Shown here: positions 1 through 64,000 of the stretch, one piece after another
Numbering within the stretch: position 1 is the stretch's first letter
Layout of the letters: the number at the start of each line of letters is the position of its first letter
NCBI GenBank assembly: GCA_025449115.1
Contig: JAHLKC010000094.1
Span: 98,049 to 162,048 of the forward strand
Direction of reading: 5' to 3'
DNA from: Chytridium lagenaria
Taxonomy: Eukaryota > Chytridiomycota > Chytridiomycetes > Chytridiales > Chytridiaceae
DNA length: 64,000 bases
Position numbers and translations under genes: made by a program
Notes under the pieces: model-generated
What the model saw: only the letters and a program-made list of their open reading frames with translations
Told to the model about the DNA's origin: nothing
Databases searched by the model: none

Positions 1-1
1 T

Positions 2-1652
2 GTTTATGTTGTAGACACATGTCGTGCGCGCGAGGTTTCCTATGACGATCGACGACATGTCACGAGGCTTGGTGATGTGCTTATTGCGAGAGCCAATGGA
101 GAGCAAAGACGGGGCAGGGCTGGGAGAGTTGGGCCGGGTGTTTGTTATCATCTGGTTGGGAGGGAAGTTTACGAAGGATTGGTGGGTGATCTTATATTCT
201 TAAACCAACTTTTAGTTTTAGAGTGGTATAGCTTACTAACTTTTATATATTTTTTCTTGAAATCAGCCTAAACATCGACCGCCTGAGATATTGAGGCTCC
301 CTCTTGAGGAACTTGTTTTGCGTGGTGTAGCAATGTTATCGCAAGGTCGTAAAGCTGGCGATCCGATGACTCAAATTGATATCTCATCGTTACTCGCCGA
401 AGCCTTAGATCCGCCCCCCGCTAAGCACGTGGACCGAGCCGTCACTATCCTTAAGCAGGTATTCACCCACCACGCTTCCTTTCTTTTTTTTGCTAACATC
501 ATTAGATCCAAGCCCTCACTTTGCAAGCCACACTCACTCCTCTTGGGTCCAAGTTGGTTTCACTGCCAACGGATGCGAGACTTGGGAAGATGATTTTGCA
601 TGCGTGCGCGTTTAGATGTTTGGACCCAATTTTGACTGTAGCGGCAAGTCTGAGTTTGGGGAAGGATCCGTTTGCGAAAAAGTTTGAAGATGTAGCGAGT
701 GGCGGTGGGGCGAGCGGGGGTGGAGCTGGGAACTTTAAAACAGGTGATAATACAATCTCTCTCCTTATGAATCCGTTTACTTACTATGGTTTAGTCGATT
801 CCGATCTTCTTGCGATACATAACGCGTTTTCTGGATGGCGTAACGCTATTTTGGGAGGAAAGTCTTCGGCAAGAGACTTTGCGGCGAAGAATGGATTATC
901 TTTTATGCAGCTAGTGCAGATTGAGGAGGCTAGGGCACAACTGTTGCGCGGTCTTGTCGATGCTGGAGCTATAGAAAAAGACGTTTTACTGGGGAAGAAG
1001 TGAGTTTACATTTCATTACTTTCTTCCAGATCTTTTCTTTCATCACTTTCTTTTAACCGCTGAGCTGAACTACCCTTTGTTGTATAGACTTCCATACCCT
1101 CTTCTCACCAGCATACCGGCATTATACTCTCAAAACATTACACCCTCTCTTCTACTTACCGTTCTCGCTACGGGCCTCTACCCTTCCATCCTCGTCCTTA
1201 AGCCTACTCCTTCTCACCTTCCCCAATTCCTAAATCCCCCACAAACGCCCACTGACCGTGTCCGTATTCATCGTCGATCCATCCTACACGGTCAGCGCCT
1301 TCCTCCTGGCTTCTACGCCTCACACAGCGTCACCGGGGTTGACGTTGTAACAAAGTCTGGCGTCAAGATGACGGCGTGGGATTTGAATCGCGTTGGAAGT
1401 CTGGGTGTTTTGTTTGGAGGTAACGGCGAAATGGAAGTCTTGGTGAAAGGTGTCGGGGTAGGAGAAAAGCCTGGACGGTGGTATGTGAAATGCGTTGGGA
1501 GAACTGGGGGCCTTGTTGCGCGCTTTTTAGGTATTGTGAGACGTGGGGTTGAAATGAGAATGGAAAAAGGTCGGGGGAGTGAGGTTGAGGAGAAGGCGGT
1601 GGATCTCTTTATAAGGCTGGTGGAGGCTGAGGGGAAGGTTATGGGAATCTAG
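2..1652 (+). CDS. DEAH-box RNA helicase, C-terminal part (5' end outside window)
   Basis: Superfamily 2 DEAH helicases use ATP to unwind or remodel RNA. The gene start lies left of the window. Four exons join cleanly: 2-181, 267-458, 506-999 and 1088-1652, with GT..AG introns of 85, 47 and 88 bases. Helicase motif VI (EQRRGRAGR) is at 101-127, preceded by the usual VYVVDT and YDDRR context. The HA2/winged-helix region follows (PPEILRLPLEELVL, then MNPFTYYGLVDSDLLAIHNA). Exon 4 carries the OB-fold end. A Gly/Ser-rich insert (about 703-735) sits in the HA2 region. The overall layout resembles the DHX29/DHX36/DHX57 group, but the decisive N-terminal part is missing. The stop at 1650-1652 is close to the usual C-terminal end of the family, so the 3' end looks complete. 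Confidence 0.9.
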
Positions 1653-2039
1653 GGTGGGTTTTTTGGTGTTTTTTTAAGGCGGCGCTTTCGTTAACATTTA
1701 CTGGCATTTACTGGACTCGACAGAGCCGGATCCTATGGCTGCGTACACCACCGTCTTTTGTTCTGTTTGTCTCCCTCTTTGCCGTCTGATCTGTGCGGTG
1801 TTATAATTAGGAAATAACAAGGACGTTTCCCTTCTTTATCGCGCCTACAGTCATACCGTTTTTCAAGTAAGGCCTATTTACATCAATATCACGTTTGGTA
1901 TCTGGCCCTGTTGATTATTTGTGCTGTCCCTTTTAGTTGTCCTCAAAATTCAGGATGCTGAGCATCGACCGCTTTATATATGCGAAACAGAAAGCTAACA
2001 CGTTGCTGAGCTAAGGTATCAATAAACAAATGATAAGAT
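1653..2039. other. intergenic stretch, no gene seen
   Basis: The stretch between the helicase stop and the first peptide cluster is AT-rich with no convincing reading frame. It should contain the helicase 3' UTR. An AATAAA occurs near 2022-2027, close to the cluster boundary. Confidence 0.5.
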
Positions 2040-2183
2040 TTATATAAGCAGTATGTGCACTTATTTTATTGGGTATGTCAAAGTTCAACAAGAGTTGATG
2101 GCCGCTTGGACGTCAAACGTGGGCCTTGAAGGAAAGAAGGTAAGGCTGCCGAAGGAGCATGGAGACGTAAATTGCTCGATGAT

Positions 2184-2306
2184 TTACTGATTGGAAGCCG
2201 TGGTGGAGGTGGTAGGCTTGGTGGCGGGAGTACGTTTGCTCGAGATGGTCTTGACGGCACCGGCGGCAACGATGGTGGTCATGGGGACGTTGGAGAAGGA
2301 AGGCAT
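2184..2306 (-). CDS. short peptide, family type 1 (40 aa)
   Basis: The product is a 40-residue peptide of unknown role, starting MPSFSNVPMTTIVAAGAV and ending ASNQ. Layout in the family: a constant N-terminal half with one short hydrophobic run (IVAAGAV), a basic SKR segment, then a Thr/Ser/Ala/Pro-rich tail of variable sequence. The protein is identical to the copy at 24579-24701, while the DNA differs at synonymous sites (for example GTC/GTT, CGT/CGC across copies). That favours real translation. I see no signal-peptide cleavage pattern, CAAX box or cysteine. The partner gene at 2839 is divergent. Confidence 0.7.
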   Translation of the reverse strand: MPSFSNVPMTTIVAAGAVKTISSKRTPATKPTTSTTASNQ

Positions 2307-2838
2307 TTCTTGAGAGTTGGTTTGAGTGTGAAGGAGACTTTGGGAGATGTTGACTTTTGATGTTGTTGTGAATGTGGGAAGTAGTGGGTGATGGAGGGGT
2401 GTTATTATAGTAAAATTAATAACCCTTTTAACCCTCATAAACATTTTTCAACTTTTTTGAGAAAAGTTTAAGGGTTTGTCAGGAAAACAGTGCAAGACAC
2501 AAACCCTAGTTTTTAAGTTATGAGCATGCGTCAGGTTAAGCCATTGTTGGTTGGATCTTCCATCGTGGCGATATTCGTTGTGGCGATGCGTCCTTCAACT
2601 TCGGGACATATCTAATTATCCGCGTAATGACCTGTGGTGAAGTCGTGAGACTCTCCAGTCTCCACGTATCGTTAACTAGGGTTGACGCTAACCCTCATAG
2701 GCGGATATAAAAAGGCTCCCTGTCATTACTCTGTTTCCTATTACCACTCAACGCAACAGCCTTTCATCTCTTTGACCTTCAAGTCTTTACACAAACACCT
2801 CTCAACAGTCAAACCACCCTCTCAATAAATCACTAAAA
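2307..2838. promoter_or_regulatory. shared promoter between divergent type 1 peptide genes
   Basis: This is the 532-base spacer between two divergent start codons. The plus side has a TATAAAAA box at 2706-2713, about 125 bases before the ATG. The minus side has a weaker TATAAT-like box near 2400. Motifs conserved in the other type 1 spacers are present: AAACCCTA near 2500, a GGGTT/AACCC pair near 2680-2695, and a pair of GTGGCGAT sites at about 2563-2587. Confidence 0.6.
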
Positions 2839-2956
2839 ATGCCTTCATTCTCCAACGTCCCCATGACCACCATCGTCGCCGCCGGTGCCGTCAAGACCAT
2901 CTAACAAGCGTACTCCCGCTACCAAGCCTGCAACAACCACCCCTGGCTCACTCTAA
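2839..2956 (+). pseudogene. short peptide gene, type 1, frameshifted
   Basis: The start and the first 20 codons match the family (MPSFSNVPMTTIVAAGAVKT). Two bases are then missing compared with the inverted copy at 23895-24014, so the frame hits TAA at 2902-2904 after 21 codons. Downstream bases still match the PATTTPGSL tail of that copy, ending at 2956. TATA box and leader are intact, so it may still be transcribed. Confidence 0.75.
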
Positions 2957-3669
2957 TTATCACCAATCTATCAAGACTGGTTCTTTCGCAAGCGTTTTCC
3001 TATTTCGTCGTGTTCAAGGGTCCGATTTTGCGACCATTTTCATCGATATACCATGTCTATCTCTCATGTATAATCTCGCATAATTATACCCCAATAACAT
3101 ATTATTGAATTATTATCATATAAATTATTGTTTTTTCATAAGACAGTGTTTCAATTTAAGTGCGATGATAATATGGAGGATATGACATACATCAGCTCTG
3201 TGTGTTTAGTCCATACGCATCCCCGATAGTTATGCATCTCTTCGGCGTTGAAAGTTTGTTTGCTCTTCCATTCTGGTTCATCTTCTTATTTGAACGACCA
3301 TTTTGCGAATAATTCTTAAAGAGCTTGCAAAAGAAAAAACGAAGCGTGAACAATGTAGAATAATTTATAACGTTGAACAGCAGTTATTACGAGAGGATGG
3401 CATCGTATTTATTGAATTGTACTTTAATGGCTCATGATCATAGCTTCAATTTCCCTGGCGTGCGACTCTTGCGGTGCGACTCTTGCGGCCCATATTTAAT
3501 TATGGGTGGGATAGGCATCTTGACCTCACGGCGCCATTTTGTGAAGGGATCAAAAGATGGCGGGATCCCATTGTTCGACCGACGTCAAGGTTCCGACTGA
3601 AGGTATATTATGATTCACTTGGTGGTGTCGTCATAAGTATTGATCTTTGTTGTTGTTTCAAGAAAGCGT

Positions 3670-3792
3670 TTACTGGTTTGATGAAGTCTTTCAGTCAGGA
3701 GTTGAGGCGGAAGCTGCGGTGCGCTTGGCGTTCGTGATGGATTTGACGGCACCGGTTGCAACGATGGAGGTGGTCATGGGGAAGGAGGGCAT
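3670..3792 (-). pseudogene. short peptide gene, type 2, premature stop
   Basis: Type 2 peptides start MPSFPMTTSIVATGAVKSIT. They lack the SNV of type 1 and have one extra Ser, both whole-codon differences. In this copy the codon TTA of the intact homologue (23063-23185) is TGA at 3693-3691, which removes the last seven residues. A 33-residue product is still possible, so it may not be fully dead. Confidence 0.65.
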
Positions 3793-4205
3793 GGCTGATA
3801 CTTGGTTTTTGGGTGGGTTGAGTGTGTTTTTGTTAAAGGTGAAGTTGAGGTTGGCTGTGACGAGTGATAGAGATACAGATGAATTGGTTCCCCTTTTATA
3901 AGAGAAAACTATAGCATGCGTTTTGAGGGGTGGTTACTTGTTGGTATGGGAGGTTGTTCAGACGTTTTGTTTTCATGGATTTGACAAACCCCATGAAACC
4001 CTGAACGATTCTGTCTTCTGCGCTCGACTTTGCCTCCACGCAAAAAAACACGCCAACATCCATTCTAAATCCAAACGTGATATTGGTTCTTCAGCTGGTA
4101 TAAAAGCAGAGGGTTTATTATCATACTTTTTCTCTCCTACATACCAACCAACAACAACAAACCATCGCATTCCGCACTTCAACCAACCCACTCAAACCAC
4201 CAACA
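3793..4205. promoter_or_regulatory. shared promoter between type 2 and type 3 peptide genes
   Basis: This 413-base spacer has a TATAAAAG box for each side: minus side around 3895-3902, plus side at 4099-4106. In the middle is a conserved inverted repeat, TTTCATGG..CCATGAAA, at about 3973-4003. The same layout recurs at 22659-23062 and 31000-31397. Confidence 0.6.
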
Positions 4206-4321
4206 ATGCCTTCATTCCCTATGACCACCTCCATCGTTGCCACCGGTGCCATAAGTCCATCTCCAAACGCTCGTCTCCCGCAACATCCGCATCCACGACG
4301 TCCACTACATCCGCTCAATGA
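4206..4321 (+). pseudogene. short peptide gene, type 3, frameshifted
   Basis: The gene begins MPSFPMTTSIVATGAI. One C is then missing compared with copies at 22542-22658 and 30883-30999, which shifts the frame into a His/Pro-rich tail ending at 4331. The original stop would be TGA at 4319-4321. Confidence 0.7.
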
Positions 4322-4911
4322 TCTGGATTAAAAACCTGTTCAAACGATCAATCAACACTCTCTACAATCGTCTTGCGACATACGTCATTGGAATCGTTTA
4401 TGATCCTTGGAACAACTTTACGGCAGGTCGATCAACGGTGACACTTGGATATTCCTAGGCGCTGTCAGGACTCTCGAGATCGTCGAAAATTTACGTTCCG
4501 GCCAAGCGCTGACGGAAACGCCTTTTATCAACACGCGGACAAGCTTATCCCGGCCAAAACGCTGAAACTCACGCTTGTTTACTTTATTGTGATAAATACC
4601 ACATGTTTAATGAAGTAAATATTAAATAAATGCTGTGTCGATTAAGAATAAAATCCATAATGCGACTTGTTTTAGAAACGATCAAGATGCTATGATTTTG
4701 ACTGCGTTAAACCAGAAACCATTTAATATGAGTTAGAAGTATTTTTTTACGGTCAAATGATATCTTCACGATCTAATATTGGGACAAGTATTTATTCTGT
4801 CCGTGAATATTACGTGAAAATGTATATGGTTGCAGATAGGGTCGCCTAATTAATTTATTTTAGAGACCATCGGGATTGCCATGCGTACGCGTTGTGTTCG
4901 CTACAGACAAG

Positions 4912-5815
4912 TCCTGAAGTTGGATTCTATGGATTCCGCCAAATACCTCCCACGGCTTTTGGATCTTCTTCATGCTATATGCGATAATTATTTGGATGAT
5001 TTTCGTGAAAGCAAAAGATCTGTTAGGCAGCAATTCTTGACTCAATTTGCGCACAACTTCTTTTAACAAGGTTTGCGGCCTATTCCTTCAAGCTCACTGT
5101 GGATAAGTTTTTCCAAGCCTTTGACGGCGTGTGATTTTGAGGGGAAAAATCAAAAATCAAAACGAAACGATCGAAACGAAACTCTTCAAGTCTTTTCCCA
5201 TTTAAACGGCGCAATATATACGTATCTGTGTGTTCCAAAAAAAAGGCAGTCACTGGGTTTCAAATATTGTCATAAGCTAACATTTTCCGGGTTTATAATA
5301 CTCGAATGTCATCTCTAATCTACTCGGCATCGAAGGCAAAAAAACAAACAACAACAAACACAAAAAACAAACAAACAGTCAAAAATATGTCAGCAAGTGT
5401 CTAGTCGAAACGAAAACAAAAAAAAAAGAAAAAAAAAAAAAGAAAAAAGAAGCGCCTTTCATCCTTACCGAAAAAAAAAAGAAAGAAAAAAAAAATAACA
5501 TTTACTATCAGCTCCACTGTTTTTCAAAGCGTTTTCCCATCCCACATTTCTTGACGTTCGCGAAAATATCTGCTGCATAGAAAGTGTGATCGCTGATATA
5601 AAAACAAAAAAAAAAGGAAATGGAGGAGTCGCCGTACGAGGTGGCAAACTATATTCTCGAAAGTGTTGCTTTCATTTTTGTTTCAAAGTAAGTCTTAAAC
5701 AAAAGTGATAAAACGAACAGCCAGGAGTAAACTTCTTTTAAATTCTTTTTCAACTGATATGGTGTTAATCGCTCCAGGGCACCTTTGCTTCAAATGTCGT
5801 TGGCAGGATCCAACT
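4912..5815. other. 0.9-kb segment absent from clusters 2 and 3, with gene-like fragments
   Basis: Cluster 2 (near 21,890-21,905) and cluster 3 (near 30,370) run straight across this point, so the segment is an insertion here or was lost elsewhere. It begins after CTACAGACAAG and ends before TGAAATAGGAGTA. GTTGGAT near the left edge and ATCCAAC at the right edge form a short inverted repeat. At 4930-5066 there is a protein-like frame (MDSAKYLPRLLDLLHAICDN and on) with a stop at 5064-5066. At 5620-5689 there is a good first-exon candidate (MEESPYEVANYILES and on) ending at a GTAAGT donor. Poly-A and A/T runs lie between. No transposase was seen. Confidence 0.5.
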
Positions 5816-6281
5816 AATGAAATAGGAGTATTACATTTATTTTGATTACTGTATTGTAGGAACTTGAATTATGGTAAAATATTATATTAATATAATCCAT
5901 TCTTAGGATATGGTTGAATTTGAATTCTACGTGAATTTTAGTTCATACCAATTTATGCTATTCTACGTGCTTTTTTTGAGAGCTTCTTCTAATACACTAC
6001 AGGGAGTAATAGCTATGCCATTCATCGAATACGTGAACGATAAAAATAAACAAAAATTCAAAATGATAATTGACTCAATGGTTTATTATCGGGGTATGAT
6101 TATGCGAACATTATACAGGAGAGATAGACAAATAGGTATTTTGATGGTCGCAGAATCGGACCCTTGAAATCGAGAAGCAGGAAAGAAGCTTGCGAAAAAG
6201 CCAGCCTTGATAAATCGGTGATTTTTAGAGCCAGGGGTGGTGGTTGCAGGCTTGATAGCCAGAGTACGCTTGTTTGAGGAT
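5816..6281. other. spacer of peptide cluster 1, with a tail remnant
   Basis: The spacer matches 21,390-21,890 inverted. At about 6228-6281, just beyond the stop of the next gene, there is a leftover second tail of a type 1 gene on the minus strand (related to the PATTTPG ending). This suggests past unequal exchange between family members. No other gene was seen. Confidence 0.5.
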
Positions 6282-6410
6282 TTACTGGCTGGAAGCGGCG
6301 GCGGTGGTGTTGGTGGGCTTGGTGGCGGGAGTGCGCTTGCTTATAGAGATGGTCTTGACGGCACCGGCGGCGACGATGGTGGTCATGGGGACGTTGGAGA
6401 AGGAAGGCAT
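6282..6410 (-). CDS. short peptide, type 1 (42 aa)
   Basis: This is the longest family member. One extra codon gives ISISKR where other copies have ISSKR; the rest of the tail is TPATKPTNTTAAASSQ. Its inverted homologue is 21264-21389. The in-frame three-base insertion supports selection for the reading frame. Confidence 0.7.
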   Translation of the reverse strand: MPSFSNVPMTTIVAAGAVKTISISKRTPATKPTNTTAAASSQ

Positions 6411-6944
6411 TTTCGATGATATCTTAAGAGGATGGTTTGAAATTAGAGATGTGTTTGCAAGAAGAGGCTATGAGTTGAATGATGAAACAGCGGTGAGGGA
6501 AGTTGGGTTTTTATATCCGCGGGATGAAAGTTAGAGTAAACCCTAATCACAATGAGTAGTGGAGATCAAATCACCATCACAACTCACGGCAATTACGTGG
6601 ATGCTCTTGAAAGGAAAGGCATCGCCACGAGACATCGCCACGATGGATCATTCATTTTGCATGTTTTTTTTAACAGGTGTCGGGAACGGATGCTCAAAAA
6701 CTTTAAACCAGGGTTTTTGCTGTTGAGCTACGCCACAGGGATTCTGACAAACTGGCCATTATTTGTCAACAACCCTACACATAATTCTTCCATCGTATTC
6801 TCTAAAACGTGGGGTAGGGTTAAAGAAGCTATAAATAGGCACATTCATCCTCTACACAAAAATTCCTCATTCACAACAACAACATCAAAAGCCAAACACA
6901 CCTCCTTAAATCTCCTTAACACTCAATCCAACCCAACTCAAGAA
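6411..6944. promoter_or_regulatory. shared promoter, type 1 pair
   Basis: The minus-side TATA (TATAAAAACCC on that strand) is at 6505-6515. The plus-side TATAAATA is at 6830-6837, about 108 bases before the ATG. AAACCCTAATCAC occurs near 6539. Two CATCGCCACGA copies lie at about 6619-6645. TAGGGTT occurs near 6825. Confidence 0.6.
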
Positions 6945-7070
6945 ATGCCTTCCTTCTCCAACGTCCCCATGACCACCATCGTCGCCGCCGGTGCCGTCAA
7001 GACCATCTCTAGCAAGCGCACTCCTGCCACCAAGCCTAACAACACCACCGCCGCTGCTTCCAACCAGTAA
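6945..7070 (+). CDS. short peptide, type 1 (41 aa)
   Basis: The peptide ends KPNNTTAAASNQ. The ATG at 6945 is chosen because homology to all other copies begins exactly there. The frame happens to stay open far upstream, but that part (6552-6944) is the shared promoter. Its inverted homologue is 20614-20739. AATAAA follows near 7181. Confidence 0.7.
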   Translation: MPSFSNVPMTTIVAAGAVKTISSKRTPATKPNNTTAAASNQ

Positions 7071-7200
7071 ATCCGCAAGCCTCCTTGATACATAAACACC
7101 CATATCCTTTAATTTCGTTTCCAAGGCCCACGTCTGGCGTTCAAGCGGCCATCAAACCATGTCGTTGACTTCAATACCCAATAAAACATATTTTGTTAAT

Positions 7201-8560
7201 GCTAAATAATTTCCCTGTCTTTCGCAATTTAATCGATATAAAATGCACCTCTCACTTCAAAACCATTTAGTGGTTGCTACTATTATTGCCAACTCAGCCA
7301 ATAATACTCAACTTTAAGACAAACACCCTCATCCATTTCTTGCCAGAATCTAGAGTAACAAACGACGTGACGATGTACCCATGGACCGATATAGCGGGAA
7401 TCAGCTTAACAAGCCTTGCATGACTCAATAAATACTACGTAGGAGTGAAATTGTAACCAAAGATAGTGCTTATAATAGATTATGTTCAAAAGCATTAATG
7501 ATGGCTCGGTTCTGGCAACGTCGGCCGCGTCGCTGTAAATGCATGCTATGTCGATGGTAACTTCATGGACTGTGGATGCTATGAAGCTTGTTATAAAACC
7601 ATATAAGACAAGCGCGGCCTTCCAGGAAATGTTTGAAAGGAGCATAATCGCCCGGTAAGCAGCGTGAGGGGTTTCACCCCGAGAGCTGTTGTTTGGGCGG
7701 TATTCTCGCCTGGCATACTGCGGAGTGTGAACTGAAATGCGCGTGCGCGGGATGTTTCGGTGCGAAAACTTGAGCGTGGGTTTTTGTTTGGGGTGCGCGG
7801 CATATTGCTGCAGCCAAAGGAAATGTTATCCTCTGATAATGTATTGCGGCGTGGATTGGCCGCGTGCAATATTCGGGATTCTCGCCAGCGAATTTTATTT
7901 TTTTGGGGTTGCAAAATTTTCTTAATTTGGACCAATCAACGCATTTTGCATTTATTTATTTTAATTTGTGGAGGTGGAGACAACATATTATTCTTTTCGT
8001 TTCCCAATTATATGTTGCCACTCTTCCCATCCCCCCCCCCTCCCCTTGGGTATTGAAGGTAACAAATACATATTGAAAGAATTTTTTGGAAATTTTGGCA
8101 GGAGGGCGAAATGACGAGTAGTCAATGTGCATTGGTCTATCACCTGATCCTGGAGTCTCCCTCACCGTTGTACCCTGATCTTCATTGGTGTCTGCTTGAT
8201 GCTGACAAGACCATGGACTTCAATAGGGCCAAGCTGTGGGATGATGGATCAGACGTGTTAGATCAATGCACTGGACTGCTCGAGCATTGACTTCGTCCCT
8301 TCTGATCACTCATCTCTCCATACAAAGAGTTCCGATCACTGATCTCTCCATCCAGAGACCTCTTGTTTAACAACCAGAGGGTTCAATCTCCTCTTTCCTC
8401 TCATTCATCTCACCGTTCACTATTGGCACAGAGGCCCTCTTTGTTGGTCTTGTGTAACACCCAAATCTGGTGAATTTCAGGTGTTTGTATTTGTTTACGA
8501 TTCAGATCTCTTGTGATTAATAAATGAATATAGATATTATTATTAATAAAGATGCAAATA
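7201..8560. other. intergenic stretch, no gene identified
   Basis: No reading frame here looks protein-like. A C-run lies at about 8030-8043. The stretch 8100-8470 has low stop density and a TGTAACACCC end near 8452, which could be an old repeat border, but no matching second copy was found in the window. Confidence 0.4.
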
Positions 8561-9279
8561 AATGCACCTGTTCAATACGGATACCATGTTTGAGATGCAG
8601 ACTTTGATTGTTTCTAACCTTGAAAATTCATTTCAGTCCTTCCGTTGTTTAAGAGTGCGTCCTATGAGTGCGTTACATGGAACTGTGCGTGGAGGAGTGA
8701 ATGGACGAAGTCGTCGGCGAACGAGGTTATCTTCAGCATCGTTCATCAAATGAGTGAGCAAGATGGGGGTGACGAGAGTGATAGCTCTGGCGATGATAGC
8801 AGGTGTAAATAACCTTTTTTTTAATGACTTACTGTTATAAGTGCATTTTCATTCTTGTCTGAAAGACGAATTGGGAAGGATAGACGAAGAGTATGATTTT
8901 GCAATTCCATCGGGGGAGTTTCGTCTTGCCGCCCATGATGCTTTTTGTGAAAAGATGGATATAGTAATTTGCAGTTGACTCCATGCACAGTTTGTGAGAT
9001 GGGTTTTTTTGCTGATGATGTTGTAATGCATCGGTTGAATAATCGTATTATTGATGTATGAATTTTATTTGTTTAATAATATTTACCTTTGCACAGTATT
9101 TTTCAACTAGTCTTGACGAACGATGCAAATGTTCCTCAACTGTTACGAGATCAATACGACTGCTCATTTGTTGATATACGATTAATCCGGGTTGTTGGTT
9201 GTATCCACAAGGTATAAAGTTATAATGATATTTTATGTAATGTTTTTCAGGTTTTCTTGTAGACGGTGTTAACTCATTT

Positions 9280-9741
9280 GTGACTATTTGCAAATTTGTT
9301 ATAAATCTCTTCAAAGCTCATACGAGCACCGTCATCGCCGTCATAGTAGACCACCTAAATTATCGATCGCCAATGGCAATTTTCGTTGGGTTTTTACCGG
9401 AAGAATTTTCTACGGCAACAGACCTCGATGAGAAAAATGATTGCTTTAGCGCATCCCGTCGATATATTTCTACGATTTTTTGTGGTGGGCAAAAGGTGAT
9501 CAAGTCCCACAATTATTTTGTCAGGAATACCGAAGGGCCCGTTGTCACTATGATGGGGGATATTGTCGGGAAGGTTAAAATTGTGATTATCGGAAATACC
9601 ACCCCTGAAGCAAAAGCGTTCGCATTGAAAGAGAAACTGCAGACGTCGAATATGCTAATCGGTTTCTTGATTTCTTCTTAACGAATCACCAAGATTACGT
9701 TGAGATTTCCCCGCGAACAGGGTTTCCTACATTTCCCAACG
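9280..9741 (+). CDS. Helitron-like element 1, pre-Rep domain (DUF6570-like)
   Basis: The readable core contains KSHNYFVRNTEGPVVTMM and a following MLIGF-type segment. It is clearly related to the second element at 62,190-62,400 (RSHTYLVRNTAGPLTALV). This domain usually precedes the Rep domain in Helitron proteins. Its role is unknown to me. The frame changes once near 9630; the other frame then gives a sensible continuation (FLTNHQDYVEISPR, then FPTFPNG) up to a GT donor at 9742. A short intron to about 9783 probably follows, as in the second element. Confidence 0.55.
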
Positions 9742-9783
9742 GTAATATTTTATTAAAAATGGATAGTATTAATATTGTAATAG

Positions 9784-10913
9784 GTGTTGTGTTGATACAA
9801 CCTCTACGGGACAGTATCATGATTCGGGATTGCCGAGTAATTTGGAAGAAAATATCACCTTTGATGACTCCAGCTACAACGTTCCCCCGCAAGCTTCTTT
9901 TGACAACGCTTCCGCATCCACCGATTATTGTAGTATTCGACGAACGTCATTGATACAGTCAGAGACAGCAACCAACGAGAATAATGAGAGTTTTTATATA
10001 CTTCGTCGTTCCAGCGATTTTTTAAGCGATTCAAATTGGAGTCACGCGCCAAAGGCGTATCCTTGTCTCTTTCCGTTTGGTCGTGGAGGACCTGCCGAAT
10101 TTCGTTCTGTTGCTGTCTCTGTCAATGCTTAATTCGTCGATACCTAAGTTTGCATAATTCGAGGTTCCCAACAGCATTCGTCATTTTTGTTTGCCCGCAA
10201 TGGATTGGATGGGACGAAAAAGAGCCAATGGGAAACTATCTTATTTATTGAAGTTGAATCGCAGACTTGCTGAGTGTGGACAAATTAATCAAGACCGACA
10301 TTAATCGATGTTTGCACTATGCTCGGTCTGTGAGTGAAGCGGAAAAACGTGGAGCTCAATTACCGTATCCTGATGACAGAGTACGCGATGTACTTGAATT
10401 CCGAAAAGGCATTACCTCCCGCCGAACAAAGCTTCTATAATTCATCGAAATCGCAATCTATGAATCGAGGTCACGTTCTTAATAAGCTTCGTGAACACGG
10501 TGTTTTTCAAATTTACTTCACCATATCTCCTGACTCTGGCGGGAACTTTTGACATTGCGGTGATGCATTCTCAGGTTTCTTTACCTGACATACTGGCTCG
10601 AAATACTTTGAATCTTCCGAATATCGATAAACTGAAGGAAATTTCAGCTACGTATCCATTTTCGTGCGCACGAAGATTTGACCGATTGCTACGAGTAGTG
10701 ATTTCCGAACTTTTGAATTTTGACGTGCGTTCCGGTCGTCCTAAGGGTACTGGAATTTTCGGAATCGTTAAAGATTTTGCTGCTGCGGTTGAAACACAGC
10801 AATCAGGACAATTGCACGCTCATTTTTGTCGTGTGGTTACATGGATTTCATCTTACCGCAAAAAGACAACCTTGACGCGTATCGCAATGATGATCAACGT
10901 CGAGAAAAGATAA
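9784..10913 (+). pseudogene. Helitron-like Rep (HUH nuclease) region, disrupted
   Basis: The block includes SHAPKAYPCLFPFGRGGP (about 10,040-10,090) and the HUH motif SGQLHAHF (about 10,804-10,827). In Helitrons the HUH histidines bind the metal used for strand cleavage. Between these, stops and frame changes occur at about 10,130-10,260, 10,430 and 10,550. Some breaks could be indel errors or unrecognised introns, but as read it is not one open gene. Confidence 0.6.
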
Positions 10914-12295
10914 ATCAATATCTAAATCAAATTTGTAAAGTTGATCCGCCTTGTTATCCTCCGCAAATTCGTGGAGAAACGGGAAACATTCGATGCCCCG
11001 ATTGTGACGGAGCTGTTTTACCGTTACTGCCGGAAGAAATTCCTTTTTCAAGTGTACCAAAGACATCGCAGGAATTCTCAGTATAGTCCGCATCCATTAA
11101 GCAAATGTTCCACATGCGCGAAGATGTTTGGAGAGACGGATCTTATAAAATATTACCTCCAACAATGTGGAAGTGCTTCAGGCATCTCAGTGGATCCAAA
11201 AGATACTGAAAACTACCGATATAGTTAAATGCACTACGCCACATCCTGGAGAATATCTGGCTCTACCTCGTCTTTTGTTTACAATAATCATTACGCTTTT
11301 ATTGCTTCGATTTCAAGTGCATGACGCATTTCACACGTCCTCGTGTAATAAGAAGAGTTCGCGAAATCCACGAGGATTAGCTTGTCGGATGTTAATGCCA
11401 CGTGAATGCGTCTACGGAGACTTAACTATAAATGACGACGGAACAATTATGCTGCCTAGATCATGCGGATCAGAGTATATGAATCCATATATTTGGGATT
11501 TGTTGATATCTTTACGTTGTAATTCATGACGTTCAATTTTTGATGGGTAATACCTCAAAAAAACGTTAGCCTTTACATATGTAAATATATCACAAAAATC
11601 CCATATGTCGTTTCAAAAATCATAGTGCGTTTGCTTGTGCCGCATTTGATTATTCGTTTCGAAAAGTAGAAGCTAGAAGTAGTAACCAAGAAGTTGCGAA
11701 TGAGGAGCGCGGCGCCATATTTTTAAGAACACTACTTAATAGGTTGACGAACAAAATGGAAATATCTGGACAGCTATGTGCTTTGTTTCTGATGCGCGAT
11801 AGTTCTTTCTATTTTGGTCAGCAACCCATCTCCATCAATATGAATCCGGTTTTAGCCTTCCTATCGGACGACAATTTTATTGATATTCGTGTATCTTCAG
11901 GAGCCTCGGAAGACATCATTCACCCTTTACCACGCAACCACGTCATTTATGATAACTGGTATCGGCCAGTATTTTGGAGAATGAACATTTCTATGGTTTT
12001 GTTAAGAAATACCAATCTCACCCGGGGATTTCACAGAATATCAATGGTCAATTCTTGCACGGGTATCCTTTTAATCGCCATCTCGCGAAAAGAACACAAG
12101 CTTCTACAATCACATTGCTTGGTCAACCGATTCCAACATCAGAAACGAATGAAGAACTACGTTCGAAGATGCTATACCTTTTATTTTGTCCACATCGACG
12201 AGATTATTGTATTAGCATCGAATCCTGGTCAGAGTCTTTACGAGTATGGCGAGCAGGACATCCAAATCATCCCGGCAATCTTGCCTTAAACAAAT
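10914..12295 (+). pseudogene. Helitron-like element 1, middle part of the Rep-helicase protein
   Basis: Protein-like segments lie in all three frames. One is a Cys-rich piece with CPDCDG (about 11,000). Others are HDAFHTSSCNKKSSRNPRGL (11,320), MPRECVYGDLTINDDGTIML (about 11,400-11,460), GQLCALFLMRDSSFYFG (11,766) and HRRDYCISIESWSESL (about 12,190). This corresponds to the stretch between Rep and helicase in Helitron proteins. Frame changes prevent one continuous translation. Confidence 0.5.
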
Positions 12296-14620
12296 ATGAG
12301 CGAATTTCCACACAAGACGACGACACCGACAACGACGAAGAAGAGATGTCAGACGAAGATCGCCTCATTGCACGGCATTCTTGGATTCCGGATTTTAAAT
12401 TTACATACAGAAAACGAAAGTGCATCGGAAACTGGTAAACCTACTTCAAAATCTCATTTAACAAATTTAGATGACTCGGACGCAGACGACGACGTCTTTA
12501 TGTCGGAAGATGAGTCAAGGATAGTTGAAAATGATATATTTCAGCAAATATACAGTGTGCAAGGACACCTTTTTCCTACAACTTTGCCCACAACTGTTGA
12601 GGAAACAGCTGACAATATACCCGATCGTCATCTTTCAGTCAATGAAATTGAACTGCATCTGAAACGATCATCAAGCCAGTCTTTAGAAGATCCTGATGAT
12701 GGAACCTCAGAAATACTTCGTCGATATCAGGATGCAGATTTTCGAAGAACGTTAGTAGAAAAAATTAACGCGAGCATGCAAGATATTCCATACCGCCCAA
12801 CAGAACCCGGTGATGCCGATATAATTCTTTCAGAATTCCCCTCTATTGCAGAAGTGTCACAAAAACACACGTTGAATGAGATTCAACATGCGGTGTTTCG
12901 AAAAGCTGCCTCATATCTGTTGTTAGCATATCTTGAAGATATTGAAGAGTTCGCGTCCTCTACCCACCTCTCGATTTCTCTACCAAATACCATGCTCCAT
13001 TTACCAAACAACAATCCGCAAGAAATATGGCGTTCATACGTTGGTGGTGAAGGAGGAACGGGGAAATCCAGGATAATAGCCGCGATCCAAGATTTTGCAA
13101 ACAAATGGAGACGAACAAATAGCGTCGAAACATTCGCGTTCACAGGAACAGCGGCGGAAAAAATTGATGGCATAACAATGCACTCTGGACGAGGGATCGG
13201 AGTTGGTAAAGATACGATTATTCCGTCATCAATAACTCGACGACGAGCTGCCTCCAGCCGTCTTCTCATTATCGACGAGATATCAATGGTCGGACGATTG
13301 TTGTTAGGGGACTTTGATAAAGCCTGTCGTGTTAATGCTGAAACAGAAAAAGAAAAAAACGAAAGTTTAGGAGGAAAACATTGCGTCATTTTCGGAGACT
13401 TCCATCAGTTAGAACCCGTTCGACAGCAACCATGTTTTCGACCGCCAGACCCAACCACAAACGAAAAAGAAGCTCAAGGCTTCGAAACGTACTCAACTTT
13501 TGACGACGTTTATTTTTTGATCGAAAATCACCGCCAAAAAAACGATGTCGTCTACGCAGGAATTCTTAACGAAGTCAGGAAAGGCAACATCGACGACGAA
13601 AGTCTTCGTTTATTGAATTCTCGAGTCATAGCTGATATAAATGATTCAGTAACCCGAAGAACGAGAGAAGAAGATGTCTTCCTTCCTGTAGTGGTCGGGT
13701 TAAACGTTGATGCTAGCCAAATACGAAAACAGCTAACTTTACGTCTATGTCCTGAACACCAAACTCTGTTTACAACTAAAGCGGTTCCATTACGACGTTC
13801 ATCGAGGACAAGACACTTGGACATTCATCGTCTGAAGGAGCACGAAACAGATTTCATTCCAATGACGTTGATGTTCAATGTAGGAATGCCGGTCTATTTC
13901 ACAAGAAAAGTGACATTGGCGGATGCTGCAGATGCAAAACCGCTTGCAACTAAAGGTACCATCGGGATTATTATTGCAATCGACCTTGATCCTGAAGAAC
14001 GTTCCACGAACTTAGAAGGTACAAATCAACGTTTCCTGTCGCATTTGCCAACACGAATATGGGTAAAAATTCGTGACAGCAAACGACAATACTACACGCG
14101 GATAGAATCACGAAACGGAGTAAGACAGGAAATTCAAGCCCCAAAAGGTAGCTTCATTATCAACATACATACTAAACTATCAAGGCGTCGTTCCCATCTG
14201 CCCGCAAAAATTAGAAGCCCGTTGCAAGGTCGGCCACGTCAACTTCACAAAAACTGTGTTATCTTTTCCGTTTATTTCATTTTACGCGACAACTCCGGAA
14301 AAGTTGCAAGGCCTAACTCTTCCTGGGTAAATCAAACCACACAAAACTAATTAACATAATAGAGTTATCATAGCAAATTTGTACCGACAAGGGAAGCTAC
14401 CCCCGGAGTCTTATATGTGGCCCTTTCGCGAGTCAGAAAACTGGAGGATCTCTATCTTTTCAACCCACTATCAAAACGCGACGTGCAAGCAAGTCAGCCC
14501 AAGGCAACAACAAAAAATGAAATTCTCCGTCTCCTTCGCAAATTTGATATCTCTGAACTCACAGAACCATTGAAGTCAAAAGCAATCGCATGGATTGAAA
14601 AAGAACTTTCCTATGTATAA
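12296..14620 (+). CDS. Pif1-like helicase part of Helitron-like element 1
   Basis: The Pif1-like superfamily 1B helicase unwinds DNA during rolling-circle transposition. Walker A GGEGGTGKS lies at about 13,044-13,070 and Walker B LLIIDEISM at about 13,263-13,290. A GDFHQLEPV motif is at about 13,396-13,422. Motif VI (LYVALSRVRK) is at about 14,408-14,437. The open frame from 12,296 leads to about 14,147. A 37-base intron 14,148-14,184 (with a TACTAAAC branch-like site) restores GVVPICPQKLEARCKV. A second intron, about 14,329-14,371, joins TPEKLQGLTLPG to KFVPTREATPG. The stop is at 14,618-14,620. The true start is upstream, because in Helitrons this is the C-terminal part of one long protein. 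Confidence 0.75.
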
Positions 14621-14639
14621 ATAAAAACACCTATAAAAA

Positions 14640-15000
14640 CAAGGGAAAAAAAAACCACATCAAGTTGTATATAAACCATCACGTTATCCGACCCATAAAC
14701 ACATTATCCAAAGTTACATGCAACGTGGATAGCCGCATTTCCAAACAAAGTCGGATACCTCAATAACACTTAAACCAACAAATTTATATATAAACTACCG
14801 CGTTATCCAACCCATAAACGCATTATCAAATTCGCTGCATGATCAAATAAAGTCGGATACTTTTAATGAATATTGCAAAAAACAAAACATATAGACCATC
14901 ACGTTATCCGAACACATTAACCGAACGCAAACGTATATAAACATAGAAAAGATAAACAAAAAAAGTTATCTCAACAAAAAATAATGACTCTTCCAAAAAA
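14640..15000. repeat. three imperfect direct repeats around ATCACGTTATCCGA
   Basis: Three related units of about 100-115 bases begin near 14,668, 14,785 and 14,890. Each contains TATA(T)A..ACCATCACGTTATCC-like sequence followed by ACCCATAAACACATTATC or a variant. They lie between the helicase stop and the next gene and could be the promoter of that gene or the 3' region of the transposon. Confidence 0.55.
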
Positions 15001-15136
15001 ACACGAAACAGATGTAAACTAGTACCAAACCACATAAAACTAACAAAATCAGATAAACGAAGATGAAAAAGAGAAAAAACGATTGAAAACCGCACCGGAA
15101 GCAAAGGTCGTCGTAGAAGAGTTCCCGAATTCGAAA

Positions 15137-15850
15137 ATGATACAAACCGCAGAAAGCATCCTCATGGAACAACCCACCCCCACCACAAATCTCCAACAAA
15201 CAGACCTTAACGAAATCCCTCCTTCCATCCTCCATCGATTAGCCAGAAAACTCCTAATCCTCCATAAACACTTTCCATACACCATATCCATCATCCATCA
15301 ACACCTCCCAACCATCAAGCTCGGCGGATCGAAATCCACATTGTGTGTTGAAGGTCAAAGCAAAGCCCTTCAGTTTTACCTCCTCGGATCAGTCGATGAT
15401 TTCAACTTCGAAGGACGGCTCATGGCAGGATCGATGAAATACTTCATGAACCTTCATCCCACCGCCGGAAACGTCAAGTACATCAACAACATCCTGAAGA
15501 AGCTCAATCACGGAGAAGTCGGCGTATATAAGGAATCCATCTCGTGCACCATGTTTACGACCACGACATCAAGAACACCCAACAACGGTAAGGTACTACT
15601 TAAACAAATCATGTTAACATAATATATAGTCCAAACTTACTTCCTCATGGAGGAAGACTCAAGTTTGAACCCCATGACAGCTTCCAAGAACCGCACCATC
15701 AAGATCGACATCGGAAACATTGTCCTAGTACCTGTCACCATCTCTGCGGGATCGAAAACATCGTACCTGAATATGACGGGAGTAGTTTACGTTATCGACA
15801 ACAGCAAAAACTACTCCCCAACATCCGGAACCAACATTCCGGACTTCTGA
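15137..15850 (+). CDS. unrecognised protein, two exons, next to Helitron-like element 1
   Basis: Exon 1 runs 15,137-15,584 or so and is joined to exon 2 (from about 15,631 to 15,850) by a short intron with GTAAGG and ATATATAG ends. The first ATG in frame is 15,137; the frame is open from 15,044, so an upstream exon or non-ATG start is possible. Visible pieces are SKSTLCVEGQSKALQFYLLG, DDFNFEGRLMAGSMKYFMN, VYKESISCTMFTTTTS and KIDIGNIVLVPVTISAGSKT. The protein has no membrane segment and is mostly soluble-looking with beta-type stretches. I do not recognise the family. It may be an accessory gene of the Helitron (some carry a single-strand DNA-binding protein) or a host gene; neither is shown. 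Confidence 0.5.
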
Positions 15851-15954
15851 TCACCTGAAAACAGCTTATGCAACTTGCAAACAGCACTCGCAAACATGTA
15901 TACCCTCGGCTTATACCAATAAATTGCTTATGCAGAACCAAAACGATATGTGCG

Positions 15955-16006
15955 GGAAACCCCGAGAGGATGGGGCCCCCCCCCTTCTGGGGGGGTTTTG
16001 CAGTCA
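15955..16006. other. GC hairpin with C9/G7 runs
   Basis: Nine C (15,976-15,984), TTCT, then seven G (15,989-15,995) form a very stable hairpin, flanked by AAACCCC on the left and TTTT on the right. It may be a structural end signal of the preceding element or gene. No CTRR Helitron end was seen next to it. Confidence 0.45.
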
Positions 16007-16084
16007 CAACTATGAAGGTACCGCGGTCCCCGGGAGAATTACTTTGTGAGATTAAAGGTGAGGTTCTCAGGCTCAACCTGCGAT

Positions 16085-16240
16085 TACTGTATTCAGCTTG
16101 TCTCACAACTACCATTGTAGCTTCCAACCAGTTATTGAGCCTTTTTTTAATACATAAAGAAAACACCAGCGTTGGCCGTCTTATATTCTCACGGCCCACG
16201 CTTGCGTTTAAGCGGCCATAAACTCTTTGTTGAAGTTGAA
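16085..16240 (+). pseudogene. relic of a type 1 peptide gene 3' end
   Basis: GTAGCTTCCAACCAG (about 16,116) matches the end of type 1 genes (ASNQ). GGCCCACGCTTGCGTTTAAG followed by CGGCCATAAACTC (16,192-16,225) matches the 3' flank shared by the clusters. The start and middle of the gene are gone. Confidence 0.5.
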
Positions 16241-16678
16241 ATTATACTTTCATTGCAAGTCAATATCTTTGTAGTATTTCGTAAATACTGATGACTTTTT
16301 GAGATTTCCGAAATAGTATTGAAAGTATCAATATTCCAGGAAAGCAAGATATTGTGAGATATTATTTATCTGAGGGCGGCCAGATCTACTCTTTTAGGAA
16401 ATATGTATCTTGTATATATGCTACACAGGGCTTGTCTGAATGGAGAGTTATCTCTTGTGTAACAGAGAGATAAGCCAGGGAGCTGGATCAGGTATCATCC
16501 ATATCTGAATGATGACGATAACGAAGCCCCTCACGAAAAAGAGATTTTGTTCTCTTCAATATATTAAATATTTATTTATTTATTTATTTATTCGTTTATT
16601 TTACCAGCGAGGCTGCACTTTGACACTAAGAATTCCTACACACACAACCACCTTTGTTTTACACTTGGTATATTTCTA
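16241..16678. promoter_or_regulatory. upstream region of nitrate reductase
   Basis: This 438-base AT-rich region lies before the nitrate reductase ATG. It contains a (TTTA)n run at 16,571-16,600 and several TATCT/AGATA sites (for example near 16,329, 16,360 and 16,447-16,471). GATA-type sites are typical of nitrogen-regulated fungal promoters; that function is inferred only. Confidence 0.35.
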
Positions 16679-19579
16679 ATGACTGTGATGGAAGCTTCTT
16701 ACGACAGTGCTGTCGACCTCACCTCCATGCTTGCAGACTCGCTATCTATTGATGACCGTGACAAGGGTACTCCTGACGCTTGGGTCTCAAGGCATAAGGA
16801 TCTTATCCGATTGACTGGGAGGTAATTCGCATTCCGTCATTCTTATGCCCACTCTACTTTGCTCTATAACTTTCTCACTCATCTTCCACTGTATTTTTAT
16901 TGGTAGGCACCCATTCAACTGCGAACCTCCGCTCGACCTGCTTATGAAGGATTGGGTAACTCCTGCTCCGATTCATTATGTGAGAAACCACGGTGCAGTC
17001 CCGAAGCTTGAATGGGACAGTCACAGGCTCACCGTTGACGGGTAATGAATAACACAGCATAATACAAAAGAGACTCACCTTCAACAATTATGATAAAACA
17101 GATTCGTCAACAACCCAAGAACCTTTACCATGTCAGACCTCCTCGCCCTTCCGAAATCCTCCTTCCCCGTCACCCTCGTATGCGCAGGCAACCGTCGTAA
17201 AGAACAAAACATGATTAAACCCTCCCTCGGTTTCTCATGGGGTGCCGCCGGCGTCTCCACATCGGTCTGGTCAGGTGTTCTTCTGGTCGATCTGATCCAA
17301 GCGTGTGGAGGTCTGAAAGCACCGGACGATTCCTGTCTTTATGTCACGTTTGAAGGGCCATCGCAGGAACTACCGAAAGGCATGTATGGTACCTCGGTGA
17401 ACGCTGCGACGGCGCTTGACCCGAGATCTGACTTGCTGATTGCTTTTGAGATGAATGGCGAGAGGTTGACCCCGGATCATGGCTATCCCGTACGTGTGAT
17501 TATTCCCGGGTTTATCGGGGGTAGGATGGTGAAATGGTTGGGGAGGATCACGGTGACGGGGAAAGAGACGGACAGTATTTACCATTACAAAGACAACAGA
17601 GTCTTACCTGTCCAAGTGACGGATGCAGAAATAGCAGATGTAATTATTCACCGATTTTTTATGTTTTATTTGAACGCGCAGTTTATAACAGATGTCTGAC
17701 TTTTTACTTCTTTATCTAAAAATAGAAAGATAACTGGTGGTATCATCCATCTCATATCATCAACGAACTCAACATCAACTCTGCCATCTCCCAACCCATT
17801 CACTCTGGCTCTCTCCAAATCCCACTCACCCCGACGCCAGCCGCCACTTTACTAACTCTCAGTGGGTACGCCTACACCGGTGGCGGCCGCTCTATTACGC
17901 GTGTCGAGGTTTCCTTTGATCAAGGCGCGTCATGGATTCCCACCACCCTCCTCCCACAACCCTACCCGAAACGCCATATGGGTACCCGAAACTGGTGTTG
18001 GATGTGGTGGGAGATCCAGATTGACGTTGTGGAGGCGTTGAGACTTGAAAAAGATGAGGATGTGTGGAGATGTGGAGAGGTCTGTGTGAGAGCTTGGGAT
18101 TCTAGTTTGAATACGCAGCCAGAGAAACCGACCTGGAATCTAATGGTTCGTCACCTCCGTTTCCTTGCTTCAAGTGTCTGTTTTACGCGACTTTTGATCC
18201 TTACTTTTGTTGGTACTTTTAAAGGGAATGATGAACAACCCATGGTTCCGCGTCCGTCCCACACTGTCTCAGGTCGACGACTGTACACTGGAGATGACGT
18301 TTCATCATCCCACTGTTGCCGGTCCTACTCCAGGTGGTTGGATGACTCCGGGCGATTCTCCATGGGAGTACAACTCGCCCCGCGCTGTGGCTCCTATCGC
18401 ACCTGTACCCGTCGAAGAAGTGAAGGTCGATGAGGATGACGAGCAAGAGATGTTGATATGGCCAGAATTTACGATGGAAGAGTTATCCAAGCATACAACC
18501 GACGACGATTGCTGGATTGTTGTTAACGGCAACGTTTATGACTGCACAGAGTTCATGGAAGATCATCCTGGAGGTAAGATAACATCTTTCTTCAATAAGC
18601 GTCTTACACTCGTTCAGGCGCTAGCAGCATCCTCCTTTCGGCAGCCACAGACGCAACTGAAGATTTCACCACCATCCACTCTCCCAAAGCTTTTGAAATG
18701 CTTAAGAAATACTTTATCGGAACCATCTCCCCGTCTGCTCTTTTCTTACCAAACACATATAACCCACTTCGCTTCGTCTCCTGCCAAACCCTCACCCCAA
18801 CCACCCGTCTCATCCGGTTCACCACCCCCCAGAACTTTTCCCTCCCATGCGGTCATCACGTCTTTTTAAAAATCACAATCCCAGCTTCCCCTCCCGTCAC
18901 CGTCATCCGCGCATACACCCCTATATCCGTTCGCGACACCATTGATTTCCTCATCCGCATCTACGGAACCGGCGACGCGGCGTCCGGTATTGGCGTTGCG
19001 TCGCGAGCATTGTCTCGAATCGAAACAGGGGGTGTTGAAGTGATGATGAAGGGACCTGTTGGAGATATTGAGTATAAAGGACACGGGGTGTTTGATATGG
19101 ATAGAAAGAGTTGCCATACACGAAGGATTGTGATGATGGCTGCTGGGACTGGGATTACACCTTGCTGGAGGGTGTTGGAGGGTGTTGCGAGGGAGTGGGA
19201 GAGTGGGGAGGTGGCACCGGTTGTGACGATGCTTTATGCGAATAGAAGTTTTGAGGATGTGTTGATGAAAGAGGAGCTGTTTAAATTAGTGGCGGATGTG
19301 AATGCGAGGGTGAAGAAGGTTGTGGTGAAAATTTTTGTGGTTGTTTCCGGTGGGATGGGTGGGGAGGATGTGGGTATTGATGGGGTGAGCGTTGTTGACG
19401 GTCGTGTTGATGGCGATATGATGAAAAGTATTTTGGGAACGTGTGGGGATGTTGGGGAAGAGAATGGGGTTTTAGAGGGGGATGTTGGGTTGGTTTGTGG
19501 TTCAGATGGGTTTGTGGAGGCTTGTTTTGAGGGGTTGAAAGGGTGTGGGTTTGATGAGAGATTGTTGGCGGCGTTTTAG
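16679..19579 (+). CDS. niaD: assimilatory nitrate reductase (molybdenum cofactor, cytochrome b5, FAD/NAD(P)H)
   Basis: This cytosolic enzyme reduces nitrate to nitrite in nitrogen assimilation. Six exons fit phase and GT..AG rules: 16,679-16,821, 16,907-17,041, 17,102-17,639, 17,726-18,145, 18,225-18,573 and 18,618-19,579. They total 2,547 bases (848 residues), close to other fungal enzymes. The Mo-cofactor domain has [15 protein letters not shown] with the Mo-binding Cys, [14 protein letters not shown], and the dimer-domain MMNNPWFRV. The cytochrome b5 domain has HPGG split across the last intron and the second heme His in TIHSPKAF. The reductase part has RAYTPIS (FAD), [12 protein letters not shown] and AAGTGITP. 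The usual CGPP near the end is CGSDGF here, which is odd for the nicotinamide site. The start is the first ATG of the conserved frame. Nitrite reductase and nitrate transporter genes are not in the window. Confidence 0.95.
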
Positions 19580-20504
19580 AGGGACGGGAATACTTTTTTT
19601 TTCTAACACATTATCCTATATTTTTTTCTTTCCCTGTTGAGATTCTGACTTCTCAGCGCATTATCCTGCTTTTACTTTATTTTTCTGGCTTCTGGTATCT
19701 CACTGGACACCTTGTCCGGTTTTCTTTTTCTTTTTTTTTTTGCATCATAAATATTTGTTTGGATAGCATAACATGTAGATTATGATCCTCTTTGCTGTTT
19801 TTTATTCTTTCTTACTTTTTTTACCATGTGATATCCACTTCAAGCCAGTAACCGCACATCAAGGTCATGACGTACTCCAACTCTCACGATGCTCCACAAG
19901 CCAATCAGATTTGTGAACGAACGGGACTTGATGTCGGTCCGCAGGTCGATCTTGATCCATCAAAGCTTTGGAACCTACCTACGTTTCGTATTTGGCTTCA
20001 CAAGACCAATTGCATCCAAAGTCGGCCGACTCTGATGTCAAGATTAAAATATGGCTATGCGGAAGGGAAGACCGGCCCCAATATTGGCGGCGGCAGTTTG
20101 CATGTATAGCGTCACATATGAGCACCATCGTTTTGTTAACATAATGTTTAATAAAACTAAACTTGAGATATGCTATAAACACTTTTCCTTCTGTATTGAA
20201 TCTGTATTTAAGATAATTTAATATGTTCTTCCCTACAGCTTCGTTGTATGCTTTCAGAGTATTATTCTGTTCATCAAAAGGCATCGTTTTGTCCATTATT
20301 ATAATTTCTTGCAACGCGGTTTATTTTGAACTTTCATAAATATTATCAGCCTTGTGCCGTTAAAGATAAATCAAAATGGACCCAAAACGGTACGTATTTT
20401 CAAACGCTGATAAAGCAGATCCAAACAATTCAATCTTCCTGTACACTTTCACCAACACATAAATATCAGAAGACGGGAACAGAAATGAGCTTCAGTAAAC
20501 ATTT
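19580..20504. other. intergenic stretch with one weak reading frame
   Basis: T-rich 3' flank of nitrate reductase. A frame at 19,867-20,109 on the plus strand starts with ATG and encodes 80 residues (MTYSNSHDAPQANQICERTG and on). It has no recognised motif and no second copy here, so I do not call it a gene. Confidence 0.4.
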
Positions 20505-20613
20505 GTTTATTGGGTATTGAAGTTCAACCACATGGTTGATGGCCGCTTGAACGCTAGACGTGGACCTTGAAACGAAAGGAATGGATATTGATGTGTCAGA
20601 AAGGCTTGCGGAA

Positions 20614-20739
20614 TTACTGGTTGGAAGCAGCGGCGGTGGTGTTGGTGGGCTTGGTGGCGGAAGTGCTCTTGCTAGCGATGGTCTTGACGGCGCCGGCAGC
20701 GACGATGGTGGTCATAGGGACGTTGGAGAAGGAAGGCAT
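20614..20739 (-). CDS. short peptide, type 1 (41 aa)
   Basis: The tail differs from most: IASKSTSATKPTNTTAAASNQ read in two parts (IASKSTSATK, then PTNTTAAASNQ), where others have SSKRTPATK. It shares the KSTS variant with the cluster 3 copy at 29132-29257. Its own side of the promoter seems to have lost the TATA box found in that copy. Confidence 0.68.
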   Translation of the reverse strand: MPSFSNVPMTTIVAAGAVKTIASKSTSATKPTNTTAAASNQ

Positions 20740-21263
20740 TTCTTGAGTTGGGTTGGATTGAGTGTTAAGGAGATTTAAGGAGGTGTGTTTGGCTTTTGAT
20801 GTTGTTGTTGTGAATGAGGAATTGTGTAGAGGATGAATGTGCCTTTTTCTTTAACCCTAGCCCACGTTTTAGAGAATACGATGGAAGAATTATGTGTAGG
20901 GTTGTTGACAATAATGGCCGAGTTTGTCAGAATCCCTGTGGCGTAGCTCAACAGCAAAAACCCTGGTTTAAAGTTTTTGAGCATCCGTTCCCGACACCTG
21001 TTAAAAAATAAACATGCAAAATGAATGATCCATCGTGGCGATGTCGTCGTGGCGATGCCTTTCCTTTCAAGAGCATCCACGTAATTCCGTAGCCCGTGAT
21101 GGTGATTTAATATCCACTCATTGTGATTAGGGTTTATTCTAACTTTCATCCCGCGGATATAAAAACCCAACTTCCCTCACCGCTATTTCATCATTCAACT
21201 CATAGCCTCTTCCTGCAAACGCATCTCTAAATTTCAAACCATCCTCTTAAGATATCATCGAAA
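20740..21263. promoter_or_regulatory. shared promoter, type 1 pair
   Basis: The plus-side TATAAAAA is at 21,158-21,165, about 106 bases before the ATG. On the minus side the sequence near 20,843-20,860 reads CCTTTTTCTTTAACCC, where cluster 3 has CTTTTATAGC, so that TATA is missing. The double GTGGCGAT sites (about 21,034-21,058) and TTAGGGTTTA (21,127) are kept. Confidence 0.55.
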
Positions 21264-21389
21264 ATGCCTTCCTTCTCCAACGTCCCCATGACCACCATCG
21301 TCGCCGCCGGTGCCGTCAAGACCATCTCTAGCAAGCGCACTCCCGCCACCAAGCCCACCAACACCACCGCCGCCGCTTCCAGCCAGTAA
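21264..21389 (+). CDS. short peptide, type 1 (41 aa)
   Basis: The product ends KPTNTTAAASSQ and is identical in protein to 29786-29911. Directly after the stop is a remnant of a second, older tail (reading roughly SNKSTPAMQACDQHPWVTL, 21,393-21,451), related to the PATTTPGSL ending of the 23895 copy. The gene therefore seems to be a recombinant or to have had its 3' end replaced. Confidence 0.7.
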   Translation: MPSFSNVPMTTIVAAGAVKTISSKRTPATKPTNTTAAASSQ

Positions 21390-21451
21390 ATTCTCTAACA
21401 AGAGTACTCCGGCGATGCAAGCCTGCGACCAACACCCCTGGGTCACTCTAA

Positions 21452-22541
21452 AACATCAGCGATCTATCAAGCCGGGGTTTTTCGCAAGCTTTTCTCCTAA
21501 TTCATAGTTTTCAAGGGTCCGATTCTGCGACCATTCGATATACCTATTTGTCTATCTCTCTTGTATAATGCTCGCATAATCATACCCCGATAATAAACAA
21601 TGCTCGCATAATCATACCGCGATAATAAACCATTGATTCAATTATCATTTTGAATTTTTGTTTATTTTTGTCGAACGTTAACGTATCCGATGAAGGCATA
21701 GCTATTACTCCCTTATTGTATTAGAAGAAGCTCTCAAAAAAAAGCACGTAGAATAGCATAAATTGGTAGAAATTAAAATTCACTTGCAATCTGAAAGAAT
21801 TCAACCAAAACTTATGAATTGATTATTTTCCTATAATGTAATTGCCTACAATACATTAATCAAAACGAATGTAATACTCCTACTTAATTTTATCTGGTCT
21901 GTAGCGAACACAACGCGCGTGGATGGTAATCCCGATGGTTTCTAAAAATAATAGGCGACCCCATCTGCAACCATACATACTTTTACAGACGGCCGAATAG
22001 ATATTAATGCTTTGACCCGACATCGGATCATAAATGTTCCACTTGACCGTAGATAATACTTAACCCTTAGATTATATAGTTCTTATCCGACCGATGTCAA
22101 AATCATAGCATCTTGATCGTTGCTAAAACAAGTTGCATCATGGATTAAATTTAAATTGAATACAGCCTTTATTCAATATTAATATACTTCCTTAAAACGT
22201 GGTAGTCTATTATTCAAGACGTGGTTCTTATCACAACAAAATAAAACAGGCATGAGTTTGGCGTTTTAGCCGGGATAAGCTTGTCCGCGTAATTGATGGA
22301 AGTCGTTTCCGTCACCGTTTGGCCGGAACGTATAAATTCGACGATCTCGAGATTCTTGATGCAGCGTATAGGTATATATCCAAGAGTCACCGATGTCGAC
22401 CCGCCGTAAAGTTGTTCAGAGGAACATCATTAACGATCCAATGACGTTTGTCGGAAGACGATAGTAGACTTTGTTAGACCTTTGTCGCAAGACGATAGTA
22501 GACTTTGTTGGAATGATCGTTAAAACGTTTTTTGAACCATA
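21452..22541. other. spacer of peptide cluster 2, no gene seen
   Basis: This AT-rich spacer corresponds to 4,322-6,227 of cluster 1 without its 0.9-kb segment, and to 29,980-30,880 of cluster 3. It includes a short duplicated piece at 21,590-21,625 and repeated GTAGACTTTGTT near 22,463 and 22,499. No supported frame. Confidence 0.5.
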
Positions 22542-22658
22542 TCATTGAGCGGATGTGGCAGACGTCGTTGATGTGGATGTTGCGGGAGACGAGCGTTTGG
22601 AGATGGACCTGATGGCACCGGTGGCAACGATGGAGGTGGTCATAGGGAATGAAGGCAT
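22542..22658 (-). CDS. short peptide, type 3 (38 aa)
   Basis: Type 3 starts MPSFPMTTSIVATGAIRSIS and ends in a Ser/Thr/Ala tail (KRSSPATSTSTTSATSAQ). Its constant half is shared with type 2, but the tail is shorter and has a KR pair. Divergent partner: 23063. The open frame continues far upstream through the promoter; the ATG at 22,658 is fixed by homology. Confidence 0.68.
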   Translation of the reverse strand: MPSFPMTTSIVATGAIRSISKRSSPATSTSTTSATSAQ

Positions 22659-23062
22659 TGTTGGTGGTTTGAGTGGGTTGGTTGAAGTGCGGAATGCGAT
22701 GGTTTGTCGTTGCTTGTTGGTATGTTGGAGAGAAGATGTTGAAAATCCCCCTGCTTTTATACCAGCTGAAGAGCCAACATCACGTTTGGATTTAGAATGG
22801 ATGTTGGCGTGTTTTTTTGCGTGGAGGCAAAGTCGAGCGCAGAAGACAGAATCGTTCAGGGTTTCATGGGGTTTGTCAAATCCATGAAAACAAAACGTCT
22901 GAACAACCTCCAACAAAGTAACCACCCCTCAAAACGCATGCTATAGTTTTCTCTTATAAAAGGGGAACCAATTCATCTGTATCTCTATCACTCGTCACAG
23001 CCAACCTCAACTTCACCTTTAACAAAAACACACTCAACCCACCCAAAAACCAAATATCAGCC
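22659..23062. promoter_or_regulatory. shared promoter, type 3/type 2 pair
   Basis: The minus TATA box (CTTTTATACC on the plus strand) lies near 22,754-22,763. The plus TATAAAAG is at 22,955-22,962, about 101 bases before the ATG. The central TTTCATGG..CCATGAAA inverted repeat is at about 22,862-22,891. Confidence 0.6.
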
Positions 23063-23185
23063 ATGCCCTCCTTCCCCATGACCACCTCCATCGTTGCAAC
23101 CGGTGCCGTCAAATCCATCACGAACGCCAAGCGCACCGCAGCTTCCGCCTCAACTCCTGACTTAAAGACTTCATCAAACCAGTAA
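23063..23185 (+). CDS. short peptide, type 2 (40 aa)
   Basis: Intact counterpart of the disabled gene at 3670-3792. It starts MPSFPMTTSIVATGAVKSIT and ends STPDLKTSSNQ. The tail keeps the SSNQ ending seen in type 1 (ASNQ), pointing to common origin of the two types. Confidence 0.68.
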   Translation: MPSFPMTTSIVATGAVKSITNAKRTAASASTPDLKTSSNQ

Positions 23186-23894
23186 ACGCTTTCTTGAAAC
23201 AACAACAAAGATCAATACTTATGACGACACCACCAAGTGAATCATAATATACCTTCAGTCGGAACCTTGACGTCGGTCGAACAATGGGATCCCGCCATCT
23301 TTTGATCCCTTCACAAAATGGCGCCGTGAGGTCAAGATGCCTATCCCACCCATAGTTAAATATGGGCCGCAAGAGTCGCACCGCAAGAGTCGCACGCCAG
23401 GGAAATTGAAGCTATGATCATGAGCCATTAAAGTACAATTCAATAAATACGATGCCATCCTCTCGTAATAACTGCTGTTCAACGTTATAAATTATTCTAC
23501 ATTGTTCACGCTTCGTTTTTTCTTTTGCAAGCTCTTTAAGAATTATTCGCAAAATGGTCGTTCAAATAAGAAGATGAACCAGAATGGAAGAGCAAACAAA
23601 CTTTCAACGCCGAAGAGATGCATAACTATCGGGGGCGTATGGACTAAACACACAGAGCTGATGTATGTCATATCCTCCATATTATCATCGCACTTAAATT
23701 GAAACACTGTCTTATGAAAAAACAATAATTTATATGATAATAATTCAATAATATGTTATTGGGGTATAATTATGCGAGATTATACATGAGAGATAGACAT
23801 GGTATATCGATGAAAATGGTCGCAAAATCGGACCCTTGAACACGACGAAATAGGAAAACGCTTGCGAAAGAACCAGTCTTGATAGATTGGTGAT
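23186..23894. other. spacer of peptide cluster 2, no gene seen
   Basis: Inverted match to about 2,957-3,669. The repeated GAGTCGCACCGCAAGAGTCGCACG near 23,373-23,398 is a short tandem repeat (unit CAAGAGTCGCAC). AATAAA occurs near 23,442. No supported frame. Confidence 0.5.
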
Positions 23895-24014
23895 TTAGAG
23901 TGAGCCAGGGGTGGTTGTTGCAGGCTTGGTAGCGGGAGTACGCTTGTTAGAGATGGTCTTGACGGCACCGGCGGCGACGATGGTGGTCATGGGGACGTTG
24001 GAGAATGAAGGCAT
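23895..24014 (-). CDS. short peptide, type 1 variant (39 aa)
   Basis: The tail is KRTPATKPATTTPGSL with no terminal NQ, the most divergent type 1 tail. Its inverted counterpart at 2839-2956 is broken by a two-base deletion. The leader contains a tandem duplication (GTTGCGTTGAGTGGTAATAG twice, 24,095-24,145). Confidence 0.66.
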   Translation of the reverse strand: MPSFSNVPMTTIVAAGAVKTISNKRTPATKPATTTPGSL

Positions 24015-24578
24015 TTTTAGTGATTTATTGAGAGGGTGGTTTGACTGTTGAAGAGGTGTTTGTAAAGACTTGAAGGTCAAAGAGATGAAAGGCTGTTGCG
24101 TTGAGTGGTAATAGGAAACGGAGTAATGTTGCGTTGAGTGGTAATAGGAAACGGAGTAATGACAGGGAGCCTTTTTATATCCGCCTGTGAGGGTTAGCGT
24201 GAACCCTAGTTATAACGATACGTGGAGACTGGAGAGTCTCACGACTTCACCACATATCATTACGCGGATAATTAGATATGTCTCGAAGTTGAAGGACGCA
24301 TCGCCACAACGAATATCGCCACGATGGAAGATCCAACCAACAATGGCTTAACCTGACGCATGCTTATAACTTAAAAACTAGGGTTTGTGTCTTGCTCTGT
24401 ATTCCTGACAAACCCTTCAACTTTTCTCAAAAAAGTTAAAAACGTGTTTATGAGGGTTAAAAGGGTTAATTCAACTATAAAAACACCCCTCAATCACCCA
24501 CCACTTCCCACATTCACAACAACATCAAAAGTCAACATCTCTCAAAGTCTCCTTCACACTCAAACCAACTCTCAAGAA
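24015..24578. promoter_or_regulatory. shared promoter, type 1 pair
   Basis: The minus TATA box (TATAAAAAGGC on that strand) is at about 24,169-24,179. The plus TATAAAAA is at 24,476-24,483. Motifs AACCCTAG (24,202), two GCCAC sites (about 24,302-24,320) and TAGGGTTTG (24,380) match the other type 1 spacers. Confidence 0.6.
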
Positions 24579-24701
24579 ATGCCTTCCTTCTCCAACGTCC
24601 CCATGACCACCATCGTTGCCGCCGGTGCCGTCAAGACCATCTCGAGCAAACGTACTCCCGCCACCAAGCCTACCACCTCCACCACGGCTTCCAACCAGTA
24701 A
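24579..24701 (+). CDS. short peptide, type 1 (40 aa)
   Basis: Same protein as 2184-2306. A duplicated 3' end follows: CAAGGCTTCCAGCCAG plus TAAATCA and AGAGCAATTT repeat the gene end at 24,729-24,765. AATAAA is at 24,864-24,869. Confidence 0.7.
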   Translation: MPSFSNVPMTTIVAAGAVKTISSKRTPATKPTTSTTASNQ

Positions 24702-24880
24702 ATCATCGAGCAATTTTCGCCCATCTCCGCCAAGGCTTCCAGCCAGTAAATCATAGAGCAATTTACGTCTCCATGCTCCTTCGACAGCCTTACCTTCTTT
24801 CCTTCAAGGCCCACGTTTAACGTCCAAGCGGCCATCAACTCTTGTTGAACTTTGACATACCCAATAAAATACATGCTATA

Positions 24881-25239
24881 TGCTACCCGGATAATTTTGC
24901 TGTTTGCCTACTGCTGCCTTCGTCACGCTGGCGATATAATAATGTTGCTGATCCAACTTCGCTGACACCAAATTTCAGTCTAAAGCTGATAAGAATGTAA
25001 ATGTTTAGCAACGCGCTCGATCATAAGCGTGTCCCTACTAAAAATGATGAAGCAGCATCTCCGCGCGGAACTTTAGAATATGGGCTTCAATTTTCAGGAA
25101 AAATCACTGGATTTGTTAATAAAACAGCGAGATAAAGCCATGCTAGTATGAGGGGACTAAAAAGTTTCAAAATACAAAGGTGATTTACAAAGACATATTC
25201 AAGCAGGAAAGAAGTAACTGAGTTGAAAGAGGGGTGTGA
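24881..25239. other. intergenic stretch, no gene seen
   Basis: Between cluster 2 and the convergent end of the ferric-reductase-like gene. No supported reading frame. Confidence 0.5.
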
Positions 25240-27619
25240 CTAAAGTTTGAAACTCTCAGCGTGGAAATGGAACAACCCTTCTCGACTTGAGAGTCGACGC
25301 GCGGATTCTCGCGTTAACGCTACGAGTCCATCAGGCCCGCAAGCTATGAAAAAAATAAATTAGAGTAGTCAGTATTTACGAAGTAGTTTTTAAATTGTGA
25401 ACAACAACAACGCGAACAAGATTTTAAGAGAGAAACTCAGACTATAACTTACCGACAACTCCCACATCTCCACTACCACCATCCCGTCTCACTTGCTCCT
25501 CCTCCTCTCCAACACATCTTCCACAACATCTCTCCCTCCACGTCCCCTCCTCACCTCAAACCCACCCCTCCTGTTACTTTTATCCGTCTCACCTCTTCCC
25601 CACTCCCCACCTCTCACAGACCACTCCAACGCCTTCGAAGCCTCCTCCTCCCCCTCCCTCATACCCTCCCCATTTCCTCCCTCCCACTTTCTCCAAAACC
25701 CTCCACTCCCCCACTCACACAAACCACAACTTCAACACCACAGCACCATGCGGCAACAACGAGATCGTCGAGACAGGATAATACTGTTTCAGGGTCACGA
25801 ATGTTCCAGATGAGACTTGCTGAGGTGATGATGTCATGGGTATGACAGGAGGATGTGGGCAGTCGGTCAAGCGACATGCCGATCGCATCACCTATGAAGG
25901 ACAAGAGGGGCGTGATCCCGACACCACCAGCAACACCCACAAATCCCCCAAACTCTCTCGCAGAGAACGTGGGCCGTCCATATGGCCCCTCCACACGGAT
26001 ATCAGGAAACTTCAAGATTTCCTCATCCTCCTCATCCTCGTCTGAGTCTTCACCCTCCAAAGTCAAACTGTGAGAACGTATCAGGACCGATTTTTTCAAC
26101 TTCTCAGTGAAACCCCCCAAACTTTTCACCATGACTGTTACCCCACACCCTTGCGGCGCAACCAAAAGTCGTCTGATTCGTGTCTTCACAAATTCCTTGT
26201 CAGTGTAGTCGGGATGAGGCGGACCAAATACGTTGCGGTTGATGATAGAGCGATGAAGGATGTCGGCGGATGCAGGAGAAACAGGTGGCGCAGAAGCGAG
26301 GGAGAAGGGGTGCCATGAAAGAGGTTGGATTTCAGGAACGTTGAGAAAGATGTATTGGCCGGGAGAGAACGAAGGGGATCGCATGGAGTTACAGTTATTG
26401 ATTGAAAAGTGGCGGCATAGAGGAGGAGCGCAGATGTGGAGACGGACGCCACCGTCTTTGGCCGAGGATAAAGATTGAATAAACGCGGTGTCTGTGTCAT
26501 TAGAGTCGAAGTTGGGAGAAGAGGGCACAGGGTTCTTGTCATTGAGAATTGTGGCTTCGATAATGCGGGCAGGACGTCGCGCACGGATGAATCGGACCAT
26601 ACGGTCGAGACCATAAAAGCAGAGAGGAGCAATCGTAAATCCAAAGGCGTGGTTGGTATGGAGGAATACAAAAACGAGGATGAGGGGGAATAATATGAGA
26701 TGGGAGATGTAGAAAAATGCAAACAGTCTTCGGCGAATGATGGGGAGAGAGAGAAGGAAGAGAAGACAGAGGAGGATAAAGGCGATGAGACCGTTGAAAA
26801 TATGAGGACGATTAATCATATTTTTTTCATGAAACCTGTAATTAAGGATGAATAAAACGTTAGTGTATTTAAAATCAGCTTTAAAAAAGTTTGATTAGAA
26901 GAGGATACTTACCATAATGAGACCAAGACTTCAAATAAAGCCCTCCGTGCATGGCAATAAGTGCGATTCCACTAGTTCCAATCCACCGATGCCATATCAG
27001 AGCACTCTCAAAGGGTATCCCAAACACCATATCCAAAATCGAGTTTCTCCCAGCTGCTAGAGCGACGGACAAGCTTATGCATGTCAAGCCGAGGAACCCA
27101 ATACGGGTATAGCCGGTATCGCGCTCTACGGAAGTATCAATGCCGCCGAGAAAGATGAGAAGGATTGTGAAAAGGAGAAGAAGGGATACTAGGGAAGTGA
27201 GGGTTGCCGGAATATAGGGGTGAAGATAAGTAGGGAGGTAGGGTTGTAAAGATATGAGGGATAGCGAGTGGAGGCGTGCAATCAGGGGAGAGTGGAGATT
27301 TGTGGTGTTAATTTCCCTTATTTCGGCGTCGTTCTCGTCTTGAAGAAGAGTAGGTGTATCTACAAGATACATTCCCAATGTGTGAAGCGAAGCAACATAA
27401 AGAGTCAGAAGATCCACGCATGCAATCTTTCTACTGACCTTTAACTGTTCCTGTTTCAAACGATACCTCACCCTTTCTATGCATCTGCTTGCCTTCCCAA
27501 GTTCTTGCCGTCCAGCGCCTAAAGACCAAGGGTACCGCCGAGCCCAGCACCAGGATCACGACAGACACAAAGCCAAGGCCATGCCAACTGTCTTGCCATG
27601 GGCATATGGAAGGACCCAA
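25240..27619 (-). CDS. ferric-chelate reductase / NADPH-oxidase-like flavocytochrome
   Basis: This integral membrane flavocytochrome passes electrons from NADPH through FAD and two hemes to an acceptor across the membrane (usually ferric iron, or oxygen). Parts on the minus strand are as follows. About 27,619-27,470 holds the first membrane helix, LGFVSVVILVLGSAVPLVF. About 27,470-26,913 holds WHRWIG..MHGG. An intron with GTAAGT/TTACAG follows, then 26,835-25,665. The final exon is 25,343-25,240, ending FHFHAESFKL. Both heme pairs are H-x13-H. FAD HPFSLAS, nucleotide GGVGITP and ACGPDG are present. The N-terminus is uncertain: no ATG occurs in the first frame. The frame changes near 27,470, and twice between 25,665 and 25,453 (FEVRRGRGGRDVVEDVLE lies in one frame, DGGSGDVGVVA in another), so it is either a pseudogene or affected by indel errors. 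Confidence 0.8.
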
Positions 27620-28270
27620 GGCATTGACATGGTTGAGAATGCTGGAAGGGCCATTCTGTCGTCATGAAAGATGATGCCACTGTTCCCGTCTCTTCTTATG
27701 ACGCTGTTCATGATGGGGGGGTTGAAGAGGAAGAAAAGAAAAATAAATTGAACACGCTAGTTGCACAAAATGTACCAATCGCAATAACCTCGCTCTCAAA
27801 CACATCCATGTTGAGGCAAATTCGCTATTGGCTAGAAGTTCTCCACATCGGTGGCATCACTTTTTCTCGTACAAAAAAACACAAACAAAGAATTATTTAT
27901 CAAGCTGCAGGTTTAAATCAGTACCTACATCCTGCATTTTCATTTACGTTGTTTAGCTTGTAATGTCTGCATGCTAGGCGGAGAAGAAAACTGTATAATT
28001 ACATGAATCACAAAAGAGGTAATGAGAGAGATAGCATCGTAAATGTTTATGGGACCATGCTTATAAAACTAAAAAAAGAGGATTCCATATCATCGGCGCG
28101 TAAAGTTTGCAGCTAATAATCATGGGAGCGTCGCCGTGTGGTAAAACTTCGGTCGATCTTTGGAGGATCCAGGCGAGGTAGGCAAAATATGGTTGGCTGC
28201 AACGGCAGCCGGTCAAGGTCCGATGAAGCCATAATGATACGTAAATCAGCGGGTTGCTTGGGAGTGTCGA
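27620..28270. other. intergenic stretch upstream of the flavocytochrome gene
   Basis: A plus-strand frame at 27,664-27,963 starts with ATG but overlaps the likely 5' part of the minus-strand gene and has no recognisable content. I see nothing else to call. Confidence 0.4.
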
Positions 28271-28346
28271 CGTTTTTGGCGTTGATGATGGCCTTGGACG
28301 GCATTTGTGGTGAATACAGCTAGGTGGCCATAAGGCATGAAGGCAT
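28271..28346 (-). pseudogene. decayed type 2/3 peptide gene
   Basis: Read on the minus strand from 28,346, the start ATGCCTTCAT matches type 3. The frame stops after eight codons (TAG at 28,322-28,320). Matching bases continue through GCCGTC..GCCATCATCAACGCCAA (compare KSITNAK of type 2). Its former promoter survives at 28,347-28,530, including TGAAGGCATAATTGTTAGTG and a GAAGGCAAA stretch. Confidence 0.5.
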
Positions 28347-28530
28347 AATTGTTAGTGGTTTGAGTGTGTTGGCTAAAGTGACGAATAAAAATAATTTGCG
28401 AGTTGCTGGTGTATTAAAGAACCATGGTGAAAAGTACAATAGTTCTTATACTAAAGGAAGATGTATGAAACTTGTGCTATTTTGGATGGGTGCTGGCGTT
28501 CTTACGTGAAGGCAAAATAGCCAATGGGAT

Positions 28531-29009
28531 GCCGAAGATTGAGGTCGTCTTGTGCCTTGCCTCCTCACAAGGAGTTCATGGTCGGACTCAGTGGAGCATG
28601 ATTGACCACAACATCCAAAATCAAATTTGTTACTTCGGCATTACAGGCATTCACAGTGATGGGGGGCTTCGCCAGAACCGTGCAATAGTCCGTGCCGTAA
28701 AATGTAATGCATTATCAGCACTATTTTTGCAGGTTTACATAGTACCGAATATGTATAAATTAAAGGGTATGCTGTCTCGATTCTAGGCTTGTTAAACTGT
28801 TTCCCCTGTAGCGATTCATGAACATTAATACATAGCAAGAACCGTTGGTAATAATTTGGTACTTTGTGGTTTAGTGTTGAAAGGAAGCACTCATCATTTT
28901 TATGCTCCTGCCTTATGGACGTCTGCATGATCATCAAAATTATTGTGCAGTTAATTATCGGTACATATATCGGTACAAATGAAAAAAGAAACATGGTAAT
29001 TATTTGATA
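28531..29009. other. intergenic stretch, no gene seen
   Basis: Frames on both strands are open for about 100 codons here but have no family resemblance and no second copy, so none is called. Confidence 0.4.
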
Positions 29010-29131
29010 ACAAAAAATGTTTTATTGGGTATTAAACTTCAACCACATGGTTGATGGCCGCTTGAACGCTAGACGTGGGCCGTGGGATACGAAAAGATTG
29101 TCGTGTTTAGGTGTCGAAAAGGCTTGCGTAT

Positions 29132-29257
29132 TTACTGGTTGGAAGCAGCGGCGGTGGTGTTGGTAGGCTTGGTGGCGGAAGTGCTCTTGCTAGAGATGGT
29201 CTTGACGGCGCCGGCGGCGACGGTGGTGGTCATGGGGACGTTGGAGAAGGAAGGCAT
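29132..29257 (-). CDS. short peptide, type 1 (41 aa)
   Basis: The constant half reads MTTTVAAGAVKTIS, an Ile to Thr change compared with every other type 1 copy. The tail carries the SKSTSATK variant and ends ASNQ. Confidence 0.68.
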   Translation of the reverse strand: MPSFSNVPMTTTVAAGAVKTISSKSTSATKPTNTTAAASNQ

Positions 29258-29785
29258 TTCTTGAGTTGGGTTGAATTGAGTGTTAAGGAGATTTAAGGTG
29301 GTGTGTTTGGCTTTTGATGTTGTTGTTGTTAGTGAGGAGTTGATAGAGAAGGAATGTGCGCTTTTATAGCTTTTTTAACCCTACCCCACGTTTTAGAGAA
29401 TACGATGGAAGAATTATGTGTAGGGTTGTTGACAAATAATGGTTAAGTTTGTCAGAATCCCTGTGGCGTAGCTCAACAGCAAAAACCCTGGTTTAAAGTT
29501 TTTGAGCATGCGTTCCCGACACCCATTAAAACATGCAAAAAGAATGATCCATCGTGGCGATGTCGTCGTGGCGATGCCTTTCCTTTCAAGCAAATCCACG
29601 TAATTCAGTAGCCCGTGACGGTGATTTGATCTCCACTACTCATTGTGATTAGGGTTTATTCTAACTTTCATCCCGCGGATATAAAAACCCAACCTCATCG
29701 CCATTACCATCATTCAATTCAAAGCCTCTCATTGCAATACAACCCCTTTTAAACTTCAATCCTTCCTCACAGCATATCATTGAAA
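29258..29785. promoter_or_regulatory. shared promoter, type 1 pair
   Basis: The minus TATA box (CTTTTATAGC on the plus strand) is near 29,361-29,370. The plus TATAAAAA is at 29,680-29,687, about 106 bases before the ATG. Paired GTGGCGAT sites lie at about 29,554-29,577, and TTAGGGTTTA at about 29,650. Confidence 0.6.
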
Positions 29786-29911
29786 ATGCCTTCCTTCTCC
29801 AACGTCCCCATGACCACCATCGTCGCCGCCGGTGCCGTCAAGACCATCTCTAGCAAGCGCACTCCCGCCACCAAGCCCACAAACACCACCGCCGCCGCTT
29901 CCAGCCAGTAA
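29786..29911 (+). CDS. short peptide, type 1 (41 aa)
   Basis: Same protein as 21264-21389, again followed by the remnant second tail (about 29,915-29,972). The recombinant 3' end therefore predates the duplication of the two clusters. Confidence 0.7.
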   Translation: MPSFSNVPMTTIVAAGAVKTISSKRTPATKPTNTTAAASSQ

Positions 29912-29972
29912 ATCCTCTAACAAGAGTACTCCAGCTATGCAAGCCTGCAACCAACACCCTGGCTCACTCTAA

Positions 29973-30882
29973 ACATCACCGATCTATCAAGCTGGGGTTT
30001 TTCGCAAGCTTTTCTCCTAATTCATAGTTTTCAAGGGTCCGATTCTGCGACCATTCAACGTACCTATTTGTCTATCTCACCTGTATAATGTTCGCATAAT
30101 CATACCCCGATAATAAACCATTGAATCAATTATCATTTTGAATTTTGGTTTATTTTTGTCGAACGTTAACGTATCCGATGAATGGCATAGCTATTACTCC
30201 TATAGCATATTCGAAATAAAAAAAAGGCTCGTAAGAAAAGCACGTAGATTAGCATGAATTGGTAGAAATAAAAATTCACGTACAATCCAAAAGAATCATA
30301 TCTTAAGAATTACTTTATTCTCCTACAATTCATTATTATTAGTCAAAATATTGGAATACTCTCATTTTATTTTATCAAATTCTGTACTATTCTGCACGTA
30401 CGTTTTTCACATGAATATTTTGACCTAATATCAGATCATGAATATTCCACTTTACCGTAGATAATACCTTTAACTCCGATTATATGGTTTTTGATACGAT
30501 GTCAAAACAATAGCAACTTGATCGTTTCAAAAAAATATGGACTATATTTTGAATGGATACAGCATTTATTGCATTTTTACTTTCTTAATACACGGTATGT
30601 CTATAATTTAAGTAGACGTGGTGTTTGGTCACAAAGTAAAACAAGCGTGAGTTTCGGCGTGTTGGCCGAGCTAATCTTGTCCCTAGACGACAGGACTTGG
30701 CCGGAACGTAGAATGTCGACGATCTCGCAATCAGTCTTGACAGCACCTAGGTATATCCAAGTGTCACCGTTGATCGACCTGCCGTTAAGTTGTATCAAGG
30801 ATCATGAACGTTCCAATGACCTATGTCGCAAGACGATTGTAGAGTTTGGTGATTGATCGTTTGAACGGGTTTCTGAACCAAA
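29973..30882. other. spacer of peptide cluster 3, no gene seen
   Basis: Matches the cluster 2 spacer. The region 30,620-30,850 resembles 22,240-22,470 and 4,330-4,620 (CGACGATCTCG and CGTTGATCGACC blocks). No supported frame; the match across clusters suggests old flanking DNA copied with the genes. Confidence 0.45.
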
Positions 30883-30999
30883 TCATTGAGCGGATGTAGT
30901 GGATGTCGTGGATGTGGATGTTGCGGGAGACGAGCGTTTGGAGATGGACTTGATGGCACCGGTGGCAACGATGGAGGTGGTCATAGGGAATGAAGGCAT
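30883..30999 (-). CDS. short peptide, type 3 (38 aa)
   Basis: Starts MPSFPMTTSIVATGAIKSIS; Lys replaces the Arg of the 22542 copy (GCC ATC AAG), and the tail ends TTSTTSAQ. Divergent partner: 31398. Confidence 0.68.
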   Translation of the reverse strand: MPSFPMTTSIVATGAIKSISKRSSPATSTSTTSTTSAQ

Positions 31000-31397
31000 T
31001 GTTGGTGGTTTGAGTGGGTTGGTTGAAGTTGCGATGGTTTGTTGTTGTTGGTTGGTATGTAGGAGAGAAATAAATATGATAATAAACCCTCTGCTTTTAT
31101 ACCAGCTGAAGAAGCAATATCACGTTTGGATATAGAATGGATGTTGGCGTGTTTTTTTGCGTGGAGGCAAAGTCGAGCGCAGAAGACAGAATCGTCCAGG
31201 GTTTCATGGGGTTTGTCAAATCCATGAAAACAGAACGTCTGAACAACCTGCTCCCCTGCCACCTCAAAACGCATGCTATAGTTTTCTCTTATAAAAGGGG
31301 AACCGCTTTATCTGTATCTCTATCACTCGTCACAGCCAACCTCAACTTCACCTTTAACAAAAACACACTCAACCCATCCAAAAACCAAGTATCAGCC
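31000..31397. promoter_or_regulatory. shared promoter, type 3/type 2 pair
   Basis: The minus TATA (CTTTTATACC) is at about 31,094-31,103. The plus TATAAAAG is at 31,290-31,297. The TTTCATGG..CCATGAAA inverted repeat is at about 31,202-31,231. Confidence 0.6.
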
Positions 31398-31520
31398 ATG
31401 CCCTCCTTCCCCATGACCACCTCCATCGTTGCAACCGGTGCCGTCAAATCCATCACAAACGCAAAACGCCCCGCAGCTTCCGCCTCAACTGCTGACTCAA
31501 AGACTTCATCAAACCAGTAA
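31398..31520 (+). CDS. short peptide, type 2 (40 aa)
   Basis: Differs from 23063-23185 at a few tail residues (KRPAASASTADSKTSSNQ). Several silent third-base changes elsewhere support coding constraint. Confidence 0.7.
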   Translation: MPSFPMTTSIVATGAVKSITNAKRPAASASTADSKTSSNQ

Positions 31521-32280
31521 ACGCTTTCTTGAGATAACAGCAAAAATCAACACTTGATACCACCAAGTCCATCATATATTAGACCTTCAGTCGGAACCAT
31601 TGATGACGGTCGAACAATGGGATCCCGCCATCTTTTGATCCCGATTCACCAAAAGGCGTCGTAAGGTCGCATTGCAAGCATTGAGTCGAAGAACTAAGGC
31701 AGAATCAAGGCCGTCAACCAGATGCCGATCCCACCCTTAATTAACTATGGGGCAAGAGTCGCATCGCAAGAGTCGCACGCCAGGGGAATTGAAGCTATCA
31801 TCATTGGCGATTGAAGCATAATTCAATAAATACGATGTTATCCTCTCGATATAAATGCCGCTCAACGTTAAGAAATTATTTTAGTGTACATCTCGTTCTT
31901 TCTTTTGCAAACTCTTTCAGAATCTTTCGCAAAAGGGGCATGAAAATGTAAATAGCAACACACTATTATTTTCGAGATAACGTGAACTATCGACAAACTT
32001 ACCGTCCCTAGACTCACCATCGTCGCCGGCAGGTGATGTGAAAACAATCGCAAGCAAACTGTGACCCTTTGAAATCACTGCACCCTGCATTTCCGGCCTA
32101 TGTCCGGAGTTTACTTGTTTTTAATGTTAAGAGTGCAGTTTTGGTTCAGTTTATTGTGACAAAACTTTGGTGCCGTAAAATTGACTATCTGGCATTGCTT
32201 GAAGGTGCGAACCCCGTGTGAGGGTGTGGTCGTTGACTAAACTAATACGTAAGTGTTGGGTGAAAAAAGAAAGACCTGAA
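31521..32280. other. cluster 3 flank and intergenic stretch, no gene seen
   Basis: Bases up to about 31,920 match the flank at 23,186-23,560. The rest shows no supported frame. Confidence 0.4.
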
Positions 32281-32530
32281 GGTAAAGCAAGATGTTATAG
32301 CAAACACACTCCATGTAAGATTTTATAGCTAGTGCTATCTCGAGAGAGAGAGGTTTAGCAAAGGTATAGTTGAAGTCATAAAGAGAGACCTAGTGGAATG
32401 TAAACCAATACGTTATAGCGGAAGAAAAAAACACCCCATGTAAGGTCTATGGCCAGCGCCATGTCGAAAGAAAGAGAGAATTTATTAAAGGTATCGCTGA
32501 AGTCTTGCAAAGAAAGTGTTGGGTATTCGT
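32281..32530. repeat. diverged tandem duplication, unit about 120 bases
   Basis: Two units, about 32,281-32,390 and 32,400-32,520, share ordered blocks: GTAAA(G/C)CAA, GTTATAGC, CCATGTAAG, TCGA(G/A)AGA and AAAGGTAT followed by GAAGTC. Non-coding, between cluster 3 and the next gene. Confidence 0.55.
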
Positions 32531-32603
32531 AGGTTATTCGCAGAAACATTCCAGCAAAATCGGAGGGTGAAAGTAATGTAGGTTTGAAATGAAGCATTGA
32601 AGT

Positions 32604-32973
32604 TCATTTTTCCAGTTGCTCAATCTTTGCCTGCTTTTCGGCCACGGTTCTCAGGAGAATGTTGATGCGGTAGTTGAGCTTTTTGCTAAAAAACATGGAG
32701 GTCAGAGAGATGTTGAAATGGACTTCAAGCCATTGCTCAATCGCTCCACATATCATGAGATGTACTCATTTCATTGGTCTGCGACACTTACTTTTCCTCT
32801 TCAAGCTCCTTGATCCTCTTTGCGTCAGCATCGGAAGGGGTTGTGGTGGTCGTGGTGGTGGGTGTGGTGGTTGCAGGTGCCTTTAAGAGTAGGATATCGC
32901 GGAGTTGGTCGAGTTGAGCCTCGAGGCCCTTGACGTAAGCAGAGAGAGCGTCTTTATCGTCAATGGCGACCAT
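32604..32973 (-). CDS. small coiled-coil protein (87 aa)
   Basis: Two exons, 32,973-32,792 and 32,685-32,604, are joined over a 106-base intron (GTAAGT..TTTTAG). The protein has an N-terminal heptad segment (DALSAYVKGLEAQLDQLRDI), a Thr/Pro linker, and a second coiled coil (RIKELEEENKKLNYRINILL) running to the C-terminus. There is no membrane segment or enzyme motif. An ATG further upstream at 33,078 is in frame and would add 35 residues, but that part looks like leader and ends at an acceptor-like TTCCTCCAG. The arrangement suggests a dimerising partner protein. I do not name a family. Confidence 0.65.
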
Positions 32974-33078
32974 TGGATCTGGAGGAAGAAAAGTGAAAGA
33001 AAAGTGTCCAGATGAGCAGACATGTGATGGAAGTTTGCCTTTTGAGGTAGACCGGAGGGATAAAGGTGGTGCCGCCAT

Positions 33079-33888
33079 GAGTAGAGTATGGTAGAGTAGA
33101 AGAGTAGAGTAAAGTAGAAGAGTAGTTAGTGTGATATTCTGGGCTCGTAATCACCGCAAATCTTGTTTTGAAATAACCAAAATCCCCGTTTAATGATAGG
33201 CCTGGCATGCCCTTCCGAACCCATGAATGGTAACGGATGGGATGTTCGTCAAGGCTGTTTTGGCGCTCACTGTGAATACTGAGAGTGAAAATAGTGTTAT
33301 GGTAGACGTGATTGTGAATGAAGGATCACGGCATGTGCAAAAATGATGGACGCGTTGATTTGTCGTCTATGTCGTCACGTCCCTTTTATTTTTAACAATA
33401 CGCGGGAAAAGGCCGCAGTCCTTCAAACTGCGGTTAGGCTTCATTGTGAAGAGTCGTTATTTGGTTGCGGCGGTCGTGAGGCCGGAAAGGTCAGAGCAGT
33501 TTGGAGGAGGGTCAAAGATGGCAGAGATAATGAAATGATCAGTGGGCTTGTCTGGTGAAGTTCTGTAATCAATTATTTATTTTAATTATGGGTTTCTTTC
33601 CAATTAACATAAATGTTGAATTGTCATTGAATTGTCATTGTTACACTAGTACCAGATGTAACAGTTCGGGTTACACCATTCCACTTTTTCTTTTCTTTCT
33701 CAGGGGTGGTGTAAAAGGGATTATTGCTGGTGCATTCCAAAGGAGGTTGAGGATCAGACAGACAGAGAGAGACGAAAAGAAAGGAAAGGACCGAAGGAAC
33801 GAAGGACTTCATTTCCCTTCCCTTCTCATCCACCATCACCTTTCAATCACTCAAATTCCCTCATCATCAGTCTACTTTCATAGCTTGA
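33079..33888. other. intergenic stretch between divergent genes
   Basis: Likely promoters of the coiled-coil gene (minus) and the membrane protein gene (plus). Simple TAGAGTAGAGTA repeats occur near 33,082-33,120. No supported frame. Confidence 0.4.
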
Positions 33889-36194
33889 ATGGCAGATTCA
33901 GCATCAGGCACCGCTGTCATTGCGGGTATCGCCTTGGGGTTAGTCGGGGGAACTGTTGGCATCATTGTGCTGCTATGGTGGTTATCTCAGTATGCAGTAG
34001 AGTACTACAGCAGTATAGGGATCGGGATAAGCATGAGACGGGTTCAACCGTGCTCGAAGCATCGGATCTGGCTATCATAAGACAACGACAGCAGACTGTG
34101 AAATTGCAGAGAGAGAGGGAAAAGACAAGAAAACCCGTCTATAGACCTGCTGGAGAGAATGGAATCATTGCGCTTGCTGGGGATGAGCGGCAACCTTCTT
34201 CTGCGGCATCTCCAAGTTCAGTCGAGGGTGGGAGTGGACGTGCTGTTCGGAAAGGTTCCGGTGATAACAATAAAAAGAAGGAATCGAGCTGGATCACCTC
34301 CCACGACTGTTCTCGCTGCTGGTAATTTTCAACAACCTGTCTGACGACGTTGCACTTGCTGCGGAAACTTCAACCGTGGCATCCCCGCAGCCAAATAACA
34401 ACGCTGCATGGCTACAAATGATCCTCTGGCCTGGTTCCAACGTATGCTGCCTCTCGGAAACTTTAACCGCAAACAATACTACTCAACAAGATGCAGACAA
34501 CAACAGCAACCGTGACTCTCTTTTACCCCCACCTCGTCCCGCCTACAACGAACTCAGCGTGGAAGCTCTCAAACGGTTCGGTCTTGATGTCAGTGCCGAA
34601 CGTCTCCCTAGGAGTTTCACCACGGCTCCCGATGGACCCGATAAGGACAACGTGGAGCCCACGAATCATCGTGCCAATGAATTGACGACAGAGGGAGAAT
34701 CCCTTCGTCCCGGAGGTTCCACCATTCGCATGATGGCCGACGCAGATTCCACCCCGGCTGGTTCCCCCTCCCCATCCCCAGCTCATCTCGGCAACACCAC
34801 ACGCGTCCTTGGTGCAACGCAACGCGGTACGGCCGGCTCCCTCCCACCAGTACCCCCCCATGGCCATCTATTCGGCCGCAGATGAGTCAATCGAGCAAGC
34901 CGCCTCCATGGACTCTGCCGCCTCCCCCGTCACCTCCTTCACCCCTCCCGCGGTCTCAAAACCCACCGCTTCAACTCCAAATATCACCCCCCCACCTCCC
35001 ACCATCACCACAACCCCCACCATCTCATCAACCCTGGCTCCCATCCCCCTTCGTCTCCCCCTCCGCGCCTACACCCAAGCCATCCACCCAGCAGACGCTC
35101 AACGCCCATTTCACCCACCTCCCCAACCTCCCCGACCTCCGAAGACACCGACACCCTCTCCCGCCGAGCAACAACCGACACCGTCCCATCCTCCATCTCT
35201 GTAAGCACAACCACACCCCGCGTCGCAACCGTCTACAGACAAGTAGAACCCACCGAAGTCGACGTCTTCCCATACCGTCCCATCGATCCATCCGCCGCCA
35301 TCCTCTCCCGATCCAATCTAACAAAAACCTCCCCTTACTCTGTCGTCTCCAACGTCCCATCCGCATACACCACCTCTGTCCCTCTCCAACGCACCGCATC
35401 CCTCATGAAACAACCCTCCCCCACTTCCCAACCCTCTATCGTCTTTGTCCCCCGCGACACCCTCACCCCAACTCCTCCAACACCCACGAAAACCGCCCTC
35501 CTCGTTTCTCAAGCCCAACAAAACCTCGAGCTCCTTCTCGACGAAGACCTCCCCGTTCCTGACACCATGACGGCGAAATCTTCAGGCGCTTGGTCTTGGG
35601 TGCCCTCGGTTCGGGCTACCGTGTATAAGGTCAAGACGCAAAAGGCTGAACGGAGAGTCGTTGTGCCGCCTATGCAGAAGAAGGTTGAGGAGATTGTGCA
35701 GGGGTTGATTGGGATTGCGACGGGATTTAGAAAGGGGGAGGCGGAGGGGGAGGTGGATCTGTTTCCGGGGAATACCGTGGTGGTGTTTGAGGTATTTCAT
35801 TTCTTTCCATATTCCTTTTTTTGAAGGTGCGCGTGGATTTACGTACACGCTTTTATTTGACGCATCCTCGGTTTCCCTTTTTCTTTTACTCGTCTTTTTT
35901 CTTTGTCAGTATTTCGCGTTCTTTGATTTAATTATGTGTTTCTTTTTAAAAAAGGCTTTTGAGGATGGAATGGGATATGGTGTCAATAAGACTACCATGA
36001 GCGCCGGTCGTATCCCTCTCCGAATGATCACTTTTGCAACCTCTGAAGAATTCCCTGACGGTATTTTCGTTCCCCTCAACATGGCCGACGTGGTGACCTG
36101 GAAAGGTAATACCCATTCCCAATTTCCATATTTTCACGTCTCTCAATATTTCTAACTGTTGCATTTAGAGCGCCGCACGTTTACTAAACCGTGA
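33889..36194 (+). CDS. single-pass membrane protein with low-complexity middle and SH3-like C-terminus
   Basis: The start MADSASGTAVIAGI leads into one membrane helix (ALGLVGGTVGIIVLLWW, 33,930-33,980). A basic cytoplasmic segment follows (RQRQQTVKLQREREKTRK), then a long Pro/Ser/Thr-rich middle (34,330-35,560). The end reads RATVYKVKTQKAERR, FPGNTVVVFE, then AFEDGMGYGVNKTT and IPLRMITF, which resembles a degenerate SH3 fold. Firm introns are 35,792-35,954 and 36,106-36,168; the last exon ends at 36,194. Frame changes near 34,000, 34,330 and 34,870-35,130 are unexplained (missed introns or indels). Fungal proteins with this layout often act at the cell surface in signalling; that role is inferred. 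Confidence 0.6.
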
Positions 36195-37600
36195 ACCACA
36201 CTTTTTCGGGGTTGTCTCTTTGGTTATCCTTTTTCAACGGTTCCTTTTCTTTTTTTTTTTGGACTTTTTTCGAGTTCTCCCCCTCTCCCCGTGTTTACTC
36301 TTTTTTTTGAGCGTTTTTTTTTACCTCGTTTGTAAGGATTTTTACTTTTTTATCCTGTTTGTTTGATGATCCTCGTATTTTTTTGATAGATTAGACCATT
36401 TATTTTCTTGTTTTTTTTTTTTTCGGGAACGAAAATATATTTTGTAGCGTGCTGGTGATGCATCATCATATTAAAATATTGCTTGGTTGAATAGATAATG
36501 ATTTTTTTTTTGAGAGAGACGGGAGGGGGTAAGAGAACCTTGTTTATTCTTGTGTGGAATTGAAAAACCATGATAAGGTTCTTTTGGGGGTGTGGAAGCT
36601 TGGTGTTTGTAATTTTCCGATCCACTTGTCCGATACGTGCATTCTAAATAATAATAAATAAAATATAATAATATTATTTATTATATTTATTATGTATGTA
36701 TGTACATATTATTTATTTAATATTCTTGTTGGACAAACCCTTTACTATATAATACTAATATATATATATATTTATGATGGATGGATGGATGGATCATGAT
36801 GGCCCACGAACAATAATGTAGTATATAAATAACAGACTCTAAATCATAGTACCTAGTAAATAGATGAATATGTCAATATGAATACATGGCTCTCTTGTTG
36901 TATTATATAGATATGATGTATGTGCATGTATTTACACGACTCTGTACTATTTTTACTATAGTATGTATACTGATGGATGGATGGATGGATGGATTAAATG
37001 TAGTCAATGAGTATGTAAATATTGTAGGAGAGGAATAATAAGAAAGTTGTGTGGCATAGTTTCAGGTTTACTATATAATACATAGCATTAGCATCTAGTA
37101 TATAGCATCTAGTATAATACACAAGCTATTAGATACTACTACTATATATACTATTACCACACACAGCCTCATGATTAATACAAGTCACTCAACAACATAC
37201 AATAATATATATATTATATGGAATAGGTTTATGCTTTTCTTGTGTTACTTTTCTAGAAGAATAAGAATAGAGTTCTATATATATAGGTATTCCGAATCCG
37301 ATCAATAAATATTATATTATTATTATATTTATTTTATTTATTTACTTGAGTATATATATTCAGAGTATTTATATATATAGAGTAGTAGTGCATCTTCTTT
37401 CTCTTCTTTTTCACTTGCAGTCAGTCAGTCAGTCAGTCAGTCACATTGTTATTCCTAGGTATGTATAATATTGAAATATGTAGTATGTATATAAATATAA
37501 ATATACTGTAAAAAGTCTCTCTTTTCGCGTTCATCTATTTTCAACAGCATTCTCTGTTTCTACATTTCATTCATTCCTTATTTTACACACTCACCTTTCT
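36195..37600. other. AT-rich intergenic stretch with simple repeats
   Basis: No gene. Many TATATA tracts; GATG repeats at about 36,776-36,793 and 36,972-36,993; a run of TCAG units at about 37,420-37,442. Probably the promoter and leader region of the ATPase gene. Confidence 0.6.
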
Positions 37601-37725
37601 CACACTCAACCAAGTCAGTGTCAGTCAGATATCCTAAAAGGCAAACTACTCTTCCCTCTTCGAATGGTCATCCTATCAACAGCACCACCTCAACCAGCAG
37701 TAGCAGCGATGCTCACAACATAGAC

Positions 37726-43425
<5,700 letters not shown>

Positions 43426-44386
43426 TGAAGAAGAAGTGATGGGTGGTTGGGTTTTTTGTTTTGTTTGGTATACCCTATATCATATGCCCTTTTTTTTCTG
43501 TTTTTTTTTTTTGTTTTGGAGATGGGTTGAGAGGGTCATTTCTTGTTTGTTCTTTTTTTTTTGGTAACTCGCTTTTTTTTTCTTTCATTTAAACAACCCA
43601 ACCTATGTTATTGGGAAGATTGTGGTTTGCTTTATATTTCTTTCTATAAGTCGCTTGTTTCTGTGATGATTATTTCACGTTTGAGTTTGGTTTGTTTTTT
43701 TAAGTCGCTTGTTTCTGTGATGATTATTTCACCTTTTTCTTTTTGGAAGTCGCTTGTTTCTGTGATGATTGTTTCACCTTTTTCTTTTTTCAGAAAAACT
43801 CTTTTTGTTTAGTTGACGCGTTTTAAAGAAAAAAAGTTAGAGTGGAAGAGGAGTGGATGTTTTTACGTTGACCGTGACCATGACCTTTTTTATGTGATGC
43901 AAGTGGTGAATGAGGGCTTAAATGAAATGGAAGGGACCTCGTGGTCTTGCTCTACATATTGTTACACTAGAGTTGTACAGAGATTTTGGGTTTGATGGTT
44001 TGTGGGTGAGGCAAAGACAATTAGTATTTGTCACATTTCTACCTGTTAACCATTAATCTACCTGAGTGTAACATGACATGGGTGAGGTAGATATTCTGTC
44101 TGTCTGTTTGGGTCATTTGCATCTATATTTATTATCTACCTGTCTGTGTGTGAAAGAAAAAGAGAGATAATTCCTGTTAGGCACCTTTTAACCTCCATTC
44201 TCATTTTGTGACGGGAGCGAGTGTGGGAGAGAGAGAGAGAGAGGACTCGAGGTTATCTCCATCATTGTGTGCAGCTAAAAGGGATCATTAAGCGTCAATA
44301 CATTTAGCTGGAGAGAGAGAGTGAGAGAGAGAGAGTTGTAGAAGAGAAAAGGGGAGGAGAGGAGAGAACAGACTACAGTAGGAAAT
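43426..44386. other. intergenic stretch with a three-copy direct repeat
   Basis: Three copies of AAGTCGCTTGTTTCTGTGAT plus GATT(A/G)TTTCAC occur at 43,647-43,680, 43,702-43,735 and about 43,747-43,778, separated by T-rich spacers. GA-rich tracts (GAGAGAGA) at 44,228-44,335 precede the next gene. No supported frame. Confidence 0.55.
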
Positions 44387-47300
44387 ATGATGATGGGGGT
44401 CGTGGATGGGGGTGAGGATGCGTCTGTAGTAGCTGATACAGATACAACCACTACAGCAACAGCAACAACTACAAGTACATCAACAACAACAACAACACCT
44501 CTGCAACATCAACATCCCTCTCATCCTCATACAACACCAACAGCTCTACCCTACCACAACCACTACAACCATCTTCAGCATTCATACTCTATCGCCTTTT
44601 CTCTCGGAACTAGTGCAAGCGGCACATTCTCTAGCTTGGACGATCACGTTCTCACCACCTCTTCATCCATTTCTCCCGTATCGGAATCGAATTCATCTCC
44701 AAATCGTCTTATTCGAACCACTCCCACGTTTCCTTTATCACTGGCGTTGTCGCCAACCGACGCTACAGAGAATGATACGGTTTATCGTGGATTCACAGAG
44801 TCGCCGCCTTTGTCCACTTCTTTGAGTAGACCCGTGGATCCGGTGGCTACCGTGAATACGACGCCGTCGGAGTCACCGTCATCTTTGGCACGTGGAAGGG
44901 CCGTGAGATCTGAGGGGGTTGTTGGAGGTGAGGGTGAACGATTTTCGGTGCCGCTTTTTTGTTTTACCCTCTTTGCTTACACTTTTGTTGATTCAGGTCC
45001 TTACAGACTTCCTGTTGTTCGTTTTTCGGTGGGTGGATTGGCGGGAGACGATAAAGAACAAGAAGCTTGGATGGATTTTTTGGCCGAGGATAAAGAAAAG
45101 GAGAGAGTGGAAGGATTGCAACATATTGAAACTACAGGACTTATGGGGAGTCTTCAAAACTTTTCTCTTGGAGCTTACCCTGGAAAGGACGATCTCGTGT
45201 CTCACAGAACCTCCTTCATCCCTCATCTCAACCTCATCCTGGATAGTAATTTCAGTCTATCCGAGTCATCTGGTACAGAAAGCGAGGAAGAATTTAGGGC
45301 ATCACAACGTGGTCGGACTCGAACTGCTCGTGGGAACCGACGTAGCACGTCTCTCGGCACAGTTCCGATTGAAGCGCACACTCGTACTTCTTCTGGGTCA
45401 GGGAAAACGAGTCTCTCGGATGTTGGGAATGCCAGTGTTGCGTCTAGGGAATCGAGGAAAAGGGGACAACGACAGATGGTTGTGGGAGATGTGGAAGCTG
45501 TGGCGATTCGATGGCCGCATCGGAATATACTTGCTTTGGGGGCGTCTGGTCGTACGCCGTCGTTGGCGAGTGCGGATGTGCTGTCTTCGTCTCCACCGCC
45601 TGTGTTGATGGGAAGTAAATCTGAGGATGTGAATGGGGATGATGATACAGTGAAGGAGGAGGATGGAGGGAGGACGGATGAACCTAGTGATGATGATGGG
45701 ACTGAGACTGATCAAGATGAGTCGATCAGTGATTTGGATTCGATGGATGAAGGCCCGGATTCGTTGTCGGATACGCGGAGTTGGAAATCAAAGAGTGGGA
45801 GCAGTGGGAGTGTTGTTGGGGTGTTTGACTCTAGTCGGAGGTGTCGATACGTGGAAGGAGAGGGTTTGTGGCGGATGAAGTTGATATGTTTGAAAGAGAG
45901 TTGGATGGTGAAATGGATGAGGATCATGTTAGGTCTGAGAATCGAATGGGACGTGCTCCTCATCGTGTGCCATATGGGAAGAAGCCGGCACAGGGTTCTT
46001 CCTTGTACAGTGTATCGTATCCGAGGTCAACGATGTTGGGGGATCCGGTTCCCAAGGCTCCTTATTTGTATCAGGTTCCTTCTCCCCGGATGGTACCTGC
46101 CAATTTGGAGACTGGGGATCCGGGTGCGTCGCGAGCTCATCGATTGTCAACGTCGAGATCATCATTGTCGGCAAGACAGTCCATGATTTCTAATTTGACC
46201 TTGAGCACTGCTTCCAATCCTTCCTCTACACTTCAACGACATCGCTCCTTGTCCACGGCGAGGACATCCATCATCCACTCATCCTCTGATAAATCCGACG
46301 AAAGACTCAACAGAAATTCCCTCCCAGCCGCCCTGAAAATCATTGGAGACACTGCACCCGCTGCAGAGCAAACCATGAGAATGACACTGGATAACTTTGA
46401 ACTTGTCGCGGATGAAGAGGATGAAGACTTTGATCGTCATTCTACCACCGTTCTCGATATTTTTGATCATTACGCATCCCCAAACGTCCGTGCAAGCCTT
46501 CTTCACCCACCACAAGTTCATCAACCCACCTCTCTCGCTCGTTCCGTCACTTTTGCCCCCGAAAACACCATCGCATCCACCCCAGACCATCTCCAACACC
46601 TTGCAACATCCTCCATCTTTTAAATCTCTCCGCCACATCCCCCCAGACGTGCTCTACCTCCCTGAAACCCATTTCCTCCCCCTCGATCCATCCCTCGTCC
46701 TCCACGATCCCCTCCGTCACGCTCCCTCCCTCACATCCTCCCAAAACCCCATCCACGTCCTTCTCCGCGCCTACCGATCCCGAAAAACCTCTCCATCCCT
46801 CACCGTTCGCTTCCTCTACGCCGCTGCACTGCATCACCCCAATTTCCATCTCCCACCCTCCCCATCCTCCCCCTTTGCATCCCTCCAACGTACACCCTCC
46901 CTCCCTCGTCGTCGCTCTACCCCACTCATCATCCGCGGCGCCGATCCAAGAGCTATCGCCATGTATCTCCTGGGTCTCTGTCTTGTTCGTGGGACCGGTT
47001 GCACGAAAGACGCGAGACTTGGAGCCATGTTGCTGGGAACTCTCTGCTGCTGTTGCCGCTGAAGCTGTCACCGTGTCGACGGGTACCGTGGATATCGTCA
47101 CGGGGGGGGTGAAACCATTCCCGAGAACTGTGTTTAGGGAATCACCCGCTGATTTACCTCCTCCTCCTCCTCCTCATCATCCTCCACCACCTCCACCGTT
47201 GGATGTTCATCATGATGCGTATCGACGGTCCTCGATCTGCGGATGTCGGGGTGGCACGGATGGGGAAACGGTTGTCGAATCATTTCGGGGTTGCGGGGGT

Positions 47301-48590
47301 GTCTGCTGGGATGTCGGTGAAAAGGGAGCGACGGAGGGTTGTGCAGGCGGTACCGTTGACGACTGGCGACGACGGGTGTAAGGAGTGTTTGGGATGGGGT
47401 TGCCTGTGCCTGTACCTGAACGGGCGCATTCGCCGACGCTTTTGGGGATGTGCCGACGACGGGGAAGCCGAGGTCTAAGAGTCTTGGACCGAGATGGAGG
47501 ACTCAGCGGGGGGAGGAAGGGAGGGAAACGAGGGGGAGGGAAAAGGCGGGAGAGCGGTTGCCTGCTGTTAGGACGGCGTTTGGAGGGATTCCTATGGGGA
47601 GGTCGTTGAGTGGGTCGAGTGGTGGACAGAGTGGTAGTTGGAGAGGGGAGGAAGGTGGAGGGATGATGGGACGGCTGGGGCTTCCGGCTTTTAAAATGTC
47701 GGGGTCGAATGGAGGGTATGAGGTGCCTATCCAACGGCGGGAATCGAGGTCACGGTCACCTATTAGGACGCCTCAAGAATCAAGGTCTGTTTCAAGGGAA
47801 CCCGCGGCACCGGCCATGTTCCCATTATCTGGGATGGATGTGTCGAGTTTCCCACCACGATCAAAACGCGAAAGCAGTTTACAGGGTATGAAGAGCCGAT
47901 CTAGCGGTCAATCCTTTAGCGATGGACAAGACTTTGATGCATCCCAAGATCAACCTCAACACCTTCGAATTCAACCTCCCGTCTTGCCTCACCCTCATCG
48001 TGGTCCCTTCTCCGCCCCCGCTTCCGAAACCTCCTCCTTTAAACCTCGACAAACCCGCCTTTGAAGACCCTACCCTTGAAACCCTCATCACATCCCCGGC
48101 TTGGTCCATTGTTCTCCGCATGGCAGAGGGACTCGAAGATACCGTTCATCTCATTGACGACACAGATCCGTACACCAGGAAACTCTGTCTCTCCCTTCGC
48201 GCCACCCGTCATTTCCTAAGACTCCCAACACGATCCCTTGGAACCCTCTACTCCAAACCCTCACCGACGCGATGGCGCAAGAACCTTGCGGTGGCCGTGT
48301 ACTACTATGAAGTGTCAGCAGCGTTAGGAGACCCGTTTAGCGTTGAATGGCTCCATCAAAATGATTCACCGATACGACCTTTTAAGAATCCGTTGTTTCC
48401 CTATGTGGAACCTGAGGTTGGGTTTGAAGGGATGTTTGTGGACCCTGTGCCTGTGGATCCTTTATCGAATGGGTGTTTGTCACCACCGACGAATTCGGCG
48501 AGAGGGTCGGATCCGGTTGAGAAGAGACGGTCGAGGAGTGTGGAGGCGGTGGCTTGGACGAGACCGGATGAGGGGGGTGGAGGGATATGA
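44387..48590 (+). CDS. long low-complexity protein with Sel1-like segments
   Basis: The product starts MMMGVVDGGEDASVV and has long Thr/Ser/His-rich and acidic stretches (DDDTVKEEDGG, DDDGTETDQDESISD). Two parts resemble Sel1-type alpha repeats: ADPRAIAMYLLGLCLVRGTG (about 46,945-47,003) with VLLRAYRS upstream, and WRKNLAVAVYYYEVSAALGD (about 48,275-48,330). In fungi, Sel1 proteins of the Chs4/Skt5 type are scaffolds, for example for chitin synthase; that role is inferred. One likely intron is at about 44,930-44,997. The frame must change near 45,838, 46,615, 47,040, 47,200, 47,390-47,450 and 47,940, always with coding-like sequence on both sides. The stop is at 48,588-48,590. Confidence 0.55.
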
Positions 48591-49428
48591 AGCCAAAGAG
48601 TCGAGCGAAAGTGAAGCGGATGTTGGGGGTTAGTAATAGTATTATTTTGAATGGGAGAGAGTGATGGGCGTGATTTTTTATATTTTGGCCCCACCACCTT
48701 TTTGGTTGGAGAGGGGTTCTTTGGGTTTGTGGTTTTGGTGAAGTCTTTTTTTGGGTGGTTTTTTTATTTTTTTTTTGGTGTTTGTGACTTTGGGGGTTGG
48801 AAGAGTAGACCCATTAACGTGTTTTCTTTTTGTGATTTTTGGAGGGGGCATTTTAGACTTTTTGTGACGGCTTTGCATGGTTGCTTTTTTTTTTTTCGGT
48901 TCCCTCATGTTTTCTTTTGCTCTGTTTTTATCCATAGAATTATTAGAATTATCTTTTTACCTCTCGTAATCATAGAACAAATATAGAGCTTATTTAGTAT
49001 ATGTTTTTTTTTGGTTTATAAAGAATTTTCTTTGGGTGAGGGTTACGCTCATAACGTATCATTAAACATATACCGTGGTTGACGCGATGCAGGCCAAAGC
49101 AAACTAGGGAAATATTGATTTGTTAAGGAATGGGGCTGCGGCTAGGCTTCACCCACGCTCTGTTGATACTGTCGAAACCTCTTTTAACGTGAGAGATGAT
49201 GAGATACTTGATGTCTCCATGGGGATTCATTTCAAAATGGTAAGAAGAATGGAGGAAGGTGGAGGAAGGGCGAAAATTAAAAGTTTATCTGCAAGACGTT
49301 CAGCAGACGTTCAACAAAAAAGAAAACACGATGCTACCATCCATTCAAGCAAAAAAAGACATCGTCGACCTCCACGTTCAAGGAACCGTCTTTCGACTTT
49401 CTCGCGAATTCATCCTCAAGCATGACTG
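48427..49428. repeat. tandem duplication, copy 1
   Basis: Covers the last codons of the Sel1-like gene, the intergenic DNA, and the start of the BTB gene. Nearly the same sequence recurs at 50,045-51,018. Differences are mostly run lengths of T, G or A plus a few substitutions. Confidence 0.85.
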
Positions 49429-49984
49429 GATGCCTGCTCGTCTTCTCGCCAACGAACCTGACGAGCCCAGGGAGATCTACTTGGACGTTGACCCTACCTG
49501 CTTCCGTCTCATCCTTCAAGTTCTTCGTGATGGCTCTATTGGCGAAAATAGTGTAAAGCATCTATCGTCCCTGGACGTTGCGTCGCTGTTGATGACGGCC
49601 GAGTATCTGGCTTGTGAGGAGGCGAAGGTTGTGTTGGAGGAGGTGTTGAAGGGCCGAAAGACTTTGGAAGAGGAGGTTCTGCAATATAAGAAGCTTGGTC
49701 AATGGCAGAAGGTTCTTGATAGATTGGCCAATGTTCCATTGGTGCGATTACATTGTAAGAGTGGCCAACGAAAGATAGGTTGTCGTGATGCTAGACTTGT
49801 GTTAATGTTGGGAGAGGCCGTTCCAGGAGACTTCATTCGAGGTCCGCATTCACAAGTTTGCTCTGGATGCGGGAATTGCGAATTTAATATGAAACCATCC
49901 GTTAATGCTGCTTATGCAACACCGGAAAGAATGGCGAACAACCCTGGGGTTGGCAACAGGAACTTGACTTGCTCGAGTGGTTGA
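49331..49984 (+). CDS. BTB/T1 (potassium-channel tetramerisation type) domain protein
   Basis: Domain: DIVDLHVQGTVFRLSREFIL, then YLDVDPTCFRLILQVLRDG, as in KCTD-type BTB proteins, which oligomerise and often serve as adaptors for cullin ubiquitin ligases. The frame is open from 49,259. ATG 49,331 is the first in frame, but an upstream exon (49,120-49,219, ending at a GTAAGA donor, with acceptor near 49,305) may add the true N-terminus. The C-terminal third is Cys-containing (CSGCGNC) and unlike the usual family. A second, truncated copy follows at 50,045-51,018. AATAAA is at 50,018. Confidence 0.75.
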   Translation: MLPSIQAKKDIVDLHVQGTVFRLSREFILKHDWMPARLLANEPDEPREIYLDVDPTCFRLILQVLRDGSIGENSVKHLSSLDVASLLMTAEYLACEEAKVVLEEVLKGRKTLEEEVLQYKKLGQWQKVLDRLANVPLVRLHCKSGQRKIGCRDARLVLMLGEAVPGDFIRGPHSQVCSGCGNCEFNMKPSVNAAYATPERMANNPGVGNRNLTCSSG

Positions 49985-50044
49985 AAAAACTTTAGAAATG
50001 TTATTCGTATTGCAAAAATAAACCGAAGGCTGATTGCAGAATGA

Positions 50045-51018
50045 AAGGGATGTTTGTGGACCCTGTGCCTGTGGATCCTTTATCGAATGGGTGTTTGTCA
50101 CCACCGACGAATTCGGCGAGAGGGTCGGATCCGGTTGAGAAGAGACGGTCGAGGAGTGTGGAGGCGGTGGCTTGGACGAGACCGGATGAGGGGGGTGGAG
50201 GGATATGAAGCCAAAGAGTCGAGCAAAAGTGAAGCGGATGTTGGGGTTAGTAATAGTATTTTTGAATGGAGAGAGTGATGGGCGTGATTTTATTTTGGCC
50301 TCCCCCACCTTTTTGGTTGGAGAGGGGGTTTTTTTTTTGGTGATGGTGTTTTTTTGGGTGGTTTTTTTTTTTTTTGGGTTTGTGACTTGGGGTTGGACGA
50401 GTGGACCCATTAACGTGTTTTCTTTGTGGTTTTTTTGGGGGGCATTTTTAGACTTTTGTGACGGCTTGCATGGTTGCTTTTTTTTTTTCGGTTCCCTCAT
50501 GTTTTCTTTTGCTCTGTTTTTATCCATAGAAATTATTAGAATTATCTTTTTACTTCCTCTCGTAATCATAGAACAAATATAGAGCTTATTTAGTATATGT
50601 TTTTTTTTGGTTTATAAAGAATTTTCTTTGGGTGAGGGTTACGCTCATAACGTATCATTAAACATATACCGTGGTTGACGCGATGCAGGCCAAAGCAAAC
50701 TAGGGAAATATTGATTTGTTAAGGAATGGGGCTGCGGCTAGGCTTCACCCACGCTCTGTTGATACTGTCGAAACCTCTTTTAACGTGAAAATGATGAAAT
50801 ACTTGATGCTCCCATAGGGATTCATTTCAAATGGTGAAGAATGGAGGAAGGTGGAGGAAGGGCGAAAATTAAAAGTTTATCTGCAAGACGTTCAGCAGAC
50901 GTTCAACAAAAGAGAAAACACGATGCTACATCCATTCAAGCAAAAAAGACATCGTCGACCTGCACGTCCAAGGAACCGTCTTTCGACTTTCTCGCGAATT
51001 CATCCTCAAGTATGACTG
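50045..51018 (+). pseudogene. tandem duplication, copy 2: Sel1-like gene end plus truncated BTB gene
   Basis: Begins with the coding end of the Sel1-like gene (about 50,045-50,207) and runs into the BTB gene up to codons for SSSSMTV or, in the other frame, the FILKYD equivalent. There it is cut by the LTR retrotransposon at 51,019. The first BTB exon region has lost bases (for example at about 50,788 and 50,805), so the frame is also disturbed. Confidence 0.8.
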
Positions 51019-51400
51019 TGTGAAGGGATGGGCGTGTCTATAGGGTGTTAGGCGCGTTTTGGGGGGTTTTCGTAACGAGTCTTCACGCGGTGACGCGTCT
51101 GTAATGCGTGCATTGTAGCGTGACGCGTAACGAGAGGACCTATAGTGGACAAAAAGTTGGTATTTTCGTGTCTGCACTTGGAGAGTGTCTTAGGAGGGGT
51201 GTCTTTTCTTGGAAATACCTTTTGTCTTCTGGTGACGCTAGGAACGGGGTGCTTGTTTGTTTAACGGTTTTCCTGGATGTGTCTAGGGGGAGTAAAGGGG
51301 GATTTTACCTGTTTGGAGGACGTCTCGAGAGGGTACACTTTGTAAAGGCGGTTTTGAAATAAATACGTTCTTTATTCACTACACGCGTTCATCGTCCCTA
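51019..51400 (+). repeat. 5' LTR (170 bases matched; likely longer)
   Basis: 51,019-51,188 repeats at the right end and starts TGTG. If the 3' copy is truncated, the full LTR should run on to about 51,370-51,400; AATAAA at 51,358-51,363 would be its poly-A signal. No primer-binding site complementary to a known tRNA was recognised. Confidence 0.7.
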
Positions 51401-51564
51401 TACATAGTTTGATACCGTCTTGCCATCCCTATCGTCCTCCACGAGGTTCCAACACGACGAGTCAAGCTTACCTGTCACGGTACCCGTTCCTTGACAGAAG
51501 TGGTTGCGTCCAGGTTTTGAACAAACCGATCGAGTCCCCAAGGTTAGAACTCGATCACCTTCCA

Positions 51565-53679
51565 ATGATGACGGCACTTGCCTCTTCCGACGTCCCGATC
51601 TTTGATGGTACCAACGAGTATCGTTTCCGAGAAGAGCTGGCCAAGCTCTACTCTAGGATCAAGCTGATGGGTTCGAAGGCTACAGATGATGCCATCATCG
51701 AGTACATCATCGCTCACTGCTTTCCAGGAGCGGAACATGTCAGGTCCACTGCAAAGGAATGGCAGCGGGTCACAAAGTCGGCAAAGCAGCCCATCCTTTT
51801 TGTTAACTTTTTGAATCATTTGAAAGACGTATGGGGCTATGCAAACACAACAGTGACGCTTCAGCACCTCTACGCCCTCTCTCATAGATACAAAGGCATG
51901 CCAATCACCAACCCGTGGTGGGAAGGGATTGTAGCAAACTTCAAGAGGTTGCAAAGCAGGATGGCTACGAAACCGACGGATCCGGAGATGGTGGACTTTG
52001 TGATGGCCCCTATGAGTGACACCATGAAGAATGGTGTTGCGGAGACCATCTACAGGTTTCGACAGACGGCGGCAATCAAGGCATCGATGGCAGCGGCTTC
52101 GGGTTCGACGGCAGCTTCAGTTTTGGTTGAGAGTGTCGGGGGGTCGGGTATAGCTACCCAACCGACGGAAGGAGCTCCAAGCATCAACATCAATGACGTC
52201 GAGCGGCCGTTCACGCTGGATGAGGTTGAAGCCGCTGTGAGGAGCTACCTTAAGGTGATGAGACAGTTCACGGTGTTTGGCATGGAGGAGAGGGGTGCTG
52301 GAGTTGTGGATCCCGTAGCGGAGGTGTTGGCGAAGGGTGCTTTCGGTTTTCCAGGGTGGCAAAGTGGTTTTGGAGGAGGACAGTTGGGCGAGGGTTTTGG
52401 ACAGATGGGTGGTTTTAACATGGGGCATCAGGCGATGGGTGGAGTTCACGGCATTGACGTTTTGGGAGGGGTTGGGGGGGAGAATTTGGAGAAAGCGAGG
52501 TTAGAAGAGCAAAGCAAAGCGGATAACTTTGCGAGGCTCATGAGTACACCTCCGCCCAAAAACCCCGCCCAACCTCAAGCAAGTACCCAGCCCGGCAAAC
52601 AGGTTCGTTTTGCAGACCCCAAGCAGGATCAAGCGCTGCAGGACCTCACCCTGCAGTTCCAAGACATGAAGCTTTTCGTCAACAAAGTCAACAAACAACT
52701 AGACGTACTCACGAACGCAATTCTGAAACCATCACAAGCGGTCAAGGCTAAGAATCCGCCAGGGGAGAAGACAGCGACGGGGCTTTTTCATGAAGTGGAC
52801 TCCATGGTGATGGGAACGGCGGCGTCTCAGGGTGTAAGGTGTTACTATTGCGGTCTCCCAGGACACTATAAGGATCAATGCGAGATCCTTGTTAAAGACA
52901 TCCTAGCAGGCGCTAAGGTGATTATAGCACCCGACAGACGGCTCCATTGGGTGGTGACGGACGTAGAGACGGGTGTAAGGAAGTTGGGAGAGGAGGTTAA
53001 AGGGCACCGCGAGGGGGCACGGCATCATGTGATGGAGGTGGGGGAGGACCCGACTTACCAGGCAGCTCTCTCTCAAGTGGATTTCTCCCTGACTATTGAG
53101 GGGTATGCGTTCAGCTTGGGCTCTGCTCTTGCAACGGAGGGGACACCACGCTGCAAGTCACCACCGGGAGCATCAGAGCCGGTTGTCACGGGGGAAACCA
53201 CAGAAGAGATCCTAGTAGTAGAGGTCCAGTCGTTTTCGCCGTCCATAGCACCGTCAGACGTCTCAGAGGCGGAAGCACTGCGAGTGGTGGAGTCTCTGAA
53301 CATGGAGGGTATCGGAAAGCCTGGTGATGGGGTACCGGTTTGGGTGATCTGTGAGGAAGTAGCCAAAGCGAGGGGCACGGCTGTTGTGGATGTGCAGGTT
53401 AAGAGGGTTAGGGATCCATTGGATGAGGGGGAGCAACCCCCACGTGTTGCGATCGACTGGCCCCCGAAGCCTGGTCAAGCGGTGGTCTACCCACGAAGAA
53501 TGGACCGACCCTCAAAGACGACCACCATAGAACCGACAATCTTACAACCAAGAATACCCTTACCAACGGGAATAAGGACGGGGACCCATACGAATCCTAC
53601 TGTGACGGCCACAGTTCCCACGGTGCAACAGGGTCCGGGTTTGAGCGTGGAAGAGTCGTTTCCGGGCTCCAACGGATAA
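51565..53679 (+). CDS. Gag-like protein with CCHC zinc knuckle
   Basis: The structural protein of the retrotransposon particle, 704 residues from ATG 51,565 (the frame is open from 51,409). The N-terminal alpha-helical capsid-like part includes FREELAKLYSRIKLM. A Gly-rich stretch lies near 52,360-52,480. The zinc knuckle CYYCGLPGHYKDQC (CX2CX4HX4C) is at 52,840-52,881. The Thr/Pro tail ends at TAA 53,677-53,679. Confidence 0.85.
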   Translation: MMTALASSDVPIFDGTNEYRFREELAKLYSRIKLMGSKATDDAIIEYIIAHCFPGAEHVRSTAKEWQRVTKSAKQPILFVNFLNHLKDVWGYANTTVTLQHLYALSHRYKGMPITNPWWEGIVANFKRLQSRMATKPTDPEMVDFVMAPMSDTMKNGVAETIYRFRQTAAIKASMAAASGSTAASVLVESVGGSGIATQPTEGAPSININDVERPFTLDEVEAAVRSYLKVMRQFTVFGMEERGAGVVDPVAEVLAKGAFGFPGWQSGFGGGQLGEGFGQMGGFNMGHQAMGGVHGIDVLGGVGGENLEKARLEEQSKADNFARLMSTPPPKNPAQPQASTQPGKQVRFADPKQDQALQDLTLQFQDMKLFVNKVNKQLDVLTNAILKPSQAVKAKNPPGEKTATGLFHEVDSMVMGTAASQGVRCYYCGLPGHYKDQCEILVKDILAGAKVIIAPDRRLHWVVTDVETGVRKLGEEVKGHREGARHHVMEVGEDPTYQAALSQVDFSLTIEGYAFSLGSALATEGTPRCKSPPGASEPVVTGETTEEILVVEVQSFSPSIAPSDVSEAEALRVVESLNMEGIGKPGDGVPVWVICEEVAKARGTAVVDVQVKRVRDPLDEGEQPPRVAIDWPPKPGQAVVYPRRMDRPSKTTTIEPTILQPRIPLPTGIRTGTHTNPTVTATVPTVQQGPGLSVEESFPGSNG

Positions 53680-53680
53680 T

Positions 53681-53953
53681 GTGGTGGCAGACGTCGATGA
53701 GGATGCGGAGATGGGTGAGGAAGGAGATGCGCAAGGGAAAAGGAGCAGGAGAAGGAAGAAGAAGAAGAGTTTGGGAGCGGAAAAGTCGGCAGACAAAGCG
53801 ACAACGTTGGAAGCTGGAAGTGTTGAGAGGGGAGGATCAGTAGGGCCCGGGGGTTCAGAGACGGTTAACGAAGCGTCAAAACCACTAGGCCCCTCTATAT
53901 CCTTACCCGCTCCCCCCCTCAAGACTACGCTATGCGCAGGGGCATCCATCTGA
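53681..53953 (+). CDS. basic low-complexity linker ORF of the LTR element
   Basis: Contains KRSRRRKKKKS; it overlaps or is fused to the following protease ORF by a frame change at about 53,930. It starts right after the Gag stop and is likely part of a Gag-Pol readthrough or frameshift product rather than a separate protein. Confidence 0.4.
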   Translation: MVADVDEDAEMGEEGDAQGKRSRRRKKKKSLGAEKSADKATTLEAGSVERGGSVGPGGSETVNEASKPLGPSISLPAPPLKTTLCAGASI

Positions 53954-54966
53954 CTCAAGGGGAGCTTCTTGTCGTGATAGACAAGCTTTTCAACCAGTCG
54001 GTGGATGCGTCGATGACGTGGGGACAGTTCCTGGCCTTTTCCCCAAGAGCAGTTCGTATGGTGATGGACAGGATAAAGGCTCGAAAGGTCCCCTTTGACG
54101 CTATTCCTGAAGGACCAGATGGCATGGCGGTGGACGAGGCTGTACTCGCAGCGTTCAACACGAAGGCTGTGCCTGAGGAGGACATGTACGACAGGTTTCT
54201 TAGCTGCTTTCTGGATGAGATAGACCTGGACAAGGTTACTGGTGGGAAAATCACAGCAGAGCGGGCTGGTCAGGGCGCTGACGGGGTCACGGTCGAGTCC
54301 AACTCCTTAGACGTCGTCAACGTGATGAACTACAAGGTTTCTGTCGATGACGTCTTGAGTTTTTCCACAGAACTAGCCGAGGAGGACGGTGGAGAGTTTG
54401 GGAGGCCGGAGCACAATTACGAAACTCGCTGCAAGGTTGTGTGTGCGAGTCCGTCAGTGCCCCACGTCAAAGTCGGTCCTCGGTCCAGACGCGGTTTATC
54501 TGGAAAAAGTTACGTTAGATGGGGGATCACAAGTCATCACCGTTCGTCTATCCATTTATGAACGTGTAGCAGCAACAGCGGGGATTGAAGAGGGTGCTTC
54601 TATCAGCATGCGCGGTGCTCATGGCCACACTAGGAAACTAGTTGGTCTGGTGCACGGCTTCCTGTGGGCATTTTTGGATTCACGTACTTTGTACAAGCCT
54701 TCATCATCGACGACCGCATTGACCCGAAGCCTCCTTTTGGCCTTCTCTTGGGCCAACCCTTCCTGGATCTTGCGCGAGCAGAGACCTCGTGGTCGGAGAA
54801 TGGTGACCAGTGGACGCGTTTTCGAAGTCAGCAAGACCCCAAACTCACCCTTAAAGCCAAGACGGTGGATGTACGCGACAAGGACAACCAATACAACATG
54901 TCGAGTTTCCGTCAAGCAAGAGCCGATGCACAACGACAGGCTTCGCCTGTTTCTCGTGAAGCCTAG
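53932..54966 (+). CDS. aspartic protease region of the LTR element
   Basis: The first part has a conserved pre-protease segment (ELLVVIDKLFNQSVDASMTW, then SPRAVRMVMDRIKARK). The protease core continues in the next frame from about 54,440: VTLDGGSQVITVRLSIYERV, where DGG takes the place of the usual D(T/S)G. It continues in a third frame from about 54,664 with FGFTYFVQAFIIDD and LLLGQPFLDLARAETSW, the second conserved protease block. The stop is at 54,964-54,966. Two frame changes are needed; whether programmed or artefacts is not known. Confidence 0.65.
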
Positions 54967-55729
54967 ACGCACTATCTTGGCTGGAACCAGGCACGCTTAC
55001 GTTCTTGCTCTTGTTAGCGCGTTTTGCGCGTCAAATACGTGTTCTTTTACTGGGATTCCTTTATTCTTTTCGTTTCTCTCCATTCGTTTTCTTTTGCACT
55101 CTTTTCTTTCTCCTTATATTTCTTTCTCTTTATATTTCTTTCCTACTTTTGTTTATTGTTTTCAAAAAGTTACCGCACTTAAGACAGCGGCGCAAGCCTG
55201 AGGGTGGGCCCGGGCGATACGAGGGTCCCGTTGGCAGCCATGGCCACGGTGAAAAGACTAGTGTCCCGTTCTAGTAGGGAGGACCCTTCTGTTTGGAAGC
55301 GTTCGCATTTTATTTTCGTTCTTTTAAGCGTTTTCCTGTATTGTTCTTCTTTTGCTTCTTTCTACCTGTTATGGTTCTTTTCATTGGGAGGTGTTTGGCA
55401 TGTGCCTTCTTGCGTTGTTAACGCGCAAAGGAGCACATCAGTCTTTTTCGCACTTAATGTTTTCTGGACCCCTGATTTGTTCTTCTCTGGTGGGTGTGTC
55501 TTTTGTGTCTTTTCTTGTCTTGTTTTCACTTTGTGTCTATCCCTGTACCCTTGTCTCGGGAGGTTAGCAAGCTGCTTGGATTTAGGGGAGAAGAAGGAGG
55601 AAAAGTTAGATCCGAAATAAACATACCTGGGGAGTCTCAAACCATCCCTTCTCATTCTCGCTCTGGTAAACAGCATCAAGGCATCCGAGGCCGGGACACA
55701 ATCAGCCGAGCCTTAACGAAGCGAAGGGG
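54967..55729 (+). other. internal non-coding region of the LTR element
   Basis: T-rich, with a segment (about 55,168-55,280) similar to 60,252-60,350 after the integrase. Shared blocks: GTTAC(C/T)GCAC, TTA(A)GACAGC(G/A)GCGC, CCTGAG, and a GTCCC..CTA..GGGAGG hairpin. AATAAA is near 55,617. Small hydrophobic frames here come from T-runs and are not called. Confidence 0.55.
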
Positions 55730-56218
55730 ATGACGAACAAGCGCGGCATCAACGCTCAAGAGGGTCGGGCGTCGTTTAGGGGAGAGACTGGGACGGTTAG
55801 CGAGTGGGGAGAGTCTGACTGGACAGCAGGGGTGGACTCGTTCACCGTGAAACTGGACGGAGCGGCTCACCTAGAAGCTGACGGGTCCACCTTCAAAGGG
55901 GTGTTAAGGGGTCTAGCTGAGGATGGATGGGACGTTGCAACGGCAATGGTGGGGGTTCAGGGGAAGCTAGGTCGTATCCTCAAGAAGAAGGGTGTTTTGG
56001 GTAAAGAAGACTCTGTCAGTGCCGTGGTAACAGCGGCCCACTCCATGGACACGCGAACCCTCCTCAAGGTGGCGAGTCTCCTTCGAGAGGAAGGCGTTGC
56101 GAGTAGGCCACTGGACTGTGAGCTGTTGGATTGGTGCGGTGAGGTTGCTGGGCTAGGGCGTATGGGCTTTGGAGAGGTCCTTTTGAGGAAGAAAAAGGGG
56201 GGATGGTGGACAGCATGA
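55730..56218 (+). CDS. unrecognised ORF upstream of reverse transcriptase
   Basis: 162 residues, hydrophilic, no recognised motif. Its stop overlaps the ATG of the RT frame as ATGA (56,215-56,218), a layout that allows termination-reinitiation or stop-start coupling. It may form the N-terminus of a Pol protein. Confidence 0.55.
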   Translation: MTNKRGINAQEGRASFRGETGTVSEWGESDWTAGVDSFTVKLDGAAHLEADGSTFKGVLRGLAEDGWDVATAMVGVQGKLGRILKKKGVLGKEDSVSAVVTAAHSMDTRTLLKVASLLREEGVASRPLDCELLDWCGEVAGLGRMGFGEVLLRKKKGGWWTA

Positions 56219-57798
56219 CTATGTACAAGCCGGCATGGAGGAAGGTTCGCCCGTCGGCAAGTCCTCTAGAAGGTGGTGTTGCCCCTCAGCCATGGGCAGA
56301 ACCAACCGATGACGAGTTGATGAGGAGGCGGCGTGAGGCTATGACGGCGGAACGTATCGAAACGCTCTGTAGTGAAGCATCGTGGCTTCAAGCAGAGGAG
56401 ATTGGGGCCCTCAAGTCGATGTTGAAGGAGGAAGCGGAGTCTTTCTCTTTCACCTTGGCCGACCGTGGGAAAGTTGACCCAGCCATCTGTGAGCCCGTCA
56501 AGATCCACACTATCCCTCACACGGCATGGAAGTTCAGACCACGCAAGATCCCCTATGCGCAGTTAGACAAGCTGGTTGCCTTCTTACGGGAGAAGTTGGA
56601 CGCAGGGATAATGGAGCCATGCTTTGGCCCTTATGCCGCCAATTTCTTTGTCGTCCCAAAGAAGGATGGAGGGGTACGGATGATTCAAGACCTACAGCCG
56701 CTGAACGGGGTAACGATAAGGGACGCGGGGGTGCCGCCTCGTGTAGAGGAGATCGTCAACGCATACTCGGGCCTTTTTATGGTCTCGCCGCTAGACTGTC
56801 ACTCCTTTTACGACCAGTTTAGTCTGGACGTTGAGAGTAGGGACTTGACAGCGATAGCGACACCGTTAGGCCTGATGCGCATGGTGACCCTTCCTATGGG
56901 GTGGACAAACTCAGTCCCGATTGCGCAACGGGCATCGGTCAAGATATTACAACCGTTCATCCCGAAGGAGGTAGAGCCTTATCTGGACGACTACGTAGTA
57001 AAGGGCCCAAAAGCAGTGGAGACAGACCAACGGGAGATTAGACCGGGGGTGCGGCGGTTTATTCAAGATCACCTCAATACGCTACGAGCCATCTTGCGGC
57101 GGATTCGCGGGTGCGGCGCCACACTCTCGGGTACAAAGTCACGTTTCTTTGCATTGGCATGTGAAGTGTTGGGCCATTGGGTTAGCAGGGAAGGGAGGCA
57201 ACCGGGGCCGATAAAGGCATCGAAGCTCGCGTTGTGGGGAAACATCAGCACGGTGCAAGAGGTTCGCGCTTTCTTGGGACTTGCTACATTCTTTAGGAGA
57301 TACATACCTCATTTTGCAATGAGGGCTGACCCTCTTTATCGAATGCTCAGGAAGAATGCGAGGTTTACGAGCGAGTGTTGGGTGGATGTGCAACGAGCCA
57401 GGCAGGACTTAGGGTCGGCGTTGGGTGCACAGCCGGTACTGCGACCAATAGTGTACGGGGAAGATGCTGGGCGACTTTACCTCTCGGTAGACGCGTCGCC
57501 AAAGGGGTGGGGCGCTTGGGTTGGTCAGGAGGATGGGGCAGGAGGGAGGAGTGCGGTGTCGTTCTTTTCGGGTCGTTTTAACGGCACGGAGCAGATATAC
57601 GACCAGACAAAGAGGGAGGTTTTAGCAGCCTTGAGGGGTTTGAAAGCTGCCCAGCAGTACGTTTGGGGAGCCGACTTCACGCTGGAGACGGACGCCAAGT
57701 CATTGATTGGTTCATTGGGCCGGATTGAGACGTTGGACGCACGCAACAGCGATGGTTGCTGGCTATACGAGCTTACCATCCAACGGTACGTCACGTGA
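56215..57798 (+). CDS. reverse transcriptase and RNase H
   Basis: Copies the retrotransposon RNA into DNA. RT motifs: FFVVPKKDGGVRMIQDLQPL, FDQFSL-like FYDQFSLDV, LPMGWTNSV, and the active site YLDD at 56,980-56,991. RNase H: YLSVDASPKGWGAWV, KREVLAALRGLKAAQ, LETDAKSLIG, so the Asp/Glu/Asp set is present. The frame ends at 57,798. The natural end of RNase H (RAYHPTVRHVSGKVNTVADT) lies in the next frame from about 57,756, so one frame change occurs there. Confidence 0.92.
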   Translation: MTMYKPAWRKVRPSASPLEGGVAPQPWAEPTDDELMRRRREAMTAERIETLCSEASWLQAEEIGALKSMLKEEAESFSFTLADRGKVDPAICEPVKIHTIPHTAWKFRPRKIPYAQLDKLVAFLREKLDAGIMEPCFGPYAANFFVVPKKDGGVRMIQDLQPLNGVTIRDAGVPPRVEEIVNAYSGLFMVSPLDCHSFYDQFSLDVESRDLTAIATPLGLMRMVTLPMGWTNSVPIAQRASVKILQPFIPKEVEPYLDDYVVKGPKAVETDQREIRPGVRRFIQDHLNTLRAILRRIRGCGATLSGTKSRFFALACEVLGHWVSREGRQPGPIKASKLALWGNISTVQEVRAFLGLATFFRRYIPHFAMRADPLYRMLRKNARFTSECWVDVQRARQDLGSALGAQPVLRPIVYGEDAGRLYLSVDASPKGWGAWVGQEDGAGGRSAVSFFSGRFNGTEQIYDQTKREVLAALRGLKAAQQYVWGADFTLETDAKSLIGSLGRIETLDARNSDGCWLYELTIQRYVT

Positions 57799-58957
57799 GC
57801 GGGAAGGTCAACACGGTTGCAGACACGTTGAGCAGACATAATCTTGATAACGCGTCAAGCGATGATGGCGAAGACTTGGAGAGTCATGTTGACGACATCC
57901 TGGGTATGCCAGCGGTTCATCAGGCAGGGCAGGGTCTCCAAGCGGTTCATCAGCCGAGGCGCGGTACTCGGGCAGATCATCATCTCGCGGTCAAGATCCT
58001 TTCCTGGAATGTTAATTCGACACGTAACGCGGTTAAACGGATGGGTAGCGCGTTCGGGTCTACCGTGCTGGCTTATGACGTTATTTTCCTTCAGGAGACA
58101 CGCCAAGGAAAATGCCGCTTCGACCGCGTGCCTGGTTTTGAATTTGAAGGGTCGCATAAGGCTTTCTTTGTCGACTTTCCGGTTGTGGATGGAGTAGGCT
58201 GGGGAAGGAATGGTGTGGCTATACTGGTGAGGAAAGGCCTCTTCGGGGATGACACACCAGATGAGCGGAGGTTGTGCTTTGACGGGTGGTCAGCAAGGGA
58301 GATGGAAGGAAGATACATAGAGCTGCGATTTGGGAGGATGGTTCTAATCTCGGTTTACTGCCCAGCGGCGATCCGGAACAGGGACTTTCGCATTCCCTAC
58401 AAGATGGCTTTCTCTCACGCGGCAACGACACGTTTCTCTGCGCTGGAGGACCGAGGGAACTTGCTACTGATCGGTGGTGACTGGAACGTGTCGCAGACAC
58501 CTCTGGACATTCACCCGTCAGCCCTCGGTCTTATCAACTCGGGTTTCGGGATGAAGAGCGCGAATGGCTGTCCGACCTGTGCTCTAGGTTTATCGACACT
58601 TACCGCACCAAGCACCCGCATAGGGTGTCTTATACAACGTGGTGGCGTCAGGATCGCCGTCATAATGTTGGTTTCCGCTTTGACGCCATTCTGGTTTCGA
58701 AGGGTGCAGACATCGTGAAGGCTGATCATCTTGTTGGGGTCAGGGGATCCGATCACATCCCTGTCACGGCGGAGGTGATTTTGCGTATAGATACCGTCAT
58801 TGTGGGGATTGAGAAAGCCGACTGGACGTTGGAAGACTTACACGTAGCAATGGCGCTGGAGGGGTTGGACATTTCTACGCGTTTGGGACAGGTTTATTGG
58901 TTTCTTTGGAGGGGTTCACCACCAGATGGGTCAGCAGGTCGGCAGCGGCTAGCCTGA
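57756..58957 (+). CDS. exonuclease III / AP-endonuclease-like (EEP) domain within the LTR element
   Basis: After the RNase H end (ADTLSRHN) comes a complete-looking EEP nuclease, 57,990 to about 58,785. Motifs: VKILSWNVNSTRNAV, VIFLQETRQGK (catalytic Glu), WGRNGVAILVRKG, LLLIGGDWNVS (Asp and Asn), then in the following frame GFRFDAILVSKG and VRGSDHIPVTAEVIL (Asp and His). These are the catalytic landmarks of the family that nicks DNA at abasic sites or, in LINE elements, at target DNA. One frame change occurs near 58,550. I know of no Ty3-type element in which this domain lies between RNase H and integrase. Confidence 0.85.
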
Positions 58958-59958
58958 GGAGGCAGGCCACGCTGTACTTCATTGCAAACGGTCGTCTCTT
59001 CCCCACCCGCAAGGCAAGCGCACTACACCCAGAGAGTCGTCGGCTCTGTAGAATGGCGGGAGAGTATTGTCAAGGAAGCCCACGAGGGTTTTGGTGGGGG
59101 GCACCGGAGTGTCATGGGGACGGCGAGAAGGTACAACGTCGTTACTTCTGGCCAGGTCTCTGGGATGACGTGAAAGCCTTCATCAAGACCTGTGATGGGT
59201 GCCAGCGGCAAAACCCCAAGCAATTCTACGAGAAGCTGGAGATTCAAGAGGGTCGCCTGATGCCAACAGCGTTCAGGAGGTGGCATGTCGATCTCGTCAC
59301 GATGGAGGGTACAAGGAAGTACTTAGCGCTATTCGTGGAAGAGATTACAGGGTGGGTGGAGGGTGTTACCATGACTGCTAAGACGGCCTTGCCGATACTG
59401 AAAGTCATGGAGAGAGAGGTGTTTTCGCGATACGGGGTCCCAATGGAGGTGGTCATCGATGGCGGGGAGCTTGATGGACACGAGATTCAGAAACTGGCGT
59501 CGAGGATGGGGTTTGACGTGAGGGTTACAATGGCATACGGCCAGCAAGCTAACGGTTTGGTTGAGCGTGCAAACGTTCCTATTGTCAGCGCGCTAGCCAA
59601 AGCCTGTGAAGGCCGCGCATATCAATATGAGCGTTACCTGCCAGCCGCGTTGTGGGCATCGAGGATAACGGTCCGTTCCACAACGCAGTTTAGCCCTTTC
59701 GAGCTCCTGTTTGGACAGGAACCAGTTCTACCCATTGAGTTCGCCATTGACACTTATGCCGTCATCCAATGGACACGTATGACGACGGTTGAGCTCCTGG
59801 CGGCAAGGATTCGCATGCTTCAGCGCAGGGACTACGACATCGAGGAGGCAAAGCGACGTATTGAACGAGCTAGGGTTGTGAGGGCGGAGGCATTCAACAA
59901 AGGACACTTGATTCGCCTGCATCAGAGGCGATTGAGGAGGGGGACCTCGTTGTCGTAG
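58897..59958 (+). CDS. integrase (DDE) of the LTR element
   Basis: Inserts the DNA copy into the genome. The zinc-binding HHCC domain is split over frames: KEAHEGFGGGHRSVMGTARR (about 59,072-59,130) in one, YFWPGLWDDVKAFIKTCDGC in the main frame. Catalytic residues: Asp in RRWHVDLVTM (about 59,290), Asp in EVVIDGGE (about 59,457) and Glu in QQANGLVERANVP (about 59,564). Frame changes near 59,010 and 59,130 affect only the zinc part. Confidence 0.88.
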   Translation: MVSLEGFTTRWVSRSAAASLRRQATLYFIANGRLFPTRKASALHPESRRLCRMAGEYCQGSPRGFWWGAPECHGDGEKVQRRYFWPGLWDDVKAFIKTCDGCQRQNPKQFYEKLEIQEGRLMPTAFRRWHVDLVTMEGTRKYLALFVEEITGWVEGVTMTAKTALPILKVMEREVFSRYGVPMEVVIDGGELDGHEIQKLASRMGFDVRVTMAYGQQANGLVERANVPIVSALAKACEGRAYQYERYLPAALWASRITVRSTTQFSPFELLFGQEPVLPIEFAIDTYAVIQWTRMTTVELLAARIRMLQRRDYDIEEAKRRIERARVVRAEAFNKGHLIRLHQRRLRRGTSLS

Positions 59959-59977
59959 GGACTCCAAGCTGGACAAT

Positions 59978-60232
59978 ATGAAAGGAGTGAAGCTTAGATG
60001 GAGGTACTTCGGCCCATTTTGGGTTCGCGGTAGAGGACCGAATACATACCTACTGGCGGAGATGGACGGGTCCCCATATCAGAAGCCAATTCAAGGGGCA
60101 CGGGTCCGCCTTTACCGGAAACGGGACGAAGGCCCGGATGACTTCCCGGTTCACCTACTTGACGAGGAGGAAGACGAAGAAGGCAGCTCCAGTGAGGACG
60201 TAGGGGTGGAGTTTTGGGATGCGTGTAGATAG
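59978..60232 (+). CDS. integrase C-terminal tail of the LTR element
   Basis: LRWRYFGPFWVRGRGPNTYL and IQGARVRLYRKRDEGP look like the post-integrase end of Ty3-type Pol proteins; an acidic tail follows. It is in a different frame from the integrase core, one more frame change at about 59,950. No chromodomain seen. Confidence 0.65.
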   Translation: MKGVKLRWRYFGPFWVRGRGPNTYLLAEMDGSPYQKPIQGARVRLYRKRDEGPDDFPVHLLDEEEDEEGSSSEDVGVEFWDACR

Positions 60233-60438
60233 AGTGAGGAGGGAAAGAGGTTACTGCACCTTAGACAGCAGCGCTCGCCCTGAGTGATGGAGGGGTTCCA
60301 CCGAGTTTTGTCGCGGCTGGTGGCTAAGAAGTTTAGCGTCCCTACTAATCGGGAGGCCGGTGGGGTGTGGTCACAAGAACGCCACTGATGGACTGGGTAA
60401 TCCAATGAGGGCATTGGACCTGAGAGGGGTTCATCAGA

Positions 60439-60608
60439 TGTGAAGGGATGGGCGTGTCTATAGGGTGTTAGGCGCGTTTTGGGGGGTTTTCGTAACGAGT
60501 CTTCACGCGGTGACGCGTCTGTAATGCGTGCATTGTAGCGTGACGCGTAACGAGAGGACCTATAGTGGACAAAAAGTTGGTATTTTCGTGTCTGCACTTG
60601 GAGAGTGT
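60439..60608 (+). repeat. 3' LTR, truncated by Helitron-like element 2
   Basis: 170 bases matching the 5' LTR start. The preceding GAGAGGGG (60,422-60,429) is a possible polypurine tract. At 60,609 the sequence leaves the LTR (which continues CTTAGGAGG in the 5' copy) and enters the palindrome of the next element. Confidence 0.8.
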
Positions 60609-60609
60609 T

Positions 60610-60631
60610 CTCTTGGGGTATACCCCAAGAG
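60610..60631. repeat. 22-bp perfect palindrome at the start of Helitron-like element 2
   Basis: The left half, CTCTTGGGGTA, is followed at once by its exact reverse complement. Short terminal or subterminal palindromes occur in the Helentron/Helitron2 group and may mark the replication start or stop. Confidence 0.8.
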
Positions 60632-60940
60632 TAGACCGACCTCTTAAAAATTATCGGTAGTGGCCGAAATACACCAATCCGAGGATAGAAACAGTCACTG
60701 TTGGACAATGGCCGCCAATAAAAGAGGTGAAAAGTCAGTCCGATAGCAGAGACTTCCGACTTATAACAAGGGTGCCGTTTTGCGTCGCACGAAATCTGAC
60801 CCAATTGAGGGCGATGATTCGTCAAAGACTGTAGAGAACGAAGGCAAAGGTATTCATTGGACATTTCAACACTACAAATAATTAAACTTAGTGTTACATG
60901 AGCACAAACTAATGTGTTACTCTGTAATACTTAAACACAA

Positions 60941-61044
60941 GAGTATGTGTAACAGGAACCAGGAAAATTTGCATGTCACGTGACCTCCAAACAAAAGAGA
61001 GTGTGTAACAGGAACCATGAAAATTTGCATGTCACGTGACCTCC
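60941..61044. repeat. two direct repeats with palindromic GTCACGTGAC
   Basis: Units at 60,941-60,988 and 60,999-61,044 share GTGTAACAGGAACCA, AAAATTTGCATGTCACGTGA and CCTCC. GTCACGTGAC is a perfect 10-bp palindrome, a typical bHLH-type site. They lie before the first ORF of the element, so a promoter role is likely. Confidence 0.65.
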
Positions 61045-61093
61045 GGAGGTCGGGAGGTCTAATCTCTATAATCTGTATGTACATGATGGTGTT

Positions 61094-62430
61094 ATGAAAT
61101 TGTATATATTCGTGCCTGTCTTTATGAATAATAAATATTATGGTAACAAATTTGCTATTACATTCACAAGCACACTAATGACCCTCTGCAAAGCTCCATT
61201 GCACACTTGTGTTGGGCGTAATCCTGACTGCTGCGCAGCTTGTCATCTGCAGGTATCGCAGTGTGCTCGCTGTGTTGATATAATTCCTACGGCACATTGT
61301 CGCATTGAGAGTTCTTATCGCAATTACCGAACGGTCATCCTCCCCACACTATCAGATGTGTGCGGTCGCTGTTTTGCGATTCCCGGTTTATGCTTTTGCA
61401 TCCACAACATTCTCAGTATCCGTCGGGATTCGACGTCGTCACCATCTGCTGTCGATGCCGTACCTGCTGCAATGTCTACCGGTTGCCAAACTTCCCCAGC
61501 GAGTAAACGTCAGCGACTGTTCAACACCGAAGCCTATAATGCTAAGCGGGTATCTGCTCACCAGCATCTGCTTCCCGACTCCGTTGCCTCTGCTATGCAA
61601 GAACATGGCGTATTTACCATTCCTAATGAAGACAACTTGGACAAGATATCTGAACAGGCTGTAATGTTGATGTCAAAAGACACCCTCGCTTATCTTATAT
61701 GCGCCGTATGCGAATTGTACCACTCTCCTACGGTTTCGTCTCTGATAGATCCCACCCCCTTTTACGAGGTATTTCATATGATTGTTAACTACATTCACTT
61801 ACTTTATGAAGGAATGGACTTCTATTTTAAAGCCTCCTCCACATTTACCGGACGCTGTCATCAAAGACTACTGTGTGAAGGACATCGCCCCCGCCGTCGC
61901 CGACATTATGTTACAGCGTCATGGTTGGTTTTTATATCAACGCTTTTCTTACATTCTAAAGGCGTATCTATCATCAACGATATCACTCTACTGCGCCTGT
62001 GCTCTGAATGCAAAGCCGACCTTGTCGACTCACGGCCGTCAAAATTACCCGTCAACAGCATACGAAATGGGAATTACATAGGTCACCTCCCTGACATTTT
62101 TCGCTCACTTACGAGGACGGATGAGCTCCTCCTGGCACTTTCGACGCCTGTATGCAATATAACGACTGTTAAGCCGACGAAGAACGGAGAGATTAGAAGC
62201 CACACTTACTTGGTCCGGAATACTGCTGGCCCCTTGACGGCGCTAGTGCCAAGAGACATTACCAATCTCTGTCGCGTAACGTTTGTTGGAACTTTTACAT
62301 CACGACAGGTAGCTCTCACAAAGCAGCGTTACGATGTGCAGCTTGATAAGTGTCGTGATATGTTAGGCTTTTTGCGGAAGTACAACATTTTATATGCCGA
62401 TACTTGTCCCGTCATACCGGATACTTCACC
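61094..62430 (+). CDS. Helitron-like element 2, Cys-rich N-terminus and DUF6570-like domain
   Basis: The N-terminal part is rich in Cys/His pairs (CCAACHLQVSQCARC, VCGRCFAIPGLCFC), likely zinc binding. A nuclear-type basic stretch SKRQRLF follows. DUF6570-like domain: LRLCSECKADLVDSRPSK, LPDIFRSLTRTDELLLAL, RSHTYLVRNTAGPLTALV. Between about 61,780 and 61,960 another frame (VIKDYCVKDIAPAVADIMLQ) looks more protein-like, so two small frame changes may be present. The exon ends in SPG at a GTAAGT donor (62,431). The start codon is uncertain. Confidence 0.65.
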
Positions 62431-62800
62431 AGGTAAGTTTTCTATCCCGTACATTCATTTTACAACTTACCTTCTCGTCTCCCGACCTCGGGAGGTGATG
62501 TCATCCGTATGAACCAATTTATTTAATAACTCATTTAAATTTTATTAACTTCCCTCCTCATCTCCCGACCTCGGGAGGTTATGTTCTTCGTATGAATCAT
62601 ATTATTTAATACCTCATTGCATTATTATTTACTCCCGTCCTCTCCTCTTGATCTCGATATTTTATGGCATTCATATGAACCGATTTATTTAATCCATCCT
62701 GTATTTTTATTAATTATCTTCCTCTCCTTCCGATCTCTTGATATTTACCCATTCTTGTAGTGTACTCATGTATATAGTGTCTAACCGCCTTCGTTGCTTT
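62431..62800 (+). repeat. intron with degenerate tandem repeats, Helitron-like element 2
   Basis: Begins GTAAGT; the acceptor is either TTGTAG near 62,760 or GCTTTAG near 62,802 (the latter gives DIFSYTDATECD). It holds about four units of roughly 80-90 bases. The first two contain the hairpin CTCCCGACCTCGGGAG, then CGTATGAA and TTATTTAAT; units 3 and 4 are more worn. Confidence 0.55.
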
Positions 62801-62802
62801 AG

Positions 62803-64000
62803 ACATATTCTCCTACACCGACGCTACGGAATGTGATAGTAGCATCGACATCGACGTCGAACTAGCCACTCATCATGTACCGTCTGACCGGGCAATCCTT
62901 TGTCAGGGGATCCTACTTTCGGTGACCCTATGCTGTCATCTTTTGTGTTAACGCAATCACCGTGCAAAAAAGATCCTCTGCTCTTGGTACGTAACTCAAA
63001 CCTCAACGAGTCTTCTTGGGAATGGCACGAGGTAGTCAGAATGTTCCCTACCCTTTTTCCTTACGGTTGCGGTGGTCCCGGTGAGAATCGAGAACGAAAA
63101 CTTACCTTGCTGCAATGGATACGTCGATGCTTGAGAGTGTGGGGTCGTCAATTTGCTACGCACTACGCCTTCGCCGCCTTCGCATTCGATAAAGTAGCTA
63201 CCCAGCATGCTTACCGTAGCCTTAGTTGCTCTATGAAGGTGCAACGGCACGCTGCCACTGACTCTCAAATAACTTCCTCCGTCATCGATAAGGCTTTGCG
63301 TGAAATTGAATCTTATGCCGTTAGATCACGACACGGACTTAAGGGACTTACCACCGAGGCAGCCGACACCGTCGCTTCGATCGAGTCATTGAGAAGGGGG
63401 GTCCAAGCTGGTGAGCAGACGTTCCCCGGATCAAATGCCTCTTCATCTCGTGGACGCCGTGAAGGCTTTGCTGCGATTAGAAGACTTGGCCAGGCTCACG
63501 TTTTCTTGACCCTTACACCAAATACCGTTGGGAGTTACTCCGTCGGTATCACCTCTGGCCTTATTGATCCCACGAATCTTTCGGCTCTTAACTCTGTTCT
63601 CCCATCGGATGATATTTTAAAAAAGGCCGTGAGAGGAAATGCGTTTGCGGCGGCATCATACTTCGTTGCTTGTCTTAACGTTGTTATTGACGTCATTATC
63701 GGATTTGACAGAACCTACGGCAGACCGAAGGTCCAAGGTGGGGTCTTAGGACACGTGGATAATTACTTATGTTCCATTGAGACTACTAAAAGTGGTGACC
63801 TGCATGCACACTTTGTAATATGGTTAGTTGGAATGCCACGAACACATTCGGGATACATATCTGCTCTCACACGGGATACCTTCAGAACGCGCTTGTGTAA
63901 ACTTCAAGACACAATCGGTACCTGTTCCCCATCCATATTTGGCAAAGCACCTACCGAAGACGTTTTTCATCCATCTCATTGCCCAAATACTTCGTGCTCT
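62803..64000 (+). CDS. Helitron-like element 2, Rep (HUH nuclease) domain, 3' end outside window
   Basis: The main frame is open from 62,888 to the right edge. Landmarks: SSWEWHEVVRMFPTLFPYGC followed by GGP, a Q-rich mid part, GQAHVFLTLTPNTVGSYSV, VIIGFDRTYGRPK, and the HUH motif SGDLHAHFVIWLVG (about 63,793-63,834). In Helitrons this domain nicks and rejoins DNA. The first exon piece (62,803-62,900) is in another frame; a one-base change at the GGGG near 62,906 would join them. The Rep block here is far better kept than in element 1. Confidence 0.8.

Follow-up and report, generated by a model that had tools for sequence, protein, structure and literature searches.

Ty3-type LTR retrotransposons of Chytridium lagenaria encode an ExoIII/APE-type EEP nuclease in the stretch that separates RNase H from integrase. 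Selection has maintained this domain in two distinct lineages, a hint that the elements may take part in repairing the DNA copies they make of themselves. The window, i.e., the whole 64,000-nt stretch of DNA analysed here, contains one such LTR-flanked element (51019–60608), whose gag is followed by RT (YLDD), RNase H, the EEP nuclease and, last, an H2C2/DDE integrase.

Architecture of the window element

The Ty3-type assignment of the window element is based on its RVT_1 match and on an integrase located 3′ of RNase H. An earlier note on this DNA had proposed the order RT–RNase H–EEP–integrase for a Ty3-type element, which would pair two enzymes that cut DNA (EEP and integrase), and the profile matches in the window frames confirmed the order, its coordinates and the enzyme pair (Table 1). 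Its description of the element as LTR-bounded stands in that identical 170-nt repeats are paired at 51019–51188 and 60439–60608, but left out the truncation of the 3′ LTR; the right end of the 5′ LTR (~51498) was placed by comparison with copy C158, whose LTR is 487 nt long. Also absent from that note was a frame break within the EEP: the last third of the domain, up to GSDHIP, lies in frame 58481–58957, so the window EEP is broken, with a frame change near 58545.

Table 1 Features of the window element (positions are those of the window).
Feature	Position	Strand	Remarks
5′ LTR	51019..51498	+	starts TGTGAAGGG; 170-nt identical repeat
gag-like open frame	51358..53679	+	773 aa, stop to stop; weak CCHC zinc knuckle
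RT (PYLDD) and most of RNase H	56143..57798	+	RVT_1 E=1e-12; RT_RNaseH 1.2e-16
RNase H C-terminal end	57729..57845	+	TQQRWLLAIRAYH...VADTLSRHNL; frame common with EEP; read directly
EEP (ExoIII/APE-type), N-terminal two thirds	57990..58545	+	SWNVN, LQET, VYCP, GGDWN
EEP C-terminal third	58541..58785	+	FRFD, GSDHIP; different frame (58481–58957)
Integrase, H2C2 zinc domain and DDE core	58813..59958	+	PF17921 (Integrase_H2C2) E=9e-10
Integrase C-terminal part	59936..60232	+	GPF-like motif by eye; 59.6% identity in C137
3′ LTR	60439..60608	+	truncated to 170 nt, stops at 60608 (similarity to C158)

At the 5′ end, the gag-like frame matched PF00098 below the cut-off (E=0.032), and pieces of it were 91–100% identical in C115, C63 and C158 and 36–57% identical in C11/C137, with no match in a comparison with C95b. 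The RT_RNaseH match in C11 spans the part equivalent to window 57729..57845. The EEP frame (57729–58718) matched PF03372 with an E-value of 7.7e-9 (residues 91–266), and the N-terminal part alone matched TIGR00633 ‘xth’ (E=5.5e-20; 72 bits, under the curated cut-off of 99.05 bits) and ExoIII in the PDB (6e-9), while the C-terminal third shares 56% amino-acid identity with C11, with a dN/dS of 0.077 over 81 codons. Further downstream, the rve match (PF00665; E=1.8e-6) reached 28.5 bits and thus stayed below its cut-off of 32.6, the SH3_Tf2-1 match in the integrase C-terminal part was weak (E=0.25), and a profile scan of the C-terminus found no chromodomain after the window integrase; a Chromo (chromodomain) match in C95a was below cut-off as well (E=0.0016).

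Recurrence and mobility of EEP-bearing elements

The earlier note had named copies without the EEP, and a LINE 3′ end at its edges, as signs of a nested LINE fragment; the outcome instead favoured a real module, with the RT–RNase H–EEP–integrase order retained in 7/7 close copies from the same genome. The EEP follows RNase H in one open frame in C11/C137, C95a and C198 (653 aa in C11/C137, from the RNase H C-terminus through the EEP to the integrase N-terminus; 1604 aa in C95a; 2573 aa in C198), and in C11 EEP, RNase H and integrase share a single frame. EEP-bearing elements have been recently mobile: C11 and C137 are 99.7% identical across 9.5 kb at different genomic sites, their LTR pairs have 0 substitutions each, and C11, C137 and C158 have LTR ends TG...CA with 4-bp target duplications, read by eye as CATC, GTGT and GAGT, respectively. 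Since near-identical copies differ mostly by indels, this assembly appears to contain many small gaps.

Genome-wide, 33/62 Ty3-type RT loci among the matches listed are followed on their own strand by an xth (ExoIII/APE-type) match no more than 3 kb away, and 0/62 have one downstream on the opposite strand, whereas uniform placement would give a mean of 0.17 same-strand downstream matches (maximum 2 in 2000 trials); there are at least 62 Ty3-type RT loci, with 79/133 candidates scored. Conversely, no RT match was present within 3 kb of 42/75 xth loci, and no xth match at 29/62 listed RT loci, to which decay, contig ends and incompletely scored RT candidates may contribute. Where EEP loci were taken with 1.5-kb flanks, an integrase match was missing at 3/18 (C131:34k and the short fragments C22 and C5). 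The earlier note took the window element as single; roughly every second Ty3-type RT locus listed has the EEP. Beyond this genome, a search of IMG/VR with the patterns used found two ExoIII-type matches and no EEP-bearing Ty3 element, two further IMG/VR scans found no relatives, and literature text searches found no prior description of Ty3-type elements with an EEP between RNase H and integrase.

Family, selection and origin of the EEP domain

By HMM, PDB search and predicted fold, the element EEP is of the ExoIII/APE1 type, with predicted AP endonuclease activity. C11 (128 bits) and six clade II EEPs (C95a 150, C76 156, C155 148, C324 132, C198 129, C184 123) score above the TIGR00633 cut-off, and the five best PDB matches of the AlphaFold model (pTM 0.82) are XthA, APE1 and related enzymes (E 1e-14 to 7e-14, TM 0.71–0.76). 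Catalytic motifs (N, E, Y, D/N, D, D/H) are invariant in six EEPs that are 30–51% identical to the C95a EEP, and are also seen against APE1; with a dN/dS of 0.05–0.30 in nine computable comparisons, the domain is under purifying selection with its catalytic residues conserved. Clade I, the window's, has Ala at the Asn of YxPN, which APE1 and clade II keep, and Phe at the Trp of WR(I/L)DY, so its AP-site specificity could differ; in an alignment with ExoA, the C95a loop ahead of WRIDY is shorter by three residues. In lineage II, an ASCH-fold domain directly precedes the EEP. It is visible by fold comparison only (Foldseek: ZmASCH 1e-5, TRIP4 ASCH 4e-5; model pLDDT 73), with no match of the linker to Pfam or PDB sequence profiles, and its role may be nucleic-acid binding or an action on RNA.

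Evolutionarily, EEP carriers fall in two lineages of the RT tree, which comprised 14 loci of this genome (several of them single fragments) and Ty3. The C95a RT-RNase H matches Ty3 (PDB 4ol8) with an E-value of 5e-85, and the window RT, at 25–33% to the C95a group and C222, forms its own branch; one origin of all carriers on this tree was rejected (log-likelihood 92 lower, p-AU 1e-55). In EEP trees, which kept 20/80 prokaryotic loci (every fourth plus one; L075 was left out for want of a usable frame) and omitted the window and C95b, whose EEPs are incomplete, the carrier EEPs group together (95/84 in one tree; 92/75, not starred, in another), a grouping made weak by C11 as the sole clade I row on a long branch (1.97), and grouping with human APE1 was not rejected in topology tests (p 0.14–0.16). 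This grouping would be expected alike if the module was transferred, if it was captured twice from sources that resembled each other, or if it was gained long ago and then lost in places. Sister elements without the EEP also occur (C194, C160, C356), and C160 aligns to C11 on both sides of the missing domain (residues 156–302 to C11 3–147, and 344–493 to 470–617), with 41 residues in place of C11's 322.

Excerpts from PMC6431247 and PMC10799480 place EEP-superfamily nucleases in LINEs and AP-EN Helentrons. The earlier suggestion of capture from a LINE fared poorly: element EEPs in open frames score 123–156 bits on TIGR00633, against at most 25.5 for six EEPs from this genome's LINEs, all of which precede an RVT_1 match, and because of this gap on the ExoIII/APE model a LINE origin is unlikely. 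Unlike LINE endonucleases, the element EEP lies 3′ of RT and RNase H and 5′ of integrase, with LTRs present, and the best EEP trees separate the six LINE rows (100/99) from Ty EEPs, although a topology that keeps Ty and LINE EEPs together was not formally rejected (p-AU 0.2). That the EEP is a nested LINE fragment, a chance neighbour or an assembly artefact is something to which we give practically no credence. The frame-broken window copy, the indels among copies and that unrejected Ty–LINE topology would suit such an origin, but seven close copies, the 33/62 listed RT loci with the domain downstream on their own strand, continuous frames of 653–2573 aa and the xth type all speak against it; the copies, their frames, the order of domains and the HMM type led to rejection of a LINE insertion as such. 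A Helentron fragment was likewise rejected, as the neighbouring Helitron_like_N frame begins at 62888, outside the element, and a profile scan found no Helitron domain in the element frames; Helentron AP-EN forms one protein with Rep and helicase, while the element EEP shares an open frame with RNase H and integrase (C11).

Possible roles of the EEP domain

Functionally, we posit that Ty3-type (Metaviridae) elements have the EEP as a fixed part of Pol, where it repairs or trims cDNA before integration, a function to which we assign a probability of roughly 50%. Read in frame with RNase H and integrase where frames are open, the EEP would be made as part of Pol, carried in the particle, and act, once reverse transcription is over, on the cDNA of the element itself. 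There its presumed activities (AP endonuclease, 3′-phosphodiesterase, 3′–5′ exonuclease) would incise abasic sites and remove blocks or mismatches from 3′ ends, so that the cDNA could be completed and its ends used by integrase.

ExoIII/APE enzymes also have 3′–5′ exonuclease and RNase H-like activities, and the EEP might thus serve reverse transcription itself (primer removal, strand-end trimming, editing of mismatched 3′ ends) with no role at abasic sites. The shared open frame after RNase H in C11/C137, C95a and C198 and the APE1 exonuclease complexes among the fold matches agree with such a role, which we nevertheless consider rather unlikely, given that an RNase H is already present in the element and that C194, C160, C356 and Ty3 manage without an EEP. 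LINE EEPs nick target DNA, and from the EEP's place beside the integrase one could suppose, as the earlier note did, that it nicks the target and aids or redirects integration; with an EEP of ExoIII/APE rather than LINE type and integrase domains present, this is improbable, and nicking in place of integrase is disfavoured because the TG...CA LTRs and 4-bp duplications of C11, C137 and C158 resemble ordinary DDE integrase products. The existence of EEP-less sisters would also fit a passenger or spacer without catalytic role, but the low dN/dS in all nine comparisons and the invariant catalytic residues in six EEPs make this very improbable.

Among known systems, yeast Ty3 (PDB 4ol8, 7q5b) has a like RT-RNase H with an H2C2/DDE integrase after RNase H, and Ty3/Metaviridae share the TG...CA LTRs and short target duplications of C11, C137 and C158, but Ty3 has neither the ExoIII/APE domain at this position nor the lineage II ASCH-fold domain. 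ExoIII/APE1 (xth) resembles the EEP in sequence family, catalytic residues and fold, but the EEP sits inside a retroelement polyprotein. dUTPase acts on dUTP and AP endonuclease on a later repair intermediate, and their folds are unrelated. The cDNA-repair reading has a possible analogue in function and position in the dUTPase that non-primate lentiviruses carry in Pol between RNase H and integrase (excerpted in PMC4261571), which is also DNA-guarding and would act one step earlier in the uracil/base-excision problem. Excerpts from PMC5408684 describe basidiomycete and bdelloid rotifer LTR retrotransposons with a dUTPase between protease and RT, i.e., a captured uracil/DNA-maintenance enzyme in Pol as the EEP is here, and mention no EEP. 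No dUTPase was found beside the elements (the genome's one short match lies elsewhere), and a uracil-handling package is thus not seen. More tentatively, and with odds somewhat against it, Ty3-type elements may have acquired, at least twice, a base-excision-repair step of their own (an AP endonuclease, which in one lineage is accompanied by ASCH), with the module passed between Ty3 lineages, enabling them to survive uracil, abasic and deaminase damage to cDNA in the host cell.

Excerpts from a fungal screen (PMC10799480) list Exo_endo_phos under LINEs, noting it as not only TE-derived; many Exo_endo_phos-type matches of this genome fall in Ty3-type elements, so EEP-domain counts in fungal genomes do not simply reflect LINEs. 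Extra Pol enzymes are informative in that dUTPase shows cDNA damage to limit some retroviruses. If true, an AP endonuclease under selection in LTR retrotransposons would represent element-encoded cDNA repair, beyond uracil avoidance, and would provide an instance in which the exchange of modules among Ty3 lineages can be tested.

Architecture of the window element and its close copies

The Ty3-type element of the window contains a gag-like frame, a reverse transcriptase (RT) with the YLDD motif, RNase H, an endonuclease/exonuclease/phosphatase (EEP) nuclease and an H2C2/DDE integrase. Frames and domain matches bear out the coordinates and motifs that the earlier note had assigned to this element, and the RT-RNase H-EEP-integrase architecture is close to certainly real. 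In the window copy, the end of RNase H (VADTLSRHN) is joined to the start of the EEP by about 50 residues in one frame, and the final third of the EEP, including GSDHIP, lies in a different frame from the preceding part. A 22-nt palindrome, CTCTTGGGGTATACCCCAAGAG (60610-60631), adjoins the cut 3' LTR and is followed by DUF6570 and Helitron_like_N frames (60609-64000), with the Helitron-like element apparently inserted in this LTR. A tandem duplication of ~1.6 kb abuts the 5' LTR on its left (48427-51018; families D1, D2, D5, D7 and D10), and tandem repeats occupy 60933-61044 (56 nt x 2) and 62464-62712 (83 nt x 3).

Coordinates of the window element (window positions) and of the additional lineage II domain (contig positions)
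Feature	Position	Remarks
Ty3-type element	51019-60608	bounded by LTRs
LTR copies	both element ends	170 nt each, identical to one another
5' LTR	~51019-51498	extent set by similarity to copy C158
3' LTR	cut at 60608	shown by similarity to copy C158
ASCH-fold domain (predicted from a structure model)	C95:96481-96870, C50:17037-17426, ten further places	between RNase H and EEP, lineage II

Searched at the protein level, the same genome (41.9 Mb, 356 contigs; window = C94:98049-162048) yielded seven loci with >60% identity, namely the window, C63, C115, C158, C11, C137 and C95b (clade I), and all seven show a match to RT, then RNase H, then EEP, then integrase on a single strand, so that other copies do keep the nuclease where the earlier note had placed it. 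Identity to the window is 99.5-99.6% for C115 and C63 and 94.7% for C158, and the EEP proteins of C11 and C137 are each 68% identical to that of the window. C11 and C137 are 99.7% identical from LTR to LTR with non-aligning flanks, the LTR pair of each has 0 substitutions, and duplications read by eye flank the LTRs of C11 (CATC), C137 (GTGT) and C158 (GAGT); this near-identity at different flanks, together with the substitution-free LTR pairs and the duplications, indicates that EEP-bearing elements moved recently, as LTR elements. In both C11 and C137, a single open frame of 653 aa runs from the end of RNase H through the complete EEP into the beginning of integrase. A frame change in RNase H occurs at the same place in C11 (~8378-8396 of excised stretch L044) and C137, and may be a common assembly error, a true mutation or recoding.

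Over 9.6 kb, the window, C115 and C63 differ by 3-6 substitutions vs 18-22 gap openings (in the EEP, 0 substitutions and 1-3 gap openings), and the broken frames may stem from indels of the assembly instead of from decay. These three also have in common ~13 kb from the LTR rightwards, beyond the LTR element alone (window 51012-64000, C115:119781-132751, C63:201341-214181), with C94 and C115 terminating at the identical base; on the left, the C115 match halts at the LTR start and the C63 contig runs out inside the LTR. This sharing may mark an assembly edge, or the stretch may have been duplicated or have recombined through the LTR.

Type of nuclease and selection

The EEPs of C11 and of six clade II elements (the C95a group, to which C184, found at the start of a contig, is assigned by EEP similarity only) score 123-156 bits against the ExoIII/APE model TIGR00633 (xth), above its curated cut-off of 99 bits, and the N-terminal part of the window EEP by itself scores 72 bits. 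As LINE references we used six EEPs (C114, C155, C40, C47, C182 and C148), each 1-1.6 kb upstream of a same-strand RVT_1 match, which is the LINE order. All six match PF14529 (four above its cut-off), and against xth they reach at most 25.5 bits, two without any match. Among PDB sequences the element EEPs match ExoA, XthA and APE1 (best 9e-29, C95a), and an AlphaFold model of the C11 EEP (pLDDT 76.5, pTM 0.82) matches XthA and APE1 with TM 0.71-0.76 across the top five. Equivalents of APE1 N68, E96, Y171, D210, N212, D283 and D308/H309 are invariant in six EEPs; in the YxPN motif, Ala replaces Asn in clade I.

Nei-Gojobori dN/dS, computed on aligned pieces as they lie, was 0.15 (132 codons) and 0.05 (178 codons) for C11 vs C95b, 0.13 (187 codons) and 0.08 (81 codons) for C11 vs the window, and 0.30 (134 codons) for C95b vs the window; for clade II, four of 15 pairs gave values (C76-C155 0.10, C324-C184 0.08, C155-C184 0.15, C76-C184 0.19), synonymous sites being saturated in the other 11. 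These values are approximate, since dS is 2-3, near saturation, in most pairs.

Spread and history among Ty3-type elements

Searching with the window RT gave at least 87 matches (from 79 scored of 133 candidates), merging into at least 62 RT loci, and TIGR00633 gave 107 matches, merging into 75 xth loci. Among the matches listed, a PF03372-type EEP (PF03372 matches plus five places from the window-EEP protein search) follows the RT on its own strand, at no more than 3 kb, at 30 of 62 RT loci; the count is 0/62 downstream on the opposite strand and 0/62 upstream on the same strand. The corresponding xth counts, again among the matches listed, are 33/62 and, downstream on the opposite strand, 0/62, with four same-strand and four opposite-strand upstream pairs; 29 of the 62 RT loci have no xth match within 3 kb, and 42 of the 75 xth loci have no RT match. 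Uniform random placement yields a mean of 0.17 and a maximum of 2 in 2000 trials, a mild control because real mobile elements cluster; the strand and side bias of xth relative to RT is independent of it. Integrase follows in 15 of 18 EEP loci excised with 1.5-kb flanks (L018-L035), the three without a downstream match being C131:34k, C22 and C5, of which the last two are short EEP fragments with no RT or integrase match within the stretches examined. C95a encodes everything from RT through RNase H and EEP to the integrase core in one uninterrupted frame of 1604 aa (1299 aa read), and C198 has an open frame of 2573 aa (1155 aa scanned for domains). A third, strongly diverged EEP (C6:512739-513419) precedes an integrase that shares 54% identity with its C95a counterpart, which indicates that lineage II EEP diversity exceeds our sample.

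Lineage II has a further domain. The C95a linker between RNase H and EEP (217 residues) matched no sequence profile, and a model of 130 of its residues (pLDDT 73) resembles ASCH domains (ZmASCH 1e-5, human TRIP4 ASCH 4e-5). Of 12 matches to this putative ASCH-fold domain, ten are each flanked by the RT match and the xth match of a single locus; the other two have just one such neighbor, an xth match for C37:473 and an RT match for C13. A second, shorter upstream stretch in C198 and C324 resembles it by eye.

In the RT tree, which includes several fragmentary rows and some long branches (program warning), the window, C158, C11 and C95b form a group whose sister consists of C194, C160 and C356 (seven rows jointly 100/100), and the C95a group branches with Ty3 and C222. 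When the poorest rows are dropped, C194 and the window's group remain united (100/100), their inner order unsettled. No EEP was found by tblastn in C194, C160 or C356, and C222 likewise is without one. C160 is the clearest EEP-less case: residues 156-302 and 344-493 of its 723-aa open frame align to C11 3-147 and 470-617, leaving 41 residues where C11 has 322. A single RT clade of all EEP carriers was rejected in a tree test.

The EEPs of both carrier groups, in turn, cluster with one another and separately from the LINE EEPs and 20 prokaryotic ExoIII rows (support 95/84; 92/75 in a second tree). Capture from a LINE, which the earlier note had raised, is disfavored by the xth scores of LINE EEPs against those of the element EEPs, and is tolerated by the tree test, in which Ty EEPs constrained with LINE EEPs gave p-AU 0.2. 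The history of the domain could be either transfer between Ty3 lineages, two captures from related sources, or an old gain followed by several losses.

Possible role of the nuclease

Among the papers listed by searches some of whose phrasing may miss slash spellings, no title or abstract opening describes Ty3 elements with an AP endonuclease or EEP domain, and an existing record in Repbase, UniProt or subscription journals is possible. In the parts of the literature covered, dUTPase-bearing LTR retrotransposons are reported in basidiomycetes and bdelloids, with dUTPase between PR and RT (PMC5408684), and the closest analogue is the lentiviral dUTPase, located between RNase H and integrase (PMC4261571). 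Domain order, mobility, selection and fold are observed in the EEP-bearing elements. That the nuclease replaces integrase is argued against by the normal LTR ends and duplications; a role in repair is the likeliest of several, in which the EEP would enter the particle together with Pol and would repair or trim the cDNA prior to integrase action.
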